Source: Ulota crispa (Eukaryota > Streptophyta > Bryopsida > Orthotrichales > Orthotrichaceae). Taken from it: 64,000 nt of DNA. Each line of letters begins with the position of its first letter. The stretch's first letter is position 1. The DNA lies in NCBI GenBank assembly GCA_963920765.1, contig OY987245.1, forward strand, positions 13,780,727 through 13,844,726, in the 5' to 3' direction. Position numbers and translations under genes: made by a program. The notes under the pieces were generated by a model, which searched no databases, was not told where the DNA came from, and saw nothing but the letters and a program-made list of their open reading frames with translations. This document shows, in pieces, positions 1-64,000 of the stretch.

Positions 1-60
1 AAAAATCAAGTCTATCTATACAAATACTCTAAACTTTAGAGGTATCCATCACAAATTTCT
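1..60. repeat. Partial MITE, truncated by window edge
   Basis: The reverse complement of this stretch resembles the left terminal inverted repeat of the element at 25,838-26,134 (shared pattern TTTGATGGATACC then AAGTTT and TATTTRTA). The window therefore probably starts inside another copy of that family. Only one end is present, so this rests on a short match. Confidence 0.35.
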
Positions 61-199
61 TTTTTTTTATTAGAATATAAACTAGACTTTAAACATTGTA
101 AAAAATGGTTTTGAGTTACATTTTCCATAGTGTAGATTGTATTGTTAGTTGTTATTAAGTTTAATTTATTTTATTGTATTGGTTATATATATATATATA

Positions 200-613
200 G
201 GGAATTACTATAGCAACACCCTAAATTGCTAACGGGACACCCCCTCTTAGCATGAAAATGTGATTTTTAATACTGATTTTGCTGATTATTTTGTTTGGAT
301 CAAAAGATTTTCTTCACCTTTATCATTCTAAGGCTATATTGAAGAAGAAAAAAAGGTGTGCTTAAATTTCAAACTAAAATATAAGACTTTTGAGTTACAT
401 AAAGCAAAAATATATCAAAAAAATAGTATTGGTGCAATAAATTTTTTTTTTTTTGCATTTGTATTTGTCATGATTTCTTTCAAGGAGATGATAATGTTGT
501 GATTGAATGAATGATGCACCACTTAATAAATCAAGAATAGCACTAAATTATCAAATTTCATGGTGAGAGGGGGTGTCTCCTTAGCAATTTAGGGTGTCAC
601 TATAGTAATTTCC
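200..613. mobile_element. Foldback MITE, family A, copy 1
   Basis: About 414 bp with terminal inverted repeats of roughly 47 bp. The left end reads GGGAATTACTATAGCAACACC and continues through CTAAATTGCTAACGGGACACC; the right end is its near-complement. No coding capacity. It is inserted in a TA-rich tract, so the target duplication is ambiguous. A second copy lies at 62,165-62,572 and a relative with similar ends at 61,726-62,130. A non-autonomous DNA transposon is the simplest reading; the superfamily is undetermined. Confidence 0.85.
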
Positions 614-624
614 TACATATATAT

Positions 625-1037
625 GGGAATTGATATGTGTACCACAGCCTTTGTACTATTGTACCACACCCCCAGGGTAAATTTTAGATCTCTACCATCA
701 AAAAGTTGAATTTGAGAATTTTGAATTCAGATTTGGATTCAAAAACCATGATTTTGCTTAGAACAGTAAAATAAATTGCATTTCAACAAGACTTAGCAAA
801 AAAGTTTAACTAGAGAAAAAAGTGTTACTTCTACTTTTGTTTGTAAAAAAAGATAAGCTTTTACATTGGGTGTAATTGAATTGCTATTTTTCTTATGGTT
901 CTAGATTAAAACATGGTCTTTGAGTCCAAGTTTGAATTCTAAATTCTCAAATTCAGCTTTTTGATGGTAGAAATCTTAAATTTTCTCCAAGGGTGTAGTA
1001 CAGTAGTTCAAAGGGTGTGGTACACATATCAATGCCC
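625..1037. mobile_element. Foldback MITE, family B, copy 1
   Basis: About 413 bp, with inverted ends GGGAATTGATATGTGTACCA and its complement near 1,000-1,037. The inverted repeat extends far inward (TCTACCATCAAAAAGTTGAA against TTCAGCTTTTTGATGGTAGA), giving a long hairpin. No protein is encoded. It begins 11 bp after the family A element, both in the same TA-rich tract. A better preserved copy with a 9-bp target duplication is at 25,335-25,743. Confidence 0.85.
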
Positions 1038-2903
1038 TATATATATATATATAAATGATTAAATTAATTATAATGTCGTGAGGATTCTATAAAACTGGAT
1101 ATCATAATAACAAATGTTGTGATATAGTTTGTATGCTTTCACAAGTTTACAAACATAACAAGTTTCATAGTTTACACCATGCGTAAACAATAACTCTAGT
1201 ACATCCAAGGTCAATAATTATTGCTTTCCAACATACCAAGTTCACCATTTGAGTTTTCCTTTCCAAACAATTTTAGATTTGAAATGGGTTTTTGTTTATT
1301 TCACTGTCTCTCGTTTGAAAAAGTATTCTTGATGAGTTATTTGCTTATGGTAACGCGTTTTAGGATTCTAAATTTTAAATGGCAAAGTGCCGTTAAACCG
1401 TTTTTTAAAAGTTTTTAGTAAAGCCAAAATAAATTATAAACTAAAATGGATGTGTTTTGTTGATTTTACATGAGCTTGTTGCATTTAAAGCCAACTTCTA
1501 GATAGATGATCATAGTTTGATTTGAATGGAACTCAATACCTGTAACTGATAGCAGTATAGTACCATGTTTTTAATATTTATTTTCAATGTAAAAATCATA
1601 ACTTGCTTTAATTAAGGTTGTTAAAATGAATTGTTTGACAAAAACATTGGAAGAAACAACCATTTGGTAATATTTACAATGTTACAATTTAATAGTGCTG
1701 AAATTGTACACTTTGTTCCATTGGTCTTTTTCATTGCATTACAATAAAGAATTAAAGGGAAAATGGTATGGCAAATAAATGTTCATTAAATGCGATATAT
1801 TTATTACATGAAAATATAACTTTTGGCTTAAAGAAATTATTTAGAGAAATGTTCAAGTAAAAGAAATTACCAAAAATGAAACTCATACAATAAATTGTTT
1901 TTTTCTTACATATCCACATAATATTGAATTTTTGAGTTATAACAATGTTCTAAAGTTGAATAAGACATGAAATTAAAAAGGATAATAGAAATTTGTACAT
2001 CTTTGTAGGATACTTAAAATTCAATCAAAAAAATTCAACTTTGAAAACTCATATAAAAATCTTTAAACCAAGTCACTAAAGGCAATGTACGCACAACCTA
2101 TTTGTCATTATGTACTGTACTAGTGTGTTGTACATACATCTTTCTAAATAAAATCACACAATGACTTGGATCAAGAGTTGAATTAACAACAACTGACTTA
2201 ACTTTTGGATCTAACTTTTACAGTGCCAACTTTTGAGGAAGAAGCTCTTTTTTCTTTGTGTCTAGTTTTCTTTTTCTTTTTCTTTTTTTTCTTGTCTAAA
2301 ACAAAAATTTGGTTATCAACAATAGACAATACTATTGGTTTTGCCAATAGTTAGCTATAATCAATAATTAATATCAAACGTTTAGAGTGCTCTATTTTCA
2401 AGCATCCCCCATATAACATGGTACACTTCATCAATCACTACACGAATAGCCCATAATCCAAATTTAACCAGGAGAATCCTCATAGTCATTTATTGATTGT
2501 TCTCTGATATTTGATATCAATACGTAAAGAAAATGTAAATGTTACTGCAATCTACATTTGATCAATTTGTTGATTCACACTTTGCATGATATTTTTTTGA
2601 GTTGCTACAAATAAAGCCACATGACTTGTTTTAGTAGTTTTTGAAGTGACACAAAAAAGTTCTTTAATTAAATTTTTTTGGTGCTAGTTAGACATGTCCT
2701 AATTTGCCTATTTAACCTGAGATTTTTTCAAGATGATGTTGCACTTTAGGGATATCTTTTGTATGTATTTTTATACATTTGTCACGTTAGATTGCTTACC
2801 AGCTCTGTAAGGTTTTATTTATTTTTATGCTCACAATTTAGCATCCCTTTCATAACAAAAATCATATAACTCTTAAAAACAAAAAATAACTACATTAAAT
2901 AGT
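1038..2903. other. AT-rich intergenic stretch
   Basis: No reading frame with protein-like composition, RNA gene or clear repeat was recognised. It opens with a short (TA)n tract that flanks the preceding MITE. Confidence 0.5.
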
Positions 2904-3190
2904 ACATTTAGGTTGCCTTAACAATCAAGTTACCTTATCTTGGAAAGTTTCCTCATGATTCATTGTTTGACCACTAGAAGGCGCATGCAACTCTCTAGAT
3001 ATTAGGATTTCACATGATTTATGACCTAAACAACGCTAGTTTGTTTTTTTGCTTAGTTGTTGCCAAGTCCTTATTGTTGTTAAAATTTATTGATTGTAAT
3101 AATTATTAATGAGAATTATTGTAATTTTAGTAAATAATTATATAGCATAGAATGTCAAAAATCAATGTGAGCAACCCAAATGCAATGTTT
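2904..3190. repeat. Dispersed repeat of unknown type, copy 1
   Basis: This block aligns by eye with 31,069-31,360 in the same orientation. Shared landmarks are ATTTAGGTTGCCTT, a middle GAAGGCGC/GGAGGCGC, TAGGATTTC and AATCAATGTG. Identity is moderate, with several indels. Neither copy has obvious terminal repeats or coding capacity. It could be a fragment of a larger element. Confidence 0.6.
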
Positions 3191-3964
3191 AGTGTAGGTT
3201 TTAATCTAAAGATCAAAGTTATATACATGAAGAGATGGTGCCATATTTAGCACAGAGCTAGGATGGCTTTTGTTTTATGTCTTTCTTTCCTTAGTAGGAG
3301 TTGATTCCTGTATTGGTTTCAAAAGGCTCCAAATGAATTGGAGTGCTAGTAGAAAGATTAAAACTTAACATAATTGAGTAAAACAGGCATACAGGCTTTT
3401 TATATTCTATTTTAACAAATGAAAATCATGAATCACTTTCCACATGAAATTCTATAAGGGACGTATCGTTTATCAAAATTATTTTATGCCAGTTTCTACC
3501 CATTTTGATTTGCAACCTCATTGTATCTATTAGAAGCTCAATTTGTCTCTTTAAACACCAAATTTTGAATTTTGCAATTAGTGTATCATCATACACTTGC
3601 AAATAATATGCTATGAATAATGCCTTTTTGCTGTTAAACAATCACATACCATATTTAACAAAACAGCCCAAAGTTCAGAAATAATAGACCAAATTCTATT
3701 TATTTTTGGAGATATATGTACAATACCGGGAGATCTCTTGTGTTTTGCTTACACACAATTTTTTTTTGATATAAGTTATGTCAAGTCCAATTGGTAGACT
3801 TCCAGTGTCTTGCAAAGTCCAAAATTAAATGAAAACTTTAGATAATCCAAAATTACATGGACATTTTAGATTCAGATAAATGAGACATTCATCTAATTCA
3901 TGTATAGAATTCTACAATCTATACTCAAGTACATATAATATAACTTGCAACACAATTATATAAA
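3191..3964. other. AT-rich intergenic stretch
   Basis: Nothing recognisable beyond AT-rich sequence; the short frame at 3,426-3,641 on the minus strand has no protein-like features. Confidence 0.45.
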
Positions 3965-5480
3965 TACTAGTATAGGTATCAGTTGGTCCAAAGGGACTCA
4001 AAATAAGATCAAGCTCAATTACGTAAAACATTTCCTCAGCAAGATAATAATTCTTACTTTTTGTCAGCACACTCCAATTTTAAATTTTACCCATGTACTA
4101 AACATTTGTCTTTGTTTACAAAACAATCCTTTATAATAAAGCATTTTTTGTTCAATACTGTATCCATAAAGTTTTTTACCCACGCAATAAAAGGAACATC
4201 ACAAATTCTCACGCAAATAACTGTTATTAATTTTCTACCAACACAAAAATTTAACAACATAGTAATTATTCACCCAATTTTTTTTTTCATATATTTTGTT
4301 TTTTTCCCATGCAATTTTGTTAGATTTTTATTATTTACGCATTTTTTTGCACATACAATTTTTTACCCATGCATTTTATTCTCATGCAAGTTTTTATCTA
4401 CCCAGATTTTTACCTATGCAAGTTTCTTACCCAATCGAGTTTTTACACATGCAGGATTATTTACCCACATGGTGAAAATATTGCAGTAAAAGGATTGCCA
4501 AATGGGCAAATTGTATTCTATTATATAGATAGACCTATGCAAGTTTCTTACGCATTTTTTTCCACATACAATTTTTTACACATGCATTTTATTCTCATGC
4601 AAGTTTTTACCTACCCAGATTTTTACCTATGCAAGTTTCTTACCTAACCAATTTTTTTCCCCACGCAGGTTTATTTACCCACATGGTAAAAATATTGCAA
4701 TAAAAGGATCACCAAATGGGTAAATCATATTCTCTAATATATATATATACTAGTATAAGCACCCCTTGGTTTGACAGGCCCCAAAATAATTTCAGGCCCA
4801 GTCATGCAAAATCTTTCCATCGCAAGAAAATAATTCTTGCTTTTTATCTACGCACTCCAAGGTCAAACTTTACTCAAAACATTTGTCTTTGTTTACAAAA
4901 CATTCCCTTGCAATAAAGCATTTTTTGTTCTATACCCGCAGAGTTTTTTACCCAAACAATAAAAGGAAAGTCACTATTTTCTCACGCAAATATATATATA
5001 TACATACTGGTTTATTTATACATGTTATAAGAATATCATGGTAAAAGCATTGCCAAAAGGGAAAATTGAACTTTGTTATATATATACTAGTAATGAGACC
5101 GGTCGTTCCAACAAAATGCATGAATGCAATTTTAAAAAATGAATGTGCACACAACCTATGTCTTTTCCCTGCCTTTTCTTCTTCTTCCTTTATTAATTTC
5201 AATTTTTGAGAAATGTAGAGGCATAGAGAGCCTCAAATTTATAATACTTTAAAATACCAAATTTGAAAAATTCCAATAACTTTTGGCAATTTATTCCAAT
5301 AACCTTCACAATTCCAATGACTTTTCACCATCTATATGCTCTTTCCTCTCCCTTTGTGACGTTTCACCCCTCTTTGGGTGCCTTTTACTCTCCAATGAGA
5401 CAATTACCAAGTAGTAATAAGGTAAAAGGATCGTGGTAAATGGATCACCAAATGGGTAAATTGTATTATATTATATATAT
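3965..5480. repeat. Cluster of related non-autonomous repeat units
   Basis: Three head-to-tail units begin at TACTAGTA boxes near 3,965, 4,749 and 5,091. Roughly 250 bp after the first box (3,965-4,215) recurs after the second (4,748-4,990), including CATTTGTCTTTGTTTACAAA and AAAGCATTTTTTGTTC. A shared end module (GGTAAAAGGAT, CCAAATGGG, TAAATTGTATT) occurs near 4,490, 4,700, 5,050 and 5,440. The pattern suggests repeated insertion or tandem growth of one non-autonomous family. The TACTAG boundary is loosely reminiscent of Helitron ends but is not diagnostic. Confidence 0.6.
4300..4690. repeat. Degenerate ~16-bp minisatellite
   Basis: Variants of TTTTTACCCATGCAAG recur at about 16-17-bp spacing in two blocks (about 4,300-4,480 and 4,530-4,690). 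The frames across them are repeat translations and are not supported as genes. Confidence 0.6.
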
Positions 5481-5693
5481 GTAGATAGATATATACATAC
5501 ACAAATAAAAGACATCCTATGCTTTGCACATTGTGATCATTGTGCTGTTTTTTTCCTTATCATTATACAAGTGTTTATCATCCATTTTTTTTAATGTTGT
5601 TACTAGGAATAAGTTGAGATGATTACCAATTCCTGTGTTTCCACATCATTTACAAACATAAACAACATTTATTGGCTTTTGAAGAAATTCATG

Positions 5694-5717
5694 ATATATA
5701 TATATATATATATATAA

Positions 5718-5760
<43 letters not shown>
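5694..5760. repeat. (AT)n microsatellite
   Basis: Almost uninterrupted TA dinucleotides for about 66 bp, with two AAATA interruptions. Confidence 0.95.
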
Positions 5761-5763
<3 letters not shown>

Positions 5764-7451
5764 AGGTGTGATTCTTCTTGTTGCAAGGTAAAGTTAGTAA
5801 AAAGATCCAAGCTTGTTCTAGCAAGAGCCTCTAGACATTAATTTGCAAAATTGAAACATCCATATTTTCCTTCATTGCTTGGAGAGATAGAAATTAGATG
5901 AAAACATTTCTAGTAGAGAGACTTCACTAGAATTCCACCAAAAAGTAACCAATACTATTTTTAAAATAAATATTCCAAAAACATCTCTAGTGTATTTATG
6001 TGATCCCTCCATTCCCTTGTAATACTTCTTTATGACGGTTGCAAAATTTATTAACATCATAAACTATATACATAGTTACACACTTGCAATACTACACATG
6101 TACATCTGCCATGTATGTATATGTATGTATATAATATTTATACACAGTACATGTATGTATACATAATACATATATGTATATATAGTATGTATGATGTTTT
6201 TGGGAAGCGTATACAATAAGACTAAATATAACAAACTTGAGTGTTTCAATGCTAGTGACTAACGTTTAGTATTTGTTACATGCTAAATCTTGAATACTCA
6301 TACTAATAACATCCAAAAATAACGAAAGGAAATATTCCTTTTCGTAATTTATGCCTATATCAATTACAAATCTTCTGGAAAGACTTATGTTATTGTGGTA
6401 AATGTATAATATTGTTTTGAGTAAAAGACTAAACTAAAAAGTTTCATACATTTAAACTGCTTTCTCAAGTATGTCGGACTTTAAGAAAAAGCTAAGTGTG
6501 TTTGTTGCATTTTCTTATCCGGTATTGTCTTCAACTTTCTTCTGATTTTACAGCACAAGACATACAACAAAATATTTGGTATTACTAATTACTGTCTTTG
6601 GAATCGATGTTGTAAAACAAAGACTATTCCATTACAATTCTCCTTCCAAATGTAGAATTTTTTAAATTGTACTTTGAAAAGGGAAAACCTTTGTAGTTTG
6701 TGAAACAAAAAAACACCCTTAATTGCATATCATGTAGGGAAAGATTCGATTTTTGCACACTATAATTGGTGATGCAATGAAATAAAGCAATCATGTGGCG
6801 CCATTTTCAATTATTGTTGTTTTTTTGGAAGAAACAAGTGTTATTGCTCATCATAATAAAAACAAGTTTTCACACAAAATCATAATAAATTTTGATTATT
6901 ATTTCAGTTGCAATTTTACAGTAATTTTAACAAGGAGTAATGATACAAGACGCTCTATCCTTGTAATATTAACTTGCTTTCTAAATAAGATACCTACTCA
7001 AATTTTCTCAAAGTAGCTTTTCTTTACGTTCAACTTCCTCCTTCAATATCCACAACCAACAAACTTGGTGTTTACAATCAACTCAACTACCCTTTACAAT
7101 CATTGCACAACTTGATGCTTGATTTAAATGCCATCGTGGCCAATTGTGTGTCCAAGTGTCAAGTTGTGACATCACTCTTGTTCCAATGCAATTATGACCT
7201 ATTCTTTTTGGTGTTGTGCTCTAATTTATAACACTTGTTTGATGTGAATCCACGTAAGCATTATACAAAGACACTAACAAGCATTTGCTGCAAAACATTT
7301 CAACATAAATTATATTACGTGGTATTGAGAGTCAATGTACATTATAATCTATTGTAGGACTAATGATGATCTACTAAGTCTATAATATTTTTTACAAAGA
7401 TTGTGGTTGTTATAACTTAGTCCCCTACGGAGTTCACTTGGTTTGAGTTAG
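5761..7451. other. AT-rich intergenic stretch
   Basis: No gene seen. A TATG/TACA-rich tract lies at about 6,105-6,195. Other frames are short and of random composition. Confidence 0.5.
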
Positions 7452-8371
7452 TTAACCCCTAAAGACCCAAGGAGCCCACTTTGGGCTTTATGAGAACTTG
7501 GGCAGGTTTTATTGATTTCATAATTTGGAAATTTATCATGAAATTTTTAGGATGGATGCTGCTCATCATAATTTACAAGTGAGGCTTCATTTCATGTCAT
7601 TGCAATAAGTAATGCAAAAATTATAAGGTTTTTTCAATTTCAATGTCAAACTGGGTAGCAAAAAATATATTCTAAAATTTTTATTTTTATTTTTATATAA
7701 TTGTGTAGAATGATACCTACTCAAAAAAAATTGAATCACTCAATTCAAAATAATGAAGTAAGAGTTAAAAGGAGTTTTATTTTGTGGGCAATGAAGGTAG
7801 GAAGAGGGTAGAAAAAAATATAAAGTTATCTTTTACTCTCAATTTTGAAATTTTTCAAATGAATATGAAAATGAAAGTTACTAATTGACTATTAGAGCAT
7901 TCTCACCATTGGGATTAACAATTTTCAAATTCTTCCAAAACTTATTAGCATATAAGTTACATCTTTCATTCATCAATATCTTTCACTTTACAATTTTTGT
8001 AAAAATGAATCCAAAGTATTTTTTGGTTAATTTTTTTTATATATGCTTTCAACATGTTTTCCAACATATTGCAAATATTGCACAAGAAATACAACATACG
8101 TGTTTTTCTCTTAAAAGTTTGAAAAACAAAATTTCACCTTCTAGAAGGATTAGAAAAGCCTACATTTTGAAGTTTGGGCACATTGATCTTGCAATTGGTG
8201 GGGATGTTCATTCTAAAATTTTGGGACAATGTAGTTGTGCAAGTCAACTAAAGGATCCTATGGTTGGATTTGTGAAAAAGTAAGTTTCAATGAATATTTT
8301 GACCCTAGTTTGGGGACTAGTATTTTGAAGCAATTTTGGGCCTCTAAACACAAAAGAATTTTAGGGGTTAA
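7452..8371. mobile_element. TIR element, family F, copy 1
   Basis: About 920 bp bounded by TTAACCCCTAAAGACC on the left and TTTTAGGGGTTAA on the right. Inside, AGCATTCTCACCATTGGGATTA matches the interior of the element at 28,523-29,462 (AGCATTATCACCGTTGGGATTA). A 132-codon frame at 7,885-8,283 starts at TTG and shows no known motif, so I do not call it a gene. Non-autonomous DNA transposon is the likely class. Confidence 0.6.
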
Positions 8372-10462
8372 AAATTAAAAAATACTTATGTATGGGAAGA
8401 TTTTTGTCTCAACAATCTTTGCCAAGTGAAAGACAAACGTACAAAGCAAGCTATCTCTCTCCTCAAAGTAGAGAATTTATCATGCAAGTGGGACTTATTT
8501 TTTTTTAAATGCATTTTTGTAGGGCCTTGATGACAATTTGTTGGGTATCACAATTGCATTTATATGCCATGCTATAAAATTTAGATATTTGATGTTGTAC
8601 TATGAATTCAAGATGACAAACATTATGCAAGTATTTGAAAGTTATTTGAGATATGTTTGTCATGCAAGGCTTCTTCAAAAGTTATGTTTGGTGCTTCAAG
8701 CATTGTTTTATTAGCACTCACTGAAATTCATGATTAGTTGCATGATAGAAGGCTTTATTGCAAAATACTGCATAAAGATCCTCCATAGTTCAAATAACAC
8801 AATGAGGTGGAGTTGATATTATACCAATTTGTTTTACAACTATGGTTGTTATTTTGGACAAAATTTGGCCAAAGATCAAGACTAAATAAGAGATCCAAAC
8901 TCCAAGGGTGGGCATGGTTGTTTAGTGTTTTGACCTAAAAAGGGAAGAATCAAATTACCTTTTTTTATCATTATTATGTGACAAGGCTTTAAATCTATGT
9001 CCTAACTTCATGTTAGTAATCATGTGTATAACCAATATGTATGAGGTAAGTTTTTTTTTTTTTTTTTTTTTTCAATTTATTTATCATTTTGTGAAGCTAA
9101 TTATGAGTTGATCACATCAAACATACAGTTGAGTTTACTACATCAAAAGGACAAGAGCTCATTGGATGTATGGGGCACTTGGGCAGGCAGACGGGCAATT
9201 TGTCCAATGTCACAAACATGATTACAGCCATCTAAACATCTGTAGGAGTGTAATATGATAAACAAGACGTAATTTACTTTTGTATAAGGCCTAGCAGCAA
9301 AAGGGCAAAACAAAGTTGTAATTTACTTTAATAATGAACTTTATACTGAAAGATGAAACCAATTGGCAAATTTTTGTAAAGAAGTATTTTATGAAATGTT
9401 ATAAAATGTCACAAAATGTTTGAAACTTATTTCTTATTATAAATTAAACCATTGTGCAAAAAGACATGAGCTTTGTTTTGGCAAATCTTTGCAAGCTCAT
9501 AAAATTTTAACCTTTCTTAAATCAACGATTTCTCTTTAATCTCAATTGAATGTGTAAAAAGCATTATTTCATGCATGTTATTCAAGATTATACTTATCTC
9601 TTAGCATTCCAAAATAAAGAAATAAAATGGATATTATTTGATATTATAAAATTTATTTTTGCATGCATTAAAACTTCCAATGTCTAACTAATAGACAGAA
9701 ATGCTTATTCTTATGTTATACAGTAACATCTAGTTTTTATTTTATTTTAACTTTGGTGTTTTTCAATAAACTTTTGTGAAAGATACAATGCATTCTTGGG
9801 GAGCACCCAAATTTTATACAACTTCAACCTTCTAGTCAAATGTATTTTGCTTGAAAACCAATTTTGAGTACCGCAATACAATTTTGACTTTATGTAAAAT
9901 TACAATTGAATGAATTTACATCTAAATAGAAAGGCTCATTCATTTATTTAATTTTCTTGAAGTGAATGATTTGAAGGTTTTTAGTGTTGTTGACATTTAA
10001 GTACAAATGATTTCAATATTTTTAACATAAAAACGAAACAATAACAAGAATTAAGAGTTATAGTGTTTCATCAAATGTTGCGTGTTTTGAATGTGTTTTT
10101 CCAATAAAATTTGTGCAAATACAATTGTGTTCGACCTATAAAGCTCAATTTCTAGTTTAATTATCTTCTTTTGATGCAATTTAGCAAATTGTAGCCTTCA
10201 AATATTTTTGTCTATTAAAAAGTAAAGTTTACGTGTTTAACTGATAAGCCTCTAAAATTGTTTTCATTTCAATATCAAACGTATAATCTTTTTATACTTA
10301 TAATTTTTAGTACTAATAATACACAAATCTTATTACATGCGTCAAAAGTACAATCTTAAAACTAGATTTTAAAACTTTATCCCTTTTTTATTTTTATTTT
10401 TGATTGCAAGAGAAATGGATCCTTCATTTTATGTTTCTGTAACATTCATGCCTGAAAATAAA
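8372..10462. other. AT-rich intergenic stretch
   Basis: No gene or repeat end recognised. Contains a run of about 23 T at 9,050-9,072. Confidence 0.5.
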
Positions 10463-10761
10463 CATTACAAGGGATTTGGACCCCCAAAGGAGTTGCGAGT
10501 TTTTTTGTTATTAATGTTGGGAACCAGCCCATGCTGATTGATTAATTATTATTATTATTTTTTAAGTCTTAGAAAAAAATAAGAAAATTTTTGAATTTTT
10601 TTTTTGAATTTTTTTTCAAAAAATAATAAAATAATACACAATGATGTGGTCGACGTAGTGCCAGCCTGGCCTGCAGCACATTGCTTATGTGAAAGGTGTT
10701 CCCAAAGCTTCCATGGATTTGGGGGAAGGGGCCTCTTTGGGGGTCCAAATCTCTTGTAATG
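10463..10761. mobile_element. MITE with ~30-bp TIRs
   Basis: A 299-bp unit bounded by CATTACAAGGGATTTGGACC followed by CCCAAAGGAG, and by the complement with one or two mismatches at 10,731-10,761. The centre holds GGTCGACGTAGTGCCAGCC-type GC-richer sequence and a poly-A/T tract. No coding capacity and no clear target duplication. Confidence 0.75.
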
Positions 10762-11548
10762 AGGGACTAGATTGTCTTCCAATGGGTAGTATTTTTATTT
10801 TATTTTAATGTATAATATTACCTAGCAAACGGCTCTCAGCTTTTTTTAAACATTCTTATGAAATTTACTCCAAAGACAAGAATGAATGTTAGGCGTAAAT
10901 AAGGATGTTGATGTTAAAATTCTATTTTGAATCACCACGGTTGCTTCATTGTATCTATATCGTACCAATTAAACTATTTTTATTAAGTTTTTGTAATTTA
11001 TGTTGAAAATGCTCAACTACAGGTAAATGTGAATGAAGTGAGTAGTGCACATGAGCAGCATTCCATTGCTGAATTAAAAATTGTTATTATTATCAACAAG
11101 CAATTGGATGATAATGTTTACATTCTTGAAACAATCTTGAAAGTTGAAATTTACTATACAAACTTGCTATACATATCATTGCAAAACAAACAAAAATGAA
11201 AAGGCCAAACATGTCAGGTTTTAAGTCATGACAACGAATTCAGATTTTTTTATTTTTAAAGCATTTATTCCATTTGTACTTGTATGCTTTTAAATGAGGC
11301 TAAATTAAACATTGGATTTGCAATAATCTGGCGTGAAAAATCAAAATGCGGATTTACTGTAATCAAGATATACACTGTCACAAAGTCATATACCGTATCA
11401 AATATAAAATGTGTGAATTTATACCTATCCAAAAAATAGTCATTTTGTTTTCATACAATGAACTTATTTTAGTATTTGTGATATCTTAATGTTGAGCTGC
11501 TCCAACAAGCATCATGCATGTTCTGCATGATCACTAAAATCTGACTGT

Positions 11549-11779
11549 TTAACCCCTGAAGGGCCCTTGGTCTCTGGAGATACGGTACCAAATACGGTCG
11601 CAACCAATATTCAGAAGTTTGAATCAACTGAAAACTAAGTGTTACAACCATGCATATTGAAAGGTTGTATGATGGTAGATGTATAAATAAATTTGGAAAG
11701 CCTTCATAGCAGCTCAAATACGTTTGTACATACAATCATACATATGGCCGCAAAGGGCTTTCAGGCCATTCAGGGGTAC
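11549..11779. mobile_element. Possible small TIR element
   Basis: Left end TTAACCCCTGAAGGGCC and right end (complement) GTACCCCTGAATGGCC agree at about 13 of 17 positions, and the left end resembles the family F terminus. The 231-bp interior has no coding capacity. Weakly supported. Confidence 0.4.
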
Positions 11780-12919
11780 CAAATCTTGTTTTCTACGTAC
11801 ATCCATGTTTGCAAACTTTTGAATTGGTTGTTTTAGCATTTGCTGCAATAAAACTCTTTTAATCAAATATTTTAGAGGGAGTGACTTCCCTTTTCACCAC
11901 ATAAACCTAGTTCAAAACACAGATGACCTATACAATTCATTCTATTAGCATTAATGTTAAAATGAAAAAATTAGTATATCAAAATTTTACAATTTATAAA
12001 AAAAAATCCAAAAAATTTAGTTTTATTATGTAATTTCGTTTGTAAATATCGAGTAGTGGAATGGATGATTCAATCATACTTGTGCTATCTATAAATGACA
12101 ACATCCAATTTTATTCGAATTCTTCATCCAGTTCTTTTTCAAAAGATTCCTAAACCACTTTTGAGAAAAAATTGGTCCTATGGAAGTTAAGCAAGTATAA
12201 ATTTTAATTATCAAAAATAAGAATCCATAATGACTACACATTCGACTTATCATGTAGTTGTTCACTCACGAAAAAGAAAAAAGAAAAAGAAGAGAGCGAA
12301 TCTTTGTTTCTACCATTAAAATTTTCAAAGATACATAAATAAAGATCTTTGTGAAATTAAAAGGCGTCAAAAAAATATCACAATATTTTTCCTTTTATTC
12401 AATATTTGCAATTAAAAATTTGCATTTTTATCGTGCAATCGTAAAATAGGATAGTTAGATTAATATAATATGCACTTGCAAATTACTTATTCATTGTTGG
12501 ATTAATAGAAATCTTGGTAGGCAACGTTCAAACCTCAATGACGTGTTAGCCCATGAATGTAAATATTGATTGGTTAAAATCAATGACAGGGTACCTAAAA
12601 TGCAATTCAAAATGGAAATGAAATTAAATAGATGCTTGAATACTTGAAAAGCAATTACTTGATTATTTCAAGTGACATAATTTTGACCGAATTGTTCAAA
12701 TTCACCCTTTTGTTGATGTATACTATATGAAATCAGAACGTCATATTAGGAAAATTGGGAAAAATAAAGGTACCATTTTGTACTCCACCTTAAACTCAAA
12801 AAGTTACTTCAAACCAGATTCAAAAGTATCAGATTCAATTTGAGCAACTAAGATTTTTTCCCCTCACAAATTTCTCCTCTTATGTGAGGGTATGTGTGCC
12901 AAAAAAAATGCTAGAGCTT

Positions 12920-12943
12920 GGTTTGGGGTGATCACCCCAAACC
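12920..12943. repeat. Perfect 24-bp palindrome
   Basis: Half-site GGTTTGGGGTGA is followed directly by its exact complement, centred on TGATCA. It is isolated in AT-rich DNA. It could be two abutting transposon termini or a protein-binding site; nothing nearby decides. Confidence 0.8.
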
Positions 12944-14078
12944 TTCAAAAGTCCCAAAATGAACGTTTTGACCCAAATTACTTAATATCTCAATTCAGTG
13001 AAAAAATGATTTTGATAACTTCAATTGAAGAAGGGTAATTGCTTTATATTTGTAGCTTGTATTGTAACTCATAATAGAATTCTGATTAGGAATTTAAGGT
13101 GGACTCAAGTAAAACTTTAACTTAGCTGGTGGATTTCATTAAATTTATGATTTTTCGTGGTTTCCCATAATCTATAGTTGTAAGTTAAATGGAAATTCCA
13201 TGTCTTTAGAAATGAGTGTACCTTTTAAAGTTTTAAGAATGATTGTGTATATATATATACACTTGTATATTCATCTTTATATGTATGGAATTACATTTTT
13301 TTTTATCCTCGTAACTTTTTGCAAAAAAATAGAAAGTCATGCTCCACAAATGCATCCTAAAAATACATGATGATTTTTATTCACAAATGAAAAAAAATTC
13401 AAAAAGTATCAGAAAACTAGGAATTCCTATATACCTACTTGGAATTATAGCACTTGTTTACAATTTGGCATTGTTTGATATTTAAATATTTTAACAACAT
13501 TGTAATAGTTATCTAGTTGATTAAAAGGCTTGAGTTCTTACAATTTTTGTTTTTCAAACTTCTTGTAAACACACATTTTTAGTATCAGATTTTGTTTGCT
13601 GGTTAACTTCAAACATATGTTTGATAATAATCTGTAGTTTTGGAGGTTTCGTGTTAGAATGTTCAATTTACAACTTCTTGCAAATTAAACAATCTTATAT
13701 GCATGTTTTCATTTTAAATGGTATTTAAGTAACCAACATTAGTTTTTCAGTACAAAATCAAAGTTCCAACCATCTATGTCATGGCTATATTTAATTGATA
13801 TATTTCTCAATACGCAAGTTATTTCAATTATTGTGCCTTGGACTAATAATGCTAACTTACACTAAATCAAGAAATAGATGAATTTGCAAGGCAAATTAAT
13901 AAAACAGCTCATTGTAACTAAAGTTAATTCAACATAGTATGGACATCATATTTAAACATTATCTCAAATAGTGCAACTCAAGTGGCCAAATTCTAAGGAG
14001 ATATTGCAAACATGCAACTCAATTGGAGAGTGTGAAGAATGTTGCATTGCTAAATTTCTATCACCAAATTGCTGTTTA

Positions 14079-15257
14079 ATCCCATGGCCATGTTGTCCCC
14101 TCAAGGAACAAATGGGATTTTGGGCAAGTACCTACGGCCTCAATTTTTGTCTTGATTTTTTGAAACTTTTTTTTGAAGATAGAAAAACCTAGTAGCTTTT
14201 GGGGAATATAAATTTTATTCCAATTTGTGCTTGGGAGCAAAAGTTCTGCCTCAATAAGCACAAATTTATAGAGATTGGCGGGCAGCAACTTCTTTTTACA
14301 AAACCTTGAAATTTAAATTTGTTTTTTCTCATAGGTCATAGTTTTGTCTACATTTGAAGCTTTGATTCATTTCATTTGGACTAGTTATGAGAAAGTTATG
14401 GATAATCTTGTTTTTTGGGCAGTTCAAGCATCTTCTTGAAAAAATAACTCATAAACTTCATTTTTGAATGCAAATTTAACATTTTTTCAAAAGAAATTGT
14501 TGGAAAGGGTGAAGTTTACTTTCTAGAACAATCTTACCTATGGAATTATTGTGCTTCAATTCCATTGCAAGGTTATTGACAATTTAAGTTTTTGTTCAAT
14601 CTCAAACCTTCTTCTATCTAAAGTTTTTTTTAAGAATAAAAATTAAGTATTTTTTGTTTTGATTTTTTTCCAAAGATTTCTCAACTCAATTTCCTGCCAT
14701 AAGAAAATGAACCTCAAAACTTTGTGGTGCAAAAGTTTTAAGTTAAAAAATTTCAAAGCTAAATAATCTTGTCATGCACGGTGCAAAAATGTTTGTTTTT
14801 TAGGGGAATGCTATTTTGTGAGCAAGAATCTCTGAACCGTGAGCGGTGAGCCTAGATTTTTTGTCAAAATACTCAATTTCACCTATAACCATGTACATAG
14901 GGCCCTATAATTGTGCATTCAAAACTTTTATCTTCTGAAGAAGTTAAATTTTTTATGTTTTTCATTGATTTTGAGATCAAAATTGATTCTTCTTCACCAA
15001 ATCTTGGCTCACCACTCACATGCTCACCATTTTAGGCTCACAAAATAGCATCATCCTCTTTTTTACACTTTGAATGAAAATATCTTGCAATCCGTGTGGT
15101 CAAATTTGTGGATTTTTGTGTACACATTCTTTTACAAGTCTAGTACAAGATCCTATAGTTAGATATGCAAAAAGGCCAATTTTCAAACTTTTTTACTCTT
15201 TGCGATAGAAATGGCAGTTTTGAGTGTCTTTTGACAAAATAAAGGCCCCAAGGGATA
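14079..15257. mobile_element. Diverged family F-like element
   Basis: The left end (TTAATCCCATGGCCATG, then TTGTCCCCTCAAGG and ATGGGATTTTGGGCA) resembles the start of the elements at 15,948 and 28,523. An internal AGCTTTGATTCATTTCATTTG and GAGAAAGTTATGG also match that family. The right end near 15,239-15,257 (complement TTATCCCTTGGGGCC) is a plausible terminus but is uncertain. A family D MITE is nested at 14,803-15,056. Confidence 0.4.
14803..15056. mobile_element. MITE, family D, copy 1
   Basis: Inverted ends GGGGAATGCTATTTTGTGAGC and the complementary GCTCACAAAATAGCATCATC bound about 254 bp. The interior phrases TTTGTCAAAAT, GGGCCCTATAAT and CATTGATTTTGAG match the copy at 31,511-31,791 in the same order. 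No coding capacity. Confidence 0.8.
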
Positions 15258-17590
15258 ACGCCCACACAAAAATTTGAGTATCTCAAAATTTTCTCTCAAG
15301 TGAACAAAATGCCAACATTTTGATAAATTTTATCAACCTTTTTTAAAATGCAATCATACAAATGCAAGCAAGACATGTTAGAGACTACATGGAAAAAGAA
15401 AACACAACATTATCACTTATGGATTCAAAGATTACAAAATTTGATCATGAGGGTTTTAAAATTGTGAAAGTGATTTGAAGTCCTTCAATCCTCTTTTCAT
15501 ATCTCAAATCTAAAATTGAGAGTACCAAAAAATTATGAGTTTGCAAAGTAACCCCAATCAATTTAGGGCTTTGCAAAATCTATTCTACAACTTTTTAAAA
15601 TGAATTTCTAATGTGATTTTTCTCCAAGTTCTAAGTGTAGTTAATGCTCATTTCCAAGAGCCCTTAACACAAGAAAGTGAAGATTTGCAATGGACACCCT
15701 TGCACAAAATCTTCAATAGAAAAATTGTAATCATCCATTTTCAAAATCAGATTTTTGATACCAAAACAATACTTTGTTAAAAGAATTAAAATAGTAATAT
15801 TAATCACTAAAATTAATCATGAAGAAAATTTGGGCATCTAAAAATACAATGCAAAAGGACGTTGTTTGAACCCCTTGCATGTTGAGTGGTTAACCCCAAA
15901 GTGTCATTAGGGACAGAAATCGTCCTTGACCAATTTTTGAGGTTAAATTAACCCCTAAAGGACCATTGTCCCTTTGAGAGACAAATGGGATTTTGGGCAT
16001 GTACCTATGGCTAAACTGCTTTGTGTGACTTTTTGAAACTTTTATAGATGGTGGGGAATTCAAAGATCTACGTGGGCATCTAAATTTTTCTTCATTCCAA
16101 CATTTATTGAAGAAGCTAAAAATGAATTTATGGAAAATAGGGGACTCTGGGCAGCCCAAAAACTTCTTTAAAAATTGCTTTTTTTTCAAAAGAAAAATCT
16201 GAAATAGGTACTTTAGACTTATATAGACATGGGGAGCTTTGAATCATTCAATTCTAATTGATGAGATGAAAGTTATGAGAGGTTTTAGTTTGCAGGTAGG
16301 TGTGGTTTCTCTCATAATTACACTTGCCTGCAACTAAAATTTTCTCATACCTTTCATCTCATTAATCAAAATTGAATGATTCAAAGCTCCCAACTTCTAT
16401 ACAAGTCTAAAGTACCTATTTCAGATTTTTATTTGAAAAAAATGCAATTTTTAAAGAAGTTTTTGGGCTGCCCAGAATCCCATGTTTTCCATAAATTCAT
16501 TTTTAGCTTCTTCAATAAATGTTGGAATGAAGAAAAATTTAGATGCCCACATAGATCTTTGAATTCTCCATCATCCATAAAAGTTTCAAAAAATCACACA
16601 AAGCAGTTTAGCCATAGGTACATGCCCAAAATCCCATTTGTCCCCCAAAAGGGCCAACAATCCTTTAGGGATTAAACCTGACCAAATTACTATTTTTAGT
16701 AGTTTATTTTTTTGAAAAGTTTGTCTTGAAGTTTAGCTTTAGCTTCAACAATCTGATGTTACAAATGATTAATTATGATTTTTTAATTCAAGATTTTGTG
16801 CATGGGTGTTCATTGCAATCTTGACTTTATGTAAGGTAGGTGCACCCATAAGCGTCAATTTAAGGGTTTTGAACATGATGTGTATTAGTAGATAGCTAGC
16901 AAATTATAGGATCCTATTAGGAACAAAAAAATAATAAGTTTGCACTTTTGAATGTATTATTTGGATACTGTGAGAATAAGTTGTGAATTTTTAAAGAGCA
17001 AACTACCATTGCACCCATAACCACTTTCAAGATTGCACGTTCACATGTTGTACATTCTTGTCATTTCATCTATTCACTTCCACAGATTTTCCAAGATTTC
17101 AGAGGTGACAATTATGGAGACACTAACGCTTATGGGTGTACATACCTTAGTGTTGAGGGCTCTTTGGAATGAGCCTCAAGTACACTAGATCTTTGAGAAA
17201 AAATCACATTAGAAAATCATTTAATAAAATTGTAGAGTAGGTTTTGAGAAGTCATAAATTGATTGGGGCTATACATGTTAGGCCCTTTAACCTCATAATT
17301 TTTTGATGACCAAGCTTGTAAGTTTGACATGTGAAAAGAAGATTGAAAGACTTCAAATCACTTTCACAATTTTAACACGCTCATGATCAAACATTATAAT
17401 CTTTCAATCCACAAGAGATATTGTTGTGTTTTCTTTTTTAATGTGATCTCTAACATGTCTAGTTTGGTTTTATACTGTTACAATTAAAAAAGAATTGATA
17501 CAACTTATCAAAATATTAGCTTTTAGTTCAAATTAGAGAAAATTCCTAGAAGCCCTGGAAATGCAATGTCACTTTGGGGTTAAGGGGCAA
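15240..17590. mobile_element. Giant foldback palindrome, ~2.3 kb
   Basis: The left arm (15,240 to about 15,830, then 15,948-16,300) is the imperfect reverse complement of the right arm (16,320 to 17,590). Matching pairs include GACATGTTAGAG at about 15,375 with CTCTAACATGTC at about 17,445, and TGCACAAAATCTT at about 15,700 with AAGATTTTGTGCA at about 16,790. The inner part has family F ends (TTAACCCCTAAAGGACC at 15,948; the complementary end at 16,675). The two similar 99-codon frames at 15,890-16,189 (minus) and 16,376-16,675 (plus) are the same arm read twice, not genes. The loop is at about 16,309. One arm carries an inserted MITE. Confidence 0.75.
16834..17147. mobile_element. Stowaway-like MITE in palindrome arm
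   Basis: A 314-bp unit with ends AGGTAGGTGCACCCATAAGC and the complementary GCTTATGGGTGTACATACCT, flanked on both sides by TA (16,832-16,833 and 17,148-17,149). The opposite arm at 15,660-15,690 lacks it and so acts as a natural empty site. TIRs of about 23 bp and a TA duplication suggest the Tc1/mariner-Stowaway group. Confidence 0.75.
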
Positions 17591-18435
17591 CAAAGGGTCA
17601 TGCCAAAACCCTTGTTGAAGAACAAGGGCAAGATTCATGCCACATCTTCACACTAATAAACATAATATGTTCAAATTAGTGTAAAGGATTCTTCTACTCA
17701 AAGTTTTGCACTATACTCAATAACTTGTGTTGTAATATCTAGATCCTTGTTCATTAAATAAATTGATTTCTATTGGTTTCTCTAAAAAAAATTCAAAAAT
17801 CTATAACTAATATAATCAAACAAACAAAATTGTTACTATAAAATGATGGACTTAGATCCATATAGTTGTTTGTTCATACAATCTTCACTGTGACTACAAT
17901 TATTGAAAAGAGGTTTTAGATAATTTCATTTTTTTACACTTTTGTATAAAGATAAATTAAAATTATTTATAATATCTTATCGAATGTGAAAAATCAAACA
18001 ATATTTATTTTGAAAAATTTAATATTGCATGTAAAAAAATGCGTTAGTTTTAGGTTATCTAACATTAGTTGTTAATTTAAGTTTCTTTGAATTTGTATTA
18101 ATATACTCTAAATAAACTTATAAGTATGTTATTTGAAACTAGATGGGTTTTTTAATATGTATAGTTTGTTCACCTTTAAAGTTTTGAACTTCAATGGTGA
18201 TTGTATTGTTGTTGATTTCTTTGAAGCAACTTGGCATTTGAGGAACCTTTTCAATTATATGCAATATTCAATGAAAATTTGATGAATGGCTCATTTTTGT
18301 AACTTTTAGCACTAGTGAAATATTACCATTCTTTAGCTATAAGGATTTAATAAAAATTAAGTTTCACATAGTTTAGGTATTTTTCCTTCTAAAAATTCCA
18401 TTGAGGAATTTATCATTGAGTTTTTGTGTTTAAAT
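17591..18435. other. Intergenic, 3' side of long gene
   Basis: AT-rich sequence downstream of the minus-strand gene. No polyadenylation signal can be assigned with confidence in DNA this AT-rich, and no other gene is seen. Confidence 0.5.
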
Positions 18436-18757
18436 TTAACTCCTAACAAAAATGGAAATCCCTTCATCATGCTCATCATATTTTTTTGAATGTGTTTGAG
18501 TGTTTCCATTACAATGTACTTTTAAACTCACCATCTTGTTTCCACAACGAGTGTTTTTTATTTGCTCAACCAAATTTTTGTTTTGTGTACTTGAACATCC
18601 TTGCAAGAGTTCAAGATTTAATGACATGTTTTCAACATTGAAACTAGGTAGAATGTCAATGCATTCAAGCTTTTCAGCATAGTTTGTTCCCATAAGCAAA
18701 GTATTTGTTTGATCTTTACATTTGTCAAATACAAGTTGGGTAAAAAGAGTTACACCA
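18436..18757 (-). CDS. C-terminal piece of long Asn/Lys-rich gene
   Basis: This open frame follows the stop of the 18,725-22,420 frame, is shifted by +1, and ends at TAA (18,436-18,438). Its first ATG is at about 18,697, but the frame is already open upstream, back to a run of nine A (18,758-18,766 on the plus strand as T). Its residues (polar, Asn/Lys/Glu-rich, scattered Cys) resemble the preceding frame, and the gap between them is nil. I read it as the last 105 or so residues of the same protein. The shift could be a homopolymer sequencing error, a real indel, or +1 recoding at the TGA. No domain is recognised. Confidence 0.5.
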
Positions 18758-21700
18758 TTTTTTTTTATTAGGCTTGAAATTTTGACTTGATCTTAAAAAC
18801 TTCAGTATAAAAGACTCACTTATTTCAATATTTTCATGAGGGTTTGCCAAATTTTCACATGAACTTAACAAATTGAAAAAACTTAGCAATTGAAAAATCT
18901 GAAACATTTGATGGTTTTGTTGAAATGATTTTTTTTTGATTAGCTTTGATGAACCTAATTGCTTTTTGGATATATTTGCATGAATATGAGCAACTATATT
19001 TGTTTCAACAATATTGATATCACACTTAGATTCATTGCCATTAATCTTTGTTTCTTTTTTTTTCAACCTTGATTGTAAAATGCCATTTAAACTTTCAAAT
19101 TTATTTTCATTCAACTTTCTTGAAAAAATTTCAATAAAAAAATAGCTTTGAGCATTTTTGTTTTTTATTACAATTCTTCCAACATTGCTTAGAATATCAC
19201 AAGACGCAATTATAGGGCTAATTTTGTCATTCAAATTATTTATTAAGGGGAAACACTTTTGAAATTTTACATTTCTCAATGAAATGTTTTTATCTCTTCT
19301 TTCTATGACATTTTCATCATTGTAACCAACAAAGTTTTGAAGGATATTTCCATTTGCAAGCAACCCATTAGAAAATGGCATACTGCACTGGTACAATATT
19401 GAATCGCTTTTACTACATTCACTAGTCAATTCATCTTCATTAATAAAAAAATCTTCATCAACTTTATCATATCCAATTAGCATTGGAGGTGAATTTGTTT
19501 CTTTAACATTGATACCATCATCTTTCTTGAAACATAGAAGGGCTTGCCACTTTGAAGCAACATGAGATTGACAATTATCTCCAATTTTTTTGTCAATATC
19601 AATTGTATTGTCAAAACCTTCCACAAGAATGTTGTGATCTGAAATATGTGCATCCCCAATGGGACTGTTATTTTCAAAAGGTTTATTACAACCAAAATTA
19701 TCATCAAATTTAGTACAATGATAATTTCCTACACAACTTTGCACATCTTCACTTGGTGTTTTTATAAAAAATGTGTTGTTTGTACAACAATCTTTTGGAT
19801 TCTTTACATCCATAAAATTTCCACAATAAGAACCATGATGAAAATTTTCTTCTGGATATGAAAAATTCATATTTTCAATATTTTGATGTTTCATTGTGTT
19901 GGAAGATTTGTCATTCCAATCCATATAAAAAGTATAAAGGCTTGAGCTTTTAGAAAATGTTGGAAGATCATGTGTATCAGTTTCAACTTCTAATCGCTGA
20001 ACCTTTGAGTTTGCCTTTGTTGTATATTGAACAAGTATTTGAACATACTCAATGTTTTCTCTTTCAAAATTTGGACTTGTATTTGTTTGAGAATCCACAA
20101 CGTTGTTGAGTTGCATTATGGGATGTGTTTGGGTCATGCGTTGTACATTTTTTCTTCTTGACTCATGTTGCAATATATTATTTGATGTGAGGCGTTCTAA
20201 TATTTCTCCAAATGATTCATCAATAGGTACCAATGTAGTATGTTTGAATTCATGATTAATGAAATTTTGTTTTGAATCATGAACACGATCAAACTCTTTA
20301 TCATTAATACTTAAATTGCTTGAACAACAAATAGTTATTGAATTATTGTAATTGCATTTGTTAGTATTAGCTTTGTCTTGCAATGATTCTTGAAGTTTGA
20401 CACTTGGTGCAAAAAATTCCTTTGTATTTTTATTTGAAAGGCGATAATCTGTACACTGCTCTAATTGAATACTACTTTGAAGTAATTCTTCACTTTTTTT
20501 TGTTTGATAAACTTTCTCATTGTCATTATTGAACTTTTTAATCAGATTATCTAAAGTTTCAATAGTAGTTTGCGATGCTTTTTGGATATCATGCAATGAT
20601 AATAGAACTTCTCCACTCATAGATTTTTTGTCTTTCATGTTGTTATTGCAAAATATTGGTATTGAAGTGCTAGAGTTTAAAGGGTATTTATTTAGTTTTA
20701 CATTGGATGTAGTTTTTGAATACAAATCTTGTTCAAAAACTAATTGCATTTCTTGCAATTCATTTATAGAACTTTGATTGAAAGTTTTTGAATGTAGACC
20801 TATTTTAGAATCTAACTTCATGTCCTTATTTTCAAAAAATTCTTGAGCAACATCAAGTGGTTGCTCCAATAATTCCTTTGAAATATCTTTTTGAGATTCT
20901 GTTGAAACTTCTCCTTGAAATTCCTTTAAAACCTCTTTTTGAAAATTGTTTGATATATAATCTACATAGCAAAAATTCTTCATATTTTCATCTTCATTTT
21001 CATCTTCATCAAATGCATCCAAAATTGTATCGATGTGTGGATTTTCTTTTTTATCAGGTCCCATGTGACATTCAACTTGTGGGATTTGTCTTGCATGGTT
21101 TTTTTTTGAGAAAAATCCATGGATTTCCTCTAGATCTTTATATTCTTGTAAATGCTTATCAAAGAAAGGTATTGCATACAAATCTTTATTTGGTGTTTTT
21201 TTTATACCATGAACATCTTTGTGTTTGGTTTTGATTGAATACTTGTTGCCGTGCTTGATTTCATTCAAAGTTTCAAAACCATGTTTTGTCTCAATATTTT
21301 CTTTTTGTAAATATGACTTCATAATTTTGTTTGTGTAAATTTCAAGGTCACTTTGTTGATATTTGTCATGAACAAAAAAATCAACCAATTTTTTAGATCT
21401 CGAGAAATTCTTTGGTTTATATTTGTTTTTATATTTTTTCAATTGTGATGATTTAGATTGTTGATTATCATTGTGTTGGATTAAAGTTTCATTTATGGTT
21501 TCATATGAAAATAAACCATTAGATTTATAGATTTCTTCACTATTAAAACTTCTAGTATCTACTTGCTTTGTAAATTGTCTAGATGTTTCAATAAATTGAT
21601 GGTTTCTTTTACTTGACTTCTTGTTTTTGAGGTAACAAAAATTTTCTCTAATTTCATCCAATAACATATTCAATCCATCATCACCTCTTTCTCTTTGAAC

Positions 21701-22420
21701 ATGCTTTTTCTTCTCTTCATCTTTTTGCCTCATATTTTCAAGATTGAATGCATTGTTGTCATAAAACTTTCTTTTTTGATTGGTTGGACCATGAATATAA
21801 GATACTTTTGTTTGCATATTGATTTTTCTAGATTCAACTTCGCCCTGTGACTTTGGTTGTTGATGGGATTTTAGTTCTTTTGCAAAACCCTTATGTTTAA
21901 TTTTTTTAGGTAAATGTTTTATTTTTTGAACATCTTTGAAATTCTTTTGGAATTTTTCTTTGTCTAATATACATTTGTTTTGATAATTGTCTTGAAACAG
22001 ATAGTTTGGATTTGAAGATGATTCCAAATTTTTAAAAATATTTCTTTTCTCATACAAAAAAGAAATGTTAGTCTTAGCACTTCTTATATTTTCACATTGC
22101 ATATTTGTCTTTAACATGTTCACATCATTTGCATCTTGTGAAATATGATGTCCAAACACGTCATCATTTTCTTCAATATCATATATTGTTGTGCTTTTGC
22201 AGTTGTTGTGAGATTCTCCTCTACTTGTGTTTTCTTCTAAACTATTAAATTGCCTTACAACATAATCATGTTTATCATTTGTATTGATTATTTCATGTTT
22301 AAGGAACTCGTCATTTTCAACAAGTTGCTCATTATATGAATCTTGAAATATGCATCTTTTGTCAACATGAGTTAATTGGTTTACTTCTTTATTTGGGACT
22401 ACTTCACTTGAATCGTACAC
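18725..22420 (-). CDS. Long Asn/Lys/Ser-rich protein, main frame
   Basis: An uninterrupted frame of about 1,231 codons in DNA that is roughly 70% AT, which cannot be chance. The first codon of the frame as bounded is GTG at 22,418-22,420, just after an in-frame TAG (22,427-22,429), so it lacks its own ATG there and is best read as the continuation of the 22,404-23,837 frame. It has no transmembrane segment or signal peptide. Visible features are a basic patch with LPKKIKHK near residue 171 (possible nuclear signal), an acidic run DEDENEDEN near residue 475, and many short Gln/Asn-rich segments. This looks largely disordered with possible short coiled coils. I do not recognise the family. No mobile-element or reverse-transcriptase motif occurs, so a host gene is favoured. 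Confidence 0.8.
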   Translation of the reverse strand: MYDSSEVVPNKEVNQLTHVDKRCIFQDSYNEQLVENDEFLKHEIINTNDKHDYVVRQFNSLEENTSRGESHNNCKSTTIYDIEENDDVFGHHISQDANDVNMLKTNMQCENIRSAKTNISFLYEKRNIFKNLESSSNPNYLFQDNYQNKCILDKEKFQKNFKDVQKIKHLPKKIKHKGFAKELKSHQQPKSQGEVESRKINMQTKVSYIHGPTNQKRKFYDNNAFNLENMRQKDEEKKKHVQRERGDDGLNMLLDEIRENFCYLKNKKSSKRNHQFIETSRQFTKQVDTRSFNSEEIYKSNGLFSYETINETLIQHNDNQQSKSSQLKKYKNKYKPKNFSRSKKLVDFFVHDKYQQSDLEIYTNKIMKSYLQKENIETKHGFETLNEIKHGNKYSIKTKHKDVHGIKKTPNKDLYAIPFFDKHLQEYKDLEEIHGFFSKKNHARQIPQVECHMGPDKKENPHIDTILDAFDEDENEDENMKNFCYVDYISNNFQKEVLKEFQGEVSTESQKDISKELLEQPLDVAQEFFENKDMKLDSKIGLHSKTFNQSSINELQEMQLVFEQDLYSKTTSNVKLNKYPLNSSTSIPIFCNNNMKDKKSMSGEVLLSLHDIQKASQTTIETLDNLIKKFNNDNEKVYQTKKSEELLQSSIQLEQCTDYRLSNKNTKEFFAPSVKLQESLQDKANTNKCNYNNSITICCSSNLSINDKEFDRVHDSKQNFINHEFKHTTLVPIDESFGEILERLTSNNILQHESRRKNVQRMTQTHPIMQLNNVVDSQTNTSPNFERENIEYVQILVQYTTKANSKVQRLEVETDTHDLPTFSKSSSLYTFYMDWNDKSSNTMKHQNIENMNFSYPEENFHHGSYCGNFMDVKNPKDCCTNNTFFIKTPSEDVQSCVGNYHCTKFDDNFGCNKPFENNSPIGDAHISDHNILVEGFDNTIDIDKKIGDNCQSHVASKWQALLCFKKDDGINVKETNSPPMLIGYDKVDEDFFINEDELTSECSKSDSILYQCSMPFSNGLLANGNILQNFVGYNDENVIERRDKNISLRNVKFQKCFPLINNLNDKISPIIASCDILSNVGRIVIKNKNAQSYFFIEIFSRKLNENKFESLNGILQSRLKKKETKINGNESKCDINIVETNIVAHIHANISKKQLGSSKLIKKKSFQQNHQMFQIFQLLSFFNLLSSCENLANPHENIEISESFILKFLRSSQNFKPNKKKWCNSFYPTCI

Positions 22421-23837
22421 TTTGAACTAATTGATTTTGGTCCACATTGTGAAGTAGTTGATTTGGATTCTTGTTTTGATTTATTTGATTTAAATCAACA
22501 CTTTGAAATTTTTTGTTCAAATTGATATTTTGAGTTACTTGACCACAATTACTTTGTTCAAATGATAGATCAGAATCTAAGTTTTGAACGTTGTGAATCA
22601 TGTTTTTTAATATTGAATCATTATGGTTTGCATTTTGAACTAAAGATACATTTTTCATATGAATTCCTTGATATGTAAACAATGGTAATTCACATGCATT
22701 TGATTTCAAAATGTTGAATTTTACACTATCAGTGCATGTTCTTTTAAAATAATCATTTTTTTCTATTGTGACAACTTTTGGTATCTTACTTCCTCTTTCT
22801 TCTATATTTTTGTCAACCTTCTTTTGCTTTCCCTTCTTCATTGTATTCCTATTTTGACTTCTTAATACAGTTAGTGTATCTTGATTTAAGTTTTGCAACA
22901 TTTTAATATTCCCTTCTTTTTCTTCAAAAACTTTGAGATGTATATTTGAAATGCTTGGCCATACTAGAGCTTTGGAAAACCGTAAAATATTTTTACCATT
23001 TGCATTGTTATAATTGTTTTCAAATTTTGAGTTGTTTTGAAACCTTTCATTTAATTCAAGGGATTCAAGCATCAAATTTTCATTACAATGTAACAATTCA
23101 ATTAAAGCATCATTTCCTTTTCTCCAAAATTTCTTATTTGGAATAATCACTTTTGATAGATTACTTTTGCCTCTTTGTTTGAGTAAGGCATCACTTTTTA
23201 AATTGGAAGCACTATTTGTGCTTCTAGGAACAAAGATCTCACTTGTATTCACATTTTCTCCATTCACAAGTGTTAATTTTTCTTTGACTAGCATATTTGA
23301 ATTTTCTACATTATCATCTTGTATGATTGTAGATGAATTTGTGGGAGAAGTGATCACTTTATCTTTAACCCTAATATTTATGTTGCTAGTACTTTTCTTT
23401 AGTGATCTTGGGCAATATATTTTATCAAGCTCATCATCAACAAAAGTATTATTGGGTTCATTTATTTGTTTGCTCAAGGGACTTGACTTCAACATTTTTG
23501 GAGAAGTGATAGGTAATTCATTTGTTGAAACATTTTTGTATAACTCACGGTTTGTAAGAATGGCTCCATCCATCTTCTTCTTTGTAATCCTGTTATATGT
23601 ATTTTTTGCTTCTTTTGTTTTTGTAATTTTAACTTCTTGTAAATGTTTGTCTTTTTGTTTTTCAGAATTTGAAAAGATTTTTAGTTTTGAAGTCCTTACA
23701 TTTGAACGTATTTCCAAAGAATCACGTTTTATAAACTTGGGTACAGCAAAATTTTGAGCGTTTTCAATTTCTACTTGCAACAGATTCAAGCTCTCTTTGA
23801 TTTGTTTTAGCCTTGACAATTTTAATTTTGAAGACAT
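22404..23837 (-). CDS. Long Asn/Lys/Ser-rich protein, N-terminal frame
   Basis: The ATG at 23,835-23,837 is chosen. A TTG two codons upstream is in frame, and an in-frame TAA at 23,859-23,861 bounds the frame. The sequence ahead of the ATG (TTTTAAAG) could instead be a splice acceptor, so an upstream exon is possible. About 477 codons. The N-terminus (MSSKLKLSRLKQIKESLNLL) is likely a short amphipathic or coiled-coil helix. A more conserved-looking block near residues 235-262 (FWRKGNDALIELL) has mixed hydrophobic and charged residues. The end is Asn/Gln-rich with degenerate NxNQ repeats. It stops at TGA, overlapping the next frame by 17-23 nt; a +1 shift joins them. Product not recognised. 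Confidence 0.75.
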   Translation of the reverse strand: MSSKLKLSRLKQIKESLNLLQVEIENAQNFAVPKFIKRDSLEIRSNVRTSKLKIFSNSEKQKDKHLQEVKITKTKEAKNTYNRITKKKMDGAILTNRELYKNVSTNELPITSPKMLKSSPLSKQINEPNNTFVDDELDKIYCPRSLKKSTSNINIRVKDKVITSPTNSSTIIQDDNVENSNMLVKEKLTLVNGENVNTSEIFVPRSTNSASNLKSDALLKQRGKSNLSKVIIPNKKFWRKGNDALIELLHCNENLMLESLELNERFQNNSKFENNYNNANGKNILRFSKALVWPSISNIHLKVFEEKEGNIKMLQNLNQDTLTVLRSQNRNTMKKGKQKKVDKNIEERGSKIPKVVTIEKNDYFKRTCTDSVKFNILKSNACELPLFTYQGIHMKNVSLVQNANHNDSILKNMIHNVQNLDSDLSFEQSNCGQVTQNINLNKKFQSVDLNQINQNKNPNQLLHNVDQNQLVQSVRFK

Positions 23838-23861
23838 ACTCAAAGTTGAATTACGTCTTTA

Positions 23862-25334
23862 AAAGCATACTAAAAAAACTCCTAAAAATCCACAAGAATT
23901 ACCGCATTAAAAAAAATCCTATTTTGTTCCATAATTAGTGTAAAATATTTACAACTAGGCTTCTCAAAATGATTTAGTAGATGTGTACTTGTTACATATA
24001 AGCATGGTACAATATTAAATTTTTTTTCAAGATTTTTCATTAAAAGTTTACTAAAATTTTCAAAAATTCATTTTAAACAAACCCTAAATTAAGTCTTTAA
24101 AATTAAATCCATCATTTGCTTTGAAAATAGAGTGACACAAAACACCAGGGAAAAAATGGTTCCGCTTGAAACCTTCCTTTATCAAGTATTGTTGTAATTC
24201 ATTTCAATTCATGGTTTTTAAAATTTTGATGGTGTTTATTGACAATCACATTATGAAGTTATATTAAATATAAAATGCACAAAATGATTGCATAATATGT
24301 ACCGATAATTTTGACATTTACGATTTTCATTGTGTTAAATCTTAAAAAGTTTTTAGATTTTAGGAACTCATAATTTTATAGTTTTTTCAAGAAATGCATT
24401 TATCCTTTGATTGATATGCAAATTTTGGACTCAATTCACCCAAAAAATTCAATCCATACTTTTGAAGATGTTTATGCAAATTTAAGCTTCATGATATTGA
24501 ACTAAAAAAGAGTGTGCTTCTTTCATATTATGACCACACCTTCATTTTTTTAAATTAAAAGTTTGAATTCAATATTTTACACACTATGTGATATGTAAGT
24601 AATTCATATAATTAAACCAAATCTAAAAAAAATTCAAACCACTCATAATATAATCACTTACTTGATTTAAAGTCTAAATGTATAAATATATAGTGGTGAT
24701 TTTTATAAATTATCAAAAAGAGAATCTTTTGATTTGAAAATGGCTTTAGATGATTTATGTAGTTTATTGTTGCAATAAGATATAGCCAAAATACAAAAAA
24801 ATTGTAGAGCCTTGCTTGGAATTTATATGCTGCTATACTTATGAGAAAATCTTGTTACTATCCTTAATATCAGACTCAAATAAACAAGTGAATGATTGCA
24901 TATTCTATTTCATTTAAAAATAATCTTCTATGATCTGATTGTAACAAACTTATTGGAAAAAAACCAACCATTCCTATGTTTATCATTTTTTATCATTTTC
25001 TATTGAGATTAATGATGTCAAAATATTCAACTGAATAATGAATGTGCTTTGTAATAAATTTTGCATCTATTGCCATTATGTCATTCAATTTTGTGTTTTT
25101 CTTTATGCAATTATGGCTGTCTTGTAGGATCTATGCCAAATTAACAAAATATGGACTATCTAAAATCCATAAGTAATAGTAAGAAATTGGCTTGGTTTGA
25201 AATACATCAGGAGACTTGCAAAACAACAAGAGATATGTTCAAATTAAAGGACATGCATAGCTTTGTAAAAATAAAAGCAAAGCATTGGAATTTTTTTCAT
25301 GTATAATGATATAGAAAGTCCATATTTACGTGAA
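23862..25334. other. Upstream region of long gene and intergenic DNA
   Basis: Holds the presumed promoter and any 5' UTR or first exon of the minus-strand gene. Many TA-rich words occur, so no TATA box can be singled out. No other gene seen. Confidence 0.45.
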
Positions 25335-25743
25335 GGGAATTGATATGCATACCATACCTTCTTGACTATCCCACCACACCCTGGTGTAAATTTTAGATTT
25401 CTACCATCGAAAACCTAAATTTGAGAATTTGGAATTTAGATTTGGACTCGGAGACCTTGATTTTGTTTAGAATCACAAAAAAAGTTCTAATTGAACAACA
25501 CTCAATGAAAAAGCTTATCTTTTTTATAAACAAAAGTAAAAGTAACACTTTTCCCCAAGCTAAGCTTTTTCATTGAGTGTTGTTCAACTACAACATTGTT
25601 TTATGGTTCTAGACAAATCCAGATCTCTAAGTCCAAATCTGAATCCCAAATTCTCAAATTTAGGTTTTTGATGGTAGAAATCTAAAATTTACCTTGGGGT
25701 GTGGTGGGATAGTCAAGAAGGTGTGGTACGCATATCAATTCCC
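25335..25743. mobile_element. Foldback MITE, family B, copy 2, with 9-bp TSD
   Basis: A 409-bp unit with ends GGGAATTGATATGCATACCA and its near-complement. It is flanked by TTACGTGAA (25,326-25,334) and TTACATGAA (25,744-25,752), a 9-bp duplication with one mismatch. The arms pair over most of the length (AAAAGCTTATCTTTT against AAGCTAAGCTTTTTC near the centre). A 9-bp duplication and long inverted repeats are typical of Mutator-like elements. No transposase is present. Confidence 0.85.
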
Positions 25744-25837
25744 TTACATGAATATTCCATTAGTAATTAAATGTGTCATTTTATAAATAATTTGTAAACA
25801 AACTTGTTGTTAAAGACCAGCATTTGTATTTTCTAGA

Positions 25838-26134
25838 GAAACTTTGATGGATACCCTTGAAGTTTGCAGTATTTATACAAATGCCCCTAGTATTTCAAAA
25901 AGTGTACAAATACACTTGGACCATCCAAGCGCTTGTTCTATTGTGCAAGCCACTTCCTTCTCCTTTGTGCACATGCTGCTCCTTTCCCGTTTTATTGCAC
26001 TTCCTACTTCATTGGGCATGAAGAAAATGGCGTGCATGACAAAACAAATGCTTGGAAATCATGATCCAAAGATGTTTTTGCAATTTTTGAAAAACTATGG
26101 GCATAAAAACTTTAGAGGCATTCATCAAACTTTC
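25838..26134. mobile_element. MITE, family E
   Basis: Ends GAAACTTTGATGGATACC and the complement of GGCATTCATCAAACTTTC bound about 297 bp. The left TIR continues to AAGTTTG and the right, complemented, to TCTAAAGTT. The 139-codon plus-strand frame at 25,844-26,263 starts at TTG, crosses the element and has no protein-like pattern, so it is not called. The start of the window holds part of another copy. Confidence 0.65.
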
Positions 26135-26572
26135 CCTATTTTCCATTGTCAAAATGTAAAGACGGCAATATGTACAATGAAGAATTTAAAGATTTTGGGT
26201 AGTCGTCTTTTCTATACAAAAAAATACAAGAACATAATTAGATATATTGTCACTATGGTTTAAACAAAATAAACATACATTTGAGATTTTAAGACTTTGG
26301 TTTTGTTACACATGTTTAAAACATCCACGGATCTGGACTAAATTCTAATCTAATCAAATGCCAAAGGTGATTGAATCTAAAGTTTTCTTTAGTTAGTAGA
26401 GAAATCTGCAAAGCATTAATGAAGATCTCAAAGAATACATAGTTTAGCATAACAATAAACCTTGTACAAATATGAAATGTACCACACATGTCATACATGT
26501 CACACTTGTCATCTATTAGTATTTAGAAATTACATTCAAATGTTGAGTTTAATAATTGAATTTTATACTATT

Positions 26573-26714
26573 ATTAGAAGAAATCTTGCAATAAACAACT
26601 GGTTCACAACAATTGCAAATGTCTTAAATGACTACAATTGAGTCATTATATAGTTATTTAGGACATTTGGAGTCGTTGTAAACCAGTTGTTTAGTACAAT
26701 TTTTTCTTCTAGTA
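26573..26714. mobile_element. Short MITE, family G, copy 1
   Basis: A 142-bp near-perfect hairpin: TTAGAAGAAATCTTGCAATA, ACAACTGGTT and AATGTCTTAAATGACT pair with AGTCATTATATAGTTATTTA-side sequence, AACCAGTTGT and TTTCTTCTAGTA. A second copy is at 27,754-27,896. Confidence 0.75.
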
Positions 26715-27753
26715 TAAGCTTGAGTTTTGGTGTATAATAGACATAGTATTACCATGATAAAATTGAGCACTCACCAAGAATAATTATCATGTTTGTTCAA
26801 TAAAATATTGAAATTCTACTTTGTGTTTTTTACTAAAATAATTGATGATTGTTGATCATTGTTTAGGATGAGATTGCTCAATACTGAAATCATAGGAGAT
26901 GATTATAAAATTTCTCACTTAAGTTAATTTTAATTGCAATAATACTTTAAATTTTTATATTGATAATAAATAGTTCAAATGAAAAACACTATAAAGTATG
27001 ATAAACTTTTCTCACTTTCTACCTGTGAATTCAAAATCTTAAGATGAACGTAAGATTCTTGCAAATTTTCAAACACCTTTGTTTGTTGTATGTGTTTTTC
27101 ATTAAAAGTATGTTTGATTCCTAATATGTCAAGCAGCAAAAACTTGATGTCTATTTAGACCAACATCTATATACAAATCTTTCAATTACTCTAAATATAT
27201 GATTTAAATTACAAACAAGCACTTCGATTTTTTTATATCCAAAATCTCACAATAATAGCAGAAACTCCAATTTTTGTTTAGAAACAAATTATTTAAACAC
27301 TTTTGTGGTCTAGGGTAAGTGCTTGTCAAACTAATCTTATGCGAGGTTTTTGTTTTTTAACGAGTAGAAATTTTGAAGGAAAGAATGAGAAAAAGGACTA
27401 CATATCATCTAAGAGTACAAAATAAAAATCAACAGCCTTTAGAACTGTTTTGAGAATTTGTTTGTTTTAAGAGAGAATAATTTGGTGATGGAAATGATGG
27501 GTTGTATGGAAATTATAATATGTTGGATAAGGTCTTATCACTCTCTTTATCAATAAATCTTAAAATTATTTCTACGTCTGACGTTCAGATTTGATATTGG
27601 AAATATAGAGAAAGTAATGTTTAAGTTTTAAGGAAATTCCTATCACTAAAACAAAAAAATTCAGTAATCCTTGAAATCTCTAGTATAGAATTTCTTTAAG
27701 GTAGGATGAAGACATTTTAAAAAGTATGATCAATTTCTATAATTTTTTCTATA
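26715..27753. other. AT-rich intergenic stretch
   Basis: No gene or transposon terminus recognised between the two family G MITEs. Confidence 0.45.
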
Positions 27754-27896
27754 CACTAGAAGAAGAAGAATGTGCCCTAAACAATTAATCCACAACGATT
27801 GTAAATGTTTTAAACAACTATATAACAACTTAATTACAGTTATTTAGGACATTTGCAGTCATTATGCACTAATTGTTTTGGACATGTTTTTCATGT
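27754..27896. mobile_element. Short MITE, family G, copy 2
   Basis: Same organisation as 26,573-26,714: CTAGAAGAAGAA, then AAACAATTAATCCACAACGA with its complementary TCATTATGCACTAATTGTTT, and the shared GTTATTTAGGACATTTG. It ends 9 bp before a Stowaway-type MITE. Confidence 0.7.
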
Positions 27897-27905
27897 ACTA
27901 TATAG

Positions 27906-28326
27906 TACTCCCTATGTCCCAATATAAAACTCCAAATTAGGCGTAGTTCTTGTCTCACGAAAAGGCTCCCTTTTGCTAATTTCAATTGCTAAGAAAACGT
28001 TTGTCATGTCCAATGATCTCATGGGGGCAAGTTAGCAATTAGAGAGCATTTCTCTCTTAACAAGCTTGGCCTTGCCATATGAAGTACCATTGCTATTACT
28101 AATCTTTAAATCATTAATAATGAGGAGCCAGCAACATGTACAAATATGGTACTTTTTGCATGCAATTTGGGTGTCTAAATGGTAACAAAAAAATTGGAGA
28201 TTTTGCAAACATTTGGTAGGTGGTATATTGATTCTAGAATGCATTTGTCACTAGCATAATGACTAAAAATACAGTTAATTCCTCATGGAGAAGTTTTTTG
28301 GAGTTTATAATGGGATAGAGGGAGTA
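27906..28326. mobile_element. Stowaway-type MITE
   Basis: Begins TA-CTCCCTATGTCCCAATAT and ends with the complementary TAATGGGATAGAGGGAG-TA. The terminus CTCCCTCYRTCCC with a TA target duplication is the classical plant Stowaway signature (Tc1/mariner group). The interior of about 370 bp encodes nothing; the short minus-strand frame at 28,032-28,244 has no motif. Confidence 0.85.
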
Positions 28327-28522
28327 CATGTTTAAAGGGATTTTGAAAAAAAAGTGTAAAAAATAGAATTTCAATACAACAAACCTTTGTAGTTTAGACA
28401 TATCAAATAAACAAGATTTAATATTTTGAATTCTAAATTAAATTGAAACAAAGAATTGATATATATGGACCTCCAAATTATTGCTAAAACATATTATAGT
28501 ACTAGTGAAATTTGACACCTTA

Positions 28523-29462
28523 TTAACCCCCAAAGGACCATTGTCCCTTCATGGGACAAGTTGGACTTTGGGCATGTACCTATGGTTAAACTACTTTGTG
28601 TGATTTTCTGAAACTTTTATTGAAGGTGGGAAATTCAAAGATCTATGTGGGCATCTAATTTTTTCTTCATTCCAACAATTGATGAAGAAGTTATGCATGA
28701 ATTTTTGAATATTTGGAGAGGATTGCCCGTCTGGGCAGCCCAAAAACTTCTTTAAAAATTCATTTTAAAAAAAATAAAAAATAGAAATTGGTTCATAAGA
28801 TTTTCTTATTCATGAGAAGCTTTGAATCATTCAATTTCAATCTATGACATGAAAGTTATGAGGAGTTTTTGTTTGCGGGTAGCTATGGAATCTCTACTCT
28901 AAAATAAACTTTGAAGTCCTTTATTTTACTCAATTTTCAATATTTTGGAAAAATAATTAAACCAAAGGAAGTAGATTTATTATCACAGCATTATCACCGT
29001 TGGGATTAGCATTTTTCATTTCCATAATAAAATTCTTAACAATTTATTGTTTTGACTCTTTCTCTACTTCTTTTTAATTACTGTTTTTTCCCATTTGTTG
29101 TAAAGTTCCAATTGATTAGAAAATTCTCCCACACATACCTAACTTGATCTCCTACATGTCAAAAATAAAGCGCAACTTTGGGTAGAGCAATTTTTTTGTT
29201 ATAAGAGTGATCAAAGGCTTTTGAAATCTTTGGGCAGCACAGAAAAAATTTGTTTTTTTCACTTTAGATGTAAATATCTCACTCCTCTCAATTTTAAATG
29301 AGCTAACTTTTTTCCCACAAATACCTCTTCCAATTTGGGGCAAGATCCTATTGGTTAAATTTCCCAAAAACAAAATATAAATTCTCTTTTTTCTAGACCT
29401 CTTAAAAATGATAGTTTTTAATGATTTTAACAAGAAAAAGGGCTTGGTCCTTTAGGGGTTAA
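28523..29462. mobile_element. TIR element, family F, copy 2
   Basis: About 940 bp between TTAACCCCCAAAGGACC and its complement (GGTCCTTTAGGGGTTAA). The left third matches the arm of the 15.2-17.6 kb palindrome (GACTTTGGGCATGTACCTAT, GGGCAGCCCAAAAACTTC). The right two thirds match 7,452-8,371 in parts. The minus-strand frame at 29,152-29,433 has no recognisable domain. Non-autonomous. Confidence 0.7.
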
Positions 29463-31068
29463 ATTAGGAATATATATATAGACACACATATGCATGAAAT
29501 GAAATGGACTTTATTGCCTCACATATAAGTTAGATCCAAGGCACGTGTTTCTCGAAAACGAACTACAATTCCTCAAGGTCCTACCTCAGTAAAAAACATA
29601 ATTAATTTAAACTCATAACGCATGTCAGATAGACACATTCAATAAGTAATGATAAATGAATGAAAACGAGGATATCAATACATGTTAAAAAATTTGGTGC
29701 TTTCGACTAACCTAATAGTAAAGTCATTGCAAATACTACTGAAAATGTTTTTTTATTGAAATTTTATAAAGAAAAATGTATTTGTAAATGATTGGGTTTT
29801 CTTATGTACTCATTATGAATACTTGTTAAGACATCCTTACTTGCTTCAGTTGAAGTGACAATGCTTGTTGACATTTTTGTAGAAAATTTTGATAATTTGT
29901 GTTGCAACATTTTATATTCATTGCAGTAATGGTTCAACATAGTTCATTCAAAACGCAAATGTGTTTATCAGTGTTGATAAAAAAAGCTATCTCATGTTGA
30001 CATTTACTACACCTATAATCTTTGATTAGAGTGTACCAATGATGGATTGACATCATAGGTGTCATTACAACATGAGAATTGTTACTGGTATGAATCATTC
30101 AACAACAACGTGAATTCCAAACCTTCTAACTATTGGATTAAGGCACTTAATAAAACTACCATATTGATTACCATTACTTTGCTTTGTACTATGTTTTGAA
30201 TAAATAATATTCAAGTAATTTAAAGAATGGTACAAAATAATTTCAGGATAATTATTTGTATACTTTTCATTTAGAAAGGATTCATTATGCAACAATTTAT
30301 CAACATTTTAATTTACATTCTATTTTGTTAGAACTTAGGTCATAGTTTGTAAAAACCCATGTATACTTGAATTTTATTAGAAAAAACAAAACAAAAAATA
30401 AATAAATTACATATGACTTGCTACAAAATCATAAACATCCATTTTCTATAAATGAAAGTATTTAGAAATTTCAAACATACCACAAGCCTCCAAAAACACA
30501 TATAATACTTGCAAAGGCCTTTTTCATGGGCCTTCAAGCCTTTGAATTGTGCATAAAGATAAATTGTTTGCTTTTTAACAAGTTTGCAATTTACTTTCAA
30601 TTCTACTCCATATTCTTCAAGTTTTTGGATTAATATGAGTTGAATGCTTTAAGTATTCATTATATCCCACACAATAATGAAACCTTATAGAATGCATATC
30701 TTACACTGCTATTAAAAAAGGATAACTTTTATTCAATTGTAATGTTTTTCAGAACAAACAAGTTATTTAATAGAAAAATCAATATTTTCAATTAATGATT
30801 CAAGACAAATACTTCCAGTAGAAATTGAATTTTGAATCTCACTTTCTAATACACCCTTACTCTATAAAACATATTTTAATTTTATTGTAATCAAACAACA
30901 ATGTAACCAAAGATTGAAAAATTGTTATATATGAACAGTTTTTGATATTAGTTGCTTTTGAAATCTCCAAGAATAATTCAAAAACTTCACATTGAAGTAA
31001 TGATGTTTGGAGCAAAGCAAAAAAGGTTTTTGCTTATATACAAGTGGTTTTCACTACAGTGAATATTG
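29463..31068. other. AT-rich intergenic stretch
   Basis: No gene or repeat end recognised. Confidence 0.45.
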
Positions 31069-31360
31069 CATTTAGGTTGCCTTGACAACTGCGTTGCCTG
31101 TCCCCAAAATTTATCTCATGACTCATAGTATGGCCACTTGGAGGCGCGTATAGCTCTTTAGATTTTAGGATTTCTCATGGTTTACAACGTGGGCGTCACT
31201 TATTTGTTTTTTTGTAGCATCATTGCTCTTGCCTAGATCTTGAAAATTGTTTATTGCAATAGTTATTGATATTAATTATTGCAGCATCAACAAATACTTA
31301 TATAGTGTAATATGTCAAGAAATCAATGTGGGGCAATCTAAACAAAATATTCAATGTACT
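31069..31360. repeat. Dispersed repeat of unknown type, copy 2
   Basis: Counterpart of 2,904-3,190 in the same orientation; see that entry for the shared landmarks. No coding capacity. Confidence 0.6.
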
Positions 31361-31510
31361 TTATTACAACCTTGAACTTTGTGTTTGGTTAAAATTTAAA
31401 GTCTTTGATTGGAGTAGGAATTTTGATATTGCAATTAAAAAATTTGCTTTGCTTTTCTTATTGTGTTTAATAATATATGGGTAAATATCTTTAATTGATT
31501 TGCAAAAAGT

Positions 31511-31662
31511 GGGGGAATGCTATATCATGAGCAACGATCCATGAGTCATGAGTTGTGAGTTGTGAGCTTGGTTTTTTTGTCAAAATCCTAAATTTCACTA
31601 ATAACTAAGTACACAAGGCCCTATAATTTTGCATTTAAACTCTCAACTCTTGAAAAACTTGC

Positions 31663-31696
<34 letters not shown>

Positions 31697-31791
31697 CCAT
31701 TGATTTTGAGCTCAAAATTGATTTCCACTCACATAAATCTTGGCTCACCGCTCGTGGCGCACTGTATTACACTCACAAAATATTGTTGTTT
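31511..31791. mobile_element. MITE, family D, copy 2, with T32 run
   Basis: Same ends and internal order as 14,803-15,056 (GGGGGAATGCTATATCATGAGC on the left; complementary ACTCACAAAATATTGTTG on the right). It differs by an expanded run of 32 T at 31,665-31,696, where copy 1 has mixed T-rich sequence. Confidence 0.75.
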
Positions 31792-32729
31792 CATGAAAAG
31801 TGACCAATACAACTTCATCAAATATGACATACCATCTAACACATTCATAGAAATGTGGATTTTATGTAACACCTCAATTATTCTTTGATAAATTTGATTT
31901 AAAAAAAAATTTGTTTCTTACTTTTATAGGATTCTAACCATATTTTTGAATTGGTGTCAATGACAAAGTAAACAAAGTTTGCAAGATTACATGTATTGTT
32001 CAAGAATAGTGGGTATGAAAAAAAATGAGTGTGTGAAATTGGATAGGTTTGCTTTGTAAAACTTGAATAAATTAACTATTTTAAATTGATCCAATTTTTT
32101 TAGCACTAATAAATTTTAAATTAATGGTACATTAAAATTAATTAAGATTTAATCAATGCTTTGAACATGTCAAATATTTGTGTGTGATGGTATCATCCTA
32201 TCAATGGAGAATTTTCTTATACAAGTTATAAATAAAACAAATGAACTATTCTTGTCTTTATAAATTTTGCTTGTACTTATGAACTATACAAAATATTGTG
32301 AGATCTTTTGATATTTAGACACAATAAGGCAAAATATCATGAGATCTCTAAATGTTTAGGCAATAAACTACAAAAGTTCTCAATGTTTACACAAAACATA
32401 TGGAACTCTCAAGTTTTTTTTGGATTTATATTTATGCACTTTGCAAAGTCCATGTTGAGTCAAAAGTAGCATAGAAGATATATGTTTTTGACTTTTTATG
32501 TATCTTTATGAAAACATTGATAAAAAAATGATACTATATGGAGGATATGAACCTACCAAGGTTATGAACTATTGTTATTTTTTGACAAACCAAAAACTTC
32601 AACTTCAATACACATTCAAAAACCCAAAATATTAAAGAAGTACTTGAGATAAGTCATCTTCTTTGAGTGAATTACTGATATCAATTTTCATGTAATTATC
32701 GTATTATCTTATAGTATCTCAAAATCAAC

Positions 32730-32767
<38 letters not shown>

Positions 32768-33296
32768 TTGGTCGTAATTCAAATGTGCATCTTCATGTTC
32801 TACGTACAATTTTTTGTGTGATTTAATTTGTTAATTGGAGTTGGAGTACAATCACAAAGATTTTTCAAAATTTGCTTGAAAACTTTTGGACATGAATTGA
32901 ATGACTTCCAATTCAAAGTTCTAATTCTCAAAATACAAACCAAAAACTCTACCAATTCTATGGAGCAAGTCCTAAATAACTAACCTCTCCTTCTAAGCTT
33001 GGGTTTTGGATTTTAAAACTTACAAATCCTTCCACAAGTGGACCTGAAAGCCTCTTTGATTGTTATTTTACTTAAAATTTAAATGTAAACAAATCCAATC
33101 TATGTAAATTGGAACTTAGGCTCATGTTGTTCAAGAACAAGATATTTTAAAGTAAAGCATTATGTTGCCACATATACTTAAGCATGCTGTAAACATTTTT
33201 AAAAACTCAACTTTAACAAACTTTTGCATCTAAGAAAGCATAAATGAGTACACTTTGTTATTTGTTTTAAAACACGCATTATGTTAATTAATACTT
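31792..33296. other. AT-rich intergenic stretch
   Basis: No gene seen. Contains the ATT repeat listed separately. Confidence 0.45.
32730..32767. repeat. (TTA)n microsatellite
   Basis: About 12 uninterrupted TTA units. Confidence 0.95.
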
Positions 33297-33399
33297 TGTT
33301 GTGTAAAGCAAAATTGCTAAATAAAATAGATTGAGAGTTCCAATCCTACCATAAAATGAAAAACAAATTAAACTATCAGTATATACAATACAGCTTCAA
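33297..33399. repeat. Direct repeat flanking LTR-like block, outer copy
   Basis: About 100 bp (TTGTGTAAAGCAAAATTGCT, CCAATCCTACCATAAAATGA, TATATACAATACAGCTTCAAG) that recur at 33,704-33,803 with a few substitutions. The two copies bracket the 33,400-33,701 block. The origin is unclear: tandem duplication, or a rearranged LTR. Confidence 0.7.
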
Positions 33400-33701
33400 G
33401 GATTAGGTTCTAATTCATTAGAAGTTAAGCGTCTTGCACACCACCAAAGGAAAATCAACAAGTGCAAAATGGTAGAGAAATAGAAAGCTTCACTAATGAT
33501 AAAACATCACTTACAAGCAAAGACAATCACTAAAAACTCTAAACTCACTTACAAGGCTTGACTTGACAAAGAGAGTCAAGTCAAGGATTTGTGTGTACTA
33601 CATGTACACATCAAATCCTAATGGATGAAATTAATCTATTGGATGAATGTCTACGCAAGCACCACAATGCGGAGAGGCTCTCGACGTCACATCCCGTGAC
33701 A
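33400..33701 (-). repeat. Candidate 3' LTR of E1
   Basis: About 300 bp highly similar to 60,610-60,894 in the same orientation (shared GTCTTGCACACCAC, AATGGTAGAGAAATA, ATGATAAAACATCACTTACA, GAGAGTCAA, CCCGTGA). It lies about 140 bp beyond the C-terminal end of E1's pol, where a 3' LTR should be. Read on the minus strand it begins TGTCACGGGA; the other copy ends TAATCA, giving near TG...CA ends. No convincing primer-binding site, polypurine tract or target duplication was found, so an unrelated dispersed repeat remains possible. Confidence 0.45.
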
Positions 33702-33703
33702 AA

Positions 33704-33803
33704 TGTTGTGTAAAGCAAGATCGCTAAACAAAACAGATGGAGAATCCCAATCCTATCATAAAATGAAAACCAAATTGAAATATCCGTATATACAATACAG
33801 CCT
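33704..33803. repeat. Direct repeat flanking LTR-like block, inner copy
   Basis: Counterpart of 33,297-33,399; lies between the LTR-like block and the end of E1's coding region. Confidence 0.7.
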
Positions 33804-33843
33804 CAAGTGCCCCTCCTAGTGGATAAAGAGACCTTTTATCTGG

Positions 33844-34121
33844 CTAGGAACCTAGAACATCAAGAAGACTATCACCACAATGATGCTGCTGCAACAAGTG
33901 TATGCATCCAACTAAAGAAGTGGTCATCGACCGAATCAATAAACAAATGGAGAAGTAACTAAGAGAGGGTAGGCGGGGTGTAATGTGAACCCCATCTTTA
34001 ATTGCCTTTGACATTTTGTTGTCATTCTCATGGTCAATCTCCAATTTGTCTATCCATGAAACGGAATGAAGAACTCCAATTGGATGGCAAAGCACCATAC
34101 CATGGCAAGTGCATGAGAAAT
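33844..34121 (-). pseudogene. E1 pol C-terminal tail
   Basis: A 93-codon frame just beyond the PHD finger and shifted relative to it. It ends at a stop about 140 bp before the candidate LTR and is probably the terminal part of the E1 polyprotein. The last residues (GCIHLLQQHHCGDSLLDVL) look protein-like, but I recognise no domain. Confidence 0.45.
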
Positions 34122-34325
34122 TCAAGTTGGTGCACCAGGTGAAACAAAACTTGAAGATCTACAACATTGAGGACAAGTCCAATCTCCAGATGGTTGAGTA
34201 GAAAGAGGTGGCGTCAAGCAAGCCATATGCCATCCACGTTGGTAACGGTCATATAATAACATGGTGGCCGCACCTTTCTTCTCACCGCATACAAAACATG
34301 AGAGGCCTTCAAGCACAACGGCCAA
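34122..34325 (-). pseudogene. E1 PHD finger after integrase
   Basis: The Cys/His pattern of a PHD zinc finger is clear: C-x2-C (CFVC), eleven residues, two ligand positions occupied by Tyr (LLYDRYQRGWH), His, x2, Cys (WHMAC), fourteen residues, then C-x2-C (CPQC). Spacing is exactly C4HC3, and the conserved GWH, CL and GDW residues are present. The two Tyr codons (TAT, TAC) are one G-to-A step from Cys codons. PHD fingers bind histone H3 tails, so this probably targeted the integration complex or the methyltransferase to chromatin, as chromodomains do in chromoviruses. It is in the same frame as the integrase C-terminus, separated by one TGA. Confidence 0.8.
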
Positions 34326-34337
34326 CTTAGGGTGAAC

Positions 34338-34670
34338 TCAGCCGTCAGTAGGTAAATGACATGGGGCGCAATTCTTGGAGTGCTTCCGACACTCCCGGCC
34401 ATCTTTGCCTTCCAACAACAAAATACCACTAGGTAACACATCCTTCACACAAAAAATGGTGCGCCCTGTCTTGACGTCCAATGTCGTGGGTGCCTCACGC
34501 TGTAGATAAACGTAATCTCTAATTGTAAAACATTGTAGTTGAGGCCGGTAGGCTCCGCTATGAATACGTGCATACCGCAGCGTGACGCGGTGTTGAGTAA
34601 TAGATAAGTTTTCCATGGCCATTGGCATGGCGCATTTGAAGAACTCTGCTTGGTCACGGAAACATTGAGC
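34338..34670 (-). pseudogene. E1 integrase C-terminal region
   Basis: Follows the catalytic core. Contains a segment (FTIRDYVYLQREAP, then VKDVLPSGILLLEGKDG) typical of the basic/SH3-like C-terminal domain of gypsy integrases, where 'GDxVxL' is usual. A Cys/His-rich segment (ECRKHSKNCAPCH) precedes the stop, TGA, after which the same frame enters the PHD finger. I infer one continuous ancestral polyprotein. Confidence 0.7.
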
Positions 34671-35450
34671 CTACATCTCTAGATCATCCAAATCCACCAC
34701 TAGAGTCAACTTCTCCCTTACAAAGCTGAGTAAAATTGGCTCATGTCCGTATGACAATTGATATGGACTGAAAGTAGCCAATGAAACTTGTCTGGTAAAC
34801 TTATATTCCATAGCGATCCATGGTATCATCAAGTCCCAGTCACGTTGGCCGCCCTGAAGTAATCTATACTTTTGCAGGCCATGCTTGACTGTCTGAACCA
34901 CACGCTCTACCAACCCATTTGCTTCTGGATGATCCCAAGAAGAAGTATGGTGATCAATCAAAGCTTTGGTGCGCAAAGCTTCAAAAGCCCCAAGGAACTC
35001 ACGTCTCTGGTCTGTCAGCATCTCAGTTGGAGTTCCAAATCTAGCCAACACCTAGTCTATGAATGCCATGGCTGCCAACTCCAAAGAGTTTTGCGGTAGC
35101 GCCACAAGCTCAATCCACTTGCTAAAGTGCTCCACCATCACCAACACATACTTGGCTCCTTGTGGTGTAACAACAAGTGGTCCGGCAAAATCCAAGGACC
35201 AACAGCAGCCCAACCCCATGATGGGTAAAGGCTACAACTGCAGTGATAGAGTGTTGAAGTTGGATCTAACCCAATCACACACTTCACACCGTGAAACAAT
35301 ATGTGGTGACGTGTTGATACATGCCGGTCCACCAGTATTGGCTGCGCAACATGGAATGAGTCCGTTGCACACCAAAATGTTCAAGGTCTTTGTGTATTTG
35401 CTGTACCAACGAAGCCCTCTGATCTGGCCTAGGAACTATGCGCCTAGTCC
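34671..35450 (-). pseudogene. E1 integrase catalytic core
   Basis: The zinc-binding part (HxxxxHFG...H, WWTGMYQHV, then CxxC in a shifted frame near 35,270-35,400) precedes the core. The first catalytic Asp is in WSLDFAG (about 35,183-35,206). The second is in LTDQRREF and the Glu in HPEANGLVERVVQTVK (residues 14 and 49 of the 126-codon frame ending at 34,671), 34 residues apart, so the DDE triad is intact. The usual GREF Gly is Arg here. Integrase inserts the cDNA into the genome. At least one frameshift and two stops separate the zinc and core parts. Confidence 0.85.
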
Positions 35451-35457
35451 TATTTGG

Positions 35458-36390
35458 TCACAATAAAAATAAAAGGCCGTTCTCCCAACAGAACTTTGCC
35501 ACCTGATATCGAACTTGATCTTGCTCCATAACTGAAAGAGCTGGTGGAAGTGCCCCATGTTGTAGCTTGTGCAAGACTGGTATATCTTCCCACACATTGC
35601 TAACAACTTGAGCCTTGATTGGCTCTTCATTGATTGCCTGATATGGGAGCAAAGATGCTGATCCAGACATCAAAGTGAGGTAGGTGGCTACATGCCACCC
35701 TGGAACTGACTCCATGTCAAAGTCCCCATGCCACCTAACACCAGTCAAATCTTCCTCTGAAGGACTTGGATTGCGAGAAAGATCATCTGCATCCAAGTTT
35801 GTGATGTCAGCTCGGTGTACAATGTCAAAGTCATTTTCCTGGAGCAATAAAGTCTACCTGGCAAGCTTGCTAGTAAGCTTGTCAAACTCCATGAGCCACT
35901 TCAGAGGCTGGTGGTCGGTCACTAAAGTGAATCATTGACAATACAAGTAAAGCCGGAAGTGCACAATGGCCTAAATTGCCGCCAAAGCCTCTCCCTCATA
36001 AGAGGAATAATTGGACTCCGCGTTGTTGTTGCTTCTAGAAGCAAAAGCCCCAACATACTCACGTCCTTCCTCATCCTTCTATGTCAACATAGCTCCCAGT
36101 CCTACAACACTCCAATTTGTGTGCAATCGAAAGGACCGCGTAGCATCTGGGCATTGTAGTACAGGCGCTGAACCAAGCTTCAGCTTCAAAGTAGCAATTG
36201 CCTGCTATTGCTCTGGTCCCCATGTCCATGGTTGATCCTTCCCTGTGAGAATAGTCAACGGCTTAGCAATCAAGCTAAATTTCTTGACAAACCAGCTATA
36301 GTAATTAGCAAAGTCAAGAAAAGCTTGAAGCCGCGATACGTTGGTTGGGGTTGGAATCTCTTGCAGCGCATCTACCTTAGCCTGTTGCAC
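35458..36390 (-). pseudogene. E1 RNase H and connection region
   Basis: The connection region (LQAFLDFANYYSWFVKKFS, LTGKDQPWTWG) is at 36,205-36,390. RNase H landmarks follow in alternating frames: AESNYSSYEGEALA, then TDHQPLKWLMEF near 35,890, and the end DADDLSRNP near 35,790. RNase H removes the RNA strand from the cDNA hybrid. Several stops interrupt it. Order and spacing match gypsy pol. Confidence 0.8.
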
Positions 36391-37253
36391 ACCAAGACCT
36401 CATGGAACAATCATGTGCCCCTAATATGGTAACCGATTGTGGAAGAACTTGCACTTGCCATGATGCAAGCTTAATCCTCACTGTTGTAATCTGTCAAACA
36501 TTGCCTAAAGATGCTTCACATGCTCATGAGGGCTGCTACTAAAGATGATAATATCATCATTGTAACAACAAGCAAATGGAAGACCGATCAACACCGGGTC
36601 CATCACCCTTTGAAATTTGACACTTCCATTCTTGAGTCCAAATGGGAGAAACTTCTAATGATAAAGCTGATCTCTCCCATCTTGATCAGCTTCCTAGAAT
36701 GCTGTCTTCACTCGGTCATCCACCATCAATGGTAATTGGTAATAACCAGATTGTAAATCTAGAGTACTAAATACTCTAGCATGTCCCACGGCATCCAACA
36801 ACTCCTCCGACGTGGGCATGGAGTACTGGTCCAATTTGATCTTGCGATTGACTGGTCAATAATCCCCACACATCCGTTTCTTTGTCCAGTTGCCAAAGAT
36901 AGACTCTTTGAAGGCATAATTGTGGTACAAGCGTACTCTCCGTTGGAGAGCTCAATCAAGCTAGCGGCTAACAATTCTTGACATTGAGTCTGAAACTTAG
37001 CTTTTTCTTAAAGACTCAGCTTGTACAATCGTCGGAAGATAGGGTGGTCATCTTCTAACTGAATGTGAATTGGTTTGCCCTTATAGCCTTCCAAATTATG
37101 GAGGCTGGAGTCAAAACAGCTATAATACAAACGTATAAATGCTTGTACCATTTGTGCTTTGGCATCGATAAGATATGGTCCTAAATTCAATGCCCAATCA
37201 TCAAACTTTGTGGTTTCCTTCTCCACCGCTGGAGAACCATCGCATACCGACAC
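36391..37253 (-). pseudogene. E1 reverse transcriptase
   Basis: Starts with a block (LEGYKGKPIHIQLEDDHPI, near 37,070) that precedes the polymerase in gypsy elements. Further blocks in shifting frames are ELSNGEYACTTIMPSK, DLQSGYYQLPLM (near 36,750) and LPFGLKNGSVKFQRVM. The catalytic motif reads YNDD (36,553-36,564), followed by IIIFSSS; the x position is Asn rather than the usual Ile, Val or Leu, but both Asp remain. Multiple frameshifts make it inactive. Confidence 0.85.
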
Positions 37254-37559
37254 GGTTGGTGATTGCTACTTGGTAGTAGAGATGGCATTCATGCTCCTAG
37301 ACTCCTCACTCATGGGAGTAAAAAAAAACCCCGTATCAAGATGATAGACTCATGGAATTAAGTCTTGGGCTTCATCTTGTCTGAAATCCTTGGCAAAAGC
37401 AGCAAAGATATACTGAGCTCAAAGCTCCTCTGACGCAAGCCTCTCCAAACGAAAAAGTACCTCCGCCTCCTTAATCTTGGTGGAATGTGGCACCGTTGCC
37501 CTTTGACCATCAAAGTTTGCCTCCAGCACACGTGGACGGTTACGCTGATGATGTTGAAT

Positions 37560-38880
37560 GACAAAGCAGAGGCTAGAAATCCAAACTAGGGTGTTGAAGT
37601 CAATAGCATGATCCAACAAGAAACGACGCTGATTCTTAGAAAGATCTGGTGCGGCGGTGGTACTAGTCAAAAAGCCCATCTCGTGCTTTCGTTCGTCGGC
37701 TGAAGGCTTGTCATAAATCTGGGCAGTACTATTTCAAATCAAGCTTGGACCTCCTGATCAAAAGACAAAGGATGCTGAGTAACACATCGATGTGGGTACT
37801 GCCCTCCGAGGAAAGCCTACGCGGTTCACCAAGGTTAATGGAGACTCATTATCTTTGGTGACTTTTGTGGAGACACAATGATCATCCAAAATGTCATCAA
37901 CCTTGCGGTGAATGGGTCGTAGCACTTGAACTAGTGTAGAGGTGAGTATCGTCAAAGGGGCCAAGCTGGTCCAAATCCATTTTGGCCAATGGGCGTATGA
38001 GCCCAACCTGGCGGCATTAACAAATGTAGGAGGACCAAGAAGGTGATGGACGTATGCACCATCTTCACGCACCTTCACTCGTGTGTCACCCAATGGAGGT
38101 ACATTCTCAAAAATGTACCTGGGTGGCAAAGATTGGTGGGTAATCCACCACTGGATGAGCATGAGTAGATCTGCAAAAAATGATGACCTCGAATCATCTA
38201 ATCAACTTTCGTTGTCTGCTCGTGAATGGCCTTGGCAAGGCCAACTGGCAATCACTAGATCCATGTGGCCTAGCCGTCGGAGATCATCTTTACTAATAAG
38301 TGTGACATCTCTTGGCAACTTGCCGAAACATCCATGGATAGTAGAAGGTGGAAGCTGCTCAGGATATAACGCCAACAAACGATATATGTGGTGGTGAGCG
38401 GCACGATTGGCTGCAAAGCCACTATTGACATGGATGTATTGCCGCACCTTGCTCCCGGCCTCTAACAAAACATTTGTCAATCCTATACCAATGCCGGCAA
38501 AGAGCTCGACAAGAGTAATGCCATGGTCTAGTAGATGCCACTGAATAGTGCAGGCCAACAACGGCGTGGAAGAATCCACAAGGAATTGAAGAACATCAAG
38601 AGCATCCACAATTTTTCAACTACGACGAGTAAGCTCCAACTGAGTTTCTCATGGTGAAAACAGATCCTTACAATGGCGTGCAGGGATCTCCACCAGTGCA
38701 TGCTCACGTGATTCCTTGAGTGCTGATATAAATGCATATGTCTCATCCAAAAGCATAGAACCACATGGCAAATTAGATGCCAAAGTAGTCCATCCAAACA
38801 TAGCCTTTGCTATAGAGGTCACTACGCTAGTTGCAAACGTAACAGGAATGAGCTCCTTGCTACCATCGCAAATAGACCAC
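37560..38880 (-). pseudogene. E1 cytosine-5 DNA methyltransferase domain
   Basis: Motif I (ELFAGIGIG, at about 38,480-38,510) is the AdoMet-binding loop. Motif IV (SWPCQGHSRA; catalytic Cys codon 38,235-38,237) is the nucleophile site, with Trp where Pro is usual. Motif VI is the ENV triplet (FENVPPLG, 38,100-38,108). A motif VIII-like segment (AARLGSYAHWPKWIW) follows, then a C-terminal part (ERKHEMGF, TTAAPDLSKNQRRFLLDHAID, near 37,600-37,690) like the late motifs. About 350 residues of domain, which is full length for a catalytic core. The frame is continuous from about 38,880 to 37,758 across three stops, all TGA, and shifts once before the final part. In life it would methylate cytosine in DNA. 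It sits between protease and reverse transcriptase. Confidence 0.85.
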
Positions 38881-39459
38881 CCTGGCCTAATCCATATCTC
38901 CTCTCTCTAGTTATCCATACAAAAATCAAGTGGGTATAGTGCTTGCTAGCCCACAAAATGTTGTAATTGGTGGCACCAGTTACAACGCACTGGAGAGATA
39001 CATGGGAAAACAATGGACTCAATCCTACACTGAACATCAATTGTAATGGATGTCATGTATAATCCATAACCTTCTCTATGCCCCCAATTGATGTGATAAT
39101 GGTGAAGGGGCAAGGCTCAAGATCAACAGCATCAAACCCAAATCTTGGGCTAATTGTTTGTCGATTGTGACTGGTTGAGCCCTAGAATCAAGTATAATTT
39201 GTAAAAGAGTGGCTTGTCTAGAGTTGCCATTGGTACAACCAACTACCATAACTCTATCATCATTCACTAAACATGTTATCCCTAGACGCAAGTTGTGTCT
39301 TTCTAGGGCAAAACGGGCCGCAACGTCGGACAAATAAGCCACTACGGATGACTGCATAATAGATGTCGCTGGGGCATTGGCCTCAAATGCAAAAATAGCC
39401 TCTGCCGCCAATTTGGCCCGCATGGCCAGCAAATCCTCTTTGGTGGGTGGAGCCGTCAC
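38822..39459 (-). pseudogene. E1 aspartic protease
   Basis: Retropepsin-like: the active-site region reads LLQIILDSRAQPV (residues 85-97 of the frame at 39,076-39,459), with Arg where the catalytic triad Asp-Ser/Thr-Gly has Gly. About 90 residues on, in a shifted frame, ATNYNIL corresponds to the conserved 'YDILLG'-type block. The protease cleaves the gag-pol polyprotein. The Gly loss and the frameshift indicate an inactive copy. Confidence 0.7.
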
Positions 39460-39462
39460 TGC

Positions 39463-39789
39463 CTACAACACCTTCAATGATGGGATATGTACTTTGCCCT
39501 CCAACATACTCATTGCCAAATGAAACACATTGAATGGTTGAAAATCGTGTGTCATGAAGTCCACTCCAACAGACATATGAAATTGCAACAACTTATATGC
39601 CAAAGTGTGTGGGGCATTCCTTTGAGTGGAGGAAATCTGTGAAGCAGAGGGCGGAAGAAGAGTGGCACTAGAAGTAGTCGCATCTACAATGTTGAAAGAT
39701 AGAAGTAACCGAGATTGCTCAATGTGATCTGGCAACCCTATGTTTTGCTGACGCCTGCCATTATTGACAAGCGTCAAAAAAGGTGCCAC
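39463..39789 (-). pseudogene. E1 gag-protease linker
   Basis: A 108-codon frame between the zinc-knuckle frame and the protease frame. It has a Ser/Thr/Pro-rich segment and no recognised motif. By position it is the gag-protease linker of the polyprotein. Confidence 0.45.
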
Positions 39790-40024
39790 CGTCTATGCAG
39801 TGGTTTGAGCGCGAGTGATTCCCCCCTGCCACAACTTGCTATAAGGCGCCATATAAATAGGCATCCATGGCGGAAGATGAACCATAGCTCTTCACTAGAG
39901 CTCGTGCGTCCGCCATTTGCCCCAAAGATGCCATTGCGCTCATCTTCTTCTTCAGCTCTGCAATTTTGGCTTGTATTGTCTTCACCTCATCTATTCTAAG
40001 AGTTGTCGAATCCGTAGCAGAAGA

Positions 40025-41280
40025 TCATAGGCTCTTATCTGGATGAAGAATAAAGCAAGTCTCCTTGCTATGGCCAGATTTGCCACAGTGAGAACATACT
40101 ATAAGCTTTTTTCCCTTGCCCCCAATCTTGTAGCCAGACTTTGTTGCCTCAGATTTGGATGCCTCAATCTTGGGTTTAGCCTTTGCCACACTTGCATCCT
40201 TCTTCTTAGAGCATTTTGAGTCTCCTTTGGCATGGCCAGCTTCTCCACAAGCCCAACAGTACACAACCCTTTTAGGTTCTGCCTCTGCCAAGCTGCTAGT
40301 TGCGGTAGCAAGCTTTTTAGGCTTGGGAGTGTCCATCATGGTTGTGGCTAAAACCATGGTGTTCCTTATACCAAGAGCTCTGTCCAGCTCTTCTACCTTG
40401 GCAAAAACTTCTGCCAAAGTTTCGTTGCCATGATAGCAGAAGAGAAGACGCGCGTCAAGCATGTCTACCATCCACTTATCCAATTGGAAGAGGTAAATGT
40501 ATGTCAGCTGATGCTGCATGAATATATTGCCAGCCTCTGCTGCCAACCTTGCTAATCAAGTATACATGGTGCGATGAGTATCTTCTTTCTAATGGCGGAA
40601 TTCCTCGATGCGTTGCATGTGATCCAGTCGGAATTTTCCATACTCTACCTCCAAATGCGCTAAGAAAAGCATTAGAGGATCGAATGTTGGTGGATGACTA
40701 ACTTCTACTAATGCCACCCCTGTGGCTTGGGCCAAATGTGACATGATTTCTATGCTAGGCCGTTTACCACTGAAAGCCCCTTTTTCTGTCTTAATCTGAT
40801 CTGTAACAATAGAAATTCGACCAACTGCAATTTCTTTAAGAGCAGTCACCAACTCCATCTGGTCGCGCCAATAATCCTCCACTAGGCACAACTGCTCTGT
40901 GTGTCGTGTAGTCCATGACTCATAGGTCTGAAGAGTCTCTAGCTCCAAATATTGGGATATAAGTTCAAATGTATACCAATTGTTGAACGACGGAGTCTGC
41001 TGATACTTCTCCTTTACTCATGTGTAGAATCGGAGTCTCTAATTAGGTAGAAAGATGCCCGCCCGTCTTGAGAAACGGTCTTGCACAACATGGCAATGAT
41101 CGTCCTCCATGTTGTCAAACATGCCAATAGTCTAAATCCAAAGCCTACAATTGGTATCCAACGTCGAAACATGCTCAAAAGCCTTGTTGGTATCCAATCC
41201 TGACCCAAAGTATGAAACAGAAGCATCCTCTGGATAGTCTGGTAATGGGGAGCGGTAGTACCGATTCCTCGTGCTCACCA
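40025..41280 (-). pseudogene. E1 gag with two zinc knuckles
   Basis: Starts at ATG 41,278-41,280 and is read in three fragments (41,014-41,280; 40,589-40,948; 40,025-40,546) separated by stops. The first two are capsid-like (RSPLPDYPEDASVSYF; YGKFRLDHMQRIEEF). The last carries a nucleocapsid with two CCHC knuckles: CWACGEAGHAKGDSKC (residues 97-112, one spacing longer than usual) and the canonical CSHCGKSGHSKETC (151-164), joined by a Lys/Ala-rich linker. Gag packages the RNA in virus-like particles. Confidence 0.8.
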
Positions 41281-41588
41281 TAAACAAACTATTGCATATC
41301 TACAACTATATAGAGGTTAAAGATAACCTAATTTGTAATCACCACCAATCTCTGTAGTTCACTAGTGATAAATTTTGGCTTATACGTATCCAAAATATAC
41401 AAAAAAGTCACATTGGCAATCAATCCAACTTCACCTTTACGGTATGCCCACCACCAAACAACCCAAAACAAGACATTGTCCGCATGCAGGGAAGACACCA
41501 ATTAACAAAATCCAACAATAAAAACTGGATTCTTTTCCCTAATAACATAAAAGCAGAAATAAAGAGGGCTAACTCTAGTAGCACACGC
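41281..41588 (-). other. Upstream of E1 gag, 5' leader remnant
   Basis: About 300 bp between the gag ATG and the LTR of E3. No reading frame or LTR was recognised; by position it should be E1's leader, cut off by the E3 insertion. Confidence 0.4.
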
Positions 41589-43749
41589 TGTCCTGATGGA
41601 AATGCCTCCATCATATAGATACACGTTATTTATCTATGTTTATGTTGGTTTCAATAAATCAACAGTCGAGGCAAAATGGATGGTTGTAGTGAGAACCACG
41701 GTTTGATAACAGCACAGCAGCCACAGATTCTAAGGTACTACGCCGTCTTATCTTATGTACAGCTCAGGGAGGTAAGTAGCGGATTGGTTGAGCCAATTTC
41801 CTACCTCACTAGCGTGCCAAGCCGTGGGCCGCCATGGTCGCTTGACGAGTCCAATTGGATTTGAACTTGGACCGGCGGACGGCCAAAGACAAATGCTTCT
41901 CCAGCTAACCAAGTCAACGACTTAGCAACTGAAGACACATGTTTGACGTTATTATATGCTTATAAGAGCACGTGGCCACTTTACAGAGGTATTTATCTTG
42001 TATTTATTCCGTTTTTATATGTTTATCTACATGTTTTGGAGGGCTCATACATTTTACCTTTGTTTGAATAAAATTACTAATGATTTAGAAGTGAATTCAA
42101 AAAAATATAAAATGAAAAAAAGTTTGGCATCTATGATTTGATTAGGATAGAGAGGAGTATGAACTGATGTGCCTCACTTCCATATCTTGGATATGATTGA
42201 AATGTAAGAGGGGAGATTCTTTAATATATTAGAGTTCTAGTATATGAGTGTTGGTTGAAAGAAGAGGAAAAATCCAAAATTTTGATATGCGAGAACTTTT
42301 GTGTATACAATATTTTATAGTGGAATTCAAATGAGTTATTTCTTGTATTATAACCTTTCTGAAATGAGTTAGCAGATTTGATTTGGAGTTGAGATGAAAA
42401 AGCTGTAAGTGTTTGAATTTTGGAGTCAAAAAACAAAACTATGAAGAAAGGCTAAGACTTTGACAAACTATAGCTTACAATTTATATATCATTCTGCAAC
42501 ATGATTTTGAAAAGGTTTTCATTTCAATCTTATCTTTTTGGAAATTCATTAAACTCGTGATTTGGAGCTTAGAAGAGAAAGTTATGGAGGTGCAAAAGAT
42601 TGAAGATGGCAGCTTTTTGTTAGGAAAAAGCCGATACTTTGAGAAGCTACAACTTTTGGATAGTATAAAACTTTCTTCTAAAATTTTTTAGCTGTATTAA
42701 ATTATTTTCATAGCTTTTTAATTGTCATTAATTGTTTTATTTAGAGTTTTATTGAGAAAGTTATAGCATGTAGAAGATGGAAGTTTGGATGCTCTCTCAA
42801 AAATTGAGACCCAAACTTTGATTCACTAAAGCTTACGAACAGAGTTTTAGTTTGTAAAAAAAATTCTAGAGATTGTAGTCAGTTGTTTTGTCTTTTCAAA
42901 TTGGTATCATTTTTGTTTGTGAGAGTCATATATAAAAAATTATAGAATTTTGAAGAGGCAGTGATTTATTTGCAAGGAGGGAGAAGAGCCTCCACTTTGA
43001 ATCCGCATCACTTTTGGACGGTAACTTAGATTGAATTGAAATTTAGAGGGATGTTAAAAGGTTAGAAAGGCTTTCAAAAAAGCTATTACATTTAACATTT
43101 GGATCTTTGAGCCATCTATGGCACTAGATAGAAGGTCAAAGTCTTTCTAAGATTTGTTGATTGTGATTTTCTCATTGTTTTTTTAAAACATAAAAACTTG
43201 AAGACTTGAAGACATGAAGACTTGAAGACATAAAAACTTGAAGATTTCAAGATGAATATTTTAGATTTATTTCTTATGTATGTATAGGATGTAGCTTTGT
43301 TATTCCTAGCCGGTTTTAGAGGTTCGTTTATCAATATATTTTTATTATGTTTTGTAAACTTTGTTGCGGGTAGTTTGGGTTAAATCAAACTTAATTCCAT
43401 TTATTTTTGTGGTGACAAAGTGGAATGATCATCCACATGGTAGAGACTTGTTATATTCTCATGGTTTTGAGTTTTGTGTAGTAGATTGTGAATTTGATTG
43501 TAGGGTTCTATCATATGGACGGCAACTTGTGTCTACTGTCCCAATCTATCCATCCCGTATCTAGTGGGCTTTTATCTCTCTACCTTGACCTTATACCACT
43601 AGAGCCAACCATAAAACTGGTCAACGGAAGACAAAACACTAAAGATTTGAAAAGTGAAGATCAAAACCGTCAACATTTCCTAATTAGTGACGCACAATCG
43701 CAGCTAGACACCCCACGTGTTCTCAAGGCGCGCTCATCTCTACCCGAAA
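41589..43749 (+). mobile_element. E3 5' LTR
   Basis: About 2.16 kb, beginning TGTCCTGATGGAAATGCC and ending near TCTCTACCCGAAA. It matches 57,629-59,767 in direct orientation and 47,164-49,324 in reverse. The long LTR includes a purine-rich minisatellite of (GAC)TTGAAGA(CAT) units at about 43,195-43,252. Short frames inside are not conserved among the three copies. LTRs carry the promoter and polyadenylation signals, which I cannot place precisely. Confidence 0.85.
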
Positions 43750-43799
43750 TTTAGTGCTTCCATTGAAAGAGCTTTAAGACAATTTCTGCGTTTGTTAAC

Positions 43800-44590
43800 A
43801 TGAGAGACAATAGCGAGGCTTTTGGCGACAGTACTAGTGGTGCTGGTGCAACTGATTTGTCTTAAGAAGTTTCAAGCACCATTACCAGAGGCGTTGATGG
43901 TCTTCAATTGCCGATGGGAGATCTCTTAGGAGCATTGGCCATTTTCATGGAGCAACATCAAATCAATCATGGTGGCCAAGTAGCCACCGAAGCGTTGAAA
44001 GCTGTTGTTGTAAAGACTGGTAGGTTTGACTGTAAGAACATAACCAAATTCTTGCAAATCTACATTTTTGATATGGAGGTGCATCAAGTTGATGAGAATC
44101 AAATGATAGCTATTTTTGACATGATAGTTATATTTGACATTTGTGATCGCGTGCACGAGATCTGCAAAAGGGTTCACAACTGGATCGCTTTTGCTAAGCA
44201 TTTATGTGACGAGTGCTTTGACGAGGACACAAAAATGATGTCTGAGCGATTTTTTCTTGAGTAGGTAGAGCAGTAGCTAGGAGACAACATGAGTGCTCGT
44301 AAGCTGCTAAAGAACTTCAAGAAGAAGTTTGCCCAGTTATCCATGATAGAGAGATGCTTTTTCAACCATAGGAAGGTAGAACTCTTTCTTCAAGCACCTG
44401 ATGCTGCATTGGATGATAGACTTCTTCTACTTTTTGGAGATTGCACGATAGAAAGTGGTTTTACCAACAATTGGAGGAGGATAAAAGAGATAGTGAATTT
44501 TTTGGGTAAATAGCAACGTGTGAGGTCAAGAGGACTTAGAGCAAGAGTGGACACCGATCTAATTTCAGCTCTAAAAAGTCCTAAAATATC
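43800..44590 (+). pseudogene. E3 gag, N-terminal part
   Basis: The ATG at 43,800-43,802 follows the 5' LTR by 50 bp. The frame is broken after about 20 codons by TAA. It then continues with protein-like sequence (KTGRFDCKNITKFLQIY; MSARKLLKNFKKKFAQLS; DDRLLLLFGDC), helical and charged as in capsid domains. It runs straight into the E2 LTR at 44,591, and the same reading frame resumes at 52,221 once E2 and one ATATC copy are removed. Structural protein of the particle. Confidence 0.65.
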
Positions 44591-44822
44591 TGTAAGAGTA
44601 TAGATGTCAAAACAAACATATACTACTAAGTAAAATATAATATTGATCCAGAAATTAAGTTTACAATGAATAAGTGTTTACTTATATATTAATCTTTGTT
44701 TAGCTTTTACTTTAACTAACTAAAAATAAAAGTTCTTTTACTTTAAGTTCTATCTTTGAACTGAAGTTATCTTAGACTAGCAAGTGTACATCTGAGCTTC
44801 TAACTAGGCTTAGCCCATGACA
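44591..44822 (-). mobile_element. E2 3' LTR (left copy)
   Basis: 232 bp, TGTAAGAGTATAG...CCCATGACA on the plus strand. It is flanked on the outside by ATATC (44,586-44,590), which recurs at 52,221-52,225. By eye it differs from the right copy at about 11 positions, all but one transitions. Compact LTRs for a gypsy element. Confidence 0.93.
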
Positions 44823-44869
44823 TATGCCTCTTCCTCTTCTTTTGTAACTAAGAATGGAAGAGAAGATCT

Positions 44870-46182
44870 GCCCAAGGAACAACTAAACCTGCATTGCGCA
44901 AGGAGCGTTCATAATCATCCAAGGCCACTGCATCTTGCAAATGACGTAATGGTTCCCAAGTGGGCTCGGGTCAGCCAAGTCATTTCACAAGTAATTGCCA
45001 ACTACGTCCTTGGCGCCGATGTCGCAATACCCGTTCAACTGCGTACTTGCCGTCATTATCAGTTGGGGCATCTGAAGGATCTAGTGGATTGTGCAAAACA
45101 ATACCAGGCTCATTATCATGTGCCAATTGAGAAGGCAAATGATCCGCTCTTGCCTTCTTAACCAAACTCACATGGAAAACATGATGAATACCGGGAGGAG
45201 TATTCAAACGAACCGCATGTGTACCAACACATTCAAGCATGCGATAAAGAAGGGCAATCCAATCGAGCTTCTTGATCGGCCGTGTTGTATTGATGTTCTT
45301 CAATTTCAACCAGACACGGTCACCTGGACGGAAGACTTCGGCCACGGAACGTCGTACGTTAGATTGACGTTCTTGATTTTCTTGCACAATCGCCATTGCT
45401 GTTTTTGCCATATCAGTACTATGACTCCATTGCTCAACAAGCTTACGTCCCTTCTCCGCCGGTGATAAGGAAGATCCTTGCTCCTTAGGTATGGTAAAAT
45501 CCATGAGAGATTGATGAAAGCCGTGAGTCATAAAAAATGCTGACATACCTGTGGACTGTGTCACCTGATTATTCAATGCCATCATTGCTATTGGCAACTG
45601 AAGAGCCCAATTGTCTTGTTCAAATGCAGTGAAGATGCGAAGGTATGTCTCAAGCTCTTGATTGGCACGCTCCGTTGCACCATCCGTCTCTGGATGAAAG
45701 GCTGTTGACAATCTCCGTGTGATCCTCAGCAATCGGCACACTTCTCCCCACATCATACTCACAAATTGACTTCCGCGGTCGAAAACGATTGCGGTTGGTA
45801 GTCCATGATGTTGAAAAACTTGCTCTAAGAGTTTTTGGGCCACATCAATAGCACGAATTTCCTTCATTGGCACAGCAATGATGGATTTGGACAAACGGTC
45901 CGTTACAACTAAGATATTTGTATAAGTGTTACTTGGTGCCAAGCCGGTAATAAAGTCGATAGAAAGTTCCGTCCATATCCGTGCGGGAATTGGTAAAGGT
46001 TTTAATAAACCTTGCTTTTGTTCACGCCAAATCTTAGATTTTCCACAGACATTACAATTTTGTACAAATCTTCGAACGTCTTGAGTCATTCTAGGCCACG
46101 TATATTCGCGTGCGAGCAAGTCTCGTGTTCCTTTACGATATGGATGTCCAGCCAATGGTGAGTCATGAATAGACTGAATCAA
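44870..46182 (-). pseudogene. E2 integrase with C-terminal chromodomain
   Basis: Zinc-binding HHCC part: IHDSPLAGHPYRKG, then NCNVCGKSK. Catalytic core: Asp in ELSIDFITGL, Asp in VFDRGSQFVS, Glu in PETDGATERANQELE, all intact. The C-terminal domain has RPGDRVWLKLKNINTTRP and TPPGIHHVFHVSLVKKA, the 'GPY/F'-type region of chromoviruses. A chromodomain begins at DGKYAVERVLRHRRQG...LLVK and is broken at 44,980 by TGA and again three codons later; the frame beyond reads PTWEPLRHLQDA, the end of a chromodomain. Both stops sit where Trp (TGG) is conserved. The chromodomain would bind methylated histone H3 and steer integration to heterochromatin. Confidence 0.92.
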
Positions 46183-47163
46183 CCGCGTTTGAAGTGGTTC
46201 GTATGCCGGTATCCATATTCGTCCACGCCAACGTAGTCAATGGGCTCCATCTACAGAGCATTCACTAATTGTAATCAGTAGGCCCCATTCTTTTGGTGGT
46301 CGGTGTTCGCCATCCATAACAGCCTTTTGCATCTTCCAATATCGATGATTTGTTTTGAATCCTGCATCCCACAATGCAATCATCTCTGCGTCTGCAAATG
46401 GACATATGGGACGTGGTGTCATCATTGACTCCGTAGCCGCGATTACCTTTTCCGAATCCGCATCGCCATCTTTTATCCATGCGGATTTTGCAACCACTTT
46501 CAAAGTGTTACCATCTCCTTCTAATAGTTGATGATGTCGGTTCATGATCCGATCATCATTCATATCGTTGGGAGTGTCTTGTTTGCGACGGGAAAGTGCA
46601 TCTGATTGAGCTTGCTCTCTTTCAGGTTTATGCACTATCTCAAAGCTAAAGTCATTCAACTCATAAGCCCAATGCATTTGCCGCTCTTCCAAATGTTGCT
46701 TCTTTTGGAAATAAGCCAAATTACGATGGTTCGACCATACCTCAAAATGTTGTCCAGCAAGCTCCGTACGCCATTCACGAATGCAACAAATAACTGCTAA
46801 TATCTCCTTGTCATGAATTGGATAGTTAGATTCGGCTGAACTGTGTTTTTTTGAAAAATAAACAACCGCGTGCCAAAGTTCATCCACCTTCTGCATCAAA
46901 GTGCCACCAACCGCATATCCAGAGGAATCACATTCAATTGCCGTTTCCAATCCTGGGGTCCATTTTGCTAATACTGGTGCATTTACCAAAGCTTCCTTCA
47001 ACCGATCAAATGCAAGTTGACAATCTGATGTCCAATTGAAAGATTGGTCTTTTCGCGTTAATCGAGTAAGTGGTTCTGCAATATTTGCGTATCCATCTAT
47101 AAATTGTCGATAATAATTGCAAAAGCTCAAAAAACCACGGACTCCTTTCACCTTCTTTAGCGG
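46183..47163 (-). pseudogene. E2 RNase H and connection, 3' part of RT
   Basis: After the solo LTR the frame resumes with KGVRGFLSFCNYYRQFIDGY (connection) and NWTSDCQLAFDRLKEAL. RNase H residues follow: ECDSSGYAVGG, DKEILAVICCIREWR and SNHRNL (Asn where TDH is usual), ending DALSRR. One TGA at 46,237-46,239 (probably former TGG) separates it from the in-frame integrase start. It removes RNA from the hybrid during cDNA synthesis. Confidence 0.88.
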
Positions 47164-49324
47164 TGTCGGGTGAAGAGGGGCGCGCCTTGGGAACACGCAG
47201 GGTGTCTTGCTGCGATCGTGCGTTGCCGACTGAAAACGTTGTCAATCTTGATTTTCTCTTCAAATCTTCAGTCTTTAGTCTTCCATTGGCCTATCCTGTG
47301 GCTGGCTCTAAGGGTATAAGGGTCAAGGTAGGGATAAGAGCCCACTGGATACGGGACGGGTAGATCGGGACAGCAGACACGAGCTGCCGTCCGTATGACG
47401 GGATCCTAAAATCAAATTCACGATCTGCTGGCCAAAACTCCAGATCGTGAGAACAGAGCAAGTCTCGACCATGTGGGTGATCAATCCCACTTCGTCACCA
47501 CGACAATAAATGGGGTTAAGTTTGGTTTAACCCAAACTGCCCGCAACAAGGTTTACAAAACAGAATGGAAATGAATTGACAAACGAGCCTCCAAAACCGG
47601 CTAGGAATAACAAAGCCACATCCCACACATACAAAAAAAATAAACCCAAAACATTCCTCTTGAAATCTTCATATCTTCAGATCTTCAAGTCTTCATGTCT
47701 TCAAGTCTTCAAGTCTTCATGTTTTAATAAAAACAATGGGGAAAATCACAAATAACAAGTCCTAGAAAAGGCAGTAACCTTCTATCTAATGCCACAGATG
47801 GCTCAAAGATTCAAATGCTAAGTGTAATAGCAATTTGAAAAGCTCTCCTAACCTTCTAACATCCCTCCAAATTTCAACTCAATCTAAGATACTGTCCAAA
47901 AGTTATGCGAGTTCAAAGTAGAGGCTCTTCTTCCTCTTTACAAACTAAACACTGCCTCTAAAAAACCTCTATAACTTTTGTTCTATACATCACCCATAGA
48001 AACGTAATATCAATTTAGAAAGATGATATCACTGGCTTCAATCCATAAAATTTGCACTTCAAAACAAAACTTTGTCCGAAAGCTCTAGTCAATCAAAGTG
48101 TGGGTCTCAATTTTTTAGAGAGCACCCAAAACCGCAACTTCTATCCACTATAACTTCTTCAATAAAACTCCAAATGAAATGATTAAAGACAATTTGAAAA
48201 GCTATGACAACAAACTATCACTCCTAAAATTTTGAGAAGAAAATCTCATACTGTCCAAAAGTTGTAGCTCTTCAAAGTCTCGGCTTTCTCCTAACAAAAG
48301 GACAGCCACCTCCAAACCTTCACACTTCCATAACTTTCTCGTCCAAGCTTCAAACTTCAAGTTTAAAGACTTTCTAGAAAGCCAATACTAAGATAAACAC
48401 TCTCTCCAAATCTTGTTGCAAAATGATATACAGATCATAAGTTATCGCTTGTCGAAGTCTCAGCCTTTCTTCATAGTTTGGCTTTTTGACTCCAAAATTC
48501 AAACACTCATAACTTTTGCATCACAACTCCAAATCAAACTTGCAAACTCATTTTGGAAAGGTAATCACACAAGGAACAACCTCCTCAAATTTCAATTCAA
48601 AATCACGTATACACAGAAAAAAATCTCCCATCAAAGTTTCGGGATTTTTCCCCTTCTTCTCACCAACACTCATACACTAACTTCCAACAACTAAGGGATC
48701 TTTCCTCCACAATTTCGACCCTATCTAAGGTAGGGAGGTGGGGCACATCAGCCCATGCTCCTCCTTATCCTAACCCCACCATAGATGCCAAAACCCTTTT
48801 CCTTTCACACCTTTCCCATTGACTTCTAAATCCTTAGTATTTTTATTCAAACAAAGGCAAAATATATGAGCCTTCCAAAATCTCTAGATAAACATATGAA
48901 AATGATTAAATTACAAAATAAACACCATCGTAAAATGGCCACGTGCTCTTGCGAGCATATAATAGCGTCAAACGCTTGTCTTCAGTTGCCAAGTCGTGGA
49001 CTTGGTTGGCTGGAAAAGCGGTCGTTTCTGGCCGCCCGCCGGTCCGGGTTCGAATCCCATCGAACTCGTCGAGCGGTGATGGCGGCTCACGGCTTGGCAG
49101 CTAGTGAGGCAGGAAATTGGCCCAGCCAACCCGCTACCTACCCCCCTGAGCTGTGCATGTGACAAGACGGCGCAGCGCATTGGAATCTATGGCCGCTGCG
49201 CTGTCACCAAATCGTGGTCCTCACCACGACCACCCCTTTTGCCTCAACTGTTGATTTATTGAAATCAACACAAACATAAAGAAATAACAGCTATTTACAT
49301 GATGGAGGGAAGTCCATCAGGACA
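47164..49324 (-). mobile_element. Solo LTR of E3 family inside E2 pol
   Basis: About 2.16 kb, reverse orientation to the E3 LTRs and homologous along its whole length. It is flanked by GCGG on both sides (47,160-47,163 and 49,325-49,328), or AGCGG if the last base of the LTR is counted in. E2's reverse transcriptase reads up to it on one side and the connection region continues on the other. A single LTR with a target duplication means LTR-LTR recombination removed the internal part. It is less decayed and GC-richer than the E3 LTRs. Confidence 0.92.
49047..49057 (+). promoter_or_regulatory. tRNA B-box-like sequence in the LTR
   Basis: GGTTCGAATCC matches the Pol III B-box consensus GGTTCGANNCC. 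About 35 bp upstream, TGGTTGGCTGGAAAAGCGG loosely resembles an A box. It lies on the strand opposite to LTR transcription. The T stem pairs only partly, so it is not a functional tRNA gene. In the older E3 LTRs the same site has decayed (complement AGTTCAAATCC at about 41,850). Confidence 0.4.
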
Positions 49325-50111
49325 GCGGCTCCCATTTCTGAATGGCTTCAAGTTTCTTCGGGTCAGCCCGCAATCCCTTACCAGTTTCTACCAGATATTC
49401 AAGATACTTAATGCTACTAGCTTCAAATTCACTTTTATCAAAATCAAGTTGAAGCCCTGCGTCAGCAAGTTTACGAATGATCCTAAGCACATTGTCGCGG
49501 TGTTCTTTTTGTGTATCACTATAAATGACCACGTCATCTATATATGCAAAACTACATACATCTAGTTCATCTCGAAGTACCCAGTTGATGTATCGCTGAA
49601 ATGTTGCGGGTGCACCAGTGAGCCCAAATGGCGTGACTAGCCATTCGTATAGACTAAAACGTGTGTTGAACGCCGTCTTCCACTCATCACCTTCTTTGAC
49701 TCGTATTCAATGAAATGCAGAGATGACATCAACCTTCAAGATGTACTTGGCTGTAGCAATAGTCCTCAATATCTCGTCAATGCGCGGGATCGGATAGTTG
49801 TCCTTTTGATTTATTTCGTTCAATCGACAATAATCAACACAAAATCGTAATCCTCCACCAGGTTTCTTAACAAATATCACTGGGGCTGCTGCAGGCGAAT
49901 TGCTTACACAAATGAAGCCATTGTCCAATAATTCCGTAAGAATCTTGCGTAGTATTAATAGCTGATCCTTGGACATTTGGTATAATGGCATTGCAGGGAT
50001 GTCGTCGTTGGTCTTCCTTTCAACAAGATTGATTTCGTGATCGACCCCTTTCCTGTGTGGCGGCAACGACTTCGCGTCTTGCCGATCGAAGGCATCAATA
50101 ACTGGCATCAA
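49325..50111 (-). pseudogene. E2 reverse transcriptase
   Basis: Palm and finger motifs appear in order: ELLDNGFICVSNSPAAAPVI, FVKKPGGGLRFCVDYCRLNE, YPIPRIDEIL, then WLVTPFGLTGAPATFQRYIN and the catalytic AYIDDVVIYSD (YIDD codons at 49,533-49,544). One TGA at about 49,709 (from CGA by C-to-T) breaks an otherwise continuous frame shared with the protease upstream. The solo LTR cuts it after LEAIQKWE. Copies the element RNA into cDNA. Confidence 0.92.
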
Positions 50112-50690
50112 TTAGTCTGGAGCATATTGCGCAGGATCCTTGTACACCTTTTGTTGGAGCGCCTTCTGAATGTCAACCAAGCTAGCAGTAAAAATCTGTA
50201 CAGGTTCATCGCTAGTTTGCAAAGTCCGGATTGTTGCTGCTTGTGTTTCCCGAATTGGTTCCAATATAATGGGTCGAGTCTTGACAATCATCTTGAAAGG
50301 CTTCCGAATGCAAACCTCATCTTTAGCAGGTCGAATGCTAGCGTCATGTCGCTCCATCCAGCCTTTTCCAAAGATGACATCATCAATTTGTCCGGGAATA
50401 ACATATGCAACAATCCTTTCTTCTATATTGTTGATATCAACTTTAAATGTTGCTATGCGTTGAATCATAGATTGCTCCTTTATGATTGTAACTTGTTCGA
50501 GGGGTCTTGGTTTGATTGGTGTAGAATCTAATCTGTTTTTCTTAACAAATTGCTCAGACACGGTTGCAAAGCATTGGCATCCAGAGTCGCATAAAGCACG
50601 AGTGGATAAAATTGAATTGATCAAAATATCAATGTACATACCATTCGTGTCAAGATTCTTATGTGAACGCCAACTTTTCAACTTCAACAA
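50112..50690 (-). pseudogene. E2 protease and pol N-terminus
   Basis: The retropepsin active site reads ALCDSGCQCF (Asp-Ser-Gly intact), with a later VIFGKGWMERHDA block corresponding to the 'ILG' region. About 192 codons, ending at TAA (one C-to-T step from CAA) and continuing in the same frame as the reverse transcriptase. The frame is open upstream across the end of gag, overlapping it by about 20 nt in the -1 frame. It has no ATG of its own at the start, consistent with translation by -1 frameshifting. Confidence 0.85.
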
Positions 50691-50728
50691 CTTGCCTACA
50701 CGCTTTTGACTGAGTTTTTTGCCGGAAG

Positions 50729-51823
50729 CTACTCGTTTTCCAACTCCTTTTCAGAGTCAGAAGTCTCCACCTCTTTGACCTCCTTTATGACAACATTACT
50801 CTTCTTTTTTATTGCGCGCACCTTCGTGGTCTTCTCCACGTCTTCTTTTTTAATCTTTTCTTCAGCATCATTCTTCTTTGACGAACAATCGTTTGCGCGG
50901 TGGCCATGCTTCAAACATAAAAAGCATCAACCTTCCTGTTGGCACTTTTCTTGTTCATCCGGCGTCAGGCATCTTCGAAGCTTTCCTACTTGAATGGTAG
51001 GCGTCCAATCCATCTCATCTCCACCGGGCCACACGTGATTTGTTGTTGCCATTGGAGATGCACGGCCTTTCTGATATTGAAGGCAATCGAGTTGAGAACC
51101 AACTACCAACAAAGCCTACACAAAAGTGCCGTAATGAACATACGTGACGGGCCCGATCATTGCGCGTTGCATCTCCACGTTGAGAGCACCTCAAAGATAT
51201 CTAATTTTCACCATGTCAGGAACCATGGTAAGCTGACTTTCACCAAGCTCTTTCTCAAACTTGGGCAAAAAAGTTGCAAACAATTCTTTGCTTTGCTTCA
51301 TTGCCTGAAGCCTATTCAACGCCCGCGCCGCTGCATTTGGGTCGATAAAAACGCTGTCAAGATGCTGAACAAAAGTTCTTGCATCACAGCCCGGTTGGTT
51401 TTGATAGAATGATGCTATCATTAACTGCGCTTTTGCCTCCATTCTAGTGAACAAATACGCCGCTTGGTCTTGGAGTGTCACAAGTACTACCCCATCAATT
51501 CGAAGCTTGTTATCAACTTCGACCTTCCACATCGGATAGCTCTTCCGACTACCATCGAATTTCAAGATGTCCGGCAATTGTTTACGCAACACAGGAGCAG
51601 TAACTTCATACTGCTATTGTTGCAAAGATTGCGGCATCATCTGTGACAAAGATGGACCTCCTAATTGCTTTTCAGCTTTTTGTGAAGCAGCAAGTTCTGA
51701 ACGCAACCTCATAATCTCCCGTCGATAGTCCTCCTCCGTATATTTTTTTTGCTGCTGCTGCTGCAAGATCTCCTCGTTGGAAAGCGCGTTGTCCCCCATC
51801 TCCAAAAAATAGACATGCTTCAA
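50729..51823 (-). pseudogene. E2 gag
   Basis: One frame of about 364 codons with four stops (two TAG, two TGA), each reachable by a single transition. It starts near 51,823; the first clear ATG is MGDNALSNEEILQQQQQ at about 51,801. The capsid part contains LPDILKFDGSRKSYPMWKVE, YLFTRMEAKAQLMI and DPNAAARALNRLQAMKQ, the retrotransposon gag fold of fungal-type chromoviruses. The nucleocapsid has a canonical CCHC knuckle CFLCLKHGHRANDC (50,885-50,924), then a Lys/Glu-rich tail. Confidence 0.85.
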
Positions 51824-51988
51824 TCAACGTCTTTAAGCTTTGCAAAGCTTACCTTTGCGTCCCAGTTCTGTAGTCGTCTCCTATCGTTACTACGAAGGTG
51901 GATAAAGTCCTCAATCAACTCGTCCAAGTTTTGCCGTTTGAAAAGCAAAGGTGGATTAAGCCCTTTCAGAGAGCGAATTTCTGGATTA
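51824..51988 (-). other. E2 leader next to 5' LTR
   Basis: About 165 bp between the 5' LTR and gag. Right after the LTR, the minus strand reads TAATCCAGAAATTCGCTC where the primer-binding site should be. It does not match the initiator-Met complement (TGGTATCAGAG), so the primer tRNA is unknown. Confidence 0.5.
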
Positions 51989-52220
51989 TGTAAGAGTATA
52001 GATGTCAAAACAAACATTTACTACTGAGTAAAATATAATATTGATCTAGAAATTAAGTTTACAATGAATAAGTGTTTACTTATATATTAATCTCTGTCTA
52101 GCTTTTACTTTAACTAACTAAAAATAAAAGTTCTTTTACTTTAAGTTCTATCTTTGAACTGAAGTTATTTTAGACTAACGAGTGTACATCTGAGTTTCTA
52201 ACTGGACTTAGCCCATGACA
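51989..52220 (-). mobile_element. E2 5' LTR (right copy)
   Basis: 232 bp, same termini as the left copy and the same length; followed by the ATATC duplication at 52,221-52,225. About 95% identical to the left LTR by eye. Confidence 0.93.
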
Positions 52221-53430
52221 ATATCTTTTCCTCCAAAATCTTCAACAACCCCAAGGTCTATCTTGAAGACCACTAAGAACAACAAAGACAACGCTCTTGA
52301 TGAACTCATCAAGAGTTTTCAAGAGCTAAAGGTAGAGTTTATCAAGTTGAAAAAGTCTCAGGCATCTAACTTTTTTTCTTCGTCACAGCCATCTGATGGA
52401 GGAAAGACATTCCCTTGGAAATGTATATGGCATGGCAAGAGCAAGCAAGATGGCAAGCATCGTCTTGGAGACTACAAAGAGTGTATCGAAGCCTTGAAAG
52501 ATGGCATTGTCAAATTCATTGACGACAAGCTTCATGATTCATCCATAAAAGCGCCATTGAAGACCAATATTGGCAGATGAGGGATGATGAAGCTTGTGGA
52601 GGGAAAGATGGAATGATCTAGTTCCATACATGTGCGCGAGGCTGATTCATACCACATTGAGGTAGAGCAACACTCGATTGAAGCCTCACTTGCTCAAAGA
52701 GCTACGCTGATGAAACAAGATGCCCAAGTCGTCAGAAATGTAATTGAATGAGAAGATCCAGTTGATGCAAGCAGCATTAAAGCATTTTTAGAGAATGATC
52801 AAGCCAACGTTGATCACTATGAGGCTTCAGTTGAAAAGAAGAATGGGAGAGGTGAAGTTGAAGATGGTGAAGAGCGTTTATTAAAGAAGAAGGCTCAAGC
52901 GCAGAAAGATTCTGCAAATGAGTTGAAGCGCAGAGTTTAAACGCGCTCAAAGACACAAAGTCCAAGCTTTGTGCATCCCAAAGATGATTCACTTTTTAAT
53001 AGAGACTGAAGACAATCTAGCGACAGTGGAAGAAGCCATGAGAAAGAAAACTCCGGTAAATTAAAAAAGAAGAGCCCTATTTACAAGCTCCAGTCTAATT
53101 TTGAGACTTCAATTGACATGAAGGGAGTATTGGAGGAGAGGATCTTAGATGCCAAGATCTAGTTTGCATTGAGGGAAGCACTTGGCATAGCTAGGAAAGA
53201 CTGCTATGAGCTGATCATCAATATCATCAAGCAAAAGAGACAAATGATAATAGAGACTGTGATGGTGAGTGCTTTGGACATTCACATAACCATCGATGAA
53301 GAAGTTGAGATTGGCGAAGTTTTTATTATGATAGGAGACCATGAGACTCAATGCGATACAGTCACACTTACAGAGTTCGGCAAAAAAAAAGCTAGAGAAG
53401 GTGCAGTGTTCAAGTGCAAATGCTAATGAA
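52221..53430 (+). pseudogene. E3 gag, C-terminal part
   Basis: Resumes the gag frame after E2 (FPPKSSTTPRSILKTTKNNK; LKVEFIKLKKSQASNFF). It contains CIWHGKSKQDGKHRLGDYKEC, a Cys/His segment that may be a zinc knuckle or its remnant, then Lys/Glu-rich coiled-coil-like sequence (LLKKKAQAQKDSANELKRR). Frequent stops. The stretch at 53,169-53,426 (ALGIARKDCYELIINIIKQK) belongs to the region between gag and protease. Confidence 0.6.
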
Positions 53431-53549
53431 GCGAAAGTTTAGACATTTGATGATGCAGTTTTAAAAGTTGAAGCTAAGACCTTTGAGTTCAGCTGTGATC
53501 ATTTTATTGATGGATTTTAAGATGTCGAGACTAAGTTTCAGCTGTCACA

Positions 53550-53970
53550 TTAGGCTAGAGTCACTACTGAGACAATGGTGAAGCTTGGTGGATTGGATGA
53601 GCTTGTTTTGGCCCTTAATGATCATGGTTCAGAGATCAACATTATATCTCGCAAATCTATGAAAAGGGCAAATGACCAATTGACACAGACCATGGCTGGA
53701 TGATGAAAGCAGCCAAGCATGGGCGTAATTCATTATATGGAATTTGTCTTTTGGTGCCAGCAAAAATTAGAGATGTGGAAGTTGAGCAAAATTTCATTGT
53801 TCAAAACTCTGAGGCATATTCAGTGCTATTGGGCCAACTTTTCATTACTGCTTTACGCATAGAGACTAAAGTATTAGATGATAGATCTCACTATGCTCGA
53901 ATTTGAAGCATGGATGGGAAAAAATTAGTGCAGTTTTTAATTGTGAGAATTGACAATGAGAGGTATTGAA
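53550..53970 (+). pseudogene. E3 protease
   Basis: LVLALNDHGSEINIISRK carries the Asp of an aspartic protease in an Asp-His-Gly context. It is followed by LVPAKIRDVEVEQNFIVQNS and SVLLGQLFITALR, the 'vILGqpfi' block, and a terminal VLDDRSHYARI. The order and spacing of a retropepsin-like domain are clear. A TGATGA after the first block shifts the reading. Inactive. Confidence 0.65.
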
Positions 53971-54499
53971 TGCAACTTAGAAAAGTACATGTGCCGACTT
54001 CTCTAAACATCCCGGATTTCTAGAGGATACACGTGGGATGTGGGAATCTATGGGTGCCAAAAAAATTGTGACTAGAGAATTCTCCAATGTACATACTGCT
54101 TTCAAGTGTGGATTTTTAAGCGTGACAAAGTGTAAATTTGCAAGTTTTATGGATGTCAAAAACTTAGACCATATACATAGAAAGTTTATCAAAAAAAAGG
54201 AAAAAAAACCTAAAAAAAATGAAAGTTTTTGAAGAAGATGAGAGCATTATCGGTGTGTATGAAAATAATGGCATGCTAGATGATATTTTGCAAACTTTGC
54301 AAGATTTGAAGACAAATGAGAATGCAAAACTGACTACTTATTATTTTGTTGATGTCCCTACAATTGTAATGCATCATGAGGTTTCTATAGCAATGACAAA
54401 GCTTTGTTGTTCCAACATTAATAGATATAAATCAGATATTGCAGTCCATACCAAGTACAAGACTGTGGCCAAGAAGATGAAGCCAGTGGCTATTTAGTT

Positions 54500-55560
54500 A
54501 TCATTTGACACTGATGATCACATCAAATAAGCTGAAAAAGAGCCAAGTTTGAGAGAATCAAGAAGAATTGAATATAAATTCATTAAAAAGACTCTAGCTA
54601 ACCTTAAGATTGGTGGAGCTGGTTTTTTTGTTGAGCCAGAGAAAAAGAAGTTTTAAGATATGCTTTTGATGCATGGAAAGGCTTTTGCTTCTTCTTTAGA
54701 TGAGATTGGGTGTGTGCAACCAAGTATTGTGGCACCAATGGTTATATTCATAGTACGATATATACCATGAGATTTGAAGCTTATTCCAGTGCCTAGAATT
54801 CTATTACCAAAGTTAGTGGAGTTGCTCAAAGAAAATACACGCTTGGGCATACTAGAATTTCAATAATTCCATATTCAAACCGTTGGTTTACTATGCCAAA
54901 TTAATGAAGAGCATTGTGATTCATCCAAGATATGCAGCTTGTAAACAAAGTTAAAATCAAAAACAAAGGATCAGACCCTATTGTTGACAAAGTGGCGGAG
55001 GCACTTGCTGAACACGCAATCTATTCTATTGGAAATCTATACTTTGGTTATGATTAATTTCAACTTGCTGCTCAAAGCAAGGATTTGACAACCATGAAGA
55101 CTCCTCTTGGATTGATGTGTATGTGCACATTGCCTCAAGGCGCTATTAATTTAATGGCATACATGCAAAAAGCTATGAATTAGATTTAAAGAGACTTTGT
55201 GGTAAAGAAAACCATATTTTTTGTGGATGGTATCTCAATAAAAGGATGCGAGGAGAATCAAAGAGACTTGACAGTACAGAGTGATGGTTGTCATACCTTT
55301 GTGAGCAACCATGTCCATGATGTGGTCCAAATCTTAAACAAACTTGAGGAGGTGAATTTGACTCTATCAATTGATAAGTCAAAATTTTGGATGAATGAAA
55401 TTTTGGTGGTTGGACATTTGTATGGCTCTTATAGAAAAAAATCCAACCTTGAAAATGTTGATGCTATTGGAAAGATTAAAGCATGTAGTAATATCACTGA
55501 AGTAAAGATATTTCTTGGAACTCGTATCTTCTATCACATATGGATTCTCCATTTTGCTCA
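54500..55560 (+). pseudogene. E3 reverse transcriptase
   Basis: Finger and palm segments occur in alternating frames: IPVPRILLPKLVELLKEN (near 54,790), MKTPLGLMCMCTLPQGA (near 55,100), and FFVDGISIKGCEENQRD (near 55,215), where the catalytic 'xxDD' reads VDG, so the second Asp is lost. Then LEEVNLTLSIDKSKFWMNE. The polymerase is dead at the active site as well as broken by stops. Confidence 0.75.
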
Positions 55561-56232
55561 TATATCAGAGCCTCTCTACAAATTGTTGCGTAAGAGGACC
55601 AAATTTACATGGGAGAATGAACAAAATTTGGTTATGGAAAAATTGAAGAGGATTTTTGAGTCGCCACCAGTTCTCACTCATATGAACTATGATTGCAAAA
55701 AGCCAATAATTGTAACTGTTGACACAAGTTCAATTGCCATAGGATGGGCTATTGAACAAAATGATGAGGAAGGCAAAAGATTTATTATTTGATTTGGAAT
55801 AAAGATCTTCACAAAGCGTCAAAGAATATATTTACAAGTGAAGAGAGAACTATGGGGTGCTCCTACAGCTCTAAAAATAGACAGAAACTATTTGATTGGA
55901 ACAGAAGTGGTGCTAGAGACTGACTGCTTATTTTTGCTGGGGATGATAACAATTATTTTTTACCAAATATTGCAATGCTTTGATGGATCGCCTATATAAA
56001 ATCTATGAACCTAGTTCCAGTTCACATTAAAGGCAAAAAGAATTCTATTGCCAATATGTTGTCTAGAACAAAGTATTTCAATAAAGATGAGATGATGGGT
56101 CACAAAGATGTCGATGATTTATTGTATGGAGGCTATATGGTGATGATAGATGCTGAGAGCTCATCCATCAATGCTTTGCCTTTCAAAGCTAAGCTCTATG
56201 AAAGAAATTCAGAGACATTGGATTTTAGTTGA
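55561..56232 (+). pseudogene. E3 connection and RNase H
   Basis: AHISEPLYKLLRKRTKFTW and LERIFESPPVLTHMNYD-type connection sequence lead to the RNase H strand IIVTVDTSSIAIGWAIEQ. The later acidic residues are in VKRELWGAPTALK and VLETDCLFLL. The end is IANMLSRTKYF, the usual 'ADxLSR' terminus. At least three stops in between. Confidence 0.75.
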
Positions 56233-56339
56233 GTACATCGAAGCTGCAAGAAGGCTGGACAGACAAGACATTTGAAGACATCAGACATCAGACATCAGTC
56301 CTATGGATATCTTTTGAGAGAAGGATTTCTATAGAAGAG

Positions 56340-57530
56340 GGTAAAAAGAATTGATGAAGTACCATTGAGAGTGGTGGTGGATTCTAAGACTAAAGCAAAA
56401 GTTCTTAAAGAGATTCTTGATATTTCTTGGGCGGGTCATAGAGATATTTGGGCCACTTACACAAAATCTAAGGAGAAGTTTTAGAAGAAAGGGTTTTATA
56501 AAGAAATTGAAAAGTTTGTAGCTTCTTGTGCGGTGTGTCAATTACAATCTATGGTGCGCCATAGAGATGAGTTGCATCCAACTTACTCTTTAGCGATCCA
56601 TTTCCAATGAATGATAGATTTGGTAACCATGCCAAATGCTATGTAGAGAATGAAATACTTTGTTTTTAGCGTGTGAGGAGCTCTCAAATTTTGTTGGTGG
56701 CAGAGCTTTAATGACTAAGGCCACAAAAAATGTATGCCGATTTATACTCAAAAATATCTTCAGTTGTTATGGCAACATTGGCCAGATGAAAGCTAACAGA
56801 GGGGAATTAAATGCCACTGAAGCCAAAGAGTTCTTCAAACAATATGATGTGCAGTTGAAGCTGACAATGGCTTACATCCCTGAAGCTAACAGCTAGATTG
56901 AGAGAGAATATCTACCAATTAATCAAGCTTTGATTAAAGCCTGTAAAGGCAGAGCAAGTATATAGCCAAAACTACTACCATTTGCTCTTTGGGCTGACAG
57001 AACTACATACAGTATAGTTACTGGTTACATGCCTGTCAAAATTATATATGGACAGAAACCAATTATGCCGGCAGAGGAGAATACTTTGACATGGATGTTT
57101 TTTTCATAAAAAGACAATATAAGCAGGGATAAACTGTTGGAACTTCGCATTCAGCAGCTTGGGAGGTTGCCGGACGATTTTAATTTTGCATTAGAGAAAA
57201 TGAAAATAGCAAGGCTCAACAGTAAAGCGCGATTCGATAAGACATACTAATTGAGGACCATGCAGATTAGAGAGGGCGATTAGATCCTTGTATTTGACAA
57301 TACATGGGAGCATCAGCATAGTACAGTGCGTAAATTTGTAAAGAGATGGTTTGGATCCTACGTTGTGATGAAAGTGCATATCAACGGCACTTATTCACTT
57401 AGAGATTGGAAGGGATTTTTCTGCGAGTATTTGTGGCTAGTAAACGAATCAAAGTCTTTTGTTGAAGTGGAAGATTTCATCATAAAGACCTTGATGAGAT
57501 TTTTGACCCTCAAAAGTTGAGAAACGGCGA
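56340..57530 (+). pseudogene. E3 integrase
   Basis: Zinc-binding part: ILDISWAGHRDIWATY, FVASCAVCQLQSMVRHRDE (HH...CC). The core is badly broken; a segment ATEAKEFFKQYDVQLKLTMAYIPEAN (56,820-56,896) is where the second catalytic part lies, ending at TAG where the Glu-bearing helix should follow. The C-terminal part near 57,320-57,520 includes FVKRWFGSYVVMKVHINGTY, a gypsy integrase tail. Many TAG and TGA stops. Confidence 0.65.
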
Positions 57531-57628
57531 AAGAGTTGAAGATTTGGAAGATGCAGAAGACAACTAAGATATTGAAGATAAACAAATTTGGCACATACTG
57601 GAGAATGTGCAGGTTTAGAGATGATACA

Positions 57629-59767
57629 TGTCCTGATGGAGATGCCTCCATCATTTAAATACATGTTATTTATCTATGTTTGTGTTAATTTCAATAAAGC
57701 AACAGTTGAGAGCAAAAAGGGTGGTCGTGATGAGAACCACAATTTGATGGTAATACAACAGCTATAGATTCTAAGAAGCTACGCTGTCTTGTTATATACA
57801 CAGCTCAACGAGTTGGCTATGCCAATTTTTTGCCTCACCAACGTACAAAATTGTGGGCCACCATTACCACTCGACGAGTCCGATTAGGTTCAAAACTGAA
57901 CCAACAGGTAGCTAAAGACGCTTCTTCTCCAGTCAACCAAGTCCACGATTTGGCGACTGAAGACAACATTTGATGCTATTATATGCTCGCAAAGGCACGT
58001 GGTCATTTTATGGTGGTATTTATCTTATATTTATTCCTTTTTTATATATTTATCTACGTCTTTTGGAAGGCTCATATATTTTGCCTTTGTTTGCAAAAAA
58101 ATACTAAGGATTTAAAAGTGATTTAGAAAAATATGAAAGGGGAAAAGGTTTGGCATTTATAGTGGAGTTAGGATGAAAAGAGGTATAGGCTAATATGCCC
58201 CACCTTGCTACTTTAGATAGGATCAAAATATAGAAAGAGAGATTCCTTAGTATGTTGGAAATTAGTGTATGAGTGTTGGTTGGAAGAGGGAAGAAATCCC
58301 AAAATTTTGATGTGAGAGAACTTTCTGTGTATACAAGACTTTGAAATAAAATTTAAAAAATAATTCATTGTGTAATTACTTTTCCAAAATCGTTTTGCAA
58401 ATTTGATTTAGAGTTGTGGTGTAAAAGTTATGTGTGTTTGAATTCTAGAGTTAAAAATGCAAATTATGAAGAAATGCTGAAACTTTAACAAGCCATAGCT
58501 TATGATCTGTATGTCATTTTGCAAGAACATTTGAAAAAAATATTTATTTTAATATTAGCTTTCTAGAATGTCGTTAAACTTGTGATTTGAAGCTTGAAAG
58601 AGATAGTTATGAAAATGTGAAGGTTTAAAGGTGGCTACTTTTTTGTTGGGAGAAGGCCAAAATTTTGAAGAGCTACAACTTTTGGAAAGCATAATATTTT
58701 CTTTTCAAACTTTTAGAAGTGGTAGGTTGTTGTCAAAACTTTCCAAATTGTTATCAATCATTCTATTTGGAGTTTTATTGAAGGAGTTATAGTGTGTAGA
58801 AGTTGGAGGTTGAGTGCTCTCTAAAAATATTTAGACCCAAATTCTAATTGACTAGAACTTTTGGACAGAGTTTTAGTTTGTAGTGAAATTTATATTAATT
58901 GTAGCCAGTGGTATTATCTTTCTAAATTGATATTATGTTTGTATGGATGATGAGTAGAACAAAAAATTAGAGGTTTGAAGAGGCATTGTTTAGTTTGCAA
59001 GGAAGAAAAATAGCCTCTACTTTGAACTCGCATCACTTTTGGACAATAATTTAAATTAAGTTGAAAATTAGAAGAATGTTAGAGGGTTAGAAGGGCTTTT
59101 CAAACTGCTATTACACTTAACATTTAGATCTTTGAACCATCTATGACACTAGATAGAAGGCTGCAATCTTTTTAGGATTTGTTGATTGTGATTTCTTCAT
59201 CGTTTTTTTTTAAACATGAAGATTTGAAGATATGAAGACTTGAAGATCTAAAAATTTAAAGATTTCAAGAAGCATGTTTTGGATTTATTTCTTATATATG
59301 TGTAGGATGTGGCTTTGTTATTTCTAGCTAATTTTGGAGGTTCGTTTATCAATATATTTTTATTATGTTTTGTAAATCTTGTTGCGGGCAGTTTGAATTA
59401 AACCAAACTTAACCTCATTTATTTTTGTGGTGATGAAGTGGAATTGATTATCCACATGGTGGAGACTTGTTCTGTTCTTACAGTTTTGAGTTTTGTGCAA
59501 TAGATCGTGAATTTGATTATAGAGTCCTATCATACGGACGGCAGCTTGTGTCTGTTGTTCTGATCTACCCATTCTGTATCTAGTGGACTCTTATGTCTAC
59601 TTTGACCTTTATACCCCTAGAGCCAGCCACAGGATTGGCCAACGGAAGACAAAAGACTGAAGATTTGAAGAGTGAAGATCAAAACCGACAACATTCCTTA
59701 GTTAGTGATGCACGATCGCAGCTAGACACCCTACGTGTTCTCAAGACGCGCTCCTCTCTACTTGACA
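57629..59767 (+). mobile_element. E3 3' LTR
   Basis: About 2.14 kb, TGTCCTGATGGAGATGCC...CTTGACA. Direct repeat of 41,589-43,749. No clear target duplication pairs its outer flank (CCGGC) with that of the 5' LTR (CACGC; 3 of 5 match), perhaps because of decay. Confidence 0.85.
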
Positions 59768-60609
59768 CCGGCGCGGTGTTTACAAAACACCAAATTTTGC
59801 AATGCAAATTGCCAAAATGGATAATATATCGCGCCAAAATGCCAATCCAACACTACAATTGGATTAAGTGATGATGATCTTCAAGTGTAGGCTCAAATGT
59901 CACTCAAATTTGTATTAAAGTGCTCTCACAATGTACCTCAAAAGTTTAGACATTAGATTTTTATTTTTTTTAATGGTTTTTGAAAAACCCTAGAAACTTA
60001 TATTTTTCTTCTTCATTAGATAATTACTCCTTCTAGAAGTTCAAATCCGCAATCAGAATTACAAAATAATTTTTATTTTGAGCTTGATATCTCACAGTAA
60101 TTTTAATTCTGCCCTTAAAATGCAATATCATCCATTACAATGGATGAGAAACAAATGAGATGAAGAGAGGTTGAACGTATGAAAACGCGGATGAAAATGT
60201 AGTAGATGGATTGGCGGATGAATTTGCACAAAAAAAGGGGGATGAATCCCCTAGACGGATGCAATTCCATGGTGCGGGGAGCTCTAGTGCTGCTCTGTCA
60301 ACCCCCGCTCATCCGATCGTGAGGCACAGGGTTGTGGTCAATCGCCCTTCAACTTAGCGCGCCTCCGTTATTGCTCCCTGAAACCCTAACTTTGTCGCTG
60401 CTGCTCCGCGATTTGCTCTAGAATCTCAGCTCCCGCGCCTGCTAGCTCCTATGCTTGTACGACCACAATTGCTATTGGATAGCTCCGTACAGCTCCGTCA
60501 CACCTTACTTCAGCAACTCACAAGTACGGAACTCACTATTCTCACAAGCTAATTTGTTAAACCACAAATTTAAGAACTAAACAGAAAATCTGAAATTCTC
60601 TTTGTCAAG
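59768..60609 (-). other. Probable displaced 5' leader of E1
   Basis: About 840 bp between the E3 LTR and the LTR-like repeat. The part at 60,230-60,500 is notably GC-rich compared with the intergenic DNA. There is no protein frame. If E3 inserted into E1, this is E1's leader read on the minus strand; it could instead be unrelated flanking DNA. Confidence 0.35.
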
Positions 60610-60894
60610 TGATTAAGTTCTAAGTCAATAGAAGTCAAGTGTCTTGCACACCACTAAGGGAGAATCAACAAGTACAAAATGGTAGAGAAATAAAAAACTT
60701 TACTAATGATAAAACATCACTTACAAGCAAGACAATCTCTAAAAACTCTAAACTCACTCACAAGACTTGACTTGATAAAGAGAGTCAAATCAAGGGCTTG
60801 TATGCACTACATACACACACACCAAACCCTAACGGATGAATGTCCATGCAAGCATTACAATGCAAAGAGGCCCTCAATACCACGTCCCGTGATA
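60610..60894 (-). repeat. Candidate 5' LTR of E1
   Basis: About 285 bp matching 33,400-33,701 in the same orientation, lacking a roughly 20-bp internal duplication present in the left copy. It lies on the far side of E3, as expected if E1 spans 33.4-60.9 kb around the E3 insertion. Outer flanks (CAA before the left copy, AACCTT after the right) show no shared target duplication. Confidence 0.45.
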
Positions 60895-61694
60895 AACCTT
60901 TTAGTACAAATATTTAAAACTCATTTTTTTCATTAACACATTCAAAAAAAGCAAAAAGTGCACAAAATGGATGTTCACTTTTGTCATTTTTTTTTTTATG
61001 TTACGAAGACTTGATAGATAGTTAAAGCATATCTATCAGTTCTAAGAAGCATAAATTTAACTCAAGAAATTAAAACAATACTATATCTGAATTTGCTTAA
61101 AAATCTTATTGTAAAAAAGTTTGATTGCTTCAGTTTCTTGATTTGTTTAATATGTTCAACCAAACTTAATTTTTATGTTTTGGTTTGTTCAAGTATATGC
61201 TTAAAAAAAAATTAAAATTAAAATTCCTTGCTAATTACAAGATCACAATGTAAACTTCTGAAACCATTTTTTTTCATCTCATTCCAAAGCTGGTTTTTTT
61301 TAATCAGTCTATTTGGTAAGAAATGTATTGTAGATTTTTTAAATTATACTCATCTTCAATACTGACAAGATAGATTCATTATGACTCTTATCTTACTAAT
61401 ACAAAAATAAAACAATTAAAGATGATTGTGTAGATATGAAATTATTCTATCAATTAGCACATTTATAGTGAAGATATGGAGTTTTTAGTATTTGTACTCA
61501 AATCTAAAATTAACAAAAACCAATTTCCTTATTAGGTTTTATCAGAATAAAAAAATACAAACATTCACATATATTAAACAATAAGTAGGAGCTCTTTTAG
61601 TAAATTGTACAAAAATGTATAAAATCAAGTGGAAGATCCTAGGAAGAAGGAGATCATCACCATTGGAAAGTGTTTGTTATTCACTATTTGGAAG

Positions 61695-61725
<31 letters not shown>
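60895..61725. other. AT-rich intergenic stretch
   Basis: No gene or repeat recognised apart from a (TA)n tract at about 61,696-61,722 that precedes the next MITE. Confidence 0.5.
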
Positions 61726-62130
61726 GGGAATTGCTAAAGCCACACCCAAAATTGCTAATGCCACACCCCCTATAAGTATGTATTTTGCAAACTTAATGCT
61801 ATTTTTTAAATTCAAGTGGTCCATTCATTCAATCAAGGCATTACCACACTCTTGAAAGAAAGAAAAACAAATAAATTTTTTTTTTGAACTTTTATTGCAC
61901 CATTGCTATTTTTTTAGTATATTGTTGCTTTAAATATTTTAAAAGTTTTGTATTTTTAGTTTCAAATTCAAGCACCTCTAATTTTTTTGAATACAATATT
62001 AGAATGATAAAGATGAAACAAATTTGTTGATCCAAATTTAAAAAATCAACTTTAAATTCTCATAATTCATGGTCAAAGAACACATTGGGGTGTGGTGCTA
62101 GCAATTTTGGGTGTGGCTTTAGCAATTCCC
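61726..62130. mobile_element. Foldback MITE, family C
   Basis: About 405 bp. Ends GGGAATTGCTAAAGCCACAC and the complementary GTGTGGCTTTAGCAATTCCC. The sequence continues CCAAAATTGCTAATGCCACA, so it resembles family A (same layout and ATTGCTAA core) with different flanks. No coding capacity. Inserted in a TA-repeat tract. Confidence 0.85.
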
Positions 62131-62163
<33 letters not shown>

Positions 62164-62164
62164 T

Positions 62165-62570
62165 GAGAATTACTACATTGACACCCTAAATTGCTAACGA
62201 GACACCCCCTCTGAGCATGAAAATATGATTTTTAATGCAAATTTTGCTGATTTTTTTATTCGGATTAAAATATTTGTTTCTTCTTTATCATTTTAAGGCT
62301 ATACTAAAAAATACAAGTGTGCTTAAATTTCAAAATAAAAATACAAGACTTTTGAGTTACTTAAAGCAAAAATATATCAAAAAATAGTATTGGTGCAATA
62401 ATATTTCAAATTTTTCTGGTATTTGTCCTGTTTTCTTTCACGGAAGTGATAATGTTGTGATTGAATGGATGATGGACCACTTAATAAATAAAAAATAGCA
62501 CTAAATTATCAAAAATTCATGCTTAGAAGGGGTGTCCCGTTAGCAATTTAGGGTGTTGCTGTAGTTATTT

Positions 62571-62572
<2 letters not shown>
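62165..62572. mobile_element. Foldback MITE, family A, copy 2
   Basis: About 408 bp, colinear with 200-613 (GAATTAC, ACACCCTAAATTGCTAACGA, ATATGATTTTTAATGC, GTATTGGTGCAATAAT). It sits 34 bp after the family C element, the short gap being (TA)n(GA)n. Confidence 0.85.
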
Positions 62573-62624
<52 letters not shown>

Positions 62625-62633
62625 TTTTTTTTC
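62573..62633. repeat. (TA)n and poly-T tract
   Basis: About 35 bp of TA repeat followed by about 25 T. Confidence 0.95.
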
Positions 62634-64000
62634 TTAAAACAAAATGATTCTCTCAAGAATGGTCTGCAAGAACTTCAACCATGTGGTTTGACATTACAAC
62701 AATGTATGGTGATGAAAGCAAAAAATAACCACAAAATCTTGCACATGGATAAGATGAATGTTGAAATATGACAACAAGCTTTCTATTGTGATTAATATAG
62801 ATTTCAATCTTATTAATGCCTAAGCACCCCATTTCTCCAAATATTGCCTCCAGAAATGAGACTTTCCACAAAACCAAGTCCAAATCAAAAGTGGACTATC
62901 CCAAAAACTGTACATGGTTTGGGCTACGGTACTATTTTCATGCTAGGCAATGAGGGTTTCATCACTTGTACAAGCACGGATTGTGCAAGTCCAGTATGAC
63001 AATATTATGTCAAAATTTCATTTCATGCAGATTAGGATTTAGGCTCAAGGACAGAGACCATCAGTCAGCTATGGTTGGTTACACACCGTTAGGGGTATTT
63101 TGGCAAGCATACTTTAGACTAGAGAAGGGTTTTGGAGCTGTATCACTAGAAGCCATGCCCTTATGGAGGTCAAAGCCATACCTGGCCCCCTTCTATCGTC
63201 CACCATGCCGTGCAAGCCTTGCACTTTTGGGCCTCTAAAAAAAGCACTTTGCAGATGTCAAAACATCACCAAATTTGGCATCAAGCTATAAATTGCACCC
63301 CTACCTAAATTTAGTAAAAAAGAGCCTCTTTTGAGGCGTAAATTTATGTGTCCTTAGTCACTCACCACCCCAAAGTTGGCCAATTGCCATATAGTCAATT
63401 GTACTTTGACTATTATAATCTCTAAAATGGTGGGATCAAAAGTTCTGCAAATTTCTGGTCGATTGCATCAAGCACCCTTTTTGCTAATTTAGCAGTAAAT
63501 CCTTCCCAATCTAATAAGTTCCTAACTTGGAATGTACAATGTTTTTGAGCATGGTCCCCTTGGCCTCATTTTCTTGATTCAATTGCGGGCGCTCACAGGT
63601 TAAGAAGGCCCAACAAATAAAGATCACTAAATCAATATAACTAGCATAAAACACACATTTTTGGACAAACTAAAAACTCAAATGGTACAAATATTTCTAA
63701 AGAAAGTGAGTATATGAGTGGACATCAAAGACTAGAACTTGTAGGAGAGCATTGAACCTTTAGGTAACACATACGGCCCCTCTAAAGAGAAAAAAAATTG
63801 ATGCCCATATACTTATTACATGCAAATTTTTTTTTGTATAGCGAAAACTAAAAAAATAAGCAACCAATGATAAGGAAGAAGGAAGAACTAATTATCAATA
63901 CAAAATCAACCAATTAAGATTTCAAATTACATAAAATAAAACCTTATATATTTTCAATTTTTTAAAATTATACCATATTATACTATATTTATAGAAATTT
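62634..64000. other. Intergenic stretch at right edge
   Basis: No gene recognised. The segment 63,040-63,240 is somewhat GC-richer and contains a 90-codon plus-strand frame without a known motif. Confidence 0.45.

Follow-up and report, generated by a model that had tools for sequence, protein, structure and literature searches.

The minus strand of the 64-kb Ulota crispa window (the whole stretch of DNA analysed, to which the positions below refer) exhibits a single reading frame (38,906-37,269) with the motifs of a cytosine-5 DNA methyltransferase (DNMT): motif I (VELFAGIGIG), motif IV (SWPCQGHSRA), motif VI (FENV) and later motifs. The DNMT3-like methyltransferase occupies positions 37350..38906 (minus strand), its catalytic part corresponding to about 38,519-37,560. 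Seven in-frame TGA codons interrupt the frame, three of them within the catalytic domain. Hence this copy, which belongs to a retroelement designated here as E1, is dead, and an enzymatic activity of the window copy, as envisaged in a preliminary description of this DNA, finds no support. The Pfam DNA_methylase profile matches a 135-aa piece of the frame weakly when this is taken alone (15.5 bits, E-value = 0.012, cut-off 22), and the other three pieces (37,761-38,201, 37,422-37,733 and 38,652-38,906) exhibit no Pfam match. In a whole-genome profile search reading across one stop, the same site scores 26.4 bits, above the cut-off. Open-frame relatives score 41.7-49.1 bits in seven of the eight scanned; the sole miss is P0013, in which motif IV is missing. 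Motifs I, IV (PCQ), VI (ENV), VIII and IX-X are found in this order, and together with the profile they identify a C5 methyltransferase (PF00145). The motifs reported from the letters alone, and the membership in the C5 family for which a profile check had been proposed, are thus both borne out by the minus-strand frame and the 26.4-bit match.

The DNMT of E1 sits between a protease piece (39,459-39,076) and a reverse transcriptase (RT; RVT_1 pieces 36,855-36,508). Reading along the minus strand, E1 exhibits a decayed gag region (39463..41299), recognised by alignment to the gag of a reference element, L068, and by a PF00098 match just under the cut-off (E-value = 0.0015), with two zinc-knuckle-like Cys/His motifs at 40,025-40,546. 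An aspartic protease region follows (39076..39459, minus), read from the frame, where LDSRAQ replaces LDSGAQ; the homologous stretch of L068 matches Asp_protease_2 below the cut-off (E-value = 7.8e-4, 20.5 bits). Beyond the DNMT lie a decayed RT and RNase H (35850..37265, minus; two pieces match RVT_1, with 36.8 and 18.1 bits, and L068 has a counterpart), a decayed integrase with H2C2 and core (34341..35457, minus; a weak rve_3 match with E-value = 0.023, the L068 counterpart matching Integrase_H2C2 and rve), and, closing the integrase ORF at its C terminus, a PHD finger (34125..34337, minus; PF00628, E-value = 2.1e-8, 34.5 bits).

L068 is a contig of 9,285 bp (CADCWO010000201.1) filed under a cyanobacterial metagenome-assembled genome (MAG); its 127-bp ends are identical, so that it is circular in its assembly. 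From its likeness to plant elements we infer that it is a stray plant sequence. Another relative, P0003, is likewise an apparent plant retroelement sequence filed under a bacterial MAG (Candidatus Obscuribacterales). Both ORFs of L068 are open. The first contains the weakly matching aspartic protease and the DNA_methylase domain; the second exhibits, in this order, RVT_1, RNase H, H2C2, rve and PHD. The best PDB match of the second ORF is the Ty3 Gag-Pol (E-value = 6.7e-100), which together with its RT-RNase H-integrase order places the element in the Ty3/gypsy type. It is not a recognisable chromovirus, as the Pfam scan of this ORF (E-value ≤ 0.01) finds a PHD finger but no chromodomain. Nor does the Pfam scan find a tyrosine recombinase in the L068 ORFs, where an rve integrase is present instead.

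E1 aligns without a break with another copy of the same genome from 41,589 to 33,711 (82.9% identity, 7,886 columns), and with L068 from 40,757 to 33,424 (76.5%, 7,429 columns), so that gag, protease (PR), DNMT, RT, integrase (INT) and PHD align as one unit. The DNMT is therefore not a separate insertion. A segment with its own boundaries, named in the preliminary description as the outcome that would speak against a retrotransposon-borne enzyme, is not seen, the alignment being continuous from gag to PHD. With the RVT_1 pieces, these alignments uphold the position proposed for the DNMT, after the protease and before the RT of a Ty3/gypsy-type element.

The 5' end of E1 lies 18 kb away (60,892-59,773), because its leader is interrupted by another LTR element that is not part of E1 (41586..59770, minus strand), with 2.16-kb repeats at 57,629-59,770 and 41,586-43,747 and nested insertions inside. 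Part of the E1 leader is found at 59773..60164 (minus), with an 80.8% match to the leader of a copy on C3. Two inverted 2.16-kb arms (41.6-43.7 and 47.2-49.3 kb) were considered as LTRs of E1 and rejected, since they belong to another family, which elsewhere forms pairs with a spacing of 8.4 kb (of 1,030 candidates, 40 matches were scored). A second gypsy element (51,613-44,983, minus) is interrupted at 47166-49327 by a solo 2.16-kb LTR, which on visual inspection appears to be flanked by the 4-bp duplication GCGG. Elsewhere in the window, two long overlapping minus-strand ORFs (18728-22426, 1,233 aa; 22407-23858, 484 aa) exhibit no Pfam match at E-value ≤ 0.01.

The ends of E1 are split direct repeats of the DIRS-like arrangement a1-coding-b1-a2-b2. 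The 5' terminus is a1 (60605..60896, minus; own-genome match 13841331-13841622), 80.4% identical to a2 over 311 columns. At the 3' side, b1 (33704..33807, minus), directly preceded by a G-rich polypurine tract, is 87.5% identical to b2; it is followed by a2 (33396..33703, minus), delimited by repeat comparison and own-genome match, and by b2 (33297..33400, minus), the 3' terminus, which ends in ACAACA. The identical LTRs expected at both ends of a Ty3/gypsy element are thus absent, with a1 at the 5' end and b1-a2-b2 at the 3' end. A divergence of 20% between a1 and a2 (JC distance 0.23) marks the insertion of E1 as old. A query with b1-a2-b2 retrieved five nearly full own-genome matches, each with an a1 upstream in the same orientation; in every case a DNMT match lies in the interval. 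The same arrangement is exhibited by L042, of a second subfamily (a1/a2 88.6% over 352 columns, b1/b2 82% over 107). The elements start with TGTCAC and finish with (G/A)ACA; the a1 of E1 begins TATCACGGGA, and that of other copies TGTCAC. With end patterns set by hand after inspection of the copies, a 4-bp target duplication agrees in at least three of four bases in eight of nine elements, and in all four bases in three. The window copy itself has no target duplication (one of four bases). A copy at 31.13 Mb of C3 consists of a1-coding-b only and one at 2.198 Mb of C6 of a lone a-b, which suggests forms that recombination between a-a or b-b repeats would leave.

Two variable bases separate b1 from a2. 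From the polypurine tract to the site where the primer presumably binds, the order is b-NN-a, which would be the unit copied as LTR by reverse transcription, yet integrated copies start with a and finish with b (TGTCAC...GACA). On this tentative reading, the integrase would cut at a near-palindromic GACA-NN-TGTC inside the LTR of a two-LTR circle. The location of the primer site, taken to follow a1, is a presumption, because the plant initiator-tRNA primer-site pattern is absent from the window; a tRNA scan of the 64-kb window found none. Split repeats together with target duplications raise the question of how an integrase inserts a permuted element, and if the above reading is true, a DIRS-like insertion route would be used by a DDE integrase.

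E1 is one of many. With the 135-aa window piece as query, the 275-Mb Ulota crispa genome exhibits at least 96 matches, a lower bound in which five copies or more enter twice, being split into two pieces; about 90 further copies exist beyond E1. The methyltransferase signal might be attributed to chance or an assembly artefact, the single window piece scoring below the Pfam cut-off, but with those matches, relatives in several collections and the conserved architecture, the probability of this is practically negligible. Two of the copies, L017 and L018 (C3, 32.75 and 32.77 Mb), have equal match scores and opposite orientations at a distance of 20 kb, and are probably an inverted segmental duplication. 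The search for intact copies proposed in the preliminary description found no stop-free DNMT stretch among 41 copies examined, E1 included. The idea that the TGA codons of E1 are private to it was rejected, as several are common to other copies. Where a single C-to-T or G-to-A change would turn a codon into a stop, stops occupy 234 of 1,430 cells, against 191 of 20,279 at other codons. The fraction of L068 CpG sites changed by transition in E1 is 0.31, against 0.18 for other C/G positions. Both biases fit the decay of methylated cytosine, whichever enzyme was responsible.

Elements of different sources differ by few amino-acid changes compared with silent ones. A comparison of L068 with the window copy gives dN/dS values of 0.20 for the DNMT, 0.11 for RT-RNase H, 0.10 for the integrase and 0.18 for the protease, which are rough because dS is near 0.7-1.3. 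Among nine own-genome copies the median DNMT dN/dS is 0.55 (36 pairs), as expected of decay after insertion.

As for the type of enzyme, the relatives, from which the profile and fold scores come rather than from the window copy, are nearest to DNMT3 both by profile and by predicted fold, and their motifs are not rearranged as in DRM. A first AlphaFold model (P0001, 11 rows) was poor (pLDDT 42.9) and was not used. In a tree of 178 columns (three rows dropped for a missing motif), DNMT3/DRM and the element rows share a group (98/100) from which bacterial rows, MET1 and CMT are excluded, with a warning from the program that long branches meet. In topology tests, neither a union with two bacterial rows (p-AU 0.112) nor one with plant DNMT3 alone (p-AU 0.115) is rejected. 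By profile and fold, the DNMT of the element is thus nearest to DNMT3 and predicted to be of the de novo type. The domain could instead be an RNA (tRNA-type) methyltransferase, or a non-catalytic nucleic-acid-binding part of Gag. Such a role would suit the inactivity in yeast of a related algal enzyme, KnitGypsy-Dnmt3 (PMC5890265), and the incomplete retention, in decayed copies, of the catalytic Glu of ENV (31 of 41) and of the motif VIII Arg (12-15 of 38). However, the motif IV Cys is kept in 37 of the 41 decayed copies, the Glu of ENV (E134) is invariant in a 54-row alignment, and the DNMT2 profile matches far more weakly (4.3e-4 against 4.9e-20), so that we consider this role unlikely.

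The gag-PR-DNMT frame of E1 ends at an in-frame TAG followed by CAATCA (37266..37268, minus strand), a conserved stop of the leaky type of tobacco mosaic virus (consensus in PMC2754532). According to that paper, UAG followed by CAR YYA is the published requirement for readthrough in this virus, which amounts to about 10% in vivo and to 32% in a reporter. We compared 38 distinct own-genome places with an anchorable RT side, including the near-identical inverted pair L017/L018. Of these, 31 share a stop followed by CAR YYR at an identical position in the frame (28 TAG, 3 TAA), and the strict CAR YYA follows an in-frame stop in 29, the window reading TAG CAA TCA; in the remaining seven places the stop is shifted by one base (three), lies elsewhere (one) or is missing (three).

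Since other in-frame stops recur among the copies as well, in one column in as many as 21 of 38, sharing alone is no proof of a functional stop, and one may regard it as an inherited nonsense mutation of defective elements, the active ones having DNMT and RT in one frame. A Marchantia gene model, P0105, does join DNMT and RT in one protein, but it is a predicted model with residues missing at the join. The case for a leaky stop rests on evidence that speaks against an inherited mutation: in L068 the gag-PR-DNMT and RT ORFs are both long and open, in the same frame, with only TAG and CAATCA between them; five other source proteins terminate at the same residues; and the six bases CAR YYA are kept in two subfamilies that use different codons (TCA, CCA, CTA). 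We hold the nonsense mutation to be distinctly unlikely. With a leaky stop, the DNMT should be made at the Gag level, and RT-INT-PHD only via readthrough; the Gag level, rather than the lower Pol level, is indicated by the gag-PR-DNMT ORF ending at a conserved leaky-type UAG. The earlier expectation that the DNMT is made as part of the polyprotein therefore holds in that the DNMT is the last domain of the gag-PR-DNMT ORF, but not as regards the RT, which is a separate ORF beyond the conserved UAG. The stop context predicts a measurable quantity, the amount of DNMT made per RT. A bryophyte lineage combining such Gag-level DNMT3 expression through a tobamovirus-like leaky stop with integration via a circular or permuted DNA intermediate is a joint reading of the sequences that we put forward only tentatively.

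At least 58 proteins match the DNMT part of the Marchantia protein P0043, among the best 7,991 candidates by shared words that were scored. Those named by organism come from Marchantia polymorpha, Calypogeia fissa (two), Sphagnum troendelagicum and Sphagnum fallax; one partial match is from the alga Monoraphidium neglectum, and many others are metagenome proteins. No Klebsormidium sequence was identified among the relatives retrieved. The anticipated extension of such elements to land plants is thus borne out by the Ulota element and by its Marchantia, Calypogeia and Sphagnum relatives. The PsaB protein of the window's genome has the PDB chains 8htu, 6l35 and 7ksq, from Physcomitrium, as its nearest matches, in keeping with a moss as the probable host. 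In the metagenome proteins P0140, P0141, P0145 and P0147 the DNMT lies between RNase H and integrase, followed by PHD, with a Tudor domain in P0140. This different position indicates that the domain moved or was taken up twice. These elements resemble the moss element in their gypsy pol and PHD, and their DNMT rows form one clade with the bryophyte rows (91/87); they differ in having the DNMT after RNase H in a single protein without a stop. In the viral contigs scanned, seven stretches fit a pattern and none was confirmed.

The DIRS elements have the split repeats a1-coding-b1-a2-b2 in common with the moss element. They use a tyrosine recombinase and are not known to generate target duplications. 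The moss element, in contrast, exhibits an integrase and 4-bp duplications. Its stop resembles the tobamovirus replicase stop, UAG followed by CAR YYA (PMC2754532). It differs in closing the gag-PR-DNMT ORF of a retroelement, and in that readthrough is here only predicted. In the rice gypsy element RIRE2, to our knowledge, no DNMT is present. RIRE2, named as a readthrough candidate (PMC2754532), parallels the moss element as a plant gypsy element with a candidate stop readthrough.

DNMT-bearing retroelements as a kind are already known from Klebsormidium and Symbiodinium. The gypsy-borne precedent is KnitGypsy-Dnmt3 of Klebsormidium nitens (de Mendoza et al. 2018; PMC5890265), which exhibits Gypsy domains, a DNMT3-related DNMT in the coding region, DIRS-like repeats and, again like the moss element, purifying selection on the DNMT. 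It differs in that its DNMT is reportedly part of the Pol ORF, whereas that of the moss element closes the gag-PR-DNMT ORF before the stop. No methylation was obtained with KnitGypsy-Dnmt3 in yeast, a result its authors call inconclusive. The words moss, PHD and readthrough are absent from the available text of that paper. That paper also describes the Symbiodinium elements SymbioDIRS-Dnmt3 and SymbioLINE-Dnmt, and reports de novo CG methylation in yeast by the SymbioDIRS enzymes (PMC5890265). These elements differ from the moss element in being DIRS elements with a tyrosine recombinase, or LINEs, whereas the moss element uses a DDE integrase. A 2025 paper places DNMT3 members in retrotransposons of streptophytes and dinoflagellates, citing the 2018 work (PMC12344493). 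We found no description of a DNMT-bearing retrotransposon in mosses or liverworts in the open-licence literature. New to us are the presence of this kind of element, in numbers, in land plants, the leaky-type stop, the PHD finger, and the combination of split repeats with 4-bp duplications.

Taking these parts jointly, we consider E1 likely to be an old and now dead copy of a bryophyte Ty3/gypsy-type lineage with an ancient uptake of a DNMT3-type enzyme, made at the Gag level and serving self-methylation. Most ribosomes would stop at the UAG, so that Gag, protease and DNMT would be made together in quantity and packaged, and readthrough would yield RT-INT-PHD in smaller amount. The DNMT may methylate the element's own DNA, either cDNA or new copies, whether within the particle, close to it or where the element has newly inserted; a new insertion would then be quiet at once and less harmful to the host. 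The PHD finger may read a histone tail and steer integration to suitable chromatin. A DNMT of DNMT3 type, expressed at the Gag level as the stop implies, might instead act on the host and alter its methylation, for instance if it competed with host silencing or saturated it; the host genome encodes its own DRM, plant-type DNMT3, MET1 and CMT genes, with which it could interfere. The Klebsormidium methylome, however, resembled that of land plants (PMC5890265), and we give an action on the host a small but real chance.

Plants as a rule defend themselves against transposons by silencing them through DNA methylation. An element carrying its own de novo-type methyltransferase under constraint, as the self-methylation reading would have it, thus raises the question of whether some elements silence themselves on arrival. 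Marchantia, with annotated relatives and genetics, makes this testable, Klebsormidium and Symbiodinium less easily so. As a separate observation on the Ulota crispa assembly, many psaA/psaB fragments are present on the chromosomes, outside the plastid contig C157.
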